From Chitinophagaceae bacterium (lineage in GTDB: Bacteria > Bacteroidota > Bacteroidia > Chitinophagales > Chitinophagaceae), in the NCBI GenBank assembly GCA_014379345.1, contig JACMLY010000004.1:1-58249 (forward strand): 58,249 bases of DNA. The letters are read 5' to 3'. How positions within the stretch are numbered: the first letter of the stretch is position 1; every line of letters starts with the position of its first letter. Shown one piece after another: positions 1 through 58,249 of this stretch. The notes under the pieces were generated by a model. It saw nothing but the letters and a program-made list of their open reading frames with translations, did no database searches and was not told the origin of the DNA. The translations under genes and the position numbers were made by a program.

Positions 1-188
1 AACGTTGATGCATTTATGCTGTTGGGGCATGGTTGTTCGTCAGCCGGGCAACAGGTGTTCAATAAAGATATGTTGTACAAGCCATATTCAAAAGCATAAT
101 TAAGAAACGGTCGCTGGAACAAAAGCTGATTGAATTACCGAAGTTGAAGGACGCGTTAATGTCTCGCCCCAATGGCATAAATGCAATT

Positions 189-200
189 GTTGTACGCAAT
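189..200. repeat. Left arm of cassette-framing inverted repeat A
   Basis: The 12 bases GTTGTACGCAAT end exactly one base before the stop codon of the gene at 201-677, and their perfect reverse complement begins at 681, four bases beyond that gene's start codon. On the gene's own strand the order is GTTGTAC...gene...GTACAAC, the order expected of R' and R'' core sites around an integron-type gene cassette (consensus GTTRRRY/RYYYAAC, one mismatch here). The match is seen directly; the cassette reading is inference. Confidence 0.55.
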
Positions 201-677
201 CTAGTTTGGAAACTTTTTACTGGAATATACAAAATCATAAATTTCTCCTTTATGCCAAACAGAATAATGAAGATCTACATTATCTGAATTGTTCTTCCAT
301 GACGCGGTCCACCGTATATTAAAACGTCGTTTTTTTGCTTCGGTAAAATCTAAACTACTATCTACCTTGAAGCCGTTTTTTAATAACGCAGCTTTTATTC
401 TGTCTTTTGTCCATGTGTCATGCGATACCTGATATTGGTCAAGCGCGCTAAGCTCTCTTCTCAAAGAATCTTGCGCTTTCATAAAAGCGGCAAACATTTC
501 TGAAAAGTATGGCTTCGGGTCACAGTTTTTCATTCCAACATCAATGCTGTCTTGATTTAAACCTGGATTATTCTCAGATAAAATAGTCAAATCTTTGGTT
601 TCAGGATCATGGCGCTTTTTTTCTGAACATTCAGAAAACAGTAATGGCAATATCAAAATGTAAAAAAAATGTTTCAT
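201..677 (-). CDS. Small hypothetical lipoprotein, cassette-like
   Basis: 158 residues, no family recognised. The first 17 residues form a short hydrophobic segment followed by Cys17 (LLFSEC), a plausible although imperfect lipobox, so the protein is probably exported and lipidated. The mature part is charged, with a Glu/Lys-rich N-terminus and a C-terminal half rich in aromatic residues (WTASWKNN, HYSVWHKGE). The gene is framed by a 12-bp inverted repeat that touches both ends of the reading frame (189-200 and 681-692), and it lies in the same direction as the second small gene and the recombinase upstream. That compact framing, with almost no room for its own promoter, is typical of mobile gene cassettes. 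The ATG at 677 is the only sensible start. Function unknown. Confidence 0.6.
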   Translation of the reverse strand: MKHFFYILILPLLFSECSEKKRHDPETKDLTILSENNPGLNQDSIDVGMKNCDPKPYFSEMFAAFMKAQDSLRRELSALDQYQVSHDTWTKDRIKAALLKNGFKVDSSLDFTEAKKRRFNIRWTASWKNNSDNVDLHYSVWHKGEIYDFVYSSKKFPN

Positions 678-680
678 TGG

Positions 681-692
681 ATTGCGTACAAC
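681..692. repeat. Right arm of cassette-framing inverted repeat A
   Basis: ATTGCGTACAAC, the perfect reverse complement of 189-200, sits immediately upstream of the start codon of the gene at 201-677. Confidence 0.55.
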
Positions 693-695
693 GAA

Positions 696-889
696 CAGGG
701 CTTGGCGAAGTGGGGGAAATAGAATTCCGTCCGCCCGGCTAACTGAAGCTAAATTTATAAATAAAAGTTGATGATATGCACATAGCTAAATTAATAACGT
801 CAAGCTGGATACGAAGCCAAATTGAAAAACAAAAAGTTGAAAAACGGCTTCCGTCCGCCCCCATTTTGGCAAACCCCATGTTAGTGGCA
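696..889. repeat. attC-like imperfect palindrome between the two small genes
   Basis: The whole gap between the two small genes is structured. An arm at 696-716 (CAGGGCTTGGCGAAGTGGGGG minus mismatches) pairs imperfectly with 858-880, where the same pattern recurs on the other strand (CATGGGG..TGCC..TGGGGG). Inside the arms a 12-base direct repeat TTCCGTCCGCCC occurs at 725-736 and 849-860. The outer edge at 879-889 (TGTTAGTGGCA) is one arm of the inverted repeat that frames the next gene. A long imperfect palindrome between two same-direction genes, bounded by GTT/AAC core sites, is the hallmark of an attC recombination site; length near 200 bp is at the upper end. No promoter is evident. Confidence 0.45.
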
Positions 890-906
890 TGTAGCTTTCT
901 GTCACA

Positions 907-1470
907 CTATTCTGGTGCTACAATTCCCTTTGATAAGTCGTTCAAAAATTGTTCTGGATCACCAACAAAGCGATTTGCATTTGATAGTTTAATCGTGTCA
1001 AACAATGCAACTATTGAAGGCTGATAAAGTCTGCCTTGTCTGTCCATTAATAAACATTCAAACTGTGTAGCAAGTGAAAGAACTTTGTCTATAAAGCCTT
1101 TGTCAAGTTGGCGAAGGTCAAGTCTGCAACTTATTTCTTCAACAATTTTTGTCGTGGCGTTAAAGCAAACAGAAATATCATTGGTGTCTGTGTCACCAAA
1201 GCTCCTTAGTCCGTCAGTGTTCTGTGTCCATCTTTGTATGTCACCGAAAGTTTTTAATAATGGCAATATGTTGTCAAGATTGATATTTAGGTCAAGCCAC
1301 CAATGAACTGTCAATGCGTCCTCAAAGTCAGGTTCTGCGTCAAGGTCGGCGTTTTGAATATAGTCACTCCAACCGTCTTTGTCCACTACAAGTTGTGTCG
1401 GAACTTGTCCGTACTTATTCAGTAATGATTTCTGTGGAATTAAGTAAATATGAAATTGCCAAATTGCCAT
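907..1470 (-). CDS. Hypothetical protein, cassette-like
   Basis: 187 residues, soluble and acidic, without signal peptide or membrane segment. I do not recognise a family. It is Asp- and Trp-rich in the first third (VHWWLDLNINLDN) and has a predicted mixed alpha/beta composition; size and composition would fit a small immunity or stress protein, but nothing in it proves that. It is framed by a perfect 11-bp inverted repeat, TGTTAGTGGCA at 879-889 and TGCCACTAACA at 1504-1514, different in sequence from the repeat that frames its neighbour but placed in the same way. It points in the same direction as the recombinase gene, 182 bp downstream of it. Confidence 0.55.
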   Translation of the reverse strand: MAIWQFHIYLIPQKSLLNKYGQVPTQLVVDKDGWSDYIQNADLDAEPDFEDALTVHWWLDLNINLDNILPLLKTFGDIQRWTQNTDGLRSFGDTDTNDISVCFNATTKIVEEISCRLDLRQLDKGFIDKVLSLATQFECLLMDRQGRLYQPSIVALFDTIKLSNANRFVGDPEQFLNDLSKGIVAPE

Positions 1471-1503
1471 TGCTATTTAATTAACGGAATGTCGCTTTGC
1501 TAT

Positions 1504-1514
1504 TGCCACTAACA
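1504..1514. repeat. Right arm of cassette-framing inverted repeat B
   Basis: TGCCACTAACA is the perfect reverse complement of 879-889. Together the two arms bracket the hypothetical gene at 907-1470. A related core, GTTGTATTGCCGCA on the minus strand at 1601-1614, lies closer to the recombinase stop codon and could be the primary attachment site. Confidence 0.5.
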
Positions 1515-1652
1515 CTAAGATTGCTGTATTAGCTGAAATTTCCAAACAAATGACTCATTGATTCGCAAAAAATTAGTTTTCGCTTTTAAGTATTGTGGAG
1601 TGCGGCAATACAACCTGTCTCCCCGGCAAAACAATTTGCTGCCGACCGCCGG

Positions 1653-2876
1653 CTACCATTCGATTGCGCCTTTTTTCCAGATATCATCAAGAGGGCTTGG
1701 GATATGTATCAATTGCTCCTTTTTTACATGCAGATAACGTTCGGTGGTTTTAATGCTGAAATGCCCTAGAATATCTTTGATGTAACGGATGTCAACTCCC
1801 TTTTCAAGTATATGTGTAGCAAATGAATGCCGAAGACAATGAAAACTCACCTCTTTGTTAATACCAGCCCTAATACGGGCAAGCTGAAATACCTTTTGCG
1901 CGCTGCGGGCGCTATATTGTGTTCCCGGATCACCCTGCCCTTCAAACAGGTATACTTTCGGACGGGGTTTGCATAATCTAATATAATTCCGGAGTACATC
2001 CAGCAATACCGGGCTTAACGTAACGTACCTGTCTTTTTTTCCTTTGCTTTTTTCTACAAAAAGCTGCATACGGTCACTGTCTACATCCCGTAATTTTATG
2101 TTCACTACTTCACTTACCCGCAATCCCGCGCTGTATGCCATAAATAAAATGGCTTTATGCTTTTTATTGCTAATTGCGTTAAATAACCGTGTTAGTTCTA
2201 ATTCTCCCAATACTTTTGGTAACTGCAAATGCTTTTTTGGCCTGGGTATCTCAAAGAAAAATTTTTGACGTCCTAACACCTGTTCATAATAATATTTCAA
2301 TGCATTGGTCCGGCTGTGTATTGTATTTTCAGATAATCCGTCCTGTAGACATTTTTGCAGGTACCGCTTTACATCCTCTGTAGTAAGGGTTTGGGCCGGA
2401 TGATTACCCAATTGTTGAAAATAAACAAGCAATTCACCTCGATAGGTTCGTATAGTGCTTGCACTGTATGCCTTTAGCATTAAATGTTGAACGGTAAGCT
2501 TCAAAGCGTGCAGGTTTTCGCTACTGATATTGAAGGCGGCAGATGGCCGGGTTATTGATCCTCTAGGCATAGACACTACCTGGGAGTCAATCTGCATGGG
2601 CAATGGTTTCGGTACTTTCGTGGCCTGCACCTTCTTTCTTTTTTCCAGGTATTGCTTCAGGACGGTAATATCTAATTCAGCCTTCCCATTGAAGGCTTTA
2701 CATATTCTATCGTAAGAATCACGACTCAAAGGAACATACCAAAATTTATTGCTTTGCGACCATTTCGCCTGCCAGATCCGCTTCACGACTTTTTGTAAAC
2801 TGTTATCTCTTTCGAATCGTATGCCTATTTGTTCTTTGGTTTTATGAAAGAATGGCTCGAGGACTACTGTTTTCAT
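1653..2876 (-). CDS. Tyrosine recombinase / integrase (IntI-XerCD group)
   Basis: Site-specific DNA recombinase. An N-terminal arm of about 90 residues (with WSQSNKFWYVPL) precedes a SAM-like core-binding domain (about 125-215) and the catalytic domain, where the full active-site set is visible: Arg in AGLRVSEV, Lys in KSKGKKDRYV, His-x-x-Arg in SFHCLRHSFATH, His in LGHFSIKTT and the nucleophile Tyr in ERYLHV. I use the ATG at 2876 (407 residues); the frame is open to a GTG at 2948 that would add an unlikely 24-residue extension. Recombinases of this arm-bearing type are common in Bacteroidota and resemble integron integrases, although I do not see a clear IntI-specific insertion before the second Arg patch. 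Its position beside two inverted-repeat-framed small genes suggests that it mobilises them. The divergent HTH gene at 3252 may regulate it. Confidence 0.9.
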   Translation of the reverse strand: MKTVVLEPFFHKTKEQIGIRFERDNSLQKVVKRIWQAKWSQSNKFWYVPLSRDSYDRICKAFNGKAELDITVLKQYLEKRKKVQATKVPKPLPMQIDSQVVSMPRGSITRPSAAFNISSENLHALKLTVQHLMLKAYSASTIRTYRGELLVYFQQLGNHPAQTLTTEDVKRYLQKCLQDGLSENTIHSRTNALKYYYEQVLGRQKFFFEIPRPKKHLQLPKVLGELELTRLFNAISNKKHKAILFMAYSAGLRVSEVVNIKLRDVDSDRMQLFVEKSKGKKDRYVTLSPVLLDVLRNYIRLCKPRPKVYLFEGQGDPGTQYSARSAQKVFQLARIRAGINKEVSFHCLRHSFATHILEKGVDIRYIKDILGHFSIKTTERYLHVKKEQLIHIPSPLDDIWKKGAIEW

Positions 2877-3251
2877 ACCCGTCAAACTAATACTTTCAGC
2901 AAATAAAATCCTGGTGAAAACCATCGGAAATAACGGTGAAAAACCCACAAGCAGTTGTAGAATACTTAGAAGCTCAAGTCGTACCGGACCGTCGCGGGAT
3001 TTCTTCGCCTCCTGAAAGGCCTATTTTCAAACTTCCTTCCAAATATATTTAAACGCTTGTGGTTAGGGAAAAACTCTAATCAATAATCTGCTTTGAAAAT
3101 CGCTTTTGAAGATTGTTGCAAATTGCAATGAGTTTTCGCGAATAACTTATTTCTTATTTTATTTTAATCCGTTTTGATAGGTTGCCGATTTACTTTCATA
3201 AAGAATATAATATCTTCTGATGTTTATTAGTGAACAAGCAAAATGTGAAGC
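2877..3251. other. Divergent intergenic region, recombinase / HTH gene
   Basis: AT-rich spacer between divergent genes. It contains the repeated short word TTGCAA (TTGCAAATTGCAA at about 3117-3129) but no convincing TAnnTTTG promoter element or RNA gene that I can identify. Confidence 0.4.
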
Positions 3252-3680
3252 GTGGAACAAATATTTAGAAAAACCGATCCGGATCGCTACCCCCAAAAAA
3301 TCTTTGCAAATCAACTTATCACAGTCGACGATTTGCTGCAATTTAAAAAGCAATTGTTAGATGAGCTATTGATCGCCTTTAGATCCCAATCAGCAACAGT
3401 TTCTAAAAGATGGATGAAGTCTCATGAGGTCAGGAAACTTCTTAAAATCTCGCCGGGTACACTACAAACATTAAAGTCTTCCGGTGTTATCCCATACACT
3501 AAAGTCGGTGGAGTACATTTCTACGATTACGAAGATATTCAGACGGTGCTACTTTACCGGGATGTGCCTGAAACATTTCGAATTAATAAACTTTTAAAAA
3601 TTTATAAAATGGCCCGACAATCATCCATCTTCAAATTCGACGGCCTGCGGGACGATGTAGTTTTTACAAGTTTGGAATGA
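3252..3680 (+). CDS. Helix-turn-helix protein (excisionase/MerR-like HTH_17)
   Basis: 142 residues. The central part (about 52-105) is a winged helix-turn-helix of the HTH_17/excisionase type: WMKSHEVRKLLKISPGTLQ followed by the wing GVIPYTKVGGVHFYDYEDI. Such small proteins are common next to tyrosine recombinases in Bacteroidota mobile elements, where they act as directionality factors or repressors; that role is inferred here. The frame begins with GTG at 3252; a TGA lies two codons upstream in frame and the next ATG is residue 54, which would remove the N-terminal helix, so the GTG is preferred although rare in this window. The remaining C-terminus (RINKLLKIYKMARQSS) is basic. Confidence 0.75.
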   Translation: MEQIFRKTDPDRYPQKIFANQLITVDDLLQFKKQLLDELLIAFRSQSATVSKRWMKSHEVRKLLKISPGTLQTLKSSGVIPYTKVGGVHFYDYEDIQTVLLYRDVPETFRINKLLKIYKMARQSSIFKFDGLRDDVVFTSLE

Positions 3681-3802
3681 TTGAAGATTTGCAAAAAGGG
3701 ACAATACAAAAACATGTCCCATCATACCAGGATGGCCCGGCGAACGTCGATCATTCATCTCCGAATAATTCATCGTACGGTATGACCCGGATAGGGGTTT
3801 CC

Positions 3803-3889
3803 TTCGGGTCTTGTTCGGGTCTTGTTCGGTAAAACCCGAAGAAGACACAGAGAAAAGGCGAAGAAGACCCGAAGAAGACACAGAGAAAA
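3803..3889. repeat. Short tandem and inverted repeat cluster
   Basis: TTCGGGTCTTG is repeated in tandem with an 11-bp period (3803-3829), followed by a 23-base unit starting ACCCGAAGAAGACACAG that occurs exactly twice (3834-3856 and 3867-3889, 33-bp period). The TTCGGGT and ACCCGAA words are complementary, so the cluster can fold. Units with GAAGACACAGAGAAAA resemble the non-coding spacer repeats scattered through many Bacteroidota genomes. An overlapping open frame on the plus strand (3811-4233) is low-complexity and not credible as a gene. Confidence 0.6.
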
Positions 3890-4349
3890 CTCAAAAACAG
3901 GTGCCTGCCTCAGATGAATTTACGGCACATGTATCATCGTTAAAATTGCTTTACAGCAGATGGCAAAAAGAAGGCTGTCATTGTACGATCAATGATTCCG
4001 ACACTGTTTGCATCGAGTCTCGCGCACGTCGGTTCCGTAAGATCTCCCTAACAGGCATGCCACGGCTTGGAGCCGTGGCATGCCTGGACAAGTTAAAGAA
4101 TCCGTTTATATCAGTTACACCACTTCTGATGGGATTTGGAATTCCGGAAACCTCCGGAGTCTCGTGTAATTCGCCGGTTTTGAGTGTTGTTTGTTATAAT
4201 CCTGTATTGTTTGTTGCCGTTTCCGGGGCTTGATCTTTTCCGCTTCTCACCGTCATACTTTTGATGACGCATCAGTCAGATCTATACTAGTTACGTGCAC
4301 GGGCTGCAGCCAATTGAATCAAATTTTATCATCTTAAAAAATCAATTTT
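3890..4349. other. Non-coding spacer holding the hairpin
   Basis: Apart from the hairpin at 4052-4086 I see no gene, RNA or promoter in this stretch. A leader-like AT-rich run precedes the gene at 4350. Confidence 0.4.
4052..4086. repeat. Perfect 16-bp hairpin, REP-like palindrome
   Basis: CAGGCATGCCACGGCT (4052-4067), loop TGG, then its exact reverse complement (4071-4086). No T-run follows on either strand, so it is not a simple intrinsic terminator. GC-rich palindromes with a CCACGGCT/AGCCGTGG core are known as REP sequences mobilised by REP-associated tyrosine transposases (Y1_Tnp); no such transposase lies in this window, so a solitary copy is the likeliest reading. Confidence 0.7.
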
Positions 4350-4799
4350 ATGGCACGAATTTCAAAAGGAATACTGGGTGGCTTTTCGGGGACTGTTGGT
4401 ACCGTGGTCGGTGGTAACTGGAAGGGGATCGACTACATGCGCAGCAAGGCCGTCAGCCGCACATCGGGCACTTCAACCGCCCAGGATGTGCAGCGTGCAA
4501 AATTTGCGTTGGCATCAAAGTTTAACCGGTCGATGAAAGACCTGTTGTCAATCAGTTTTCGCGACTTTGCAAGCAAGATGACAGGTATGAACAGTGCCTT
4601 GTCTTTCACAATGAAAAATGCTGTTGTTGGTATTTACCCTGATTTAAAGATCGACTACGCCCAGGTGTTGGTAGCCAGGGGAAATATGCCGAATGCGCTA
4701 ACTCCGTCCTCGGCCCCATCCTGGCGCGAGTATGCCGTATGGCTTTGTGCGGAGCGTCCCCGTGCCTCTTGCCGAGCGGAGGCTCTGATATTAATATAG
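4350..4799 (+). pseudogene. DUF6266 protein, C-terminally broken
   Basis: The N-terminus (ARISKGILGGFSGTVGTVVG) is the signature of DUF6266, a Bacteroidota-specific family of unknown function, usually a little over 200 residues with a C-terminal beta-sandwich-like domain. Here homology-like sequence stops at about residue 123 (PSSAPSW) and is replaced by a Cys/Arg-rich tail of about 26 residues (WLCAERPRASCRAEALILI) that does not look like natural protein, so the original 3' part has been lost by a deletion or rearrangement. The following 250 bp hold no continuation. Located between a REP-like hairpin and the sugar locus, at the edge of the accessory segment. It may still be translated as a truncated product. 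Confidence 0.65.
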
Positions 4800-5056
4800 C
4801 AATCATCCTGAATAAATTCTGCTGCTGCGGCATAAATAATCTTTCTGCCTTGCCGCTATCCCGAAGTCAAATATGTCATTTTATATTTCTCGTGAACTCT
4901 CCACAAGGAAGTATATGGAAACCTGTTGCAAATTTTCTGTGGTGCAGGCACGAGATGCCATCGCACAATACCCCCGCCTCAACCTCGCGCCAGGCCTCTG
5001 ATTAAACATCGCCATACACGCGCTGGTTGGGGATTGACCTGACATGATCTTTAGCC

Positions 5057-6199
5057 TCAATAATATCTGCCAATGAGTGGATTGTCAACGATCACCCTTT
5101 TCATCTCTTCGGGATCAATGGTACCTTGTTTGGCATAAACAATCTTCCCGCCCGGTTCAACCAGGATAGAGTAAGGTAATGCACCCTGCCATTTTGGGTC
5201 GATAATATCGATCAATTTATATTTATCATCTACACTGAATAAAAAATTAGAATTGGAGGCCTGATGCTTTATTAAAAATTTCAACACTTTTTCCTTATTT
5301 GAAGGATTATCGGCACTGATGCTGACAAATTCAAAATCCCGACCACGGTACATTCTGTTGATGGTAATGAAATCGGGGAATTCGGTTACGCACGGGCCAC
5401 ACCAGGTAGCCCATATATTAATTAAACGAAGCTTGTCTGAATTGTTTTTCAGCAAATCCTTTAATCCTGATTCGTCAATCATTTCGACACCTACCGGTTC
5501 ACTGGCCCATTTTTCATAAACTTTTTGTACCACCTCTTTTTTTTCTGCCCATTTAATAGAACATCCAAAAACCTTGGTGGTAGCTACCGGCACTTTTTTA
5601 TTATTTAATAAAGCTTCAATAGCAGTTCGTGCATCCAGGCTGGTGGGGGTCTTGGCAGGATTTTCCATATCGTCAATACGGCCGTGGTAAGCCAGTGTCC
5701 TTTCTTTGTTAAAAACAAAGATATGTGGGGTAGCAATGGGTCCGTAGGCCTTGGAAACCGATTGGGTCTTGCCATCATATAAATAAGGAAAATTGTAACG
5801 TTTTTGTTTGGCACGCAGTTTCATTTCTTCATAAGAGTCGCTTAGATCGGAATAGCCCAGTTCATTTAAATTAACAGAGTTTGGATCATTGGGTGAAATT
5901 GCAACAACAGCCACTCCCTTTTTGCTGTAGTCTTTTGTTAATTGAATGATCCTGTCCTCATAGGCCTGGGCAGTAGGGCAGTGGTTGCAGGTAAATACAA
6001 TTACAAGGATCTGCGCATTTTTGAACGAAGCAAGGGTATACGTTTTTCCATCTACACCAGGCAAACTGAAGTTTGGAGCCTTTGCACCTACTTCCAGCGT
6101 CTTATGCTCTTCCAAAGTTGCAGAGGAAACAGAGTAGCGGGGATAAGCCAGATCCAGGGCCAGAGAGATAAATAAAAAAAATAAAGACTTGCTTTTCAT
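5057..6199 (-). CDS. Secreted double-thioredoxin protein (redoxin + TlpA-like)
   Basis: 380 residues with an N-terminal signal peptide (about 1-26). Two thioredoxin folds follow. The first (about 36-200) is a peroxiredoxin/redoxin-type domain with CNHC at 71-74 in the position of a resolving pair and a PHIFVFNKE strand typical of the fold. The second (about 235-375) is TlpA/ResA-like with a canonical WCGPC at 266-270 and a cis-proline region ALPYSIL. Probable role: periplasmic thiol-disulfide exchange or reduction of exported proteins. The ATG at 6199 directly precedes the signal peptide. Upstream (6272-6341) lies a copy of the paired TGAYGTAG repeat seen before the sugar genes, but in the opposite orientation relative to this gene. 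It ends the sugar locus on the left. Confidence 0.85.
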   Translation of the reverse strand: MKSKSLFFLFISLALDLAYPRYSVSSATLEEHKTLEVGAKAPNFSLPGVDGKTYTLASFKNAQILVIVFTCNHCPTAQAYEDRIIQLTKDYSKKGVAVVAISPNDPNSVNLNELGYSDLSDSYEEMKLRAKQKRYNFPYLYDGKTQSVSKAYGPIATPHIFVFNKERTLAYHGRIDDMENPAKTPTSLDARTAIEALLNNKKVPVATTKVFGCSIKWAEKKEVVQKVYEKWASEPVGVEMIDESGLKDLLKNNSDKLRLINIWATWCGPCVTEFPDFITINRMYRGRDFEFVSISADNPSNKEKVLKFLIKHQASNSNFLFSVDDKYKLIDIIDPKWQGALPYSILVEPGGKIVYAKQGTIDPEEMKRVIVDNPLIGRYY

Positions 6200-6271
6200 A
6201 AACTGGAGTATTTATGAAAAGTTACAATGTTTTTGAACCGGTTTTTCTTTAATTGAAAAGCCAAATGAACG

Positions 6272-6341
6272 TGATGTAGAAATGATGTAGTTTATAAGTA
6301 TCCTTAAATGATTTTTGGGGTATGTTGTAGTACTGACGTAG
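6272..6341 (+). promoter_or_regulatory. Paired TGAYGTAG operator unit (reverse to its gene)
   Basis: Half-sites TGATGTAG at 6272 and 6283, and TGTTGTAG at 6323 and TGACGTAG at 6334. Each pair has an 11-bp period and the pairs are 51 bp apart, matching the units before 9937, 15421 and 17290. Unlike those, no TAnnTTTR follows 39 bp after the last half-site; the only gene that could use it is on the other strand (start 6199), 73 bp away, where a TAACTTTT element occurs at 6217-6224 on the minus strand. Confidence 0.6.
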
Positions 6342-6477
6342 TAAAAATCGGCTGATTTAATAGTGTGCCATCACCAAATATCATTTTTTGAACCGCTTTC
6401 CTGAAAGTGGCTTTCAGATACAGATTATTATTTATTGCAATCATTATGAAGGCAATGTAGAAACTGAAACGCTATGG

Positions 6478-9393
6478 TTATTCTTCTTTTTGAAAGGAAA
6501 ATTCCAAGAGGTAATTAAATAAATTGGTTTCTGTTGGTATCCGGAATTTTTTTCTCAGTCGGTAGCGGCTTATTTCAACTCCTCTTACAGAAATATTCAT
6601 AAGCTGAGCAATTTCCTTACTCGATAAATTCATTACCAGGTAAGCACAAAGCTTAAGCTCATGGGCACTTAATGTGGGGTGACTTGCTTTGAGCGTTTTC
6701 AGGAAATTGCTATGGACTTTATCAAAATGAGCCGCAAAATGCTCCCAGTCCTTATCCATCTTGTCTTCCTCACCCAGTATGTGAATTAATTTTTTATAGT
6801 CCCCACCTGAATGGGTATCGCCATTTGAGTTTCTTTTTAAGCGAATCAGTTCTTCTTTAATATTTGCCAGGAGCTCGCCTTTTTGCACCAGATGCATAGC
6901 AACAGAGGCCAGCTCAGTGTTTTTATGTTCAATTTCTGATTGCAGCTTTTCGTTTTTCAGCGTAACAATTTCTTTTTCAGACTTTTCTATTTCAAGTTGA
7001 TGTAAATATTGTAATCTTTTTTGGTCCTCCTCATGTTTCTTCTGTTGGGCAAAAAATATTTTCTGTTGTTTGGAATAAGCCAGATAAAGAATAATAAAGG
7101 ATAAGATAAAATACATAATGTAGGCCCAGGACGTTTGATACCAGGGGGGTAGAACCGTAAATGAATAGCTGTTAATGGCTGATTCACTGCCTAAATTGTT
7201 CTTTGCTTTTACCTGAAATTTATAGGTTCCTGCCGGCAGGTTGGTATAATCTTTTTCCGCTTTTTTCGACCATGAGGACCAGTCTTTATCAAATCCCTCC
7301 AGGTAGTAGGCATATAGAACACTATTCTGATGTTCATAAAGGGGTGAAGAGTATTTAAAATTTAAGGAATTCCTGTTATGAGCTATATTAGGCATAGCTT
7401 GCTCTGGTTGATCCCGTACCTGACTTGCCTCTCCATAGTATCCGCCAAATAATAAACTGTCAGTATTTCCCACGGTTTTTACTGATCTTATTTTAACTAT
7501 GATCTTGTACTTGTTTTTTTTATACTTCTCATAGTTTATATGATAAAAGCCTTTCTCAGAGCCTATGAAAATATTAAATTCATTGTATGGATTTATATGT
7601 TCAAAGCCACTCACCATTTTGCCATTTAATTCCGGAAAATAAATAGTTTCCGGCTTAGACCCGGAAAGATCAACCACACCCAGGTTTTTTTCTTCTACGA
7701 ACCAGATATTCCCGGCTGCGTCTTCTTTTAAATGCCTGATATTTCTTTGGCCGAAGAATTCTGTAAAATATCCGGATAGTTCAAAAGAATCTCTTTTTTC
7801 GTTATAGCTGTAAATACCTTTTTCTGTGGTAACAACAATGCGGTTCTTTATTTTAAAGAGATGATTTTTTATGGGCGAAGGCAATCCATTATTATCGGTA
7901 TATAGTTTAATAATGGGATGGCGAGGATCATTAATATCTATTTTATACACTCCCCTGTACGGGTGAGCCAGCCAAAGGGTACTGTTATTATCGATAGCGA
8001 CAAACTGCGAATGTCCGTTAAAACCGGGCACACTCCCTTTTGGATAAAATATATTATTTTCAAATTGAAGAATATCCAATCCAATCTCATTACCCGCTAC
8101 AAGTAACGAAGAAGGCAAAACATTCGATAAAGGCAAAAAAAACATGTACCCATTTCTTTTTTTAATGGGTATTAGTGTGTTATTTTTTATCTGGAACGCG
8201 CCATCATGATGCCCGAGTAATAAACTTCCATTCACTTCAGATAAATTCCAGGCAGAACCCTTTGTTTCCGGTAACGATATAAATTCTCCCGTTGCAAAGC
8301 TAAGATCCTGTTTTTCAGGAAGTGGTACCCAATACACCCCATTTGATGTTCCCAGATATAATTTATTATCAAATCGTATTGAGGTATAGCCTTCACCCTC
8401 ATTTAAGGCTTCCGGGTAGATATGTTTTATTGCATTATTGTAGGCAATAAAATCAATGCCATTATCTAAACCCAGCCAAAGATTATTATCATAATCAAGA
8501 AAAAGGGACAACACATTATTAAGTTGTAACCCTTCCTTTCTGCTCAGACTTTGTATTATTTCTCCCTTTTTATTAATAATATAACAACCGTCGAGATTGG
8601 TGCCTACCGCAATCCTGTCTTCAGTAATAGGAATGGCAGTAAGAATACGTTCTTTTAAAAATGGATTGAATCCCGCAAATTCAAACTTTGAAACTTTATT
8701 GTTGGAAAGGATATAAAAACCGGTGGTGATCGTTGTAAAAAAAGAACTGTCTTTTCCAAGCGGAAAAATAGCCGTAACGCGGTATTCTTCCGGCAAGATA
8801 CTCTCCCTGAGGAAGGGCACCCATAATCCATGTGTGAATTCCAATAACCCGTTTTTAACGTCTTGCGCAATCAGCTGGTTGTTGCTGGATCCCAAAAATT
8901 CCCATTCCGAGGGAGCCGTATAAACGGTTATCGAACCGTTGCTTAATTGGAATATTTTCTCTTTTGTTCTAAAAAATATATCATTTCCATAAGCAACAAT
9001 GTTCCAGATATCAGTAAAAGAATAATTCTTTTCAGAAAGTAAAGGTTTCAGTGACCTAAACGTCAACTTCCCATTTTTAGCAGGAGAAAAGTAGCCAAAG
9101 TCATCCTGGCCACCCGCGTAGATTTTATTGTCTTTTCCTATTGCTATTGACCTTACTATGGTTTTATTTGGAAGTGGGTAGGTAATCCATTGCGTTCCGT
9201 CAAAACTCAGCAGTCCCTCATAGTTGGCAAAATATACAATTCCATTTTTATCCTGTACGATTCCCCGGTTCTGCGTTCCGGCATTATAGGTGCTCCGGGT
9301 GAAGTTAATAATGTCAGGTATTCCAATCGTATTTTGAGAAAACGAAGGAATAAACGGAACTAAAAAAAAGAGTATAACTACAATTTTTTTCAT
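6478..9393 (-). CDS. Membrane-spanning regulator: propeller, Y_Y_Y, TM, LuxR-type HTH
   Basis: 971 residues counted from the ATG at 9393, which begins a clear signal peptide (KKIVVILFFLVPFIPSFS); an open extension to 9540 lacks one and is rejected. Domains: periplasmic beta-propeller of Reg_prop-like repeats (about 25-680), Y_Y_Y/triple-tyrosine domain ending in TYKFQVKAKNNLGSES (about 690-760), one transmembrane helix (about 770-790), a coiled coil rich in Lys/Glu (about 795-860) and a C-terminal LuxR/GerE helix-turn-helix (LSAHELKLCAYLVMNLSSKE). There is no histidine kinase or receiver domain, so a periplasmic ligand signal would be relayed straight to a DNA-binding domain. By analogy with hybrid Sus regulators it should control the adjacent genes; the shared repeat operators are the obvious candidate targets. 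Single half-sites at 9436 and 9490 in its own upstream region suggest autoregulation. Confidence 0.85.
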   Translation of the reverse strand: MKKIVVILFFLVPFIPSFSQNTIGIPDIINFTRSTYNAGTQNRGIVQDKNGIVYFANYEGLLSFDGTQWITYPLPNKTIVRSIAIGKDNKIYAGGQDDFGYFSPAKNGKLTFRSLKPLLSEKNYSFTDIWNIVAYGNDIFFRTKEKIFQLSNGSITVYTAPSEWEFLGSSNNQLIAQDVKNGLLEFTHGLWVPFLRESILPEEYRVTAIFPLGKDSSFFTTITTGFYILSNNKVSKFEFAGFNPFLKERILTAIPITEDRIAVGTNLDGCYIINKKGEIIQSLSRKEGLQLNNVLSLFLDYDNNLWLGLDNGIDFIAYNNAIKHIYPEALNEGEGYTSIRFDNKLYLGTSNGVYWVPLPEKQDLSFATGEFISLPETKGSAWNLSEVNGSLLLGHHDGAFQIKNNTLIPIKKRNGYMFFLPLSNVLPSSLLVAGNEIGLDILQFENNIFYPKGSVPGFNGHSQFVAIDNNSTLWLAHPYRGVYKIDINDPRHPIIKLYTDNNGLPSPIKNHLFKIKNRIVVTTEKGIYSYNEKRDSFELSGYFTEFFGQRNIRHLKEDAAGNIWFVEEKNLGVVDLSGSKPETIYFPELNGKMVSGFEHINPYNEFNIFIGSEKGFYHINYEKYKKNKYKIIVKIRSVKTVGNTDSLLFGGYYGEASQVRDQPEQAMPNIAHNRNSLNFKYSSPLYEHQNSVLYAYYLEGFDKDWSSWSKKAEKDYTNLPAGTYKFQVKAKNNLGSESAINSYSFTVLPPWYQTSWAYIMYFILSFIILYLAYSKQQKIFFAQQKKHEEDQKRLQYLHQLEIEKSEKEIVTLKNEKLQSEIEHKNTELASVAMHLVQKGELLANIKEELIRLKRNSNGDTHSGGDYKKLIHILGEEDKMDKDWEHFAAHFDKVHSNFLKTLKASHPTLSAHELKLCAYLVMNLSSKEIAQLMNISVRGVEISRYRLRKKFRIPTETNLFNYLLEFSFQKEE

Positions 9394-9416
9394 ACAAAAG
9401 GCGCCTAATCGTTGTG

Positions 9417-9499
9417 AAAAGGTATATAAAAATGCTGACGTAGTAATAATTCTCAATAATGCCGTATATAGTAGCTGTAATTGATCTAATGAAGTAGTC
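9417..9499. promoter_or_regulatory. Upstream region of the regulator with single half-sites
   Basis: Two isolated half-sites, TGACGTAG at 9436-9443 and TGAAGTAG at 9490-9497, both on the plus strand and 54 bp apart, i.e. the same long spacing as the paired units but without partners 11 bp away. On the minus strand TACCTTTT (revcomp of 9417-9424) is a near-match to the TAnnTTTG element about 24 bp before the start codon at 9393, so a bound protein at 9436 would overlap the promoter. Confidence 0.4.
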
Positions 9500-9798
9500 G
9501 GAAATGTAACTATAAAACCCTGAGCAGGTAAAGAAACCATAAATGCCCTATTCAGTTTGCAGAATTTAAAATATTCTCAACTCAATTCGCGTAGCGAAAT
9601 CTTTTGAAGCTGCGAAAGCCCTGGTATGAAGAACCTCCTGGAAAAAATTCAACTTTGCTTTCTCTCAAAACGAATGTTAGTTCGCCTGTAATATTGCATG
9701 AAGGGAACCTGTATTGCAAATTTTTTTTTGACCCTTCAATTATTCTGGAGCATGATTTTAACTCTCCAAAATTTGGAATCATATAATTTAAAATTTCA
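9500..9798. other. Spacer without recognised gene
   Basis: AT-rich sequence between the regulator and the operator of the next operon. Short open frames on both strands (for example 9604-9786 plus) have no recognisable features. Confidence 0.4.
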
Positions 9799-9870
9799 TG
9801 ATGTAAAAATGATGTGGCAAAAACACGGCTTTTAAACTCAATTTTTAAATGCGATGTAGTATTGATGTAG
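9799..9870 (+). promoter_or_regulatory. Paired TGAYGTAG operator unit for the PD40/GMC operon
   Basis: Half-sites TGATGTAA 9799, TGATGTGG 9810 (distal pair, degenerate) and CGATGTAG 9852, TGATGTAG 9863 (proximal pair). Period within pairs 11 bp; between pairs 53 bp. The last half-site starts exactly 39 bp before TAGCTTTG (9902). One helical turn between half-sites and five turns between pairs put all four on one DNA face, as expected for cooperative activator binding. Confidence 0.75.
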
Positions 9871-9901
9871 TACAAACGATACAGACATTTAATAACCGGC
9901 C

Positions 9902-9909
9902 TAGCTTTG
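9902..9909 (+). promoter_or_regulatory. -7 promoter element
   Basis: TAGCTTTG fits the Bacteroidota -7 consensus TAnnTTTG, 28 bp before the ATG at 9937. No TTG element is evident at -33; the proximal operator pair ends 32 bp upstream, consistent with activator dependence. Confidence 0.6.
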
Positions 9910-9936
9910 AAGGATTCTAACAGGTAAATCTCATTA

Positions 9937-11487
9937 ATGGAAAATCGAAGCTTGCAACAAAAAATGATCGCCCTTTTAATTGTGTTAAGTGTAAGTATTT
10001 CACTTTTTTCACAAAAAAAATCAATTGGCATTTTTGATGGAAGTGGTGATGTAGGAACAGGTGTAAAAGCCGGGTCGGCTGCTTACCTGCCACGTACCCA
10101 GCAATATGTAATTTCCGGGGCCGGATACAATGTATGGCTCGATCACGATGAATTTCAATTTGTATGGAAGAAGATAAAAGGAGATTTCATTCTTTATACC
10201 CGGGCAGAATTCTTAGGCCCCTGGGTGTCTATCCACAAAAAAGTAGGATGGATGGTACGTAAAAGCCTTGACGGAAATTCTGCACACGTCAATGCAGTAG
10301 AACATGGTGACGGTCTCACTTCCCTGCAATTTCGGAGAACAGCGGGAGCTCAGACAGAAGAACACAAGCTAAAGATGACTCATGCAAACATCCTTCAGCT
10401 GGAGAGAAAAGGCAATCAATATATTATGCGGGCTGCCGTATTTGGGGAGCCTTTTAAAACGGATACGATCACTGGTATTGATCTTGGAGACGAAGTCTAT
10501 GTGGGACTTTTTGTAGGTTCTCATAATTCGGACGTACTTGAAACGGGTGTTTTCAGTAATGTAAGCATCACGATTCCTTTCAATGGCGTGGCCGACCAAA
10601 GAACACAAATGACTTTGGGTAGTAACCTGGAAGTGCTGGAGGTTGCTTCCGGAAAGAGGGAAGTGATTTATCAGGAACCATTTTCTATTCAGGCTCCTAA
10701 CTGGACACCGGATGGAAAAGCATTGATATATAATGATGCTAAAGGTTCCATGTATACTTTTGATCTTGCCACACGAACTCCCAAATTATTAAATACCGGT
10801 AATGTTAAGTCGAACAATAATGATCATGTGCTTTCCTTTGACGGTAAAATCATTGGACTGAGCAGCAGTGTTAGAGAACTTGGTGGATCCATTATTTATA
10901 CCGTACCGGTGACAGGCGGTACACCCAAACAAATTACTCCAAAAGGACCTTCGTATTTGCATGGCTGGTCACCGGATGGGAAAGATCTTGTTTTTTGTGG
11001 ATCCAGGAATGGAGAGTATGATGTATACAAAATCCCGGCTGCTGGCGGAGAAGAAGTCCGTTTAACAGATTCCAAAGGGCTTGATGATGGACCAGAATAT
11101 TCTCCTGACGGTAAATACATTTACTTCAATTCAGTACGATCAGGCGGCATGCAGATCTGGCGTATGAAACCCGACGGTAGTGACCAGGAACAGGTAACCA
11201 GCGATGATTTCCACAACTGGTTTGCGCATATATCACCTGATGGAAAATCTATGGTATTCCTTTCTTTTTTAAAGGAAGAAGTAGAAGCTGGAATTCACCC
11301 CCCTTACAAAAATGTTTATATAAGGCATATGGCTGTAGGTGGGGGCACACCAAAAGTGTTGGGGTATGTATATGGCGGGCAGGGTTCCATCAATACACCC
11401 TCATGGTCTCCCGATAGTAAAAAAATTGCTTTTATCAGTAATACTCTTGCTCCGGTTCGTGCTAATACGATGGCAGGTAGTGAATGA
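9937..11487 (+). CDS. Secreted PD40 (TolB-like propeller) protein, paralog 1
   Basis: 516 residues with a signal peptide ending near SLFSQ. Residues about 28-215 form a jelly-roll/concanavalin-like domain (SIGIFDGSGDVGTG, VGWMVRKSLDG) resembling DUF1349-type lectin domains. Residues about 225-510 form a six-bladed propeller built of PD40 repeats, visible as repeated (S/T)PDGKxxxF motifs (APNWTPDGKALIYND, SWSPDGKDLVF, YSPDGKYIYFNS, ISPDGKSMVFLS). It is clearly paralogous to 15421-16977 along its whole length. Such proteins are often labelled TolB-like, but there is no Tol-Pal context; a carbohydrate-binding or sensing role fits the operon better. First gene of the run 9937-14970 and preceded by an operator unit. 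Confidence 0.8.
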   Translation: MENRSLQQKMIALLIVLSVSISLFSQKKSIGIFDGSGDVGTGVKAGSAAYLPRTQQYVISGAGYNVWLDHDEFQFVWKKIKGDFILYTRAEFLGPWVSIHKKVGWMVRKSLDGNSAHVNAVEHGDGLTSLQFRRTAGAQTEEHKLKMTHANILQLERKGNQYIMRAAVFGEPFKTDTITGIDLGDEVYVGLFVGSHNSDVLETGVFSNVSITIPFNGVADQRTQMTLGSNLEVLEVASGKREVIYQEPFSIQAPNWTPDGKALIYNDAKGSMYTFDLATRTPKLLNTGNVKSNNNDHVLSFDGKIIGLSSSVRELGGSIIYTVPVTGGTPKQITPKGPSYLHGWSPDGKDLVFCGSRNGEYDVYKIPAAGGEEVRLTDSKGLDDGPEYSPDGKYIYFNSVRSGGMQIWRMKPDGSDQEQVTSDDFHNWFAHISPDGKSMVFLSFLKEEVEAGIHPPYKNVYIRHMAVGGGTPKVLGYVYGGQGSINTPSWSPDSKKIAFISNTLAPVRANTMAGSE

Positions 11488-11641
11488 CTTAATATTAATT
11501 ACAAGATCAATGGTGACTTTCTGAAAGAAACGGGTGTACTGGATCATCGAGAGGTGGTTCTGAATACCCTGCAACATATACTATTTATCTGATGCGGAAA
11601 TATTGACCATCTCTGTTTTACTAAAACAAAAATCATAATTA

Positions 11642-12478
11642 ATGAAAACAAGGCGAGAATTTCTAAAAACCTCAGGCGTATTAACAGCTGGTTCTGTTTT
11701 ATGGTCCCAATTTCCGGAGCCGGAAAAGTTTAAAAATATGGGTGTACAGCTCTATACTTTCCGTAAAGAAATGCAGGATGATGCCATAGGCACATTAAAA
11801 AAAATAGCATCGTTGGGGTTGATGCAAATTGAATCGGCAAGAAGTGAAAAAGGGAATTACTATGGCCTATCCCCAAAAGAAATGAAGAAAGTTTGTGCTG
11901 ACCTCGGCATGACGCTGCGCAGCGGCCATGTTCATGTTGATAATAAATTTCAACAAACATTGAATGAAGCTGCAGAAGCAGGACAGGAATACCTGATATG
12001 TTCAACAATGCCAACCAAGGGGCAAACGGTTGACAATTATAAAAAAGTGGCTGAATCTTTTAATAAGACAGGGGAAGCCTGTAAAAAAATGAACCTCAAA
12101 TTCGGATATCATAATCATTCTTATGAATTTGAAAGTGAAAATGGCCAGGTATTATACGATGTTCTATTAAAAAATACAGATGCGGAGCTTGTACATATGG
12201 AATTAGACCTGGGTTGGGTAATTGTTGCTGATAAAAATCCAATGGATTATTTCAAGAATTTTCAGGGACGGTTCCCTCTCTGGCATTTGAAAGATATGAA
12301 TATGGCGAAAAAGGAAAGCACTGAATTCGGCAAAGGAGGTTTAGACATTCTTCAGATGTTGAAACAATCCAAACAATCGGGGATGAAATATTTTTTTGTG
12401 GAGCAGGAAGAGTATGCAAGTACGCCTTTTGAAAGTATGAAGGAGAATATGGATTTTATAGCGAAACTGAAATTGTGA
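11642..12478 (+). CDS. Tat-type sugar phosphate isomerase/epimerase (TIM barrel)
   Basis: 278 residues. The N-terminus KTRREFLKTSG is a twin-arginine signal, followed by the AP-endonuclease-2/xylose isomerase-like TIM barrel. Metal ligand regions are visible: Glu in MQIESAR, His in YHNHSYEF, Glu/Asp in MELDLGW, His in LWHLKDM and Glu in FFVEQEEY. Exported members of this family occur in Bacteroidota next to GMC oxidoreductases and are thought to act on oxidised sugars, for example keto-sugar isomerisation or lyase steps; the substrate cannot be read from the sequence. It follows the PD40 gene after 154 bp and precedes the gluconate dehydrogenase subunit gene by 28 bp, so co-transcription is likely. 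Confidence 0.85.
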   Translation: MKTRREFLKTSGVLTAGSVLWSQFPEPEKFKNMGVQLYTFRKEMQDDAIGTLKKIASLGLMQIESARSEKGNYYGLSPKEMKKVCADLGMTLRSGHVHVDNKFQQTLNEAAEAGQEYLICSTMPTKGQTVDNYKKVAESFNKTGEACKKMNLKFGYHNHSYEFESENGQVLYDVLLKNTDAELVHMELDLGWVIVADKNPMDYFKNFQGRFPLWHLKDMNMAKKESTEFGKGGLDILQMLKQSKQSGMKYFFVEQEEYASTPFESMKENMDFIAKLKL

Positions 12479-12506
12479 AAATCAGGGATCCGAAAATTTC
12501 ATCAAC

Positions 12507-13034
12507 ATGAACAGAAGAACAGCAATACATCATGCTATCCTTATTTCCGCAGGGGCAGTACTCGTTCCTTCCTGTTTGCAACATGACAAAGGTGTTATCG
12601 CATTAAAAAAAATTTCGCTGAACCGTCAGCAGGAACTATTGGTAGAAAGTGTTACTGAAGCAATTATTCCCAAAACAAAAAATTTTATCGGCGCAAAAGA
12701 TCTGAGATCTCATGAATTTGTATTGACAATGGTAGATGATTGTTTAAACCCGGAAGATCAACAGAGATTTAAAGATGGCTTGAAGGCTTTTGATAAATTA
12801 AGTCATGATAAATTTGGCCAGCTGTTTACCAGCTATACAGCAAAACAAAAGCATGAGTTGCTGGTGGATATTGAAAACAAAAAAGATATTCCGGACGACG
12901 CATTGAAATTTTATGAAACGGTAAAACGCTACACGGTGCAAAGCTTTACATCGTCCAGAGAATACATGACTGGTATTAGAAAATATAAAATGGTGCCGGG
13001 CTCTGTTTTTAAGGGTTGCGTTAAGGTAGTCTGA
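12507..13034 (+). CDS. Gluconate 2-dehydrogenase subunit 3 family protein
   Basis: 175 residues. NRRTAIHHAILISAGAVL is a Tat-like signal ending in a lipobox-like VPSC, so the protein is probably an exported lipoprotein. The remainder is helical and matches the Gluconate_2-dh3 family (VTEAIIPKT, AKDLRSHEFV, YETVKRYTVQSF). The family is the small partner of GMC-type membrane sugar dehydrogenases; here the catalytic subunit follows directly (13267). It likely guides export of, and anchors, the signal-less GMC subunit. A 7-bp hairpin (13033-13039 / 13044-13050) overlaps its stop codon without a T-run. Confidence 0.85.
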   Translation: MNRRTAIHHAILISAGAVLVPSCLQHDKGVIALKKISLNRQQELLVESVTEAIIPKTKNFIGAKDLRSHEFVLTMVDDCLNPEDQQRFKDGLKAFDKLSHDKFGQLFTSYTAKQKHELLVDIENKKDIPDDALKFYETVKRYTVQSFTSSREYMTGIRKYKMVPGSVFKGCVKVV

Positions 13035-13266
13035 TCTCTATACAGAGATCGCTGTGGAACGAAAGATTTTTGTTTGATGCAAAGAAATAAAATACAGTAT
13101 CCAAAATCTCCGGGTCTTTGTGCCTTTGTGGCAAAACTGATCAACGACATGTGAGTTTCCAACTAAATTATGGTAGGAAAAGTTTATAAAAGGCAATCCT
13201 TCTGATCAATGCTTACAAATTTAAGATTATAGAGCCGGCTAGGGAACATCTTACAATTATTAAAAT
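13035..13266. repeat. Spacer with common Bacteroidota intergenic repeat
   Basis: The segment TCTTTGTGCCTTTGTGGC (about 13115-13132) is a word found repeatedly between genes in Bacteroidota. No gene or operator is seen, so the GMC gene probably belongs to the upstream transcript. Confidence 0.45.
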
Positions 13267-14970
13267 ATGGCCGATAAAAATACCTTCGATGCAATTGTAA
13301 TTGGGAGTGGAATGAGTGGTGGATGGGCAGCAAAAGAGCTATGTGAAAAAGGATTGAAAACATTATTGCTTGAGCGGGGCCGTGATGTGAAACATATCAA
13401 AGATTATCCAACAAGCAGTATGTTCCCGTGGGAATTTAAACACCGGGGTCAGGTTCCATATGAAATAACCAAAGACAATCCTGTAGTATCACGTTGTTAT
13501 GCCTTTAAAGAAGATGCCATGGATTTTTTTGTAAAGGATACGGAACATCCATATGTGCAGGAGAAACCATTTGACTGGATACGGGGTTACCAGGTAGGCG
13601 GCAAAAGTATTATGTGGGCAAGACAAACACAGCGCTGGAGTGATTTTGATTTTGAAGGCCCTGCCCGAGACGGTTTTGCAGTTGACTGGCCTATTCGTTA
13701 TAAAGAACTTGCACCATGGTATAGTTATGTGGAAAAATTCGCAGGTATCAGTGGTAACAGGGATGGTTTGGACACATTGCCTGACGGAGAATTTTTACCA
13801 CCGTGGGAATTAACCTGTGTAGAAAATCATTTTAAAGAAATGGTTTCAAAAAATTATCGTGATCGTCACGTTATATATGCACGCTGCGCACATTTAACAA
13901 AACCTGAACCCATACATATCGAGCAGGGTCGGGGACAATGCCAGGCGAGAAATTTATGCCAGAGAGGTTGTCCATTCGGCGGCTACTTCAATGCCAATTC
14001 TACCACCATTCCCTGGGCGCAGAAAACGGGCAACTTAACTATGGGCACACATGCAATCGTTCATTCTGTTATTTATGATGAGGAAAAAAAGAAAGCGACA
14101 GGTGTTCGTGTCATTGATGCCAATACCAAACAAGGCACTGAATATTTCGCAGCTGTAATTTTTGTAAATGCAGGAGCCATCAATACCAATCTGATTTTAC
14201 TGAATTCAATATCGAAACATTTTCCCAATGGCTTGGGTAATGAAAATGGATTGATGGGAAAATATTTTGCCTTTCATAATTACCGCGCGAGGATTACAGC
14301 AAAGTATGAAGGTATGCTTGATAGCAAAACAGAAGGCAGCCGCGCCAGTGGCGCTTATATTCCACGCTTTCGAAATGTAAGAAAACAGGAAACGGATTTT
14401 CTGCGGGGTTATGCTACTACATTTAATGCAAACCGGGGTAGGGGTAGTAGAAATGCAGAAGGAAGGTTTGGAGAAGAATTAAAAACGACATTGATGGATA
14501 CGTCTGCGCCAATGGGCCCCTGGAATATTGGTTCGCAATGTATGGGCGAAACTATTCCGAAAGAGACCAATTTTGTGAATTTACATAACGATCAGAAAGA
14601 TACATGGGGAATGCCATTAATCAATATCTCCGCTGTGTTTGATGATAATGATGAAAAAATAATAAAAGATTTCATGGAGCAATATACAGAAATGTACACG
14701 CGGGCAGGATTTACTGAAATAAAAACATCGGATAGCAAACAGGCTCCTGGTCTTGATATACATGAAATGGGTGGAGTACGCATGGGGAAGGACCCTAAAA
14801 CATCTTTACTTAACGGGTGGAACCAGATGCATGCTTGCAAAAATGTATTTGTGACAGATGGCGCCTGCATGACATCCACGTCTACGCAGAATCCATCGCT
14901 TACTTATATGGCATTGGCCGCAAGGGCGGCGAATTATGCCGTGGAAATATTGAAAAGACGGGAGATATAG
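13267..14970 (+). CDS. GMC oxidoreductase (sugar dehydrogenase catalytic subunit)
   Basis: 567 residues. FAD-dependent glucose-methanol-choline family. N-terminal Rossmann motif VIGSGMSGGWAAKELCEKG with the following ERG acidic residue; a substrate domain in the middle with a Cys-rich stretch (CQARNLCQRGCPFGG, about 227-242) typical of the gluconate/fructose-dehydrogenase branch; C-terminal active site His in LDIHEMGGVRMG (about 499) and Asn in STQNPSLTY (about 542). It has no signal peptide, in line with co-export with the Tat-type small subunit encoded just upstream. Likely oxidises sugars or glycosides in the periplasm, possibly to 3-keto forms, which would feed the isomerase at 11642. Electron acceptor not visible (no cytochrome subunit in the window). 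Confidence 0.9.
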   Translation: MADKNTFDAIVIGSGMSGGWAAKELCEKGLKTLLLERGRDVKHIKDYPTSSMFPWEFKHRGQVPYEITKDNPVVSRCYAFKEDAMDFFVKDTEHPYVQEKPFDWIRGYQVGGKSIMWARQTQRWSDFDFEGPARDGFAVDWPIRYKELAPWYSYVEKFAGISGNRDGLDTLPDGEFLPPWELTCVENHFKEMVSKNYRDRHVIYARCAHLTKPEPIHIEQGRGQCQARNLCQRGCPFGGYFNANSTTIPWAQKTGNLTMGTHAIVHSVIYDEEKKKATGVRVIDANTKQGTEYFAAVIFVNAGAINTNLILLNSISKHFPNGLGNENGLMGKYFAFHNYRARITAKYEGMLDSKTEGSRASGAYIPRFRNVRKQETDFLRGYATTFNANRGRGSRNAEGRFGEELKTTLMDTSAPMGPWNIGSQCMGETIPKETNFVNLHNDQKDTWGMPLINISAVFDDNDEKIIKDFMEQYTEMYTRAGFTEIKTSDSKQAPGLDIHEMGGVRMGKDPKTSLLNGWNQMHACKNVFVTDGACMTSTSTQNPSLTYMALAARAANYAVEILKRREI

Positions 14971-15148
14971 GCACCCGGTCAATAAAGACAATTTTAGAAT
15001 TTCATTCCTCGTCTACGATTAATATAAAGAAGAGACGGTGGCGTGCAGTCAACAGGCGCATATTTTTGCTGGTGTTTACTTTGATATTTACCGGGCGTCT
15101 TACGTATATCATGCAAAATTTATGAGTCTGGTTTGATTGAGAGAATAC
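14971..15148. other. Spacer, no gene seen
   Basis: Follows the GMC gene; no terminator hairpin or RNA gene recognised before the operator at 15149. Confidence 0.4.
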
Positions 15149-15220
15149 TGACGTATAGAAGATGTGGCAGAATCAGGCTCTTTCAGAAATTTTTATCTGT
15201 GTGATGTAGTATTGACGTAG
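15149..15220 (+). promoter_or_regulatory. Paired TGAYGTAG operator unit for PD40 paralog 2
   Basis: Half-sites TGACGTAT 15149 and AGATGTGG 15160 (distal, degenerate), then TGATGTAG 15202 and TGACGTAG 15213 (proximal). Period 11 bp within pairs, 53 bp between pairs, and the last half-site starts exactly 39 bp before TATTTTTGC (15252), reproducing the layout at 9799-9909. Confidence 0.75.
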
Positions 15221-15251
15221 CAAGATTTTATAAGCTCTGTGCTATCCGCTT

Positions 15252-15260
15252 TATTTTTGC
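15252..15260 (+). promoter_or_regulatory. -7 promoter element
   Basis: TATTTTTGC is a perfect TAnnTTTGC. It predicts a leader of about 155 bases before the ATG at 15421. No -33 TTG at the usual distance. Confidence 0.65.
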
Positions 15261-15420
15261 ATGATATAATCATTCTTTCATAGATATAGCATTTGGATCT
15301 AATTATACTTCCACTTGTAGCAAGTTTGAAAAGAGTAAGCCGCCTCGTAATCTGTACATAGTCTTATTATACTAAAGTGATTTCCTGAAATTTTGTATCA
15401 GAATATATAAATGCGCCATT

Positions 15421-16977
15421 ATGAAATTTATAAGCTTCCTTCTTCTTATGTTTTTTTATTCTATCGGTTTTGCCCAGAATCCTGTGGGAATTTTTGAGAA
15501 CAGTGCTGACATAGGAAAACCAAAACTTGCCGGTTCTGCAAAGTATGATGAGCTGGCCCAGACGTATACAATAAAAGGAGGGGGCTACAATATCTGGTTT
15601 AATAGAGATGAATTTCATTACCTGTACAAAAGACTAAAAGGTGATTTTATTCTGACAGCGGATTTTGCATTTTCCAAAGTGGGCGGGAATGGTCATAAAA
15701 AAGTTGGCTGGATGATCAGGGAATCGTTAGATGAACAGGCGGCAAGTATAAATGCGTGTGCACATGAAGATGGGTTGGTAGTTCTCCAGTGGCGCCCATT
15801 GCGGGGAACTTTTATGAGAGACCCCGAGGATGAAATATTTTTCTCTAAAAAGAATTTTCATACAGTTCAGCTTGAACGGATTGGTAAAAAAGTTACCATG
15901 AGTGTATCCAGTCGGGGTGAACCCCTTCAAATTGTCGGTTCGCATAATATGTCGGATATGCGTGATTCAGTGTATGCGGGATTATATATTTGCTCGCACG
16001 ACCCCGAAGTTACCGAGGAGGCAACAGTTTGGAATGTTCGGATTGATAAACCGGTTCCAAGTACCTACCATCCAAATCCAATCATATTAAGATCGTTGAA
16101 GCCGCTGGAAGGAGTGATGGGCTGCCGCCTGGAGATTATGGATGTGTTGGATGGTAAAAGAAAAGTGATTCGCGAATCAACGGGTCGTTTTGAAGCACCC
16201 AACTGGATGCCTGATGGGAAAAATCTATTGTATAACGAAAACGGGTCTATCTATAAAATTTCTATTGATGGTGGACCTTCCGAAAAATTAAATACCGGTA
16301 CTGCCACCAGGAATAATAATGATCATGGTATTTCTTTCGATGGAAAAATGCTCGCGATCAGCAGCCACCGTGATGGTTTACCTGGTGGCGGGTCAAGTGT
16401 TTATATACTTCCCCTTGAAGGTGGTGCTCCCAAATTGCTGACCGAAAAAACGCCATCTTATTGGCATGGATGGAATCCAAATGGCAAAGATGTGCTTGTT
16501 ATCGGCCAAAGGGATAGTAGCAAAATATATAATGTTATTAAAGTTCCGGTAAACGGGGGACCTGAAGTGTTGCTTACAAAAAATACGAAGGGTCATGTTG
16601 ATGGCGCTGAATATTCGCCTGATGGCAAGTTCATATATTATAATGCGAATGTTTCCGGCACCATGCAAATCTGGCGGATGAAACCTGATGGCACTGGAAA
16701 AGAACAACTGACATTTGATGAATATCATAATTGGTTTCCACACATTTCACCAGATGGAAAATGGATGGTGATCATTTCTTTCCCTCCGGAGATTGAGCCT
16801 TCCAGTCACCCGTCTTACAAGCGCGTTATGCTGAGATTGTTACCTCTTACTACCGCTGGTGGGGTAAGAGTTATTGCGAATCTCTATGGCGGGCAGGGAT
16901 CATTAAATGTTCCTTCCTGGTCGCCAGACAGCAGGCGCATTGCTTTTGTGAGCAATTCTGAAAAAACTGAAAAATAG
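15421..16977 (+). CDS. Secreted PD40 (TolB-like propeller) protein, paralog 2
   Basis: 518 residues; signal peptide about 1-19 (ending GFAQ). Same two-part build as 9937-11487: a jelly-roll domain (about 20-215; IFENSADIG, VGWMIRESLDE) and a PD40 propeller with repeated motifs (APNWMPDGKNLLYN, YSPDGKFIYYN, ISPDGKWMVIIS, SWSPDSRRIAFVS). The two proteins align end to end, so this is a duplication, with the Tat-enzyme genes lying between the copies. Each copy has its own operator of identical geometry. Function unassigned; likely substrate binding or recognition at the cell surface or periplasm. Confidence 0.8.
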   Translation: MKFISFLLLMFFYSIGFAQNPVGIFENSADIGKPKLAGSAKYDELAQTYTIKGGGYNIWFNRDEFHYLYKRLKGDFILTADFAFSKVGGNGHKKVGWMIRESLDEQAASINACAHEDGLVVLQWRPLRGTFMRDPEDEIFFSKKNFHTVQLERIGKKVTMSVSSRGEPLQIVGSHNMSDMRDSVYAGLYICSHDPEVTEEATVWNVRIDKPVPSTYHPNPIILRSLKPLEGVMGCRLEIMDVLDGKRKVIRESTGRFEAPNWMPDGKNLLYNENGSIYKISIDGGPSEKLNTGTATRNNNDHGISFDGKMLAISSHRDGLPGGGSSVYILPLEGGAPKLLTEKTPSYWHGWNPNGKDVLVIGQRDSSKIYNVIKVPVNGGPEVLLTKNTKGHVDGAEYSPDGKFIYYNANVSGTMQIWRMKPDGTGKEQLTFDEYHNWFPHISPDGKWMVIISFPPEIEPSSHPSYKRVMLRLLPLTTAGGVRVIANLYGGQGSLNVPSWSPDSRRIAFVSNSEKTEK

Positions 16978-17095
16978 ATTTGTGTATAAATCAGACTGTA
17001 AACATTGTTCTGATTTTGCGTAGACTTCGTTACATAAAGAATATAAAAAACTATTTCAAACATTTTAAGATGCAGTCCGGAAAGCCAATTCAATC

Positions 17096-17168
17096 TGATG
17101 TAGTGTTGTTGTGGCTGAAACAACCGTTTTCCTCTTTTGCAAAGGATGGTGATGTAGTATTGAAGTAG
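17096..17168 (+). promoter_or_regulatory. Paired TGAYGTAG operator unit for susCD
   Basis: Half-sites TGATGTAG 17096 and TGTTGTGG 17107 (distal), TGATGTAG 17150 and TGAAGTAG 17161 (proximal). Period 11 bp, pair spacing 54 bp; the last half-site starts 39 bp before TAACTTTA (17200). Confidence 0.75.
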
Positions 17169-17199
17169 TATAAAATCAATTGCCCATACAATTCAAGTA

Positions 17200-17207
17200 T
17201 AACTTTA
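17200..17207 (+). promoter_or_regulatory. -7 promoter element of susCD
   Basis: TAACTTTA, one mismatch to TAnnTTTG, at the same 39-bp distance from the operator as at the two other promoters. Leader of about 75 bases to the ATG at 17290. Confidence 0.5.
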
Positions 17208-17289
17208 TTAAGGCAGAATATGAAGCCTGAAATAGAGAAAAATCCAAGGCCCTTTATACATATTTTTTTACCAAACTCAACGATTGCTT

Positions 17290-20200
17290 ATGCGATTAAC
17301 AACTAAAGAGCTTCTAAAAAATGGTTGCACAGTAGCGCTATTGTTATTAAGCTATGGCGTACTTGCTCAAAAAACGGTTACTGGTAGAATCATCAACAAT
17401 AATGACAAACAGCCGCTTCCGGGAGCATCGGTACAGGTAAAAGGCACTCAAATCATTTCACAATCACAAACAGATGGAAATTTTTCTTTAAATGTTCCAG
17501 CCAACTACAATATTCTGGTAATAACGGTGGTGGGGTTTGAAACAATGGAAGTTAATCTATCAGCTACACCTACGCCTGGAGTCATTTCTTTAAAGCCATC
17601 TACAGCATCTCTCAATGAAGTAATAGTAACCGGGTATACGGCCCAAAGGAAAAAGGATATTACCGGTGCAGTTTCAGTAATAAATGTCGACAACATTAAA
17701 AACATCCCATCTGGCACTATTGAATCTGTGCTACAAGGCCAGGCGTCCGGATTAACTGTCATTAATAATGGCGCTCCGGGCGGTCCAAGTAATGTTCGGG
17801 TACGGGGAATCACTTCTGTTGGTAATGTTGACCCGCTCGTTATTATTGACGGTACACCTGGTAATATGCACGATCTCAATCCAAATGATATTCAATCAAT
17901 ACAGGTATTAAAAGATGCGGGTTCGGCAGCCATTTATGGAGTTCGAGGTTCCAATGGAGTCATTATTATTACAACCAAAAAAGGAAAGCAGGGCCCGGCG
18001 CGGGTCACTTATGATGCATATATTGGTTCGCAGCGACCATTGAAGAATGGCTGGAATCTGGCGAATCCTACAGAAAATGCAAACGCAATTTGGGAACAAT
18101 ATAAAAATAGTGGGCTCGTAGCTTCTCATAAGCAATATGGAAATGGTCCAACGCCTGTTATTCCTGATTACATAACACCTACAGCGGGAATCGCGGGCCA
18201 GCCTAATACGGATCCTGCTACTTATAAACTTTACACCAACCAGATCACTAAAGCCAATAAAGAGGGTACCGATTGGTTCCATGAAATTTTCAAACCGGCA
18301 CTCTTACAAAGCCATAATGTTTCTGTAAGTGGGGGAAATGATAAATCAGCTTATTTATTTTCATTGAATTATCTGAACCAGGATGGCACATTGATCCATA
18401 ATTATCTTAGAAGATATTCCGCAAGAATAAATACCCTGTTTAATGTTGGGAAAAATATCCGTATTGGTGAAAATGCCTACGTCGCTTATAAGAAAAATCC
18501 TGGGTACCTGGGTTTGCCGGGAGTAAATAATGCCAACTCCATCAATGCCGCTTATCGCATGCCTGCAATTGTTCCGGTGTATGATATTACAGGCAAAAAT
18601 TTTGCAGGCGGGGGATCTCAAAGCCTTGGTAACTCTCCGAACCCGGTTGCAATTATGGAGCGTACAAAAAACAATAAAGGAAATTCCTGGCAGATCTCGG
18701 GAAATGTATTTGCTGAACTCGATCTCATGAAACACTTTACTGTTCGTACCAGCTTTGGGGGAACGGTGGAGAATTTTTATAATAATGCATTTGTATTTAC
18801 AGCTTATGAGAATGCAGAGAATAGTTCAAACCCCAATAGTTTTATAGAAAGTTCTGGTTTCAGTAGTAGCTGGACCTGGACCAATACGCTTAATTACACA
18901 AACATTTTTGCAACTAAACACAGGGTAAATGCATTAATTGGTAGTGAGGCTATCAGTAATTATGCACGTGGAATATCTGGTTCAAGGGGAAGTTATTTCA
19001 TCACCGACCTGAGTAACTTAACGGTGGATCCCAATTTGTGGACTTTGAACTTTGGTACACCTACCGGTCAACAGAACAGTAACATACTTGTTAATGGAAT
19101 TCAAAGCCCTTATGAAAGCAGTTTGTTTTCATTATTCGGCAGGGTTGATTATGCATTTGATGATAAATATCTCCTTAGTGGAACCTTACGGCGTGACGGT
19201 TCTTCTGTTTTTTCTTCTGAATCGCGGTATGGTGTTTTTCCTTCTATTACGGCTGGCTGGAGAATTTCCAGTGAAAAGTTTATGCAGGGAGTTACCTGGC
19301 TTAACGATCTGAAAATTCGTGGAGGTTGGGGCAAACTTGGATCTCTTAGCAATATCAATCCAACCAATGCATATACCTTATTTGGTTCAAGTTCGGTTTA
19401 CTCTTATTATGATATTAATGGAAGTAGTACCAGTCCTACACTGGGTTTATTCACGGCTCAATATGGTAACCAGGCAACTACCTGGGAAGAAGATATCATA
19501 ACAAATATTGGGTTTGATGCCACCTTGTTTAATAATACGCTGGAACTTTCCATGGAATGGTATAAAAAGGATATCAAAGGTTTATTATACCGACCGGTAG
19601 CCCCTGCTTCAGTTGGAGCAGCAACACTGCCTTTTATAAATGTTGGAAATATTCAAAATAAAGGAATTGACCTATCTGCAATTTATCACGGTAAAATCAA
19701 CAAGGATCTTGGGTTTGATATAACAGCAACTTTTACTTCGTACAATAACAAAGTAATATCGCTTCCCGCAGGCACATTATATTTTGATTATGGTAATTCA
19801 AGATTGCAACCCGGTCAGCCTATTGGCGCATTCTTTGGTTACAAACAAATTGGTTTATTCCAAAGTGCGGCAGACGTATCCGGTTCTCCAACCCAGGAAG
19901 CTGCCGCTCCTGGCAGGCATAAATTTGCAGACGTGAATGGCGATAAAGTTATCAATGCACAAGACAGAACACACTTCGGTGATCCAAATCCTGATTTTAC
20001 TGCAGGTTTAAATCTCGGAGTTAATTATAAAAACTTCGACCTTTTCGTGTTTGTATATGCTTCGGTGGGGAATGATGTTATTAATAATGTTCGTGCCTCT
20101 ATAGATTTTCCGCAGGTATTTGATGTAGCTATCAGTAAGGATGCAGTCTATAATTCATGGACTCCCGATCGTCCAAATGCTAAAGTGCCCAGGCTCGAAC

Positions 20201-20502
20201 GGTCAGCAAATTTCAGTAATACAACCCAGTTCAATTCTTATTACCTGGAAGATGGTTCTTTTCTGCGATGTAAAGCGCTGACGTTGGGATATAACCTTCC
20301 AGGAAATATGATACAGCGATTCGGAATTACCAAGTTCAGAATATACGTGCAGGCACTGAATCTTTTCACTCTCACTAAATACACGGGACTTGATCCTGAA
20401 TTATCGGGCCCTGTACTTACAAGTACAAATTTCGGGAATGATGGTGGAGCATATCCTGCTAATCAGAAAGCGTATACAGTAGGTATCAACCTTTCATTCT
20501 GA
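17290..20502 (+). CDS. susC: SusC/RagA-type TonB-dependent outer membrane transporter
   Basis: 1070 residues from the ATG at 17290; a TTG two codons earlier is not preferred. Signal peptide (about 1-27, ending VLAQ), carboxypeptidase-regulatory-like domain (about 28-105, TGRIINNNDKQPLPGASVQVKG), TonB-dependent plug (about 115-230, with VIVTGYTAQRKKDITGAVSV and GVRGSNGVIIITTKKGK) and a 22-strand barrel ending in the aromatic YTVGINLSF. It imports oligosaccharides or similar substrates, with the SusD partner encoded 41 bp downstream. Regulated by the operator at 17096-17168. The substrate is not deducible, although the flanking GMC enzyme suggests glycosides. Confidence 0.92.
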   Translation: MRLTTKELLKNGCTVALLLLSYGVLAQKTVTGRIINNNDKQPLPGASVQVKGTQIISQSQTDGNFSLNVPANYNILVITVVGFETMEVNLSATPTPGVISLKPSTASLNEVIVTGYTAQRKKDITGAVSVINVDNIKNIPSGTIESVLQGQASGLTVINNGAPGGPSNVRVRGITSVGNVDPLVIIDGTPGNMHDLNPNDIQSIQVLKDAGSAAIYGVRGSNGVIIITTKKGKQGPARVTYDAYIGSQRPLKNGWNLANPTENANAIWEQYKNSGLVASHKQYGNGPTPVIPDYITPTAGIAGQPNTDPATYKLYTNQITKANKEGTDWFHEIFKPALLQSHNVSVSGGNDKSAYLFSLNYLNQDGTLIHNYLRRYSARINTLFNVGKNIRIGENAYVAYKKNPGYLGLPGVNNANSINAAYRMPAIVPVYDITGKNFAGGGSQSLGNSPNPVAIMERTKNNKGNSWQISGNVFAELDLMKHFTVRTSFGGTVENFYNNAFVFTAYENAENSSNPNSFIESSGFSSSWTWTNTLNYTNIFATKHRVNALIGSEAISNYARGISGSRGSYFITDLSNLTVDPNLWTLNFGTPTGQQNSNILVNGIQSPYESSLFSLFGRVDYAFDDKYLLSGTLRRDGSSVFSSESRYGVFPSITAGWRISSEKFMQGVTWLNDLKIRGGWGKLGSLSNINPTNAYTLFGSSSVYSYYDINGSSTSPTLGLFTAQYGNQATTWEEDIITNIGFDATLFNNTLELSMEWYKKDIKGLLYRPVAPASVGAATLPFINVGNIQNKGIDLSAIYHGKINKDLGFDITATFTSYNNKVISLPAGTLYFDYGNSRLQPGQPIGAFFGYKQIGLFQSAADVSGSPTQEAAAPGRHKFADVNGDKVINAQDRTHFGDPNPDFTAGLNLGVNYKNFDLFVFVYASVGNDVINNVRASIDFPQVFDVAISKDAVYNSWTPDRPNAKVPRLERSANFSNTTQFNSYYLEDGSFLRCKALTLGYNLPGNMIQRFGITKFRIYVQALNLFTLTKYTGLDPELSGPVLTSTNFGNDGGAYPANQKAYTVGINLSF

Positions 20503-20543
20503 TCTGGAGCCATTTTATATTTTCAAAAAAGAGAATAAATAAT

Positions 20544-22382
20544 ATGAAACAAAAACATAAAATAATAATAATTGGTTGCCTGAGCATTACACTGATCGCG
20601 TATGCATGCAGTAAGAGTTTTTTGGATAAAAAACCCCTTGGCCAATTGACCGAGACCAGCGTAGCAAATAAGGCAGGCATACAAGCTTTGCTTATTGGTG
20701 CCTATTCTTTTTTAGATGGACAATCTGGATTGTCTCTCGGAGGCACCGATGTTACCGGCATTACTTATGGGGCTGCCGGATCCAATTGGGTGTATGGAAG
20801 CATCGTTGCTGATGATTCTTATAAAGGATCAACACCCAGTGACCAGCCACCGATGGTATTACTGGCAACCTGGTCTAAATCCACATCAACTTCAACGTAT
20901 ATGACCATTAAATGGCGAATTCTTTACGGTGGGATACAACGGGCCAATGATGTAATAAGGCTGTTACCGAAAGCGACTGACATCCCTGCAGCGGAGGCGA
21001 AAATTATGGAAGCTGAATCCCGTTTTTTAAGAGGGCATTATCATTTTGATGCTAAAAAAATGTGGAACAATCCTATTTATGTAGATGAAACAATTACCTA
21101 TGCTGATAACAACTATAATGTTCCAAACATTGACGGCACTGGCAATTTTATCAATATCTGGCCCCAGATCGAAGCTGATTTCCAATTTGCCATTGATAAT
21201 TTACCAGCTACCCAGCCACAAAAAGGGAGGGCTAATAAATGGGCGGCTATGGCATATCTCGCAAAGGCATACATGTTCCAGGATAAATTTGCACAGGCAA
21301 AGCCACTATTGGAAAACCTGATTGCCAACGGAGTTACCGCTTCAGGCGCAAAATACACGCTGGTAAATTTTCAGGATAACTTTAACGCTCAGACTAAAAA
21401 CGGCCCCGAGTCTGTATTTGCTTTCCAAACATCCGTGAATGATGGTTCTGAGCTCAACGGTAATTTCGGGGATGTACTAAACTTCCCTAATGGTCCGGGT
21501 GCACCGGGCGGTTGTTGTGGATTTAATAATCCTTCTTACAACCTGGCCAATGCCTATAAAACAGATGCAGTTACCGGTTTGCCCCTATTAGATACCTGGA
21601 ACAGTGGTACGGGTGTAAGTGATTCAACTAATATTTATATCGGAACATTGGATCCACGTGTTGACTTCACCATTGGTCGTCCAGGACTTCCGTATTTGGA
21701 TTGGGGACCACAAAGCATTGCATGGATACGCGACCCTGCCGTAAATGGTGTGTTTAGTCCAAGAAAGAATGTGTATGCTAAAAGTCAGTTTGGTACATAT
21801 TCATCCAATGAAACCAGTTTTTGGGGAGCTACTCAGATAAATGCCAACAATTATACATTCATCCGTTTTGCTGATATTATTTTATGGGCTGCTGAATGCG
21901 AAATAGAAGTGGGTACGCTTGACAAAGCACAGCAATATGTTAACCAGATTCGCACCAGGGCTGCCGACCCAACGGGATGGGTGTATAAAAATGCTACTTA
22001 TAGCGCTGCCAGTTCAAAATATTCTCCTCAGACTACACCTGCGGATAATTATAAAATCGGCCTTTACCCTGCCGGAAACTTTGCTGCAGGGGGCAAAGAC
22101 TATGCGCGCAAAGCCCTTCAGTTTGAAAGAAGGTTAGAACTGGCAATGGAAGGGCACCGTTTCTTTGATCTATCCCGCTGGGACAATGGTACAGGATTTA
22201 TGGCGAATGTTTTGAATGCATACCAGGCAGTGGAAAAAACCAGGAAATCATTTTTTACTGTTAATCCCACAGCCCAATTCACCAAGGGGGTTAATGAATT
22301 TTATCCGATACCTCAAAGCCAGATTGATGCTGAGAATGCCAGCGGTAAAATAGTATTAAAACAAAATCCCGGTTACAATTAG
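20544..22382 (+). CDS. susD: SusD/RagB-type surface glycan-binding lipoprotein
   Basis: 612 residues. Signal peptide with lipobox IAYAC (Cys22), then the SusD N-terminal region (SFLDKKPLGQLTETSV), TPR-like helical repeats (RFLRGHYHFDAKKMW, AYLAKAYMFQDKFAQAKPLL) and the C-terminal RagB/SusD domain (RFADIILWAAECEIEVG, ARKALQFERRLELAMEGHRFFDLSRW, FYPIPQSQI). It forms the lid of the SusC channel and captures substrate at the cell surface. Directly downstream of susC and followed by an intrinsic terminator. Confidence 0.92.
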   Translation: MKQKHKIIIIGCLSITLIAYACSKSFLDKKPLGQLTETSVANKAGIQALLIGAYSFLDGQSGLSLGGTDVTGITYGAAGSNWVYGSIVADDSYKGSTPSDQPPMVLLATWSKSTSTSTYMTIKWRILYGGIQRANDVIRLLPKATDIPAAEAKIMEAESRFLRGHYHFDAKKMWNNPIYVDETITYADNNYNVPNIDGTGNFINIWPQIEADFQFAIDNLPATQPQKGRANKWAAMAYLAKAYMFQDKFAQAKPLLENLIANGVTASGAKYTLVNFQDNFNAQTKNGPESVFAFQTSVNDGSELNGNFGDVLNFPNGPGAPGGCCGFNNPSYNLANAYKTDAVTGLPLLDTWNSGTGVSDSTNIYIGTLDPRVDFTIGRPGLPYLDWGPQSIAWIRDPAVNGVFSPRKNVYAKSQFGTYSSNETSFWGATQINANNYTFIRFADIILWAAECEIEVGTLDKAQQYVNQIRTRAADPTGWVYKNATYSAASSKYSPQTTPADNYKIGLYPAGNFAAGGKDYARKALQFERRLELAMEGHRFFDLSRWDNGTGFMANVLNAYQAVEKTRKSFFTVNPTAQFTKGVNEFYPIPQSQIDAENASGKIVLKQNPGYN

Positions 22383-22415
22383 TTTATCATATGCAATCAT
22401 TGTTGAATTTTGGTT

Positions 22416-22441
22416 AGGTAGGGTCATCGCCCTACCTTTTT
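22416..22441 (+). terminator. Rho-independent terminator after susD
   Basis: AGGTAGGG (22416-22423), loop TCATCG, CCCTACCT (22430-22437) and a T-run to 22441. A clean 8-bp GC-rich stem plus U-tract, 34 bp after the susD stop; some read-through to the VCBS gene is possible. Confidence 0.85.
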
Positions 22442-22474
22442 AAGTTTACATTTATCCAGTCATATCATCAATAA

Positions 22475-25400
22475 ATGGGACAAATAAAAACTTTAGCCGT
22501 AATATTTCTCTGCTTCCAATTACTGATACTGTTTTCCTGTGATAATAAGACGACCCTGTTTGAAGTCGTTTCATCTGCACATTCCGGTATTCATTTCGAT
22601 AACCGAATTACAGAAAATGATTCAATTAACCCATTGGATCTGGTAAATATTTACAACGGAGGCGGAGTAGGCATTGGCGATTTTAATAATGACGGGTTGC
22701 AGGATATATATTTTACCGGCAACACGATTTCCAATAAACTTTATTTGAATAAAGGAAATTTAGAATTCGTTGATGTCACTAGTGTTGCTAATGTTGGAGG
22801 TGAACAAAGATGGTCACGAGGCGTAGCAATGGTTGATATAAATAACGACGGTTGGTTGGATATGTATGTTTGTTGTACAATCCTCAATGATCCGCTCAAA
22901 CGGGAAAATTTGTTATACATCAACCAGGGAATAGATGAGAGAGGCATACCTCATTTCAAAGAAAGTGCCAGAGAATACGAACTGAACGATACCTCCCATT
23001 CTACAATGGCTGCATTTTTTGATTATGATAATGATCTTGATCTGGATATGTATCTGGTTGTGAATGTTATTCCCAAAGATGAAAATCCGAATATTTTCAG
23101 AACCGCTTTTAAAAATGGTGAATATCCCAGCACCGGAAGGTTATATCGGAATGATAAGAACGATAGCCTGAAGCACCCAAGGTTTGTAAATATCTCGAAA
23201 GAAGCGGGTATTACGATTGAAGGTTATGGACATTCTGCAAGTATTACAGATTTAAATAAAGACGGGTGGAAAGATATCTATGTTGCCAACGACTTCATGC
23301 CCGATAATATTCTTTATATCAATAATCATGATGGCACTTTCACCAATAAAGCACGGGATTATTTTAAACATACTTCGGCCAACTCGATGGGCCAGGACAT
23401 TATAGATATCAATAACGACGGTCTGCAGGATGTTATTGAACTGGACATGAACCCCGAGGACAATTTCAGGAAGAAGACAATGATGACTGGAAATAATTAT
23501 CGGATTTATCAGAATTTTGAAGCCTATGGATATCAGTATCAATATGTGAGAAATGTATTACAGTTAAATCAGGGGCCACGTGTAAAACAGCATGATTCCA
23601 TCGGAGACCCCGTGTTCAGTGATATTGGTTTTTATGCCGGCATTGCTGAAACAGACTGGAGTTGGGCGCCTGTTGTAACAGATTTTGACAATGACGGGTA
23701 TCGCGATATCATCATATCCAATGGATATCCAAAGGATATAACTGATCGGGATTTCATCTCGTTCCGAAAAATGGCTGATCAGCTTGCATCAAAGGAAATG
23801 TTGCTGAAGCAAATACCTGAAGTGAAGCTCCATAACTATGCCTACCGGAATAATGGTGATCTTACTTTTCGTGACGTCTCTGAAGAATGGGGTCTTTCTA
23901 TACCAACCTATTCTAATGGTGCGGCGTATGTTGACCTGGATAATGATGGAGACATGGATCTTGTTGTGAACAATATTAATGATGAAGCATTACTGTTTGA
24001 AAATAAAATACGAAACAGAGATAAAAAAAATAATCATCATTTCCTGCAAATAAAACTTATTGGCGATTCACTAAACAGGAATGGTCTTGGTACATGGATT
24101 GAAATTTTTTATGATAATAAGATACAGGTGTATGAGCAAACTCCTTACAGAGGCTATTTATCCACTGTACAATTAAACCCTCATTTTGGATTAGGCGTCG
24201 TTGCTGTTATCGACTCAATACTCATAAAATGGCCCAACCAGCAAAAACAAAAATTAATAAATATCCCTGTTGACCAAACAGTAGAAGTTAACATCACAGC
24301 TGCAACGGAGAATTTTAGCTGGACTAATCCGCAGTTCGCTTCAAATACGTTGTTTACTGAAATTACTGGTTCACTCAACATCCATTACCTGCACCAGGAA
24401 AAGGATTTCATTGATTTTAATTTTCAGAAATTACTTCCGCATAAGCTTTCGGAATATGGCCCTGCACTTGGCGTTGCAGACGTTGATGGCAATGGGTTTG
24501 ATGATATTGTTGCCGGTGGTTCTGTTTCTAACAGTCCTGTAATCTTGTTTCAGCGAAATGACGGATCGTTTTTTCAAAAATTACTTTTACCTGATATGCA
24601 GCCCACCAATAAAAATTGGGAAGAAATAGGAATTGTTTTGTTCGATGTGGAAGGTGATGGCGACCCGGATCTTTACACCGCAAGCGGCGGATATGAAAAT
24701 CATCCAAATGCAGTTGCCTACCTGGATAAATTGTATATCAATAACGGCAAAGGTGAATTTACTTTAGACTCATTGGCCTTGCCCAAAAATGTTACCAGTA
24801 AATCATGTGTCCGCACTGCAGATTATGATAAAGATGGAGACCTTGACCTTTTCATCGGTGGCCGGGTAGAACCCCAAAATTATCCCAAAGCGGTATCCAG
24901 CTATATTTATAGGAATGATTCGAAAAAGAGCAGTATTAAATTTACCGATGTTAGCTCATCTGTTGCAACGTCATTAAGCAAAGTGGGCTTGATATGCGAT
25001 GCATTGTGGACTGATTTTAACGATGACGGCTGGCAGGATTTGATGCTTGCCGGTGAATGGATGTCAATAAAATTTCTGAAAAATAATAATGGCGTTCTCG
25101 AAGATGTTACTTCTTCTGTAGGGTTAGAAAGCAAAACGGGTTTATGGAACAGCCTGTTGCCGGGGGATTTTGACAATGACGGTGATATGGACTATATAGC
25201 TGGCAACACCGGTGAAAATACATTTTACAAGGGAAGTGAACAGTATCCTGTTTCCATTTATGGTAAAGACTTCGATAATAATGGTGTGCTGGATTGTATC
25301 CCCACTAAATTTATACCCGATAAGGAAGGCGTTTTGAGAGAATATACCACCCACACCCGTGATGATGTAGTTGATCAGATGCCATTCATAAAAAAACGAT

Positions 25401-26062
25401 TTTTAACGTACAAAGCATTTGCAGAAGCATCAATTGATAAGCTTTTTACGCAAGAACAAATTAAAGGTGCGTTTAAACTGCAGGCTAACTTCTTTAAAAC
25501 TGCTTTCCTTAGAAATAACGGTAATGGCACTTTTGCAATGACTGCATTACCACCCCTTGCGCAGGTTTCCTGTATTAACGGGATGATTGCAGAAGATTTT
25601 GATGGGGATGGGAGACTTGATGTTCTGGCTATCGGCAATGATTATGGTTTAGAAGTTTCGGTTGGGCGTTATGATGCCTTCAATGGATTGATGTTAAAGG
25701 GAGATGGGAAAGGAGGATTTTTGCCATTATCTATTTTGCAAAGCGGGTGGTTTGTACCTGGAAATGCCAAAGCATTGGTTAAATTAAGAAGTAATATGGG
25801 AAAATGTTTACTGGTAGCAAGTCAAAATAGGAGTAACCTCAAAGTTTTTGAACTGAAGAGCATCATAAAATGTATTCAGTTAGATCCATCTGATGCGAGT
25901 GCTATGATAAAATATAAAAACGGTATTATTCAAAAGCGGGAGTTTAGCAATGGGGCATCATTTTTATCCCAATCCGGAAGATTTTTAAACCTTGATGAAA
26001 ATATAATAGCTGTAGAAATAAAAGATTATAAAGGGAACATCCGAAACGTAAAGGCATTTTAA
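22475..26062 (+). CDS. VCBS/FG-GAP repeat lipoprotein with ASPIC/UnbV domain
   Basis: 1195 residues. Signal peptide with lipobox LFSC (Cys22). Two long runs of FG-GAP/VCBS repeats recognisable by calcium-binding D-x-(N/D)-x-DG motifs (GDFNNDGLQDIYF, DINNDGWLDMYVC, DFDNDGYRDIIIS; later DYDKDGDLDLFIGG, DFDNDGDMDYIAG, DFDGDGRLDVLAIG), separated by an ASPIC/UnbV domain at about 545-610 (ending LIKWPNQQKQKL). Such proteins follow susCD in many Bacteroidota and are thought to be surface proteins of the uptake system. The SusD terminator intervenes and no repeat operator is seen upstream, so expression probably depends on read-through. A related, decayed copy sits at 57668-58249. Confidence 0.88.
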   Translation: MGQIKTLAVIFLCFQLLILFSCDNKTTLFEVVSSAHSGIHFDNRITENDSINPLDLVNIYNGGGVGIGDFNNDGLQDIYFTGNTISNKLYLNKGNLEFVDVTSVANVGGEQRWSRGVAMVDINNDGWLDMYVCCTILNDPLKRENLLYINQGIDERGIPHFKESAREYELNDTSHSTMAAFFDYDNDLDLDMYLVVNVIPKDENPNIFRTAFKNGEYPSTGRLYRNDKNDSLKHPRFVNISKEAGITIEGYGHSASITDLNKDGWKDIYVANDFMPDNILYINNHDGTFTNKARDYFKHTSANSMGQDIIDINNDGLQDVIELDMNPEDNFRKKTMMTGNNYRIYQNFEAYGYQYQYVRNVLQLNQGPRVKQHDSIGDPVFSDIGFYAGIAETDWSWAPVVTDFDNDGYRDIIISNGYPKDITDRDFISFRKMADQLASKEMLLKQIPEVKLHNYAYRNNGDLTFRDVSEEWGLSIPTYSNGAAYVDLDNDGDMDLVVNNINDEALLFENKIRNRDKKNNHHFLQIKLIGDSLNRNGLGTWIEIFYDNKIQVYEQTPYRGYLSTVQLNPHFGLGVVAVIDSILIKWPNQQKQKLINIPVDQTVEVNITAATENFSWTNPQFASNTLFTEITGSLNIHYLHQEKDFIDFNFQKLLPHKLSEYGPALGVADVDGNGFDDIVAGGSVSNSPVILFQRNDGSFFQKLLLPDMQPTNKNWEEIGIVLFDVEGDGDPDLYTASGGYENHPNAVAYLDKLYINNGKGEFTLDSLALPKNVTSKSCVRTADYDKDGDLDLFIGGRVEPQNYPKAVSSYIYRNDSKKSSIKFTDVSSSVATSLSKVGLICDALWTDFNDDGWQDLMLAGEWMSIKFLKNNNGVLEDVTSSVGLESKTGLWNSLLPGDFDNDGDMDYIAGNTGENTFYKGSEQYPVSIYGKDFDNNGVLDCIPTKFIPDKEGVLREYTTHTRDDVVDQMPFIKKRFLTYKAFAEASIDKLFTQEQIKGAFKLQANFFKTAFLRNNGNGTFAMTALPPLAQVSCINGMIAEDFDGDGRLDVLAIGNDYGLEVSVGRYDAFNGLMLKGDGKGGFLPLSILQSGWFVPGNAKALVKLRSNMGKCLLVASQNRSNLKVFELKSIIKCIQLDPSDASAMIKYKNGIIQKREFSNGASFLSQSGRFLNLDENIIAVEIKDYKGNIRNVKAF

Positions 26063-26123
26063 AAAACAAAAATGCAACGAATTAGTGGCGGGAAAAATAA
26101 ATATAAGAATAACGACCGTTTCT

Positions 26124-27113
26124 TTATGTAGCGAGAATTTGCCTGATCATTTGATTTGTAAATCCCCATTCATTATCATACCAGGCCATTACTTTCACCA
26201 AATCGCCGTCTACAACCCTGGTCATCTCCAGATCGATAACGGCAGCGAACGGGCTCTTTATGATATCAGTCGATACCAGTGGCTCATTGGAAACAGCCAC
26301 TACCAACTTGTACCTATCCGTTGCCACTTCTTCTGTAAATATCTGGTTAATTTCTTCTCTGGTTGTACTTCTCTCTGCGATAAAAGTTACGTCAGAAATT
26401 GATCCTATAGGCACTGGCGTTCGCACAGCTATTCCATCAAACTTTCCTTTATATTGGGGCATTGCTTGTGTGATGGCAATTGCAGCTCCAGTAGATGCAG
26501 GGGCCAAATTAATAGCTGCGGACCTACCCATCCGCGGTTCTCTTTTAGATGGAGCATCGACCAGTGTTTGAGAAGCTGTGAAGGCGTGCACTGTATTTAA
26601 GATTGCTTTTTTTATTCCCAATCTTCTACCCAAAATCTCAATAATAGTTCCGATATTATTGGTCGTACAACTCCCGCAGGAAAAGATGCTTGTTTTTCCA
26701 TCAGCAGTATTTACTCCATGCACAACAGTGGGAGTATTTTCACTTTTTGTAGGGCCTGAAATTATCACGGTATGCGCACCAGCGGTGATATGTTTCTCTG
26801 CATCTTCTCTTTTGGTAAATAATCCTGTGCTTTCAATGACCACATCTATATTCAGGTCTTTCCACGGAAGTTTTGCCGGATCTTTTTCAGAAAAAAATAA
26901 AACTTTCTTGTCTTTAACATGCAAATGGTTTTCGTGTATGCGTACCGCCGCATCATATTTTCCATACACGCTGTCATAAGTCAGCAGATAAGCTGCATTT
27001 TCAAGATCCATCAGGTCGTTTACTGCTACTACCTCAAGTCCGGGGGTGTCCATAATCACTTTAAGTGATGCTCTGCCAATCCTTCCAAATCCATTGATTG
27101 CTATTCTTTTCAT
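26124..27113 (-). CDS. gapA: Type I glyceraldehyde-3-phosphate dehydrogenase
   Basis: 329 residues. NAD(P)-binding GFGRIGR near residue 8-14, catalytic Cys149 in SCTTN and His176 in NTVHAFTAS, substrate region APASTGAAIA and the C-terminal WYDNEWGF. It oxidises glyceraldehyde 3-phosphate to 1,3-bisphosphoglycerate in glycolysis. The usual SNASCTTNC is SCGSCTTNN here, so this is a divergent branch rather than the standard housekeeping form. It begins 10 bp after the moaE stop codon and is transcribed with the molybdenum cofactor genes, an unexpected partner; it may be a secondary isozyme (glycolytic, gluconeogenic or erythrose-4-phosphate). Confidence 0.92.
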   Translation of the reverse strand: MKRIAINGFGRIGRASLKVIMDTPGLEVVAVNDLMDLENAAYLLTYDSVYGKYDAAVRIHENHLHVKDKKVLFFSEKDPAKLPWKDLNIDVVIESTGLFTKREDAEKHITAGAHTVIISGPTKSENTPTVVHGVNTADGKTSIFSCGSCTTNNIGTIIEILGRRLGIKKAILNTVHAFTASQTLVDAPSKREPRMGRSAAINLAPASTGAAIAITQAMPQYKGKFDGIAVRTPVPIGSISDVTFIAERSTTREEINQIFTEEVATDRYKLVVAVSNEPLVSTDIIKSPFAAVIDLEMTRVVDGDLVKVMAWYDNEWGFTNQMIRQILAT

Positions 27114-27123
27114 TTTATATTTT

Positions 27124-27570
27124 TTATAAATTATTCATTTTCCATTGATGGGTTTCGTCACTAAATATTTCCTTTCCCCAAATAGGTAATTCAACTTTTA
27201 TTCGCTCAACAATTTCTTCACAGGCGTCGATTGCAGCTTTGCGATGTGCTGATGAAGTAAAGACAAATAAACAAATTTCCCCTATGGCCACTTTACCGAG
27301 GCTGTGATACACATGCATACAGATGAGCGGATACTTTTTAAATATTTCCTCCCGGATCGTGTGCATCGTTTCGAGAGCCAAGGGTTCGTGCGCGGTATAT
27401 TCTATTTCTCTTACATGCTTGTCCCGGACCCGGTCTGCCCGCACCTGTCCGAGAAAAATGCTATGTCCCCCAATTGCTGTTTTGTTGCTGTGCTTTTCTA
27501 TGCTTTCCGCAATGAAAGACGAAGCGATGGCTGAGTTGACAAATATATTTTTTCGATTGTGATTCGTCAT
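27124..27570 (-). CDS. moaE: Molybdopterin synthase catalytic subunit MoaE
   Basis: 148 residues, the usual length. Recognised by VRADRVRDKHVREIEYTAHEPLA, the helix RKAAIDACEEIVERIKVELPIWGKEIF and the strand HVYHSLGKVAIGEICLFV. It transfers sulfur from MoaD thiocarboxylate to precursor Z (cPMP), giving molybdopterin in the cytoplasm. MoaD and MoaC genes are not in the window. Located between the TauE remnant and gapA on one strand. Confidence 0.9.
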   Translation of the reverse strand: MTNHNRKNIFVNSAIASSFIAESIEKHSNKTAIGGHSIFLGQVRADRVRDKHVREIEYTAHEPLALETMHTIREEIFKKYPLICMHVYHSLGKVAIGEICLFVFTSSAHRKAAIDACEEIVERIKVELPIWGKEIFSDETHQWKMNNL

Positions 27571-27681
27571 ACAGGCTTCTTTTTTTGTTGAATTTGTTTA
27601 CCAAAGCATTGATATTTGGAATATTGTTAATAATGACGTTCGCTTGTATGTATAAATAAGTTTTAAAGTTACGTATGTTAA

Positions 27682-28026
27682 CTATGCATTCGTAAATAAT
27701 AATTTCCAGACTGCCACTAATAATACAACTGCCAATACATTTTTTAATATTATCTGATTAAATCTCATTGCGCCGAAATACGCTCCGCATAATCCGCCAA
27801 TGATTGCAATAGCTACATACGCATTCATATGTGGACTGAATTGTATTCCCTTGGTAAACGCCCCTGCAAGTCCAGCTAATGAATTGACAAAGATGAACAA
27901 TGCACTGATAGCTGCCGTTTGTTTTAAATCGGTCCATTTTAATAATAATAAAATGGGAGATAAAATAATACCGCCACCGATGCCAATTAGCCCTGAAAGA
28001 AAACCAATAACGGTGCCTATCAGCAT
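27682..28026 (-). pseudogene. TauE/SafE (TSUP) permease, C-terminal half only
   Basis: 114 residues with about four membrane segments. GFLSGLIGIGGGIILSP is the signature of one repeat of the sulfite exporter TauE/SafE fold and ALFIFVNSLAGLAG is typical of the C-terminal repeat; full-length members are about 250 residues. The frame stays open for about 16 codons upstream of the ATG (FFVVCQPSWFIFLS) and then meets TAA, and the 130 bp before that encode no N-terminal half. The gene therefore appears truncated, in a Moco cluster where a full-length TSUP protein is common. A functional half-size dimer cannot be excluded. Confidence 0.6.
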
Positions 28027-28155
28027 TGATAAGAATATGAACCAGGATGGTTGGCAAACTACAAAAAAGTAAGATTACTGATTTCATACCATTTTAATTT
28101 CGTTATTTCTTATAAAATATAACGGTTGAAAAAAAAATCATGTTAGATCTGAAAA

Positions 28156-28527
28156 TCAAAAACTGAGTTTTTCGGTTTCATTTTCCAAAAACTTTTTAAA
28201 CCGTTTACGCAAGCTGCGATGATAATTTATTAATTGAATTGCTTCTTTGGTAATCAAAGATCCGCCTCCTCTTTGACCGCCACTCTGCATAATTACAACC
28301 GGGTGGGCTGAGTGCTCATTCAATACATGAATTATTTCCCAGGCTTTCTTGTACGACATTTTCATTTGCTTTGCAGCCTGATTAATTGACCCTGTATCAA
28401 TTATCCGTTCCAACAATTCTACCGGCCCCGGACCAAAGAACCTGTTGCCTTCACATTCGATCCATAAGCTGCCGTTTACTTTAAAAATGGCTTTTTTCCG
28501 GAGTATATGTTTGATCGGCTTTGCCAT
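28156..28527 (-). CDS. ModE-type winged-helix transcriptional regulator
   Basis: 123 residues from the ATG at 28527. Winged helix of the ModE N-terminal/LysR-HTH type: GPGPVELLERIIDTGSINQAAKQMKMSYKKAW, with wing GGQRGGGSLITKEA. No molybdate-binding (TOBE/Mop) domain is present, so it is the short DNA-binding form. It likely represses or activates molybdenum cofactor genes. The start follows the moaA stop by one base and has GGAGG 7 bases upstream, one of the few good ribosome binding sites in the window; this favours the ATG over a TTG at 28539. Confidence 0.82.
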   Translation of the reverse strand: MAKPIKHILRKKAIFKVNGSLWIECEGNRFFGPGPVELLERIIDTGSINQAAKQMKMSYKKAWEIIHVLNEHSAHPVVIMQSGGQRGGGSLITKEAIQLINYHRSLRKRFKKFLENETEKLSF

Positions 28528-28528
28528 A

Positions 28529-29509
28529 TTATCCTCCAATCGTTATCATGCTTCTATTGTGAATATTTTCTGGTTGAATGAGCTCAAAATTTGTAGTGAA
28601 CTGCCCCCCTAATTCTTTTGCTTTGCTACCGATACTCTGGTGTATTAATGGCGCTACGTCTTCGCGATTTCTGAGAGCACTCAACAGATCGGTCTCTTCT
28701 TTGGAAAAAAGGCAGTTCTTAATTTTGCCATCAGCCGTCAATCGTATGCGGTTACAATCGCCGCAGAAATTGGCACTCATGGTACTAATGATGGCAAAGG
28801 TTCCGGCATGGCCCGGAACTGTGTATTTTTTTGCGACTTCGTTTTTCTGATGAGGTAAAGAAATGAATGAATACTTTTCCTCCACTTTCTCCAAAATTTG
28901 TTTCAGTGTGGCTACCTTATTACTGGTCCAACGGTTGCCACTAAAAGGCATGAATTCAATAAAGCGTACATGAACCGGAGTTTCCTTTGTCCACTCAACA
29001 AAATCCAGGATCTCATTATCGTTCAAGCCTTTCATTACTACTACATTTACTTTAACATGAAACCCTTTTTTGATTAACAAATGAATATTATCCCACACGG
29101 TTTTAAACTGGTCTCTACGGGTGATGACACAAAATTTATGTGCCTGTAAAGTATCCAGGCTTATGTTTAGCGAACGAACATTCGCTTTTAATAGTACATC
29201 CATAAATTCATGCAATCTTGTACCATTGGTTGTAAGGGTCAGATTAACGGGCAGCCTGGATAAAGCAATGATAATATCAGCTGCATCTTTACGTACCAGA
29301 GGTTCGCCGCCTGTGAGTCTTATTTTCGTTACGCCTTCCCGGACAAATATTTTTGCGAGAGTTTCAATTTCATCGGGCTGCATTAGTTTTGAAGTCGGGG
29401 TAAATATATAATCTTCCTCGGGCATACAGTAAAAGCAACGCAGGTTGCAGTTATCCGTAAGGGATATGCGCAGATAGTTATGTATACGATTGTAAGAATC
29501 AATGATCAT
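28529..29509 (-). CDS. moaA: GTP 3',8-cyclase MoaA (radical SAM)
   Basis: 326 residues. Radical SAM cluster CNLRCFYC (Cys21, 25, 28), SAM-binding LTGGEPLVR, and the second [4Fe-4S] cluster in the C-terminal part (NFCGDCNRIRLTADGKIKNC). The protein ends in Gly-Gly, the conserved C-terminal tail needed for catalysis. It makes the first step of molybdenum cofactor synthesis, GTP to 3',8-cH2GTP, with MoaC. First gene of the minus-strand Moco run (moaA, modE-like, TSUP remnant, moaE, gapA). Confidence 0.95.
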   Translation of the reverse strand: MIIDSYNRIHNYLRISLTDNCNLRCFYCMPEEDYIFTPTSKLMQPDEIETLAKIFVREGVTKIRLTGGEPLVRKDAADIIIALSRLPVNLTLTTNGTRLHEFMDVLLKANVRSLNISLDTLQAHKFCVITRRDQFKTVWDNIHLLIKKGFHVKVNVVVMKGLNDNEILDFVEWTKETPVHVRFIEFMPFSGNRWTSNKVATLKQILEKVEEKYSFISLPHQKNEVAKKYTVPGHAGTFAIISTMSANFCGDCNRIRLTADGKIKNCLFSKEETDLLSALRNREDVAPLIHQSIGSKAKELGGQFTTNFELIQPENIHNRSMITIGG

Positions 29510-29605
29510 TTATTGTAATTAATAGCATTTCATAATCATTTCCGGTATCAATGTTAAGATTGCCTTTTGTAAATATAACGGTCGCAACGTCATCAGTAAT
29601 TTTCT
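29510..29605. other. Upstream region of moaA
   Basis: No riboswitch-like fold or clear promoter recognised in this AT-rich stretch. Confidence 0.35.
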
Positions 29606-29797
29606 TTATGATGGTACATTTTTCCCGTTAACATTTTTCCGTAGTAAGCCTGTATTATCTCCATTTACAACAATGTCAGCTTCAGCGTCTGAATATAAAA
29701 CGGTCTTCACGACATGTTCTAACAGTCTTTGTCCACTATACTGAAGCGAATGTTCCGGTTTTCCCAAAAGGGAGGAGGAACCGGCAGTGAGCTTATA
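29606..29797 (-). pseudogene. MobA/MocA-like nucleotidyltransferase remnant
   Basis: The apparently empty gap between moaA and the molybdoenzyme genes holds a 63-codon frame on the minus strand with no start codon (TGA directly before it). Its translation contains LTAGSSSLLGKPEHS and GQRLLEHVVKTVL, matching the N-terminal nucleotide-binding motif (LAAGxSSRxGxPKQ) and first helix of MobA-like NTP transferases. It resembles the intact gene at 37079 (LLAAGESSRLGTPKQ, TLLQHSLQAA). It breaks off after about 55 residues. The frame and the motif are seen; gene decay is inferred. Confidence 0.7.
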
Positions 29798-29856
29798 TCA
29801 CTTTACTGTTTGCGATTATACTTCGTCCATGTAAAATCAGAAAAGAATTCAATTAG

Positions 29857-32145
29857 TTAAAGTAATTTATCAAGGGTCAGCGGTAAACTTCTTATGCGTT
29901 TTCCTGTAGCATTAAACACAGCGTTGGCAATCGCCGCCGAAACGCCTGTAATACCTATCTCCCCGATGCCCCTTGCACCAATGGAAGAAATATGGGGATC
30001 AGGTTTCCCGATAAAGTGAACGTCTATTTGCGGAACATCTGCATTTACGGGGACATGATAATCTGCGAGGCTACGCGTAACGGGGTTCCCCCAGTGTTTA
30101 TCGTATTGTGTTTCTTCCATCAGCGCAGCCCCCAGGCCGAAGATCACGCCGCCAATAATCTGCGAGCGGGCTGTTTTTTCGTTCATGATGCGCCCTACAT
30201 CCTGCACGCTGGTGAAACGACTGACGCGGATTGTGCCGAGATCTTCATCTACCCAAACTTCCGCGAACTGTGCACCGAAGGAATGGAACGAGTATTTTTT
30301 TGCATCGGAATTTTCTTCAGTGGCGAGCGGCACAACCATGCAAGGCGCAACAGGCGCGCCTAATCCGCTGCCCGATGCAGGCATCGACGTTGCGCAGGCT
30401 TCCATTATTTGCTTATTATTCCGGCTCATGATGTCGGCGTATGAATCCGAAATGGAAGCATCGCCTTTTAAATAAAATTTCCCTTTGGCGAAATCTATTT
30501 CGTCGGCTTTTCTGCCGTTTAACTTTGATTTTGTATCAGAAAATGCTAACAGCATCAGATCTTTTCGCAACGTTTCAACCGCTGCCAATACTGCGGGATG
30601 AACGCTTGCAGTTGTTTGCGAACCCCCGGCTATCGGCGCGGGCGGCAAATTCGTATCCCCGATTTCGACAGTGATTCTTTCTACGGAAACGCCGAGGGCG
30701 TCAGCTGCCGTCTGTGCCAAAACCGTGTACGTTCCCGTACCGATGTCTGACGCCGCGGTCATTACCTTGATTTCACCCTTGATTGTCATTTGCACGCGCG
30801 CCGAAGCAGAACTTCGTCCCGCAGGATAAGTCGCCGTGGCCATTCCGTAACCAATCAAATATTTTCCGTTGCGAGTCTGACGTGGCTGCATTTTCCTTGC
30901 TGACCAGCCAAATTTTTCTGCGCCTACTCTATAACATTCAAGTAAATAATTTGCCGAAAAAGGATGCTTGGTCTCCGGATCTGTCGCTGCGTGATTGAGG
31001 ACCCGAAACGCGAGTGGGTCAATTTTCATCTCAAACGCCATTTCATCCATAGCAGATTCGAGCGCGAATGTTCCCGGCGCTTCGCCCGGCGCACGCATGA
31101 AGGTTGGTGCTCCGACGTTTAATTTTGCAACCTGATAAGTAATTTCCCGAAGCGGCGCTTCGTATAAAACAGCTGTTGCTAAACCGCTCGGTTCAAAAAA
31201 TTGCGTGAGATTGGTGTAGGTTTCACTGTTGTGACGAATCGCGGTTAGTTTGCCTTTAGGATCCGAGCTCAAAGCGATTTTTTGAATTGTCGCACTACGC
31301 CTACCCACATTGGTCTGCATCATTTGGCGGCTTATCACGAGTTTTACAGGACGTTTTGTGACTTGTCCCGCCATGGCTGCCAGCACAATATGAAGCCATG
31401 TTCCCTTAGTACCAAAGCCACCACCGACAAAAGGTGAAATTACCCGCACATTGTCCGGCTTGAGATTCAAAAAGTAAGCAGCAATTGCGCGCGTGATAAC
31501 AACCCCTTGCGTTGCATCGTAAAGTGTTAATTTATCCGCGCCCTCCCATACCGCAACAGTTGCGTGCGGCTCCATTGGATGATGATTTTCTGTTGAGGTT
31601 GTATATGTCTGCTCGATTTTATGTGGTGAGGCGGCTATTAAATCTGCGGTTTTTCCCGTATTTAGCTGCGCTTCCCGACCGAACAGTAATTTAGGTTTGT
31701 ATCCTTTTGGCAATTCACTTACGAGGTCAATGGCGTGCTTTTCTTTATTGTAAGTAACCTCGAGAAGTGCCGCAGCGGAACGGGCTTGTTCGTAAGTTTC
31801 TGCGACGACCAATGCGATAAACTGGCCAAAATAATGGACCTGGTTATCTTGAAGCGGTACTAAATCTTCACCGATGAATATGACGCCGGCTTTCATTTGT
31901 TCCTCCGGATTAATGGCTTTCAACCGGGATGCGTTTTTGTGCGTCAAAACGGCGATTACGCCTGCCGATTTTTCTGCCGCAACAGTATCAAAGGTGGTAA
32001 TCGTGCCTTTCGCTATAGTAGATCGAACCGGAACGGCATATGCCATATTCGGTTGATTAAATTCAGCCGCATATGTAGCGGTACCGGTTACTTTCAGCCG
32101 CCCGTCAACGCGGTCAATAGGTTTGCCAGTTATTGCCATCTTCAA
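29857..32145 (-). CDS. Molybdopterin-binding subunit, PaoC/xanthine dehydrogenase family
   Basis: 762 residues. Large Moco subunit: N-terminal aldehyde oxidase a/b hammerhead (KPIDRVDGRLKVTGTATYAAE), MoCoBD domains (FVGGGFGTKG, MRAPGEAPGTFALES, GYGMATATYPAGRSSA, GGSQTTASVHPAV) and the catalytic Glu in SSIGARGIGEIGITG near residue 727. It hydroxylates aldehydes or N-heterocycles, with electrons passing to the FAD and Fe-S subunits encoded upstream. No signal peptide, so it is presumably carried across by the Tat signal of the Fe-S subunit, as for E. coli PaoABC. Downstream end of the three-gene operon; start 20 bp after the FAD subunit gene. Confidence 0.93.
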   Translation of the reverse strand: MKMAITGKPIDRVDGRLKVTGTATYAAEFNQPNMAYAVPVRSTIAKGTITTFDTVAAEKSAGVIAVLTHKNASRLKAINPEEQMKAGVIFIGEDLVPLQDNQVHYFGQFIALVVAETYEQARSAAALLEVTYNKEKHAIDLVSELPKGYKPKLLFGREAQLNTGKTADLIAASPHKIEQTYTTSTENHHPMEPHATVAVWEGADKLTLYDATQGVVITRAIAAYFLNLKPDNVRVISPFVGGGFGTKGTWLHIVLAAMAGQVTKRPVKLVISRQMMQTNVGRRSATIQKIALSSDPKGKLTAIRHNSETYTNLTQFFEPSGLATAVLYEAPLREITYQVAKLNVGAPTFMRAPGEAPGTFALESAMDEMAFEMKIDPLAFRVLNHAATDPETKHPFSANYLLECYRVGAEKFGWSARKMQPRQTRNGKYLIGYGMATATYPAGRSSASARVQMTIKGEIKVMTAASDIGTGTYTVLAQTAADALGVSVERITVEIGDTNLPPAPIAGGSQTTASVHPAVLAAVETLRKDLMLLAFSDTKSKLNGRKADEIDFAKGKFYLKGDASISDSYADIMSRNNKQIMEACATSMPASGSGLGAPVAPCMVVPLATEENSDAKKYSFHSFGAQFAEVWVDEDLGTIRVSRFTSVQDVGRIMNEKTARSQIIGGVIFGLGAALMEETQYDKHWGNPVTRSLADYHVPVNADVPQIDVHFIGKPDPHISSIGARGIGEIGITGVSAAIANAVFNATGKRIRSLPLTLDKLL

Positions 32146-32165
32146 TAGTTTTATCTTTTTGTGTT

Positions 32166-33176
32166 TTATGAATTCGTTCCGCCATTCATCGCCTGAGTCA
32201 AAGCTCGAATAATAGCCCGTTTGCCCAATTCAACCTTGAACTTATTATGTTCGAGCGGTTTTGCATGTTGCATTTCTGCTTCAGCGGCCTGTTTGAAATT
32301 TTCATTGCTGGCTGATTTTCCAAGCAGGAATTTCTCGGCCTCTATTGCCCTCCAGGGTTTGTGTGCCACACCCCCCATCGCAATTCGTACTTGTTTTATT
32401 TGATTGCCGTTTATTTCAAGTGCGGCTGCTACCGACACAAGTGCAAAAGCATAACTGGCGCGGTCCCGTACTTTCAAATAATAGCTGTTGCCCGCAAAAT
32501 TATTTTTCGGGATCTCAACAGACGTAATCAATTCGCCGGGTACAAGATTATTGTCTTTGTGAGGAGTGTCACCAGGCAGACGATGATAATCAGCAAACGG
32601 AATGGCGCGTGATTTACCATCTGTGCCTATCACAATTACAACCGCATCCAGAGCAACGAGTGCTACGCACATATCGGACGGATGAACCGCCACACAATTA
32701 TTTGTCCAGCCGAAAATCGCGTGCATCCGGTTAATCCCTTCGCGTGCGCCACAACCTGTTCCGGGTTCCCGTTTGTTACAGGGCATGGCTGTATCATAAA
32801 AATAGGAACAGCGGGTTCGCTGATTTAAGTTTCCGCCATTGGTGGCCATATTGCGAATTTGCGCGGAAGCACCTGCCAGGATCGCCTGTGTTAAAAGTGG
32901 AAAGTCGCGGCGAATGACTGGATCGTTTGCAGTATCAGTATTTTTGCTTAGTCCTCCGATAGATATACCGCCTTTGTTCGTGCCTTCAGAGATTGTTTTG
33001 ATTTGCGTGAAATGTAAACTCGTAATATCAATGAGTTCATCGGGCCGTTCAACATCTTCCTTCATTAAATCAAGAATGTTTGTGCCGCCGGCCAGGAACT
33101 TTGCATTCGTATTATCCATGAGCATTTTAATGGCCGAGTTTGGATCTTTTGTTGAAGAAAATTTAAATGGTCTCAT
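32166..33176 (-). CDS. FAD-binding subunit, PaoB-like with Fe-S insert
   Basis: 336 residues. FAD-binding CO-dehydrogenase-flavoprotein fold: KFLAGGTNILDLMKEDVERPDELIDI, ASAQIRNMATNGGNL and the C-terminal CO_deh_flav_C domain. A Cys-rich loop (RCSYFYDTAMPCNKREPGTGCGA, with Cys spaced over about 20 residues near 140-160) matches the [4Fe-4S] insertion described for E. coli PaoB, which distinguishes this enzyme from ordinary xanthine dehydrogenases. It links the Fe-S subunit to the electron acceptor. Ten bp after the Fe-S gene. Confidence 0.92.
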   Translation of the reverse strand: MRPFKFSSTKDPNSAIKMLMDNTNAKFLAGGTNILDLMKEDVERPDELIDITSLHFTQIKTISEGTNKGGISIGGLSKNTDTANDPVIRRDFPLLTQAILAGASAQIRNMATNGGNLNQRTRCSYFYDTAMPCNKREPGTGCGAREGINRMHAIFGWTNNCVAVHPSDMCVALVALDAVVIVIGTDGKSRAIPFADYHRLPGDTPHKDNNLVPGELITSVEIPKNNFAGNSYYLKVRDRASYAFALVSVAAALEINGNQIKQVRIAMGGVAHKPWRAIEAEKFLLGKSASNENFKQAAEAEMQHAKPLEHNKFKVELGKRAIIRALTQAMNGGTNS

Positions 33177-33186
33177 CTTTACAGTT

Positions 33187-34008
33187 TTATCCGCCGGTTG
33201 TAAATGTTGGTTGATTATTTTCGCCAGTAAACTGCCAGGTTTGCACTACGTCTTTCCCACTGTGTACTTCTTTGATTGCCGCTATTATATTCGGATAGGC
33301 ACCGCAACGACAAATATTTCCTGACATTCGTTCCCTGATTTCATCATCAGAAAGCTGCAGAGAGGTCGCTTTGGCTCGAACATTCGCCGTTACATAACTT
33401 GCTTCTCCATTTTTTGCTTCAGTCATGAGGGCGACAGCTGAACAAATCTGACCCGGAGTGCAGTAGCCGCATTGAAAACCATCATGCTTAATGAAAGCCG
33501 CCTGCACCGGGTGGAGTGCACCACGTTTAGCTAAACCTTCAATAGTGGTTACTGATTTGCCCTCACAAGTCGCGGCCAACGTAAGACAGGACAATATCCG
33601 TCGGCCATCAACAATAACAGTACAGGCACCACACTGTCCGTGATCGCAGCCTTTTTTTGATCCGGTCAGTTCTAATCTTTCCCGAAGTGCATCAAGCAGG
33701 GTCATTCTTGAATCAACCTCTAATGCTTTTCTTGCGCCATTCACTCTAAAGGCTACATTGACGCTGTTTTCAATGCTTCCGGCCTTTACTATATTTAAAG
33801 CGGGATCAACAGAAGATTGTGCAAAAATCTGGTGCCTGTCCAACATCTGAAATACAAAAAGTGCCCCGCCGGTCAATGTTATAAGTTTCAAAAAGTGTCG
33901 CCGTTGTACGCCTAATGCCGAAATTTCATTCATGTCTTCAGGCATGAGTTTCTCGAACAGCGTTTTTTCTTCTTCCGTTAATGATGGTTTTTTATTTTCA
34001 ATTTCCAT
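33187..34008 (-). CDS. (2Fe-2S) subunit with Tat signal, PaoA-like
   Basis: 273 residues. RRHFLK at 36-41 followed by a hydrophobic segment (LITLTGGALFVF) is a twin-arginine signal, placed after an unusual 35-residue acidic extension. The mature part carries the plant-type [2Fe-2S] motif (GCDHGQCGACT ... LSC) and the alpha-helical [2Fe-2S] motif (CGYCTPGQICSA ... CRCGAY). It transfers electrons from the Moco centre. First gene of the operon 34008 to 29857. The long N-terminal extension resembles that of PaoA-type proteins, and suggests a periplasmic aldehyde oxidoreductase. Confidence 0.93.
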   Translation of the reverse strand: MEIENKKPSLTEEEKTLFEKLMPEDMNEISALGVQRRHFLKLITLTGGALFVFQMLDRHQIFAQSSVDPALNIVKAGSIENSVNVAFRVNGARKALEVDSRMTLLDALRERLELTGSKKGCDHGQCGACTVIVDGRRILSCLTLAATCEGKSVTTIEGLAKRGALHPVQAAFIKHDGFQCGYCTPGQICSAVALMTEAKNGEASYVTANVRAKATSLQLSDDEIRERMSGNICRCGAYPNIIAAIKEVHSGKDVVQTWQFTGENNQPTFTTGG

Positions 34009-34290
34009 AATCGATAATGGTTAATGTTAAAATGGTTAGCGTTAAATAGTGACAAAATTTAAGTTGAATTTAAAGCAGCAATATTTTTATGTTCTGAAGA
34101 ATGATTCACAAAAATAAAACGATCCCGATTTTATTAATTCAGGCTTGTCCCGTTTAAATTTCATAAATCTGTGCTTATGCAGGTTTATTCGACTCACTAA
34201 TTTCGATCTCTTGCTAAAACTAGTATTATATAATTCGGGCAAAATGTTGCATAATTTACAGATTCTTGAAAAATAACCGGGGTTCAATAA
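34009..34290. other. Upstream region of the molybdoenzyme operon
   Basis: AT-rich; on the minus strand just before the start codon the words TTAAC and ACCATT are repeated (34010-34045). No clear TAnnTTTG element. Confidence 0.35.
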
Positions 34291-34436
34291 TCAGTCAGGG
34301 TTTTCTAGTGCAACAAGTCGCTTATTTTTCAACTTTTTAAAAAATGTAGGAGTAAAACCGATCATCAATGAGAAGTTCTTTTGCACGCGCAATCGTTGAT
34401 TGGCCTCAAAGAATAATCCTGAGAAGCAAGTAATTT
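34291..34436 (-). pseudogene. Possible 3' remnant of an outer membrane protein gene
   Basis: A minus-strand frame without start codon ends at TGA 34291. It reads FFEANQRLRVQKNFSLMIG then FTPTFFKKLKNKRLVALENPD, an amphipathic, aromatic pattern like the last strands of a beta-barrel protein. About 45 codons only; it could also be chance. Confidence 0.25.
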
Positions 34437-34440
34437 GAAA

Positions 34441-34860
34441 TCATATTGTAATCGTAGGGACTTTTGAGGTTTTCCAATAGCTCATAATTAATGCTATGGA
34501 TTCTTTAATCTGTATATAATTATCTCCTTTAATAAAAAATCCGTGGCCTCCGCTATCATAACTTTTTTTTATTTGATCGTTAGAAGCTGCCGTAGACCAA
34601 AACACGAATGGTATACTTTTATATGCCAGTTCAGTGTCTTTACCTAATTTTTCACGTAGGGCGAAACCGTCCATTTTTGGAAGTTTCACATCCGATAATA
34701 TCAGGAATGGATTTACTTTATCCGCCAATCTTTTAAACAGATCTTCAGGTTGTGTAAACACCTCCAGCGGATTCTCAAAATCTAAATCTTTCCAGATCTC
34801 CTGAATGATATCAAGTTCTTCTTGATCATCATCGATAATGAAAACCGGAGCATTATACAT
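34441..34860 (-). CDS. Single-domain response regulator
   Basis: 139 residues from the ATG at 34860; an in-frame ATG at 34899 would add 13 residues (MGGDRQYSLKKEK) that precede the usual domain start. CheY-like receiver only: acidic pocket IIDDDQEEL, phospho-acceptor Asp in LILSDVKLPKMDG, Ser/Thr in VFWSTAAS and Lys in GFFIKGDN. No output domain, so it acts by protein contact. Rcp1-like single receivers of this kind are abundant in Chitinophagaceae. The cognate kinase is not in the window. Confidence 0.85.
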   Translation of the reverse strand: MYNAPVFIIDDDQEELDIIQEIWKDLDFENPLEVFTQPEDLFKRLADKVNPFLILSDVKLPKMDGFALREKLGKDTELAYKSIPFVFWSTAASNDQIKKSYDSGGHGFFIKGDNYIQIKESIALIMSYWKTSKVPTITI

Positions 34861-35099
34861 TTTCTCTTTTTTTAATGAATATTGCCTGTCGCCACCCATA
34901 CAAAAACTAACGAACTAGTAAAATAATCATGCCGTTGCAGTGAGATTAGCATTTATTACTTCGAATTAGAGGAATTTACCATGAACTAATGCGGTTTTAT
35001 TTTGTTTAAAATAACAGGATTGACAAAATTTCCCGTATCTCTTGAGTTTTTGAAGTTTCGTACAAATAACCGCATCAATAACATTTATAACGGGTTTTT

Positions 35100-35294
35100 A
35101 TGTCTACAATCTTAACCAAGCCAACGTTTGAAGCATTGAATATGCAATTACAGCAAAAGCGTAATCAATATGATGAAATGATTCTGCAAAACAAAGAGTT
35201 CGAGGAAGTAAAACAACTCTTTATAGAGATACGGGCTTTAGAGCAATCTCTTGTTGCCCTCCTTGACGGTAATAGCTCAAGCGCACTTGTTTAA
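35100..35294 (+). CDS. Small coiled-coil hypothetical protein
   Basis: 64 residues, strongly helical with heptad-like spacing (LNMQLQQKRNQYDEMI, FEEVKQLFIEIRALEQSL) and a short flexible tail. No family recognised. Divergent from the response regulator gene. Length, ATG directly after an AT-rich leader and codon usage support a real small gene. Confidence 0.5.
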   Translation: MSTILTKPTFEALNMQLQQKRNQYDEMILQNKEFEEVKQLFIEIRALEQSLVALLDGNSSSALV

Positions 35295-35439
35295 AAGCAA
35301 CCAGGGTGGTTAATGACTGTGTCTTGCTATAACTTATGTCCCTGGCTTACTTTACTCAAATTATTTTTAAGCGTTGCATTTTGAGTGGCGATTTTTCTAT
35401 TTGCTCAACCTGACTTTCAACTTTTTATGCCGCCTGCGA

Positions 35440-35755
35440 TAATCGTGCAGGCCTGCCACGTTACACACCGGAAGCCATGAAAGCTAACAGAGTTACTGTG
35501 GATGCACTGAATGACTTTGGCCATCCAAGGGGACTAACATCTGCACAGGTGGCATTAGCCTGGCTGCTTGCTCAAAAATCCTGGATCGTCCCCATTCCGG
35601 GTACAACCAAACTGGCGCATCTGCAGGAAAATTTGGGAGCATCAGACTTTCAATTTACTCCGGAAGAATTACGCAATCTTGACAGCGCTGTCTCGAAGAT
35701 TAAGATACAGGGAGATCGATATACTGAAGTAGAGCAAAAACGGGTAGGCCAGTAA
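35440..35755 (+). pseudogene. Aldo/keto reductase, C-terminal remnant
   Basis: The reading frame from about 35440 (AGLPRYTPEAMKAN) to the stop at 35755 matches the last third of aldo/keto reductases: LTSAQVALAWLLAQKSWIVPIPGTTKLAHLQENLGA, the NADP-binding end of the TIM barrel. The catalytic Asp-Tyr-Lys-His part is absent and upstream DNA has no matching sequence, so about 230 residues have been lost. An ATG at 35477 could still start a 92-residue peptide, unlikely to be active. Confidence 0.75.
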
Positions 35756-35909
35756 AAAAGAAAAAAGACGTTGTTGCGTTGTATAAATTTGTCCTTTACT
35801 TCTTAGCAGCCTCTATTTTAGCATTTGATAATCGTATCTTTTCGTTTGAAAGTCGTAACAGTAAAAGCCATCTGTGTACTACCTTTAGAATAAAACTTCG
35901 TAACAAAAT

Positions 35910-37079
35910 ATGCCGAAGGAAATAAGCGATATACTCTTTGCATTCAAAGAGGCACAACTACAAGGGCGACAAACTGCCCTGGCAACGGTTGTGCATGTGG
36001 AAGGATCCTCGTACCGGAGGCCTGGTGCCCGGATGCTGGTGGAAGATAACGGTAAAATGACCGGCGCCATAAGCGGGGGTTGCCTCGAAGGTGATGCATT
36101 GCGAAAAGCCTTGCTGGCCATTAACCAACGCCAAAAAAAACTTGTTACCTATAATACCTTGCATAAAGATGATGTTGAATTCGGTGTGCAATTAGGTTGC
36201 AACGGCATTGTTCATATTTTGTTCGAGCCAATTGATCCAATGCAGCCTGATAATCCGATCGGGCTGTTAGAAAAATTTCATTTGCAGAGACAGGATGCAG
36301 TCCTGGCTACCTTGTTTTCTTTAAAAAACTTTTCCGGCGATCAGCCCGGAACTTGTTTCTTTTTAAATGGCCAGAGTATTTTTAGTACAATAACAAACAA
36401 ATATCTGGAAGCGGAAATAAAAGAAGATGCGTTGATGGTGCTAACCCGCAAATCTTCAACGCTAAAGCAGTATAGTGACAACACACTTGCGGGTTTTGTT
36501 GAATTGTTACAGCCTCCTGTTTCATTAATCATCGTTGGTGCCGGTAATGATGCTATGCCATTGGTAGAAATGGCGACAGTGTTGGGATGGCAGATAACAA
36601 TGATTGACGGCAGAGCGACACATGCAAACAACCAGCGGTTCCCAAAAACAGATAAAATCATTGTTGGAAAACCTGTCGAAGCAATGAGGCAGGTTGTCAT
36701 CGATGAAACGTCTGTCGTTGTGCTGATGACACACAACTATAATTATGATCTGGCTGTAATGAAAATATTACTGCAAAATAAATGCAGGTACATCGGCACA
36801 TTAGGACCAAAAGCCAGATTGCAGCGTATGTTGGCAGAATTGCTGGAAGAAGGTCATCGCATAACAGACGAACAAGTGTCCATGCTCTACGGTCCAACAG
36901 GTCTTGATATTGGAGCAGAATCTGCTGAAGAAATTGCTTTATCTGTCCTCGCAGAAATAAAGGCAGTTTTATCTGATCGGAATGGCAATTTTCTTCGCGC
37001 CAGGTTGGATGGCATTCATTCACGTTCCGTATCAGCGTCGGATGAACCCAAACAGTTGCAAAGGGATAAAACCAGCTGA
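35910..37079 (+). CDS. xdhC: XdhC/CoxI family molybdoenzyme maturation factor
   Basis: 389 residues. XdhC_CoxI domain at the N-terminus (ALATVVHVEGSSYRRPGARMLV, GAISGGCLEGDAL) and XdhC Rossmann domain at the C-terminus (IIVGAGNDAMPLVEMATVLGW, VVLMTHNYNYDLAVMK, YIGTLGPKARLQRML). It binds sulfurated molybdenum cofactor and inserts it into xanthine-dehydrogenase-family enzymes; the obvious client is the enzyme at 29857-34008. Its TGA overlaps the ATG of the next gene (TGATG), implying translational coupling. Confidence 0.92.
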   Translation: MPKEISDILFAFKEAQLQGRQTALATVVHVEGSSYRRPGARMLVEDNGKMTGAISGGCLEGDALRKALLAINQRQKKLVTYNTLHKDDVEFGVQLGCNGIVHILFEPIDPMQPDNPIGLLEKFHLQRQDAVLATLFSLKNFSGDQPGTCFFLNGQSIFSTITNKYLEAEIKEDALMVLTRKSSTLKQYSDNTLAGFVELLQPPVSLIIVGAGNDAMPLVEMATVLGWQITMIDGRATHANNQRFPKTDKIIVGKPVEAMRQVVIDETSVVVLMTHNYNYDLAVMKILLQNKCRYIGTLGPKARLQRMLAELLEEGHRITDEQVSMLYGPTGLDIGAESAEEIALSVLAEIKAVLSDRNGNFLRARLDGIHSRSVSASDEPKQLQRDKTS

Positions 37080-37699
37080 TGTCAGCAGAAAAAATAAACA
37101 GCAAGAATATCGGTCTCATTCTGCTTGCTGCAGGAGAGTCTTCCCGGTTAGGCACCCCAAAGCAGTTGTTATTACATGATGACCGAACCCTCTTGCAACA
37201 TAGCTTACAGGCAGCGAGCGATTCTGATGCTCGTCCGGTAATTGTTGTATTGGGAGCAAATGCAGATACTATTAAGCGGGGGATTAACGGTAGTAATGGT
37301 CACGTGATTATTAATACTGAATGGCAGGAGGGAATGGCTTCATCCATCCGGTTCGGCATAAACGCCCTGGTCAGGATGAGCCCCTTTGCAGAAGGCACTA
37401 TTTTGATGGTTTGCGATCAGCCCTATGTCAGCCCAACTTTGTTAAACAATTTAATAACGACACACAAAGAAACAGGAAAACCGGTTGTTGCCTGCAGTTA
37501 TGGAAACACGTTTGGACCACCGGTTTTTTTTCACAAAACCATGTTCCCGGAATTGCTTCAATTGAGGGGTGATGTTGGGGCAAAAGGTATTATCAGGCAA
37601 CATGTCGATGATGTGGAACTTATTCCGTTTCCAAAAGGCAACATGGATATTGATACGGAAGCGGATTACAAAAAACTTTCAAAAGGAAACAGTGAGTGA
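37079..37699 (+). CDS. mocA: MocA/MobA-like molybdenum cofactor nucleotidyltransferase
   Basis: 206 residues. LLAAGESSRLGTPKQLLLHDD is the nucleotide-binding signature of MobA-like NTP transferases; a DQPY motif (MVCDQPYVSP) supplies the metal ligand, and DVGAKGIIRQH and DIDTEADYKKL are typical C-terminal motifs. Coupled to xdhC, it probably forms the cytosine (MCD) form of the cofactor used by PaoABC-type enzymes, hence MocA rather than MobA, though the base cannot be proven from sequence. The decayed fragment at 29606-29797 is a relative. Confidence 0.85.
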   Translation: MSAEKINSKNIGLILLAAGESSRLGTPKQLLLHDDRTLLQHSLQAASDSDARPVIVVLGANADTIKRGINGSNGHVIINTEWQEGMASSIRFGINALVRMSPFAEGTILMVCDQPYVSPTLLNNLITTHKETGKPVVACSYGNTFGPPVFFHKTMFPELLQLRGDVGAKGIIRQHVDDVELIPFPKGNMDIDTEADYKKLSKGNSE

Positions 37700-38075
37700 T
37701 GAAAGCAGATTCGTTTAACCGCATACACAATTAGTCTATACAAAAATTAAAAAAATGCGGGAGCAGTAAATTGGACAAAAAAATGATTGTCATCCCGACC
37801 GACAGCAAGAGATTTCTTGAAATGGAGGAATGACTGCTATTTGCAGGCAGCAAAATTTTTATGAGATAAGAGCACTATTCCGGGATGAAATCCTTTAAAA
37901 TGCGTGGTAACTGTATTATAAGAAGCAGGGATGTCATCCCTAATATGCAAACCAAAAAAAGGGTTTGTCATTGTAACCAATAGGGAGAGATCTTTTTGGA
38001 TCAGTAAAGCTTTCTGAACCGACTCAATGAAAGCCTGGTGTTGGGCTTTTATTATTTTTATCTGAATTTCATCTT
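37700..38075. repeat. Spacer with degenerate GTCATCCCGACC-type repeats
   Basis: Two related words occur: TGTCATCCCGACCGACAGC at about 37787-37805 with GAGATTTC after it, and TGTCATTGTAACCAATAGGG followed by GAGATCTTTT at about 37966-37998. A small palindrome AGGGATG-T-CATCCCT lies at 37928-37942. These resemble dispersed intergenic repeats common in Bacteroidota. No gene is seen. Confidence 0.45.
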
Positions 38076-39695
38076 ATGCAAAGCCTTTTCATCCAATACG
38101 TTTACCTGATTTTAATTATTCTGGCGTTGGTCATGATTGCGAATAAGCTTCGACTGGCTTATCCGATTGTGCTTGTGTTGGGTGGATTGGCACTTAGTTT
38201 CACGACAGTGTTTTCTCACGTAACAATTGATCCGGAAATAGTTTTCCTTATTTTTCTTCCTCCGCTTCTTTATGAAGCTGCCTGGCAAACATCCTGGAAA
38301 CAGTTTTGGAAGTGGAGACGGGTGATCACCAGTTTTGCGTTTCCCATAGTCATCATTACCTCGTGTGTGATTGCATTTGTATCCAGCGCATTCATTCCCG
38401 GTTTTACTTTAGCGTTAGGCTTCCTGCTGGGCGGCATTATATCGCCACCTGATGCGGTGTCTGCGACGACCATTATGCGTGGGGTTAAAGCTCCAAAATC
38501 GCTGGTCAGTATAATTGAGGGTGAAAGTTTGCTTAATGATGCTTCGTCATTAATAGTATTTCGTTTTGCTTTAGCAGCCGTGATCACTGGTCAGTTTCAT
38601 ATTCAGGAAGCAGCTGCCAGCTTTTTCCTGGTTATTATTATGGGAACACTGATCGGGCTTCTTGTTGGAGCCATTTTCTATGGCATTCATCGATGGCTGC
38701 CGACAACACCCAGTATAGAAATCGTTTTAACGCTGGTCACTCCCTATTGCATGTACTATGCCGCAGAGCATTTTCATTTTTCAGGTGTACTGGCGGTCGT
38801 AAGCGGCGGACTTCTTCTATCCAGTAAGCGCCAGCACATGCTCAATTATCAAAGCCGGATTCAGGCAGTAAACGTATGGACCAGTCTGGTATTTGTATTA
38901 AATGGGTTGATCTTTTTGCTTATCGGTCTACAATTACCTTCAATTACCAGGCAACTCGGAGACATTAGTGTAGGAACTGCAATTTGGTATGGATTGGCGA
39001 TCTCTTTATTACTGATTTTTACCAGATTTCTTTGCACATTTGGAGCAGCGCTTTTTACCAGGTTTATGAGCCATTTTATTACGGTAGCAGATGCGAACCC
39101 CGGATGGAAAGCCCCACTAATTGCCGGTTGGGCAGGGATGCGTGGGGTGGTCTCGCTGGCAGCCGCACTCTCCATCCCATTAGTCATTACAGAAGGACAA
39201 CCCTTTCCCTACCGCAATCTTATTCTTTTTATTACATTCGTTGTCATCCTCGTCACCCTGGTTCTTCAAGGATTAACACTTCCCTGGTTGATCCGTAAAG
39301 TAAAGCCAGAAGACAAATACACCATGATACCTGAACATGAGCAGGAGCTAATCATTCAAAAGAAAATCGCAAAGTATTCGCTGAGATTTTTGGAAGAAAA
39401 ATATCACGGAGATCAGTTTAAAAATGAACAGGTAAGCAATTTATACACAAGACTAAAACTAGATTTTGATTTTTTGAATCGCGATGCAGGTGAAGTAGTA
39501 AATACAAACGGGAACACGTTAAAAGACTACCAAATCACGTATCTGGAACTGCTAGAGCACCAGCGAAAGTTACTCAATGAAATGAACCGCCGTGCTGAAT
39601 TCGATGAACAATTGATTCGGAAATATCTTTCGTTAATAGACCTCGAAGAATTTAAGTTTCGGGAAACTCATACGAGTGTGAGTCTTACTCGATGA
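38076..39695 (+). CDS. CPA1-family Na+/H+ antiporter
   Basis: 539 residues. About 12 membrane segments over residues 1-410 and a cytoplasmic helical tail of about 120 residues. The ion-binding ESLLNDASS motif (GESLLNDASSLIVFRFAL) and LFGGIISPPDAVSATTI-like segment identify the NhaP/YjcE branch of monovalent cation:proton antiporters; RGVVSLAAALSIP is the conserved Arg-containing helix. It exchanges Na+ or K+ for H+ across the inner membrane. Stands alone, not obviously in an operon. Confidence 0.92.
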   Translation: MQSLFIQYVYLILIILALVMIANKLRLAYPIVLVLGGLALSFTTVFSHVTIDPEIVFLIFLPPLLYEAAWQTSWKQFWKWRRVITSFAFPIVIITSCVIAFVSSAFIPGFTLALGFLLGGIISPPDAVSATTIMRGVKAPKSLVSIIEGESLLNDASSLIVFRFALAAVITGQFHIQEAAASFFLVIIMGTLIGLLVGAIFYGIHRWLPTTPSIEIVLTLVTPYCMYYAAEHFHFSGVLAVVSGGLLLSSKRQHMLNYQSRIQAVNVWTSLVFVLNGLIFLLIGLQLPSITRQLGDISVGTAIWYGLAISLLLIFTRFLCTFGAALFTRFMSHFITVADANPGWKAPLIAGWAGMRGVVSLAAALSIPLVITEGQPFPYRNLILFITFVVILVTLVLQGLTLPWLIRKVKPEDKYTMIPEHEQELIIQKKIAKYSLRFLEEKYHGDQFKNEQVSNLYTRLKLDFDFLNRDAGEVVNTNGNTLKDYQITYLELLEHQRKLLNEMNRRAEFDEQLIRKYLSLIDLEEFKFRETHTSVSLTR

Positions 39696-39726
39696 ACACA
39701 TGAACTGTATGCATATTTATTCTTTT

Positions 39727-39812
39727 GTTCATCGTGCCTTTTCGTGTTTTTTGTGATCCTTGTAATTGTACAAGGGGCTCACAAAGAACAACAGAAGACG
39801 CAAAGGGCAAGG
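39727..39812. repeat. Long imperfect inverted repeat
   Basis: Core CCTTGTA-ATTG-TACAAGG (39758-39775) is extended by TTTGTGA/TCACAAA and by TGCCTTTTCGTG versus ACGCAAAGGGCA. The arms carry the CACAAAG...CGCAAAGG words frequent in Bacteroidota spacers. It may also serve as a terminator-like fold after the antiporter gene, though there is no T-run. Confidence 0.55.
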
Positions 39813-40033
39813 AAGAGACTCAGATAAATAAACTTTTCATCACAGTACTTTTTTATTTAGCGTGGCTGGCAGCATTACTTCTTACGTAACGGGTTAATAG
39901 AAAGAGGTTGCATAAACCTATTTGAATCCAACCCTCATCACAAATGGAGCGTCACGCGAAAAAAGCGTATCGAAGAAATTTAAATCAAATCAAAGAAAAT
40001 GAGGCACGCGGTTGAACTTTTCAATATTCTCCT

Positions 40034-40060
40034 AAAAAAATGAGTGGATTATTTCCACCC
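40034..40060 (-). terminator. Probable intrinsic terminator of the ZnuD-like operon
   Basis: On the minus strand GGGTGGA-AATAA-TCCACTC is followed by a run of seven T (40034-40040), about 30 bp after the stop at 40092. Short stem (5 bp plus G-T extension). Confidence 0.6.
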
Positions 40061-40091
40061 ATTACTTATACAAATCAATGTCGAAAAATTG

Positions 40092-40658
40092 TTATTGAAT
40101 GCTTGTGTTGAAATCTACCTCGATATCGGTAGATGATTTACTGCTATTCACTGCATCAGCTGCAGCCTTATTAGGTGGATTGCCAGGATAGTGGCGTAAA
40201 GTGATTTTAATTGTTCCGGTAGCTGCGGTGGTGGTAGTCCAGCTACTTATAAGGCCTAAGGCAATTCCCGACCCATCAACATTTAGTCCGGAAACGACTA
40301 TGTTACTTCCGGCAGACGGCTCATAGTAAAACCGGTGTGCCTGTCCTTCAGCCGCAACCTCTGTACTGATGTCCTCGGCTGGCGTAACGGTTTTGTTTAG
40401 CAGCAATAGTGAAACGCTATACGTTTTATTGGGAGCAAGAATGATCTGATCCTGTGTTGGGGCTCCACCACCAGGCCCATCGGGATCATCAAATTTGTAA
40501 GTAACAGTTGTTCCGCCACCTTGGGGAACTAATGTGAGCTGCATAGTAGTGATCACTTCTTCTTCATTTTCTTCGTCTTTATCTTTTTTGCACGACGAAA
40601 GTAATAGAGCCGACGCTCCGAAAAACAGGAGGCTGAATTTTAATAGTTGCTTCTTCAT
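40092..40658 (-). CDS. Metal-operon lipoprotein (type 1 periplasmic-binding-fold-named family)
   Basis: 188 residues. Signal peptide with lipobox LLSSC (Cys23) followed by an acidic/lysine linker (KKDKDEENEEEVITT). The mature part has beta-sandwich-like strands with a DDPDGPGGGAP loop and matches a Bacteroidota lipoprotein family that regularly follows ZnuD-like receptors (EEEVITT...TLVPQGGGTTVTYKF). Eighteen bp after the TBDR gene. Likely a surface or periplasmic partner of the receptor in metal uptake. The family name seen in annotations says little about function. Confidence 0.7.
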   Translation of the reverse strand: MKKQLLKFSLLFFGASALLLSSCKKDKDEENEEEVITTMQLTLVPQGGGTTVTYKFDDPDGPGGGAPTQDQIILAPNKTYSVSLLLLNKTVTPAEDISTEVAAEGQAHRFYYEPSAGSNIVVSGLNVDGSGIALGLISSWTTTTAATGTIKITLRHYPGNPPNKAAADAVNSSKSSTDIEVDFNTSIQ

Positions 40659-40675
40659 AATGATTCTTTTTTTTA

Positions 40676-43003
40676 TTAATAAAAATGTTCAAGTGCTATT
40701 TTTAAACGTATGCTGATATTCCTTCCCATTTCGTCCGTGAAATACCGAAAGCTATTCAGGTATTCCCTGTATGATTTATTTAAAAGATTTCTTCCACTGA
40801 TACTGAAGGCGAGTGGAAGTTTTTTAAGTTTAATCGTAGTGGATACATCTGCATTCATCAACATATAACCTTCAGGTGGCAGTTTATAATCCTGTGCGCC
40901 ATTCTTATCACCAGGCACTCTTGTTTGCTTAAAAACATTTTGCACTTCAATAGAAAAATAGGTATTGCTGAACTGACCTAAATCCTTTAGATTATAGGTT
41001 AACTCATTACCAATTCTATCGGCTGGCATACCAATCAGCCAATCATCAATGCGCCTGTTTCTTGCTCGTAGCATTGAATATTTAGATGTCAGGGAAAAAC
41101 GTTGGTAAGGAACAAACACAGTTGAAATATCCAGCCCGTGCAACAATGCATCGGCAGCTTCATAAACAATCTTAGGGAAAGCGCCTCGAATGGTTAGGAC
41201 AGGTTCATCGGGTTTCGGCTGCTGGTAAATGAAATTGGCAATATCATTACGATATAAAGTCAGATCTGCAGAAAAAATTTTGTTTGTGCTTGTATAGCTG
41301 CTGTTGACCGAAACATTGAATGATCGTTCCGGCTTAAGATAGATATCTCCCACTTCGTAGGTGCCGGCCCCATGGTGAATGCCATTGGTCAAAAGCTCAT
41401 TTACCTGTGGCGCTCTTGTAGAAAGAGAAACATTAGAATTGATCTTCCATTCCGGTAAAATCTTAAAACCTGCGTTCACAGAAGAAGCCAGCGTGGAAAA
41501 ATTAAAATGATAAGCCGTAAATGTTTGGCTTGCCGCCTGTAAACGATTCGTGTTGATGTCCTTATTATCATAACGCACTCCTGCTTGTACATCCAGGTTT
41601 CCTTTTTCCCATTTTTCAATAGCATAGCCTCCAAAAGAATAAGAACGGTAATTAGGGATCAGGTACCTTCCTGAATAGGAATTATCCTGCTGCAGCGCAG
41701 TCAGACCTACAACCCCGCTAAAATTTGATTTCCTCGGATGCTCCCAGTTGATCTCCTCAGAGAATGTAAAAATAGAAAGATCGATTTGTGGTGTTTTGGT
41801 GGATGAATTGCGTACTACATCATATTCCTTTCGCTGGTTATGTTGGCCTGCAACCAGCACAGTGAACTTGTTATTGTCGATATCAAAACCGGTTTTCCAT
41901 TTGAGAAGATGGTGAGTGACATCCTGGTAAGGCCGCTCAATCTTATAAGTATTTTGACCAGTAAAAGTCGGATCAGGACGGGAAGCGGCAATTGCATTGC
42001 TTAAATCGGATAGGTTACCGATATGAGAACCTGCAAAAATTCCAATCTCTGTGTTGAAAAAGCTGTAATAGATTTCTGAATTAAAATGCTCCTTTCGCCA
42101 GCCTGCCGTAAGCGAGAAATTTTTTTCTTCAATACCAGTGTTGTTTAAACGATAAGCCGGAGTGTTAACATTAGCTCCTTTCTTGAAACTACCCTGCAAA
42201 CGGTAGGTGAATGAAGAAAGTTTTTTAAGTTGTTGTTCAAATATGAATGAAGTCACATATTGACGGTTATTGGCAAAATACAGCGCGTTCAACTCTGCAT
42301 TATAACCGGGGGAGTTTCTCAGTGCCCTTGGTTCAACAAGGATCACACCGCCTATTGCATCCGATCCATAGCGCAGTTCATCCACGCCTTTAATTATTGT
42401 TAACCGGTTGGCTATAAATGGGTCTATCTCCGGGGAATGTTCATTACCCCATTGTTGCCCTTCCTGCCGGACACCATTATTGATCGTGAGAATGCGGTTG
42501 CTGTGCAGACCGTGGATAATAGGTTTTGAAATGGTGGAACCGGTTTGAAGTACTGATACTCCATTCATTTTGCTTAATGCTTCAGCCAGGGATAGCCCTC
42601 TGGTTTCATCCAGTTTTCTGCCCGACAATTCTCTTTTGAGCCCCGTATTCTGGACACCTTTTACACCGGTAACCGTAACCTTGCTTAACGTATTTCTTGC
42701 CGGCATAAGGTCAAAATCAACGTGAAGTCTTCTCTGCACCACAACGCTTTTCACGATTGTATCATAGCTGCTATGGGTAATTATGATGGAATAGGTTCCG
42801 GCGCATAGACTGTCAAATGCAAAATCCCCATTGGAATTGGTAATAAGTGTTTTTGCAGTGCCTGACAGTTGAACCGTTGCATTCGGTAAATTCTCATGTG
42901 AAATTGTACTGTGCACGTGCCCTGTCAACCGTATTGAACAATCCTGTCCAAAAAGTCTCGAGCAGCAGAAAACAGTAAATAATAAATACAGGGATTTTTT
43001 CAA
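40676..43003 (-). CDS. TonB-dependent receptor, ZnuD-like
   Basis: 775 residues. Signal peptide (about 1-19), carboxypeptidase-regulatory-like domain (about 24-110), plug (about 118-235) with SGRKLDETRGLSLAEALSKMNGVSVLQTG, then IIHGLHSNRILTINNG and a His/Glu-rich stretch (QEGQQWGNEHSPEIDP) that is characteristic of ZnuD-type zinc receptors, then a barrel ending in RLKIALEHFY. It probably imports zinc or another transition metal. Second gene of an operon that starts with the RGPPS protein at 43336 and ends with the lipoprotein at 40092. A Fur-family gene lies just upstream. Confidence 0.88.
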   Translation of the reverse strand: MKKSLYLLFTVFCCSRLFGQDCSIRLTGHVHSTISHENLPNATVQLSGTAKTLITNSNGDFAFDSLCAGTYSIIITHSSYDTIVKSVVVQRRLHVDFDLMPARNTLSKVTVTGVKGVQNTGLKRELSGRKLDETRGLSLAEALSKMNGVSVLQTGSTISKPIIHGLHSNRILTINNGVRQEGQQWGNEHSPEIDPFIANRLTIIKGVDELRYGSDAIGGVILVEPRALRNSPGYNAELNALYFANNRQYVTSFIFEQQLKKLSSFTYRLQGSFKKGANVNTPAYRLNNTGIEEKNFSLTAGWRKEHFNSEIYYSFFNTEIGIFAGSHIGNLSDLSNAIAASRPDPTFTGQNTYKIERPYQDVTHHLLKWKTGFDIDNNKFTVLVAGQHNQRKEYDVVRNSSTKTPQIDLSIFTFSEEINWEHPRKSNFSGVVGLTALQQDNSYSGRYLIPNYRSYSFGGYAIEKWEKGNLDVQAGVRYDNKDINTNRLQAASQTFTAYHFNFSTLASSVNAGFKILPEWKINSNVSLSTRAPQVNELLTNGIHHGAGTYEVGDIYLKPERSFNVSVNSSYTSTNKIFSADLTLYRNDIANFIYQQPKPDEPVLTIRGAFPKIVYEAADALLHGLDISTVFVPYQRFSLTSKYSMLRARNRRIDDWLIGMPADRIGNELTYNLKDLGQFSNTYFSIEVQNVFKQTRVPGDKNGAQDYKLPPEGYMLMNADVSTTIKLKKLPLAFSISGRNLLNKSYREYLNSFRYFTDEMGRNISIRLKIALEHFY

Positions 43004-43042
43004 AACAAAAGATTTGATAGTACCAAAAGAGGAAGCAGCCAG

Positions 43043-43336
43043 TTAAGCTATGCTCGGAGGTCCTCTTGAATCTTTTGTTCCAGACGTATTGGAAAAGAGA
43101 AAATGATAAGTGAAAGATGGGATCTCTTTATAAACTAATAAGAAGGGCAGGTTCAGATCAAACGATGCATCGATAAACGGTGTTGACACTACCGGGTCTT
43201 CGCAATGGCAATTGTAGGCGGCTTGACTATAGCTTGTTTCATCTGCTGAATGTGGAGAATAGAAATCTGTGTGATTGGCAACCCAATCATGCAAATACTT
43301 TTTAGGTGTAACACTAAAGCTGAATAACAGCAGCAT
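43043..43336 (-). CDS. Small exported protein with C-terminal RGPPS motif (1)
   Basis: 97 residues from the ATG at 43336, beginning with a hydrophobic segment; the frame is open further upstream (IQRILTFVM), so the true start may be earlier. The mature part has a CHC pair in YNCHCEDPV, several His and Asp residues and ends in SRGPPSIA. The second copy at 53537-53866 shares this layout: hydrophobic N-terminus, a Cys pair in the middle, a FxYxF-like aromatic stretch and RGPPS at the very end. Both head TBDR operons. The 40-bp gap to the TBDR gene implies co-transcription. Function unknown; metal-linked by context. Confidence 0.65.
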   Translation of the reverse strand: MLLLFSFSVTPKKYLHDWVANHTDFYSPHSADETSYSQAAYNCHCEDPVVSTPFIDASFDLNLPFLLVYKEIPSFTYHFLFSNTSGTKDSRGPPSIA

Positions 43337-43380
43337 TACAAAAGTCAGAATTCTTTGTATAGTTTCTCTAAGATGCAGAA

Positions 43381-43397
43381 ATGAAACTTTGTTGCAA
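43381..43397. promoter_or_regulatory. Fur-like 7-3-7 palindrome
   Basis: On the minus strand TTGCAAC-AAA-GTTTCAT; arms are inverted repeats with five of seven positions matching. It is nearly the same as the site at 53896-53912 (TTTCAAC-AAT-GTTGCAA), which lies at the head of the other RGPPS operon. About 45 bp before the start codon at 43336. Proposed operator for the Fur-family protein encoded at 43677. Confidence 0.5.
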
Positions 43398-43467
43398 TTT
43401 ACATGAAAATATCTTTAAAAATCAACTTTCCTGCTGAAACTGTCGCTTTCTGTAAGAAGATCAGGGT

Positions 43468-43602
43468 TTAGTAAGTGGGTGTGAATTCCACTTCTTTACC
43501 AGCGTATTTAAACTGCCAAATGGCTTTTGCATAAGTTATTTGATTTCCTGGTGGCAATGTTGTTAACAAAACAGGTAGTAAAACACAACGCACAATACTC
43601 AC
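43468..43602 (-). other. Short unrecognised open frame, possible gene remnant
   Basis: Between the operator and the Fur gene the minus strand is open from 43638 to the TAA at 43468, with a GTG at 43602. The last part reads ITYAKAIWQFKYAGKEVEF, more protein-like than chance sequence. No family assigned. The open frame has no ATG. Confidence 0.25.
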
Positions 43603-43676
43603 GAAAGAAACAATGACACTAATGCCATCTGACTGACCTTATAAGTATCATAAATAATGTACTGGTTTTTATTTTT

Positions 43677-44093
43677 TTAATTGCACTTCTTGCAAATACC
43701 CTTGATGACCACTTCTACTTCGCTTTCCAAAAAACCCTGAGGAAGCACGATCAAAGGTACCGGCGCATTTTCAAGACAATAGGTTTGACCACATTCTTTA
43801 CACATAAAATGCAAATGATATTGCAGGCAACCTGTTTTTAAGGTGTGGTTTAATAAAGCATAACGGGCAACATTATCAGTAGAAGGAATAATGTGAATGA
43901 TTTGTGTCTGAACAAACCGCTCCAGGGTTCGGTAAACAGTAACCCTGTCGTATTGGTAGTAACACAATTGACGAACGTCTTTTTGAGTCAGTATTGTTTT
44001 CTTTTGGAGAAACGCCATCAGTATCCGCTTTCGTGGTTCAGTAACACTTAATCCAGATTCTTTCAGCAAAGGAACCGGGTCTATTTTATACAT
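43677..44093 (-). CDS. Fur-family transcriptional regulator (Fur/Zur)
   Basis: 138 residues. N-terminal winged helix (SVTEPRKRILMAFLQKK, YDRVTVYRTLERFVQ) and C-terminal dimerisation domain with metal ligands: HLHFMCKECGQTYC and the terminal ICKKC, four Cys of a structural zinc site, and His residues for the regulatory site. Such proteins repress metal uptake genes when metal-loaded. The neighbouring receptor is ZnuD-like, so a Zur role is reasonable, but Fur cannot be excluded. Candidate targets are the palindromes at 43381 and 53896. It lies 90 bp downstream of the flavoprotein gene. Confidence 0.88.
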   Translation of the reverse strand: MYKIDPVPLLKESGLSVTEPRKRILMAFLQKKTILTQKDVRQLCYYQYDRVTVYRTLERFVQTQIIHIIPSTDNVARYALLNHTLKTGCLQYHLHFMCKECGQTYCLENAPVPLIVLPQGFLESEVEVVIKGICKKCN

Positions 44094-44183
44094 AACTGTT
44101 GAAGGTTAAATTCATTTTTGTTCTTTGAGCGTTCATGGAAGTGTAGGATCGCTGTATGTCATATTGCCGGCTGGAGCGACTGT

Positions 44184-45101
44184 TTATGGGTTCTCAAAAC
44201 TTTCGTCAATAAGTTCTTTATTAATAAAAGCGCCGGCCTTTGTGCCTGCAGCAACTGCTGCCGACACTGCCCTAAGCGGTGTTGAATTATCGCCTGCTGC
44301 ATATACGCCAGCAATATTCGTACGGTGCAAATCATCTGTTTCAATAAAGCCATCTTTCGTCATTGTACAGCCCAGTTCTTCCGGAAGACGGCAATGCTGC
44401 TCAAACGGCACCCTGGTAAACAGTGCAGCAATGGAACAGGTAGCACCATCTTTGAAAACAATATTTTGTATTCGACCATCATTGTTCTCGATGGACTCAA
44501 TTTCAGTTTCCGCTATATTAATATTCTTCATCCTGATCTTATTTTCCTGGTCTTGCGCAAGTGTTGATTTACCATTGGTGAACAAGGTTAGATTCTTTGA
44601 CCAATGATTTATCATACGGCATAATTCAAAGGCGGCATCACCATTTGCCAATACTCCCAAGGCAGTATCTCGCACTTCATAGCCGTGACAATAAGGGCAA
44701 TGTGCTATTGTAATTCCCCAGCATTCCGCAAAGCCTTGTATTGATAACATTTGATCAGCGATGCCTGTAGCAAATAAAATTTTATTTCCCGTATAAGATA
44801 CTCCCGATTCTGTGACAACTTCAAAGCCGGCATCCATCTTTTTAGCACTAACAGCTTTTGCATGGATAACTTGTATTGTTTTGTATTGCAGCACCTGCTC
44901 TTTTCCTATGGCTGTAATTTGCCCCGGTGTTTGTCCGTCTTGAGTAAGGAAATTATGTGAATGGGGTGCCTGTATATTGCAAGGTTTACCACTATCAATA
45001 ATTAAAACAAGCCGCATGGATCTTCCCAAGGCCATGGCTGCTGAAAGCCCTGCGTAACTTCCACCAATAATAAGTACTTCAAAGTTTTTCTTCTCTGTCA
45101 T
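44184..45101 (-). CDS. Thioredoxin-reductase-like NAD(P)/FAD oxidoreductase
   Basis: 305 residues from the ATG at 45101 (an upstream start at 45134 would add 11 residues without a purpose). FAD-binding VLIIGGSYAGLSAAMALG, redox-active CPYC at 135-138 (HCPYCHGYEV), NADP-binding region LGVLANGDAAFELC and C-terminal GVYAAGDNSTP. The CPYC with a following HGYEV is typical of a TrxR-like subgroup that does not necessarily reduce thioredoxin. Same strand as the Fur gene and probably co-transcribed with it. Confidence 0.85.
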   Translation of the reverse strand: MTEKKNFEVLIIGGSYAGLSAAMALGRSMRLVLIIDSGKPCNIQAPHSHNFLTQDGQTPGQITAIGKEQVLQYKTIQVIHAKAVSAKKMDAGFEVVTESGVSYTGNKILFATGIADQMLSIQGFAECWGITIAHCPYCHGYEVRDTALGVLANGDAAFELCRMINHWSKNLTLFTNGKSTLAQDQENKIRMKNINIAETEIESIENNDGRIQNIVFKDGATCSIAALFTRVPFEQHCRLPEELGCTMTKDGFIETDDLHRTNIAGVYAAGDNSTPLRAVSAAVAAGTKAGAFINKELIDESFENP

Positions 45102-45245
45102 TGTATTAAGGTTTTTTTTAAGTGTATAAACCACACTAATTCAGCCAGTACTCTACTCGCTTTTTGAACGAAGCATCGTCTGGATACTTTTTTATACCCG
45201 GATAGAAAAAAAGGTAATGCTAACAGATAAAAGAAATATTTCATT

Positions 45246-47444
45246 CTAAAACTGTTTCAAATAGGTGATCTTATTAATTACCGATTGAGTTTGTACCGGG
45301 TTGTTTTTAAAATGTGTTTCGTTAAAAACGAAATACAAAAATGAAAGCGGCGCAAATTCCCAACTGCCTCTTACATTCCATCTGCCTCTCTTATCAAACG
45401 AATTATATTGATAAAAGACGGAAGCCTGAATGCGTGGGTTATATGCCAGACGTAAGGATGTAGTAATCAAATCTGTTTTTAAATTTTCTCTAATCACTCC
45501 TAAGTTTTTAAAATTATTTCTTTCATACGTGCAACTGAATGCAATATTTGGCAGCGGTGCTATACGGCCACTCAATGCAAGGGTTTGTAAAGCGCCATTA
45601 TAATAACGTCCCCATTGGTAGCGACTCGACAGAGACAGTTTTTTGCTTTGGTCAGTATTGTAATCAATTTGGTGACGAGTGTAATAATATTTCTTTTGAA
45701 TGATAGGAATACTTAATTGAGTGAATGAAAAATCAATATTCTGCCAGGTCGGTGTGAACGCATACTGTATAAAACCACCACTTTGCAGAATTATATAAAC
45801 GGGAAAGAAATAAAGATCTGCCTGCTGAAGCCGCAGGTTGTTGTAGTTCTGATATAGGGTAGCATAAAGTCCGGGATCAAAACGACGGATAACTCTACCC
45901 AACCACCCTTTTGGCCGCCAAATGTAATAACCGCCTGTACTTTGCCGAATGGTATTGTTCGCAAATACATATCCCATTCCGGGTAAATATTTTTCTGAAA
46001 CAGCATCGGCCCAATAGTAAGCGTACCATTTATTAGGAAACCAGCCTGTGTAAAAACTACCCGCAAAACCGATGCTGTCGTTGTTGTTATCTCTTGAAGC
46101 AGAAGTCAGCCATTGCATCTTGATGTCGTTTCTCGGACGAATAAGACCGTCAAAAGTTAGGGTGGTGTTGTTACGTTGTGTAAATCCCATGCGTATATCT
46201 GATTCATCCAGCCGATGCGTGACCATTATTCCCGCGTTGTTCTGGGCACCGTAATTCTTTAGATAACGAGCTAAGCCAAAGTTTGCACTACCCTGTGATC
46301 CGGTACTCCTCTGGTGCACATACAATCCGGCTATTGTTCGCTTCCGGGTACGTTCTGTGTATCGGACACCTGCGTCAATGGCAACAGCTTCTGCATTGAA
46401 CTGCGCATTGCTTAAACCAATGGCGCGACTGAAAAAGGGCTTTACATATGTGATGTCTGCGCCAGCATAAACGCCGCTGTTTTCCAAAAAGAATTGTCTT
46501 CGCTCCGGAAAGAACACATTGAACCTTGTAAGATTGTTCACTGCTCTGTCCACGTCTGCCTGCGCAAAATCGGTGTTGAAGGTAAAGTCTAATACAGCTC
46601 TTGGGTTAATAGCCCATTTTAACTCACCACCTATTTTATAGTCAGTGTAATTTGATTGATCCCCACTTCCATTCTTGCTGGTATTGTATTGATACAACGC
46701 GTAGGGTTGTACACGAATGTTAGCGGACGGTGGCGGCAATTTTAATCCTCTTAAGGCAGCCGCATAATTCATACGATATGGGGAGAAGGCCTGCGGTATT
46801 TTTGGGAAAACCGTTACTTCATAATCTCTTCTGGCTAAACGTGCCAGTGTGATGCCCCATGAAGCGGCAGTGTCCTTATTATTGTAGCGAAGTGATTTAA
46901 AAGGAAGGGCAAATTCGGCATAATAACCACTGTCGGTGATTTGCGTTCTTACCTTCCACAAGGCATCCCAATCATTATCCTTCAACGATTCATCAAACAC
47001 CTGTAGGTCACGCTGGTTACCATAAGGTGTCGTTTGGAAAGAAACGCAATATCGCTTTAAGTTCTGCGGGTCAAGTTGCAAGTAAAAAATATCGTTTTCA
47101 CCGTAGGCAAAATCTCTTCTCAGATCCTGTACCCTGACACCTTTTTTGCCGACACTATCCCTGCAAAACACACCAAAATAAATGTTATTCTTGTCATACA
47201 AAATTCGCACATTGGTTTGATACCGATAGTCGCCACCTTGTCGTGGTTCCATTCGAAAAAAGTCTTTAATAGCGGGTGCTGTTTGCCAGGCTGCTTCCAA
47301 TAATTTTCCGTCAATGGAAATAGCATTATTTGCTTCTGTGGCATACACTGAAACGGGTGCAAACGCGGGAGGAAAGTTCAGTGTGTCCTGAGCACATAAA
47401 GAGCTGCAAACAGGCGCAGAAAGTATAAGCAATAGCTTTTTCAT
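45246..47444 (-). CDS. DUF5916 outer membrane protein with CBM9-like domain
   Basis: 732 residues from the ATG at 47444, which begins a signal peptide (KKLLLILSAPVCSSLCAQ). N-terminal carbohydrate-binding-family-9-like beta-sandwich (about 35-220, ISIDGKLLEAAWQTAP) and a C-terminal DUF5916 barrel-like region (FTFNTDFAQADVDRAVNNLTRFNVFFPERRQFFLENSGV). Family function is unknown; it is an outer membrane beta-barrel family. Its start ATG overlaps the stop codon of the ABC permease gene (ATGA, 47441-47444), tying its translation to the transporter. Last gene of the operon 53866 to 45246. Confidence 0.85.
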   Translation of the reverse strand: MKKLLLILSAPVCSSLCAQDTLNFPPAFAPVSVYATEANNAISIDGKLLEAAWQTAPAIKDFFRMEPRQGGDYRYQTNVRILYDKNNIYFGVFCRDSVGKKGVRVQDLRRDFAYGENDIFYLQLDPQNLKRYCVSFQTTPYGNQRDLQVFDESLKDNDWDALWKVRTQITDSGYYAEFALPFKSLRYNNKDTAASWGITLARLARRDYEVTVFPKIPQAFSPYRMNYAAALRGLKLPPPSANIRVQPYALYQYNTSKNGSGDQSNYTDYKIGGELKWAINPRAVLDFTFNTDFAQADVDRAVNNLTRFNVFFPERRQFFLENSGVYAGADITYVKPFFSRAIGLSNAQFNAEAVAIDAGVRYTERTRKRTIAGLYVHQRSTGSQGSANFGLARYLKNYGAQNNAGIMVTHRLDESDIRMGFTQRNNTTLTFDGLIRPRNDIKMQWLTSASRDNNNDSIGFAGSFYTGWFPNKWYAYYWADAVSEKYLPGMGYVFANNTIRQSTGGYYIWRPKGWLGRVIRRFDPGLYATLYQNYNNLRLQQADLYFFPVYIILQSGGFIQYAFTPTWQNIDFSFTQLSIPIIQKKYYYTRHQIDYNTDQSKKLSLSSRYQWGRYYNGALQTLALSGRIAPLPNIAFSCTYERNNFKNLGVIRENLKTDLITTSLRLAYNPRIQASVFYQYNSFDKRGRWNVRGSWEFAPLSFLYFVFNETHFKNNPVQTQSVINKITYLKQF

Positions 47445-48877
47445 TGAATGAACTTGTAGCTTTTTATTCTTCTGGTCACTAAAAAAGCAAGAAGCAGCAA
47501 CCATGCTAATAGGCCCATAATCAACCCTGCCAATTTCCTGTCATTAATTGAAATATTGTAGACAGGTGTAGGTAGTTTTTTAAATTCTTCAACAGTCAGA
47601 TACCGGTTTGCCAATGAAAGCGGATTGAAGTAATTGTTGCATTGAAGGTTCACAGAATCAGCATATTGCTGAAACAGCAAAAATTGTATTTGAGAATGTC
47701 CGCTTACTTCATCCGCGACATCTTGAAAAAGCATCGCAGGACTTAGTATTGATACATAGGTTGCTGCTTTGCTTTGTTCTACTGCTCTCCCCTTATAATC
47801 GTTCATTAATGGCGTAAGCGTATGCAGGGTGTTCATGTATTTTATCATGTACTTATACATGAACTGAGGCATCATTTTACTGCTGTCCTTAATTACAAAT
47901 TGAGGGTGATCAGTATAGAATTGGTCGAGTATTTGTGAATTCTTTTTATCATAATCCGTTAGCGTTTCTCTCATTTCGTCAATCAGTTTTACTTTTCCCG
48001 GTATGGGTTTTACAACAGAAACTACGGCCGTGCTGATGGCCGGAATTACGAGCACCCACGCAATCCAGGCTGTAAACAAAATGCCCGCATTAAAGTCAGA
48101 ACTTTTCCTAAAAAGGTTTACTAACATACAGGCAAGGTGCCATAGAGCACTGTATAAAAAAAGTACCGATGTAAAAGCTATGCAGCCTCGCATGTCTGAA
48201 AAGAAATTAAATCCAAGCAGGAAAAAAGCAACTACAACAGTTGACCAGGAGAGGAGGGTTGTAACAAGATACCTGAATACAATTTTGCTTCGCAAAAAAG
48301 TTTTAACACTAATACCCTGGGCCAGTAGTATCGATAAGCGGCCATCTTCTTTTTCGGAACTCAATATGCTAAAATTAAAAGCAATGATGAGTAAAGGTAA
48401 CAGCAGGGTAATGGCAGATGCTACGTCAAAATCACCGAAAATACTATTATGCGGATTACTTAGCTTTTGTGCTTTCTTTAAAGCCATAAACCAGCTATCG
48501 GGTGAAGTATTAATCGTGTTTATCCCATGATGAAGATTGCTTTGCCCTATGGAAAGCGGTGCAAGTGGCAATACTTTTTTGATAAGATATCTTCTGCCAT
48601 ATACATAGCCTATGTCGTAAGCGTTGCGGGCATCATCCCAAAAAACAGTTGCGGTCCGCTTTCCTGTGGCAAAGCTGTCCATTAAAGGAATATGCTTAAC
48701 AAACCTTTCGTTTTGTTCTTTTACTAATTCTTCTGTATGCTTTCTTCGTTCATTCAAAAAGTTTGAAACATCATGTACAGTAAAGAATAACACAGCTATC
48801 CATACAGTAAAAAGAAGCCCTGTTACAGGATGCAATAGCCAATATTTGTACTCAAATTGTATAATTGTTTTGTTCAT
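47441..48877 (-). CDS. ABC transporter permease (DUF3526 type), second copy
   Basis: 478 residues with about six membrane segments: one near the N-terminus, then a large extracytoplasmic loop (about 45-165), then a bundle (LLPLLIIAFNFSILSSEKEDGRLS, about 170 onward) and a last helix (LIMGLLAWLLLLAFLVTRR). The EKEDGRLSILLAQG motif is typical of ABC-2/NosY-like permeases with DUF3526. It pairs with the permease at 48890-50305 and the ATPase at 52776. Twelve bp after the first permease gene. Confidence 0.85.
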   Translation of the reverse strand: MNKTIIQFEYKYWLLHPVTGLLFTVWIAVLFFTVHDVSNFLNERRKHTEELVKEQNERFVKHIPLMDSFATGKRTATVFWDDARNAYDIGYVYGRRYLIKKVLPLAPLSIGQSNLHHGINTINTSPDSWFMALKKAQKLSNPHNSIFGDFDVASAITLLLPLLIIAFNFSILSSEKEDGRLSILLAQGISVKTFLRSKIVFRYLVTTLLSWSTVVVAFFLLGFNFFSDMRGCIAFTSVLFLYSALWHLACMLVNLFRKSSDFNAGILFTAWIAWVLVIPAISTAVVSVVKPIPGKVKLIDEMRETLTDYDKKNSQILDQFYTDHPQFVIKDSSKMMPQFMYKYMIKYMNTLHTLTPLMNDYKGRAVEQSKAATYVSILSPAMLFQDVADEVSGHSQIQFLLFQQYADSVNLQCNNYFNPLSLANRYLTVEEFKKLPTPVYNISINDRKLAGLIMGLLAWLLLLAFLVTRRIKSYKFIQ

Positions 48878-48889
48878 TAGACTTAAAAT

Positions 48890-50305
48890 TTACTTGTCCA
48901 GGGGAGTACGTTTAGCCGAAATGTGAAGGAACCAGCTAATAACCAATAGCCAGATAAGAACAATGAGAAAAGTTGTGCTACTTTCTTTCCATCTTTCGGG
49001 CAAGGTTGATTGCCGGTAATGAAAAGCAGGCAAGCTTTTCCAAAACGCTACCCGCCCTGTATCCCGACCTCCGTACAAGCTATTATCTCTAAGGCGGTTG
49101 TTTAAAATGCCGATGAATTTTTTGCGGTACGCTTCTGTGGCACTGTAGAAATGCAGGCTGTTTTTAAGATCTGTTCCGGCCAAGGACATACTGAATAGCC
49201 GTGCAGGCATAAAAGGAGATAACAAGCTACTGGTTTTATGTACCAATAACTGATTGTTGTAACCGGCATACAAAGTGTCATAGTGCTTATCATAAATCAG
49301 GTTGTTGGTATCCTCATCTGCCTGGAGGGTGACGCCAAGCCAATTTATGGGTAACTGTTGCACACTGTCAACACCATATTTGGTTGCCCAATCCTTTTCC
49401 AGCTTTTTCATTTTTTCATTCTTTCCTCCGTGACCGTTGATGCCATTCACAGCAACATCATCACTTATTTTTTTTAGAAAAACTTCTGTCAGAGGAGAGG
49501 GATACCTTTCTTCGCTAAAATGAGCGGTGATTTTTGGCACTAGCCAAACAGCCACAAGCCAAATGGCTAACAGACTCACCAGGGCGGATCTGCGGTTAGC
49601 GGCTTTATTGCTTACAAGTAACCCCAAGTGAATAAAAATTCCGTTATATAAGCAATACATGATTAGCAACAACAGGCTCTTTACTCCAAAAAAAGATTGA
49701 TTGCTTAAGAGTGTACTCAGTAATCCGCCCATAAGCCAAGTGGAAAAAATGATTGCAGAACTGATACACCAAAGCGCCGCAGCTTTGCCCCAAACATATT
49801 TTTGCGCACTAACGCCCTGGCTCACCGCTAATTTAAAAGTTCCGGCTATTTTATCATTCACTATGCTATTGCCAGCCAGCCAAATGAGCAATAGTGGAAG
49901 CAAAACGAGAAGTATCGCCGCAGGAGTAAGTTCTCCCCACCGGGCCAGCAATGGATTATCCTCAATGGCTTTAAATTGTAGTTGATTACGGATATGAGCT
50001 TCTATATAAAGGCTAACGCCATAATGCTTATCAATGCCATTATCCCATATAGCCAGTGGTGATAAAGGTTTGAATAAATAAATGCCAAAATGCGCAGCGC
50101 TATGGCTGTTCTTCTCGCCTTGTGTCTCCCAATGATGTCGGGCATTAGCAGTTACCTCTTGCTGCAAATTGCTATACCAACGAAAGTAATTCCAGCTAGT
50201 AAATAGCGACAGTATCAAAAGCAGGACAACTGCGGTAAGCAAAATAACAGACACCTTATCCCTTCGTATCTGCAGCCATTCTTTTTTTATGATTTGCTTT
50301 ATCAT
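48890..50305 (-). CDS. ABC transporter permease (DUF3526 type), first copy
   Basis: 471 residues, same topology as its neighbour (IIKKEWLQIRRDKVSVILL at the start, NDKIAGTFKLAVSQGVSAQKYVWGKAAALW in the middle, a final helix LIVLIWLLVISWFLHI). The two are diverged paralogs and likely form a heterodimeric permease. NosY/GldF-like exporters of this sort are found in Bacteroidota operons with TBDRs. Ten bp after the receptor gene. Confidence 0.85.
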   Translation of the reverse strand: MIKQIIKKEWLQIRRDKVSVILLTAVVLLLILSLFTSWNYFRWYSNLQQEVTANARHHWETQGEKNSHSAAHFGIYLFKPLSPLAIWDNGIDKHYGVSLYIEAHIRNQLQFKAIEDNPLLARWGELTPAAILLVLLPLLLIWLAGNSIVNDKIAGTFKLAVSQGVSAQKYVWGKAAALWCISSAIIFSTWLMGGLLSTLLSNQSFFGVKSLLLLIMYCLYNGIFIHLGLLVSNKAANRRSALVSLLAIWLVAVWLVPKITAHFSEERYPSPLTEVFLKKISDDVAVNGINGHGGKNEKMKKLEKDWATKYGVDSVQQLPINWLGVTLQADEDTNNLIYDKHYDTLYAGYNNQLLVHKTSSLLSPFMPARLFSMSLAGTDLKNSLHFYSATEAYRKKFIGILNNRLRDNSLYGGRDTGRVAFWKSLPAFHYRQSTLPERWKESSTTFLIVLIWLLVISWFLHISAKRTPLDK

Positions 50306-50314
50306 CGATTTTAT

Positions 50315-52678
50315 TTAAAATAAAAATTGAATCCGCATCATGGCATTACGGGGCTTTCCCCGCTGCATATAAAAAGCATTGGCAGCGCCATATATGAACT
50401 GTTCATTGAATACATTTTCTATATTCAAATTCAGGAGCAGGTTCTGATGCCGGTAAAATAATCCCCCGTCTATTGTGGTGAAATCGGGCAACTGTTGTAA
50501 GTCTGGGGAAGGAAAAGACAAGGTTCCATCTGTAGTGCGTTTACCTACGTGATAGAATCCTGCTGCAAAGCCAAGGCCTTTCAATTTGCCGGATGAAACG
50601 TTGTATCGTGTCCAGAGATTTGCCGTATGAAAAGGAGCATTGCTTGCTTGCCTTTTTATTTCAAAACTGTAAGTGCTTTGCGTGATGCGGCTATCATTGT
50701 ATGCATAACCGGCATTGATGCCCCAATTAGGTGTAATGTTACCCGCCAAATCAAATTCAAGACCTTTACTCCGGGCTTTGCCGGTTGATTCCTTAATACC
50801 GTACGGATCATTCACCGGATCCTTTGGAACCAATACATTTTTTCTTTTAATATCATAATAAGAAATGGTTGCGGTATAGCGACCATTTAAAAACTCTTTC
50901 TTTATTCCTCCCTCGACTTGTTCGCTGTATTCCGGATCGAACGGCCCACCAAAGTCTGGGCTCTGAGTGTTTTGCGGTAAGAATCCTTTTGTCCATCCGC
51001 CATAAAAACTTACTCCTTTCAGAGGTTGATAACTAAATCCGGCACTTGGTAAAAATGGCCTGGTGTCATTTGGAGATTTGGATGGATAATTTTTGAATGT
51101 ATAGGAATCCCACCTGCCGCTAAGCATCACCTTAAACTTATCACCAAGCTCAATAAGATTGATTAAATACACACCCCGAAAATTAATCATAGCGATATCG
51201 TTGAAACCACCCACAGGAGGATAAGCAACAACCGATTTTTTACGATACACCGGATTGAACACATTGATCTTTGGAACACCCTCGAAAGCGCCTGCCTGAT
51301 TAATGTTATAGTAGTACCTGGTTTTGTAATAATCAAGGCCACCTGTAATATTGAATTTTATTTTACCTGCCTGTGGTTTCCAAACAACATAATTCCCCAA
51401 GAATGTTCCCTGGTTGTCTTCGGCAAACTGACGATAGACTCTTGTTACCAAACTATCTGTTACACCGGGTATAGGATTAAAAAAAGAAGGACTATGAGCC
51501 TCTCCGTCGAGGCGATGACTGCTTCCGTTAAAGTTGCTAAAAAAGGTTAAGTTGGATGTGATTTTTTGTTGTACCTGAAGCATTAACATCGTGTTCTTCA
51601 GTAATACTGCATCAGTGGGCTCATGCGATGTATATTCAATGGGCACTGCAAACACGTCGCCGTTCCAGGTTGGTACTCCCCAGTCGTACCAGGTGGTGCG
51701 ATTGATTTGATTATACACAAATTCAAAATCAATGATCGTTTTATCGGAAGGAATGTAACGCACTGTAGGAGCAACAATGAAATTCCTTCTGTAAATAAAA
51801 TCTCTATAATCGGGATCATTTTGATAACCTGCATTAAAGCGGTACAGCAGCTTTTTATCCTCGCTCAGCTTACCCGTTAGATCGGCATCAAAACGGTAAC
51901 GACCCCAGGTACCAAAAGAAGCTCCTGCACTATATTTGTCTGAAGCCATTGGTTTTTTTGTAATGGCATTGATAGAACCACCCGGAGAGGTAGCGCCAAA
52001 CAAAACAGAAGAAGGTCCTTTTAGAATTTCTATTCTTTCAATATTAGTAAGGTTTAAATCATTAGTATACCCGGTAAAAAAATTCCTGCTTCCATTAATT
52101 AGTTGCGTGCTACCGGATGCGCCGCCACCCTGACTTTGATATCCACGGATCATGATATCATTGCTACCACTCGAAAGATTTACTCCGGGTACATTTTTCA
52201 CGATTTCTTTAAATTCAAATGCCTGCCTGTCATCAATTAAGTTGCGACTTACAACTTTAATGCTAAGCGGTAAATCAAGCAATCGGGCAGGAAGCTTCGT
52301 GTTATTTGTATTCGTTGCGCTATAACCTTTTCTAATGCCAGCATTCACTAATACCTCTTGTAAAGTATTCGAAGCGACATCGAGTTGAAGCGAGAAATTT
52401 AATGTCTTACCTGCAACAATCTGAATGTTTTGTTTAGTAGCGGAAAAACCTATTCCTGTAGCTTCTAGGGTGTACAAACCTGGAGTGATATTTCGTATAG
52501 CAAACTCACCGTTTTCATTGGTGAAAGTGCCTCCCTTTACCCCACTAAGTAATACATTGATTGAAGCTAAAGGTTCATTGTTCGTATCAACAATTCGTCC
52601 ATTAACCGCGCCTGTGCCCTGTGCAAAATGATCAATTGTAATTAAGGAGAGGATCACAATAAAAGTAAACTTGGTCAT
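50315..52678 (-). CDS. TonB-dependent siderophore-type receptor
   Basis: 787 residues. Signal peptide (about 1-19), carboxypeptidase-regulatory-like domain (about 24-105; GRIVDTNNEPLASINVLL), plug (about 125-245; SIKVVSRNLIDDRQAFEFKEIVKNVPGV, IEILKGPSSVLFGATSPGGSINAITKKP) and barrel ending in MRIQFLF. The plug motifs are those of the ferrichrome/siderophore receptor group. It imports a metal chelate or similar small molecule; a metal type cannot be read. Co-transcribed with an ABC transporter that would have to act on the inner membrane step or on export of the ligand. Confidence 0.9.
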   Translation of the reverse strand: MTKFTFIVILSLITIDHFAQGTGAVNGRIVDTNNEPLASINVLLSGVKGGTFTNENGEFAIRNITPGLYTLEATGIGFSATKQNIQIVAGKTLNFSLQLDVASNTLQEVLVNAGIRKGYSATNTNNTKLPARLLDLPLSIKVVSRNLIDDRQAFEFKEIVKNVPGVNLSSGSNDIMIRGYQSQGGGASGSTQLINGSRNFFTGYTNDLNLTNIERIEILKGPSSVLFGATSPGGSINAITKKPMASDKYSAGASFGTWGRYRFDADLTGKLSEDKKLLYRFNAGYQNDPDYRDFIYRRNFIVAPTVRYIPSDKTIIDFEFVYNQINRTTWYDWGVPTWNGDVFAVPIEYTSHEPTDAVLLKNTMLMLQVQQKITSNLTFFSNFNGSSHRLDGEAHSPSFFNPIPGVTDSLVTRVYRQFAEDNQGTFLGNYVVWKPQAGKIKFNITGGLDYYKTRYYYNINQAGAFEGVPKINVFNPVYRKKSVVAYPPVGGFNDIAMINFRGVYLINLIELGDKFKVMLSGRWDSYTFKNYPSKSPNDTRPFLPSAGFSYQPLKGVSFYGGWTKGFLPQNTQSPDFGGPFDPEYSEQVEGGIKKEFLNGRYTATISYYDIKRKNVLVPKDPVNDPYGIKESTGKARSKGLEFDLAGNITPNWGINAGYAYNDSRITQSTYSFEIKRQASNAPFHTANLWTRYNVSSGKLKGLGFAAGFYHVGKRTTDGTLSFPSPDLQQLPDFTTIDGGLFYRHQNLLLNLNIENVFNEQFIYGAANAFYMQRGKPRNAMMRIQFLF

Positions 52679-52775
52679 AAGGTTAGTGTTAGATGTGTTT
52701 GATTATAAAGTAAAAGCAGCCAGTTTGTAGTAGTACCCGAACGGATAATCATTATTTACCTGCCGAAAAATATTT

Positions 52776-53471
52776 TTATATTGTCTCCAGATAAAGCTTT
52801 TGTAATTCATCAGCAGTAATGTCAGCCTTATCTATGGTATGCACCAGATGGCCTTCCTTCATAATTCCAATACGACTCCCCACGTTCACGGCATTGAAGA
52901 TGTCATGTGTTGCCATGAAAATGGTTTTTCCCTCGAATGCCAGGTTCTTACAAATAGCCGTAAATTCTGCGGTAGCCTTGGGATCCAATCCACTTGTAGG
53001 TTCGTCCATTAAAATAGCATCGGCGTTTTTTGAAAGTGCAATAGCAATCCCTACTTTTTGACGCATACCCTTAGAGTAAGTGCTTATTCTTTTGCCTTGA
53101 GCTTCTTTTTGTAAGCCGGCATTGGTTAGGAAGCCTTCGAGCATCTCTTTACTGTACTTAAAACCTGCCAGTCGGCTGAAAAAATCCAGATTTTCTACAC
53201 CCGTTAAGTTGCCATATAGCATTACTACTTCCGGGATGTATGCGATGAATTTTTTCGTAGCGGTATCGTTTGGTACTACCTCTACACCATTGATTTTTGC
53301 TGTTCCGGAAGTGGCTTGTGTGAAACCTAGAAATAAATTTATTGTTGTCGTTTTACCTGCACCATTTTGTCCGAGCAGACAGAAGATCTCACCTTTTGAA
53401 ATGGTTAGGTTCAAAGCATTTAACGCTTTGTGCTCACCATATTTTTTGGTGAGACCGATAGCCTCAAGCAT
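52776..53471 (-). CDS. ABC transporter ATP-binding protein
   Basis: 231 residues from the ATG at 53471; a TTG at 53516 would add 15 non-conserved residues. Walker A GQNGAGKTT, Q-loop in the YIPE region, ABC signature in YSKGMRQKVGIA, Walker B AILMDEPTSGLD and the switch His in MATHDIF. Closest in style to NosF/CcmA-type ATPases with ABC-2 permeases. Supplies energy to the two DUF3526 permeases downstream. 97 bp upstream of the receptor gene. Confidence 0.9.
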   Translation of the reverse strand: MLEAIGLTKKYGEHKALNALNLTISKGEIFCLLGQNGAGKTTTINLFLGFTQATSGTAKINGVEVVPNDTATKKFIAYIPEVVMLYGNLTGVENLDFFSRLAGFKYSKEMLEGFLTNAGLQKEAQGKRISTYSKGMRQKVGIAIALSKNADAILMDEPTSGLDPKATAEFTAICKNLAFEGKTIFMATHDIFNAVNVGSRIGIMKEGHLVHTIDKADITADELQKLYLETI

Positions 53472-53536
53472 GTTGGATTTATTTAGCTGAAAAAATGGAA
53501 TTGTTTGGTCAGACAAACCACATTAGAAAAGAAGTC

Positions 53537-53866
53537 TCAGCTAAATGAAGGCGGTCCTCGGCCAGAAGAGGTGGAACCGATGGAAGTGATGAATGGAGTA
53601 TTATAAAAAGAGTATAAAGAAAAAGGTCTTTGTTCTGTTTGAACAAAAGGAAACGCGCTAAAATGATAACTGTCTTTAGCTAGCTGGTAATCACAAATGT
53701 AACATTCGGAGGCGCTTGAAATTTTTTGACCTTCGTTGATTTCTGTCGAAACTGCCTGGAGTAAGTCATGATGATGAACAAGCTTTACGACATGAATAAA
53801 AAGAAACACAACCAGAAATGATCCGGCAATTAGTTTTTTGAAAAGTATGATGACTTTTTTATCCAA
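53537..53866 (-). CDS. Small exported protein with C-terminal RGPPS motif (2)
   Basis: About 109 residues. Hydrophobic N-terminal helix (IAGSFLVVFLFIHVV), a HHH cluster (KLVHHHDLL), a CxxC (ECYICDYQ), an aromatic stretch (SLYSFYNTP) and the end SGRGPPSFS. It shares its plan and ending with the protein at 43043. There is no ATG in the frame; TTG at 53866 is the first start-like codon, yet a strong promoter element (53871-53879) predicts transcription starting at about that point, so the real start is uncertain. First gene of the siderophore/ABC operon. The His and Cys clusters suggest metal binding. Confidence 0.65.
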   Translation of the reverse strand: MDKKVIILFKKLIAGSFLVVFLFIHVVKLVHHHDLLQAVSTEINEGQKISSASECYICDYQLAKDSYHFSAFPFVQTEQRPFSLYSFYNTPFITSIGSTSSGRGPPSFS

Positions 53867-53870
53867 CGAA

Positions 53871-53912
53871 GCAAATATAGGAGAATTTTTATTTTTTGCA
53901 ACATTGTTGAAA
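53871..53912 (-). promoter_or_regulatory. Promoter with embedded Fur-like palindrome
   Basis: On the minus strand TTG, 19 bases, TATATTTGC (53871-53879): an exact match to the Bacteroidota -33/-7 promoter. The -33 TTG lies inside the palindrome TTTCAAC-AAT-GTTGCAA (53896-53912), so a repressor bound there would block the promoter. The palindrome is shared with the other RGPPS operon (43381-43397). Confidence 0.7.
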
Positions 53913-54327
53913 TAATTTTGTTTTCGATTTTTCAGATTAGTGTTATAGGTATGCGTAAGATCTGTAACTAAGGCGGGTATGTTGCTGACGTGCTCAACAA
54001 TTTTTCTTTTACAACCTCAGCCAGACTGTATTTTGCAACGCGGATATGTTGCTAAGAATAAAGCGATGTGAGCTTAATTTTTTCTAATTATTGGTTTCAA
54101 CGATTGTTGTCAGGAGAATTACCAAATTACTAAAATTGTCTTGAGTGTGCATGAATTCTGCGATTCTCTGGCGTATTACTACAAACTGTATCAATTAATG
54201 GTTTCCAACTCATGCACATCATTCAATCGTCTAAAATTCGGTGGGTAGTATCACTTGCAATCCTAAATACAGTTGGAATATAGCTGAGGAAAATTTGAAA
54301 ACTCTTGAACCTCAATAAATCAATGGT
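53913..54327. other. Spacer, no gene recognised
   Basis: AT-rich 415 bp between convergent-to-divergent units. Both strands are interrupted by stops; no RNA or repeat found beyond short words. Confidence 0.4.
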
Positions 54328-55281
54328 TCATTTTTTTTCCTGTTGATTTAACGCAGCTTTCAAGCCTTTTGCTAACTTTTCCGCATTTCCCACTCCCCAA
54401 TAATGCAAAAAGAATATGCCAGGCTCTTCATGCACCAGGTGGTTATGAACAGCTACCCCTTCAAAATCATTTTCAGCAAGTGCTTTGATAACAGGACCCA
54501 CTTCATCTCTCAACATCGTGAAATCTCCTGCAACAACAGCCGTTTCATCCGTTCCCTGCCAGGCGGCCCAGGTATTGAATTCTAAAAAAGCACTAACCGG
54601 AATTCCATGAGCTCTTAACACATCAGGCCGGCCAATAGTGTATTTGTAAACATCTCCTGCTACCTCTCCTTTATGGCCGATAATGGAATCAAGCAACGCA
54701 ATATTGAGATTAGCGATCACACTATGGGCCTTCTTTTCTTTCGAAGTATTGACTCCAGCCTGTTTTAGCGTTTCAAAAAAAGCTTTCGCGCTTGTCGAAA
54801 GCCTGGTCATATTGCCAGAACCAATAATATGCATAAACACAATCACTGCGCCATCCCGGGAGGGATATTTATGGATGTCCGTAATTTTCAATCCATGTGC
54901 GATCACTTCCCGCTGTATTGACGCAAGATTATTTTCGGTTACAACTATGTCTCCAATTATCATGGCACTATCGGCACCAAGGGCGAAAGGAGCCCAGCTA
55001 CCTAACTCTAAGAGCGGGATTATTTTAAATCCATCCACTATCATGTTCAATTCATTCCCGGAAACTGTTGTACTTAAATCGCCGTTTTTACCCATGCCTT
55101 TCATTCCGGTAGTTAATTCAGTTCTTTGCATTCCCAAAATGTTTTTACCGGGCATACAAAAGATCGTGTCCCTGCTTTCAGTAACTGCGGCAGCTTTGAT
55201 GTTCGTTACATTTCCAGATGGCTGATCACAGCTAAAAATGAATAAAAAAGCAATACTTACAAGCCGATGCGGTGATTTCAT
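54328..55281 (-). CDS. DUF1259 lipoprotein
   Basis: 317 residues. Signal peptide with lipobox-like FIFSC (Cys19), then two copies of the DUF1259 module (about 60-175 and about 190-310), each with a VxGD(F/I)xxxxxEV core (IGDIVVTENNLASIQREVIAHGLKI and AGDFTMLRDEVGPVIKALAENDFEG) and a histidine-rich end (VFMHIIGSG; HNHLVHEEPGIFFLHYWG). The duplication is easily visible. The family (LppY/LpqO-like) has no established function; conserved His suggest metal binding or a hydrolytic role. Single gene, minus strand. Confidence 0.85.
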   Translation of the reverse strand: MKSPHRLVSIAFLFIFSCDQPSGNVTNIKAAAVTESRDTIFCMPGKNILGMQRTELTTGMKGMGKNGDLSTTVSGNELNMIVDGFKIIPLLELGSWAPFALGADSAMIIGDIVVTENNLASIQREVIAHGLKITDIHKYPSRDGAVIVFMHIIGSGNMTRLSTSAKAFFETLKQAGVNTSKEKKAHSVIANLNIALLDSIIGHKGEVAGDVYKYTIGRPDVLRAHGIPVSAFLEFNTWAAWQGTDETAVVAGDFTMLRDEVGPVIKALAENDFEGVAVHNHLVHEEPGIFFLHYWGVGNAEKLAKGLKAALNQQEKK

Positions 55282-55730
55282 TCCTTAAATTTAAGCTCCT
55301 TTATCGAATGGGCTATGGTCATTACAAATACACCCAGGCAAATTCAATAATTGTTTATATCCATATTCATTCTGTATACTCTTTCTGATCCCTACATTTT
55401 TCATTTTTTACGTTTGGGTTGAAGGGGTTATCAAGCACCTCAGCGGCAGCTCCCGGGCCCCATATTCGACCATTGCATTTTTTTTACCACAATCATTAGT
55501 CACGCTCATTTTCATGGATCGTTTTCATCCGCGCTTCAGGGAAATTCAAAACTGTTTCTTTTTTTGAATATTTGTATAGCAATATCGTCAATTATTGTTC
55601 CTTTTGCAAGAAGTACTCTTCTTTCAATCAGTCAAACCCATAATTGGTCAGAAGTTCTTTGCTGCCGCAAGGCGTTTCTCAACGCTTACAAGAGTATCAT
55701 AATATTCCTGGTGAATCACTGTTACTTTCG
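55282..55730. other. Spacer with a short open frame
   Basis: On the minus strand a start-less frame reads GRIWGPGAAAEVLDNPFNP and ends about 12 residues later. No family recognised; possibly a gene remnant. No hairpin or promoter seen otherwise. Confidence 0.3.
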
Positions 55731-57602
55731 TCAATATTTTCCATCTTCCATAAATTGCATAATGCCCATAAGCGCACCCCAGTGATAAAATGGATCGCAA
55801 TTCAATTGATCTTCTCTTTTTGCGACTCCTTTCTGAGAATTAATGTTTTCGAAAACACAGTGATGTATCCGCCATGCATCAATGAACGTCTTATATGAAT
55901 TTTTAGAAAGTTCTGCAGCAAGTTCCGGTCTGTATTGCTTTAAGCCGAGGTAGATTAGAAAATTCATTGGTGGCCAGATGCTGCCTCTCCAATATTGATT
56001 GTCATAAGCGCTGTCATTGCGTGAGATGGAGGGCAACAAATGGCTTCCATAAAATTCATCCGGATTATTGAAATGTTCTTTTATCATTCGCTCTGCCTGA
56101 AGTGGATTTGGTACACCAGCGAGGAATGGATAAAAAAGAGTTGGACTTAGTTTCATGCTCCATTTTCCCGAATCAATATACCGGTTCAGATAAATACCTT
56201 TCTCTTCATTCCACAATTGAGCGATTTTTTTGTAATAGAAGGAAGCTCGCTGAAGCAATTCCTGTTCGTCAGCCTTATGTCCCAATGCAGAAGCAATCTT
56301 GGCGAGAAAGGTACAATCTGCGGCATACAGGCTGTTCAATCCAACATCTGCAAGATTCATTAATGACTGGTCATTCACCTGCGCCATGGTTACTGAATCG
56401 TACATGGGCGAATTGTCTAAACCTGATTCCCACCTGGCAATCTGCACGGAGGAGTTTTGCCATCCGCCCCATGTTAATTGTCCTCCATTGATGCGGTTCT
56501 TCATCCACCACCGGTTCCAGGTAAGCAATTCATGATACACTTCCTGAAGAAACCATTTATCGTTAAACTTTTCAAACAGCTTCCAGCAAATCATGCTACC
56601 TACGGGAGGCTGCGACATACTTGTTGCTGACTGTTTTCCGGGCATCTGCCAGTGGCCTAGATGACCTTTGTTGTTGATGCCTTTCACAACAGCAATCGCA
56701 TTGCTATAAGCGTATTCTTTATCTATCAAACCGAAAAGAAAAGACGCAAAAAAAGTATCCCATTCAAAAAGAACAAATCCTTGCCATGCCTGGTTCCATC
56801 CGCGGGCCACTGGCGTAATAACGCGGTTTTGTTCCGGATCGAAAATTGTATTCCATCCAAGTACCGACCGAATTGCATTGTATCCATCAGCAAGTGAATC
56901 AAATTTTTTCGATTGCTGCTCATACCTGCTTGAAGCAACCGTGATTATCTTGATGATCTCCGAAATATCTTTTTTAAGACCTGTATAAAAGGAAACCGTG
57001 GTATCTCCTTTTACTACCAGGTAGGGAGTTGGATAAGGTTGATATACCTTTAGAATATTCGAGGTTGAATTGATTGTGGTATTACTCTTAATATCCGAGG
57101 CAATGATTGACTGACTTTTCCTGCTTAGATGGCCTGCACGGTTCCACAAAAATCCAACTTCAAGTTCAATATTATAATGAATATCCTTCGAGGATTTTAT
57201 GGGAGTTATCAGCAAATAGATCTCGCCCATATTTGTTGTTGATTGAACACGTATTGAGTTCCCTTTCCAGTCATTAATGAGCAGTTCTGTATAAGATCCG
57301 TTTACACTGTGGGCAACAGGAGTTACCAGACCGGAACGATCAACAGCAAATTGATGCAGAAAAAAAGACGGGTCACCCGGGGTCCCAATAAAAGATTGCC
57401 TGAAATTTATTTTCATCATTAAACCGTCCGGTAATCTTACATGACTTAGCATGCTACCGTAGTCCCAGGTATTCCAGCCCCGCGCTAATTTTTTCTGCAG
57501 TTGAAGGTATTTTGGTGAAAGCTTTTGTGCATGTAAATGAAAAGAAAATAAAAAAAAGAGTACACCTATGCATGTTAACGGGTAAAATCTGTACCTGGTC
57601 AT
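55731..57602 (-). CDS. Secreted (alpha/alpha)6 glycoside hydrolase, GH63/GH37-like
   Basis: 623 residues. Signal peptide (about 1-25, ending HLHAQ). N-terminal beta-sandwich (about 30-250) and C-terminal (alpha/alpha)6 barrel with motifs of the MGH1-like/GH63/trehalase clan: FVLFEWDTFFASFLFGLI, GHWQMPGKQSATSMSQPPVGSM, WESGLDNSPMYD with the likely acidic catalytic residue, and DNQYWRGSIWPPMNFLIYLGL near the C-terminus. It probably removes alpha-linked glucose or mannose units from glycans in the periplasm. It is preceded on the same strand by the decayed VCBS gene, so it may once have belonged to another SusCD-type locus beyond the window end. Confidence 0.85.
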   Translation of the reverse strand: MTRYRFYPLTCIGVLFFLFSFHLHAQKLSPKYLQLQKKLARGWNTWDYGSMLSHVRLPDGLMMKINFRQSFIGTPGDPSFFLHQFAVDRSGLVTPVAHSVNGSYTELLINDWKGNSIRVQSTTNMGEIYLLITPIKSSKDIHYNIELEVGFLWNRAGHLSRKSQSIIASDIKSNTTINSTSNILKVYQPYPTPYLVVKGDTTVSFYTGLKKDISEIIKIITVASSRYEQQSKKFDSLADGYNAIRSVLGWNTIFDPEQNRVITPVARGWNQAWQGFVLFEWDTFFASFLFGLIDKEYAYSNAIAVVKGINNKGHLGHWQMPGKQSATSMSQPPVGSMICWKLFEKFNDKWFLQEVYHELLTWNRWWMKNRINGGQLTWGGWQNSSVQIARWESGLDNSPMYDSVTMAQVNDQSLMNLADVGLNSLYAADCTFLAKIASALGHKADEQELLQRASFYYKKIAQLWNEEKGIYLNRYIDSGKWSMKLSPTLFYPFLAGVPNPLQAERMIKEHFNNPDEFYGSHLLPSISRNDSAYDNQYWRGSIWPPMNFLIYLGLKQYRPELAAELSKNSYKTFIDAWRIHHCVFENINSQKGVAKREDQLNCDPFYHWGALMGIMQFMEDGKY

Positions 57603-57667
57603 ATTTCTTATAGGTTCAAATATTGTATATGTAAATTGTTATAAATTTTATCCGCCTATAGCGGACG

Positions 57668-58249
57668 CTATTTTCGAATTTTTTTTTGTGGACCCGTAGA
57701 AAGAAAACGAAGCGGCTGATTGTTGATCGCAAGAATAATCGCGGTCATATTGTTGGCCAGGGTGATTTTCCTCATATGTCTTATCTCGCCCTGAATGTTC
57801 AGGGTCTCGTACATCAAAAACCTTTCAGTTTTCATTTTTAAAGCTCCACGCAAGATTGTTGGCATTAAAGCATCGTATCTTCCCTCAAATGGTGCAACGC
57901 CGTAGAGGTTTCCCGCTACCAGGAGATCGTTTACTCCATCTTTGTCAAAATCCGCTGACACGATTGCGAACACGGGCCCATACTGAGCTTCAAAAGGTAG
58001 TGGGGACGATATGAATTTGCCCCTCCGGTCGTTTAAAAAAAGAGTGGTAGATAAGGTATTTATTGTAAGTATCCTTGACTGGCTAATCTGATCAGCGAAA
58101 ATTTTATCGACAGATAGGCCTGCAAAGTCTGAGTAGTTCAAGTATTTCTTTTTAATTCCTGGCAGGTGCCGCTCTATCTCTTATTTCTGCAATAGAGTAT
58201 AATATATGCCATCTTTTTTATAAGCAACAACCGGTTATTTTTTTCCATT
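57668..58249 (-). pseudogene. VCBS/ASPIC-type protein, decayed 3' end
   Basis: The minus-strand frame ending at 57668 matches the C-terminal part of the large VCBS protein at 22475 (SADFDKDGVNDLLVAGNLYG versus EDFDGDGRLDVLAIGNDYG; EGRYDALMPTILRG versus VGRYDAFNGLMLKG). Continuing upstream, homologous sequence goes on (PVVAYKKDGIYYTLLQK, then EIERHLPGIKKKYLNYSDF) but is interrupted by two in-frame TAA codons at 58181-58183 and 58235-58237, with no frameshift between them. The start lies beyond the window. Nonsense mutations in a still recognisable frame indicate recent decay. Confidence 0.75.

Follow-up and report, generated by a model that had tools for sequence, protein, structure and literature searches.

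Four half-sites resembling TGATGTAG, arranged as two 11-bp direct repeats, precede each of three promoters in a sugar locus of a Chitinophagaceae bacterium (GCA_014379345.1, contig JACMLY010000004.1, positions 1 to 58,249; the whole stretch of 58,249 nt analysed is referred to as the window). This four-half-site arrangement is real and extends far past the window, recurring next to relatives of one membrane-spanning regulator in many Bacteroidota. Judged from sequence, the quartet is a candidate operator that probably belongs to that regulator, a LuxR-type protein encoded at 6478-9393; two dimers of this protein would bind on one DNA face and activate the three promoters. The operators, -7 elements and genes of the locus are as follows.

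6272..6341, + strand: fourth operator, apparently an orphan; half-sites at 6272, 6283, 6323 and 6334; spacing 51; composite score 35.8
6478..9393, - strand: regulator of 971 aa, comprising a predicted signal peptide, a periplasmic sensor with two propellers (Reg_prop/Y_Y_Y), a single membrane helix, long helices predicted to form a coiled coil, and a LuxR/GerE HTH
9799..9870, + strand: operator A; half-sites at 9799, 9810, 9852 and 9863; inter-pair spacing 53; composite score 52.0
9902..9909, + strand: TAGCTTTG, the -7 element for operator A, whose last half-site starts 39 bp upstream
9937..11487, + strand: PD40/TolB-like propeller protein, the gene behind operator A
11642..12478, + strand: sugar isomerase-like TIM barrel (AP_endonuc_2), likely one unit with 9937
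12507..13034, + strand: gluconate 2-dehydrogenase subunit 3 family
13267..14970, + strand: GMC oxidoreductase; C-terminus pyranose oxidase-like, under that family's cut-off
15149..15220, + strand: operator B; half-sites at 15149, 15160, 15202 and 15213; inter-pair spacing 53; composite score 47.9
15252..15259, + strand: TATTTTTG, the -7 element for operator B, whose last half-site starts 39 bp upstream
15421..16977, + strand: second PD40 protein, the gene behind operator B
17096..17168, + strand: operator C; half-sites at 17096, 17107, 17150 and 17161; inter-pair spacing 54; composite score 58.2
17200..17207, + strand: TAACTTTA, the -7 element for operator C, whose last half-site starts 39 bp upstream; TTG at 17180
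17290..20502, + strand: SusC/RagA TonB-dependent transporter, the gene behind operator C
20544..22382, + strand: SusD family protein
22475..26062, + strand: FG-GAP/ASPIC-UnbV protein, likely one unit with susCD

The original prediction had described an 11-bp period, pair spacings of 53, 53 and 54 bp and a distance of 39 bp to TAnnTTTR, and all of these proved correct when the coordinates were re-checked. Its TGAYGTAG half-sites before three transcription units were rightly placed, but only five of the 12 match that motif exactly, five others being one base off and two being two bases off. The three quartets likewise stand, but the list was incomplete, since a fourth at 6272-6341 had been overlooked; this one lacks a TAnnTTTR at 39 bp, and the + strand from there to 9937 has no ORF of at least 100 aa. 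A search of the window with GATGTAGTATTGANGTAG, allowing up to three mismatches, yielded six matches versus 0.10 on average over 100 shuffles, and a quartet regular expression yielded three matches, each with a -7 element at 39 bp, and none in 300 Markov-2 windows; both tests are post hoc, the patterns having been built from the sites already seen. The motif is not randomly distributed in its own genome (5.1 Mb, 173 contigs, 98% complete), where all five matches with 0-2 mismatches fall inside the window and the sugar locus holds one of the 33 SusC genes over the cut-off. In this genome the regulon thus seems confined to the locus, and the earlier proposal of a new regulon needs changing in this respect, though further operator-bearing operons were found in relatives.

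A Pfam search of the regulator (E 1e-3) placed Y_Y_Y, Reg_prop and GerE (25.2 bits versus a gathering score of 23.5) over the cut-off and Sigma70_r4_2 below it, and detected no kinase, receiver or AraC domain. The sensor resembles 4a2l/4a2m in sequence and fold, with a TM-score on the target of 0.67-0.76; the AlphaFold2 model has a pLDDT of 80.9, which is low in the linker helices and parts of 800-883, and hydropathy peaks at 754-772. Pfam, AlphaFold2 and hydropathy together thus place sensor, membrane helix and HTH on a single chain, which is the layout of a one-component transmembrane regulator, and the protein is likely a membrane-tethered one-component activator that binds one face of the DNA.

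This architecture was found in 77 of the 195 family genomes sampled and, among the named loci (the best 80 of 592 confirmed named relatives), under the titles Chitinophagaceae, Mucilaginibacter, Pedobacter, Dyadobacter and Saprospiraceae. For the upstream regions of homologs, 97 were reduced to 92 by dropping four with sequence common with another row and one with almost no upstream sequence; a C-terminal fragment (L190) and the homologs L097 and L098, at 26-27% identity, never entered the set. A scan without constraint on spacing or -7 element identified two repeats on the predicted strand in 57 of the 92 regions and on the opposite strand in none. A leave-one-out composite model, whose spacings were picked after that scan (spacing 51, that of the fourth operator, was admitted only later), accepted 62 of 92 regions, as against 0/92 on the opposite strand and 0/92 Markov sequences, the homolog rows being non-independent through common ancestry. 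The opposite strand and Markov sequences are the controls relied upon; reversed patterns and reversed sequences (the latter positive in 48 of 92) are uninformative, because TGATGTAGT is mirror-symmetric. The accepted operators face the divergent gene, a susC in no fewer than 35 of the 62 cases; a divergent susC is present in at least seven of the 30 regions in which the composite model finds no operator, and both counts are minima, as tblastn with the SusC of the window misses some susC-sized genes. The expectation that sites would lie upstream of genes was thus borne out, including upstream of the genes divergent from the homologs. Most Pedobacter, Parapedobacter and Sphingobacterium homologs are among the 30 operator-less regions.

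The spacing between the two repeats falls within the classes 32-33, 42-43, 52-56 and 64-65 bp in 54 of the 57 regions, these classes having been named after the data were seen and corresponding to about three, four, five or six helical turns in different relatives. Spacing phase was non-uniform in a Rayleigh test both over rows (p about 1e-14, resting largely on the class 52-56, which holds 40 of the 57 spacings) and over the 13 distinct values (p = 0.005). The number of turns changed at least six times on a quick regulator tree, which omits two truncated proteins. Hence, of the fixed geometry first proposed, the face-of-helix phasing survives, but the constant spacing of 53-54 bp does not, as the family steps by about whole turns. 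Two 68-bp outliers (L119 and L167) become 52 and 54 bp when a 14-bp period is used, and L178, with a spacing of 72 bp, persists as an outlier. A 14-bp period in one pair is seen in nine of the 62 operators, and departs from a strict rule of one turn per pair.

The promoter distance is kept in relatives, as had been predicted: TAnnTTTR lies at 39 bp in 30 of the 57 regions and at 40 bp in five (35/57 in all), and at any other offset in at most one. In the 62 accepted operators the distance is 39 bp in 52 and 40 bp in 10, the only two values that the composite model permitted, while the distance from the -7 element to the start codon ranges from 7 to 171 bp (51 of 62 measurable). The TAnnTTTG of the Bacteroidota primary-sigma promoter is recognizable in the window, where two of the three -7 elements end in G and one in A. 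The TTTG of that promoter at -33 is not a general feature here, being found in 11 of 62 operators; a TTG in the -33 region accompanies 14 of 62, versus a background of 50/434, and one of the three promoters in the window. The distance from TTG to the -7 element is usually 17-23 bp, and the earlier statement that none of the three promoters has a -33 TTG was mistaken for the susC promoter, in which the TTG at 17180 lies 17 bp before the TA at 17200.

Of the 69 near-exact sites in the 195 family genomes, 43 are less than 500 bp upstream of a homolog, and all 43 point away from it. The regulator, at E 1e-120, occurs in 42 of 48 site-bearing and 35 of 147 site-free genomes (42/6/35/112; Fisher 2.8e-15), an association that had been anticipated. 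Of the 26 sites located elsewhere, 11 are in six genomes without a homolog above threshold, and three of these 11 form one 11-bp tandem array; around 20 of the 26 places, 19 stretches were scored, eight of which contain no quartet scoring at least 20. Some operators in relatives precede genes away from the regulator.

Co-occurrence and linkage to homologs support the original assignment of the repeats to the regulator at 6478-9393, and suggest the following mechanism. A periplasmic sugar or oligosaccharide would change the propeller sensor, and the single membrane helix and the coiled coil would relay the change to the LuxR-type HTHs in the cytoplasm. Two dimers would occupy the quartet on one DNA face, with the -7 element 39 bp downstream, and the HTHs, positioned some 50-60 bp upstream of the transcription start, may contact RNA polymerase. 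A regulator tethered to the membrane can approach DNA only from one side, and this would account for the placing of the dimers whole turns apart. Twofold-symmetric coiled-coil dimers usually favour inverted repeats, and LuxR-type dimers often use them; direct repeats would therefore require flexible linkers.

The regulator might instead bind the repeats mainly to repress, shutting the divergent promoter and its own, with induction by release. The operators do lie between the regulator and the divergent gene, a common place for autorepression, and two lone half-sites occur just upstream of the regulator (9436 and 9490); however, there is no overlap between the -7 element and the last half-site, whose end is 31 bp away, a repressor would not need the near-fixed 39 or 40 bp, and some operators stand before genes that are not next to the regulator, all of which makes this reading unlikely. 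Somewhat less probable still is that another protein, such as a global carbon regulator, reads the sites and that the linkage is incidental. The operator-less homolog regions (30/92) and the sites in genomes lacking an above-threshold homolog would agree with this, but the associations of genomes and of places (43/69) speak against it, and the confinement of the sites with at most two mismatches to one locus of their own genome is unlike a global regulon.

It is highly improbable that the upstream regions are merely duplicated DNA, copied along with paralogous genes and not selected as operators: the two PD40 genes (9937 and 15421) are indeed paralogs with 47% identity, but the third copy precedes the unrelated susC, and the sequence between half-sites and -7 element differs, columns 17-38 not exceeding 0.28 bits across the 57 rows. 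Activation through the quartet by the regulator at 6478-9393 is thus the preferred reading.

No published description of this operator was found among the matches listed in a literature search, whose coverage mostly excluded subscription journals. Many sugar-locus regulators of Bacteroidota have no shown DNA site; one study states this of SusR and leaves 20 hybrid two-component systems (HTCSs) without a motif (PMC3878776). One architecture now has a precise predicted operator and promoter geometry, which may permit regulons to be predicted from sequence alone, offers a way to probe how a membrane-bound activator reaches its promoter and suggests a design for inducible promoters.

The regulator is set apart from SusR, in that it gave no NF058541 hit at E 1e-3; at E 1e-40 this profile matched 11 of 148 genomes and nothing in the regulator's own genome. 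Nor do SusR loci appear to carry the operator: the best composite score in 12 loci of 16 kb was 5.6, versus at least 25 for the 62 accepted operators, the comparison being made by profile and by this operator's score, without SusR's published motif letters. Shorter LuxR-type regulators (C-termini 27-36% identical), which are TPR proteins in the four checked by Pfam, showed no operator in 13 of 14 stretches (best score 1.5); the remaining one, L198 (score 16.5), combines a single good repeat with a -7 element at 40 bp. Three of the 14 contain no 400-aa ORF, and their upstream part may be cut. Of seven more distant stretches, six show no operator, and the seventh, L097, scores 23.2 at a position past the 3' end of the homolog.

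The SusR-like regulators of Bacteroides also control sugar loci through predicted direct-repeat operators (Ravcheev et al., 2013; PMC3878776), and the arrangement, two distant sites on one helix face with dimers inferred, is similar to that described here. In that system 67 or 77 bp separate the site centres, versus 32-65 bp here, and the available part of that report makes no mention of an 11-bp tandem repeat within each site or a fixed distance to the -7 element. HTCSs such as BT4663 share the periplasmic fold of two propellers plus Y_Y_Y, but possess a kinase, a receiver and an AraC HTH, none of which was found in the regulator, which has a LuxR/GerE HTH instead; their predicted sites are a mean of 21 bp apart (PMC3878776). 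The transmembrane transcription regulators (TTRs), as far as the accessible portion of PMC10269533 describes them, combine sensor, membrane segment and DNA-binding domain in one protein, as does the regulator here; Y_Y_Y is present in 7.7% of them, and no operator is given there for this architecture. Beside SusR, HTCS and ECF sigma factors, there is perhaps an even chance that membrane-tethered propeller/LuxR one-component activators constitute a fourth class of sugar-locus control in Bacteroidota, in which operator spacing would follow whole turns because all four HTHs have to approach the DNA from the side facing the membrane, and docking would occur at a fixed distance of 39/40 bp from the -7 element.

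Direct reading of the window confirmed the half-site and −7 (TAnnTTTR) positions of the original prediction. Three operators are present, each formed by two pairs of TGATGTAG-like half-sites with a period of 11 bp inside each pair and pair-to-pair distances of 53, 53 and 54 bp; in all three, TAnnTTTR starts 39 bp past the start of the last half-site. A scan of the window for the tandem repeat with up to three mismatches gave six matches against 0.10 expected. The features, including a fourth, orphan quartet, are as follows.

6272-6341: orphan quartet, spacing 51, past the 3′ end of the regulator and pointing at it
6478-9393, minus strand: membrane-spanning LuxR-type regulator, 971 aa
9799-9870: operator A
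9937-14970: first unit behind an operator, a PD40 protein gene followed by a sugar isomerase-like gene and two oxidoreductase genes
15149-15220: operator B
15421: second unit, a second PD40 gene
17096-17168: operator C
17290-26062: third unit, susC-susD and an FG-GAP/ASPIC gene

The orphan quartet has neither a −7 element at 39 nor a gene behind it. In one relative (L114), an isomerase gene (7200-8096, minus strand) with its own operator (8182) lies on the corresponding side of the regulator homolog, so a gene once behind the orphan may have been lost or moved in the window. Two lone half-sites separated by 54 bp, at 9436-9443 (TGACGTAG) and 9490-9497 (TGAAGTAG), precede the regulator start by 43 and 97 bp; in 53 of 62 operators of relatives the first half-site lies 31-103 bp from the regulator start, and the lone pair is possibly a decayed ancestral operator.

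Across the 5.1 Mb of its own genome, the tandem repeat with at most two mismatches gave five matches, all inside the window, and a reversed-pattern control gave three; with three mismatches there were 20 places versus 21 in this control, and the motif's mirror symmetry weakens that comparison. Given the confinement of the closer matches to the window, and since its locus holds one of the 33 genes that exceed the SusC family cut-off, the regulon in this genome looks local to this locus.

Homologs of the regulator came from two sources: 17, 35-53% identical across most of their length (35-52% in alignment A1), from a search covering 58 sampled relatives and the window's genome, and others from 80 named loci, the best 80 of 592. 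Removal of five rows left 92 upstream regions, to which a half-site matrix derived from the window alone was applied, with the spacing between repeats left free and the −7 ignored. On the strand directed away from the regulator, 57 regions showed two repeats and 74 at least one; the opposite strand gave 0 and 3. The spacings were 53 (15), 55 (10), 54 (8), 42 (5), 52 (4), 56 (3), 33 (3), 43 (2), 68 (2), 32 (2), 64, 65 and 72 bp, and 54 of the 57 fall within four classes about one helical turn from each other. A Rayleigh test at the helical period gave p ~1e-14 over the 57 rows, a value overstated by related rows and by the 40 rows in one class, and p = 0.005 over the 13 distinct spacing values. 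The turn number changed at least six times on a quick regulator tree; L138 and L147, for example, moved from 5 turns to 6, and the G001/G006 pair from 5 to 4.

When the 57 regions were aligned on the last half-site, 30 had TAnnTTTR at offset 39 and 5 had it at 40, with no other offset occupied more than once; columns 17-38 of this alignment carried no more than 0.28 bits. A leave-one-out composite model accepted 62 of the 92 regions, 0/92 on the opposite strand and 0/92 Markov sequences. The offset was 39 in 52 and 40 in 10 of the accepted regions (the model permits these two only), whereas the −7 lies 7 to 171 bp from the start codon (51 measured); the constant quantity is therefore the operator-to-−7 distance. 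The proposed absence of a −33 TTG applies to most of the 62 regions, but 14 have one in the −33 window (background 50/434).

Two results count against the proposed operator. Nine of the 62 accepted operators have one 14-bp pair, and the composite model found no operator in the other 30 regions, where a divergent susC within 1.5 kb of the regulator was detected in 7 and undetected in 23; judged by eye, several from Pedobacter seem to hold diverged versions. The low-scoring Pedobacter homologs L149, L151 and L172, with divergent susC, carry TGTTGTGG- and TGTAGTGG-like repeats, followed in L149 by TATATTTG 40 bp on (hand count), and possibly differ in operator specificity. Two close homologs with good operators, L168 and L174, come from metagenome bins titled Beijerinckiaceae and Streptomyces griseus; these records appear to be wrongly titled or their contigs wrongly binned.

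A survey of 195 family genomes (repeat at one mismatch or fewer; regulator at E 1e-120 or better, a few matches being broken by contig ends) upheld the proposed association of site and regulator: the repeat occurs in 48, the regulator in 77 and both in 42 (Fisher 2.8e-15). Among 69 repeat places, 43 lie <500 bp upstream of a homolog, all pointing away from it. The other 26 include three further window sites and three in one plain 11-bp tandem array (G149:C223:15213-15253), a short run of TGATGTAGGCT units whose genome has no regulator homolog above threshold. Inspection of 19 stretches surrounding the remaining 20 places showed a quartet with a composite score of at least 20 in 11 of the stretches and none such in 8. 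Among the 11, L248 adjoins PD40 genes, L258 and L259 precede a susC, and the contigs of L247 and L252 carry a truncated piece of a regulator homolog. A composite scan of 114 loci (1.85 Mb, including a few duplicates) identified 71 operators, distributed over 66 loci, whereas 0.97 Mb of Markov sequence yielded none. Five loci contain a second operator, located before susC in L119, L125 and L139 and before the isomerase gene in L114; in L126 the locus end truncates the gene that follows. A similar repeat accompanies a TPR/LuxR regulator of another type (L198, 1-3301; spacing 33, −7 at 40 bp, score 16.5), and the geometry may thus extend to a second regulator class.

The regulator comprises a predicted signal peptide, two propellers with Y_Y_Y, a membrane helix near 754-772, long helices and an HTH; it showed neither a kinase nor a receiver domain. 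A periplasmic ligand probably signals through the membrane helix to the cytoplasm, where paired HTHs would occupy two tandem sites. The 11-bp period and the whole turns between pairs would place all four half-sites on one face, as would be expected if the protein approaches from the membrane only. The last repeat would lie ~42-61 bp upstream of the transcription start, near enough for contact with the sigma or alpha subunit, of which the 39/40-bp rule would be the trace.

The sensor matches two HTCS sensors of known crystal structure, BT4663 and BT3049. Identity with SusR was rejected, because the NCBIfam SusR profile matches neither the regulator nor, at E 1e-40, anything in its own genome, and 12 SusR loci contain no operator of this type. 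For SusR-like proteins, Ravcheev et al. (PMC3878776) predicted direct repeats spaced by 67 or 77 bp; same-face, far-apart direct repeats are thus a known idea. As far as literature searches show, what is new is the regulator architecture to which the operator belongs, the tandem half-sites, the 3/4/5/6-turn ladder of spacings and the fixed −7 distance.
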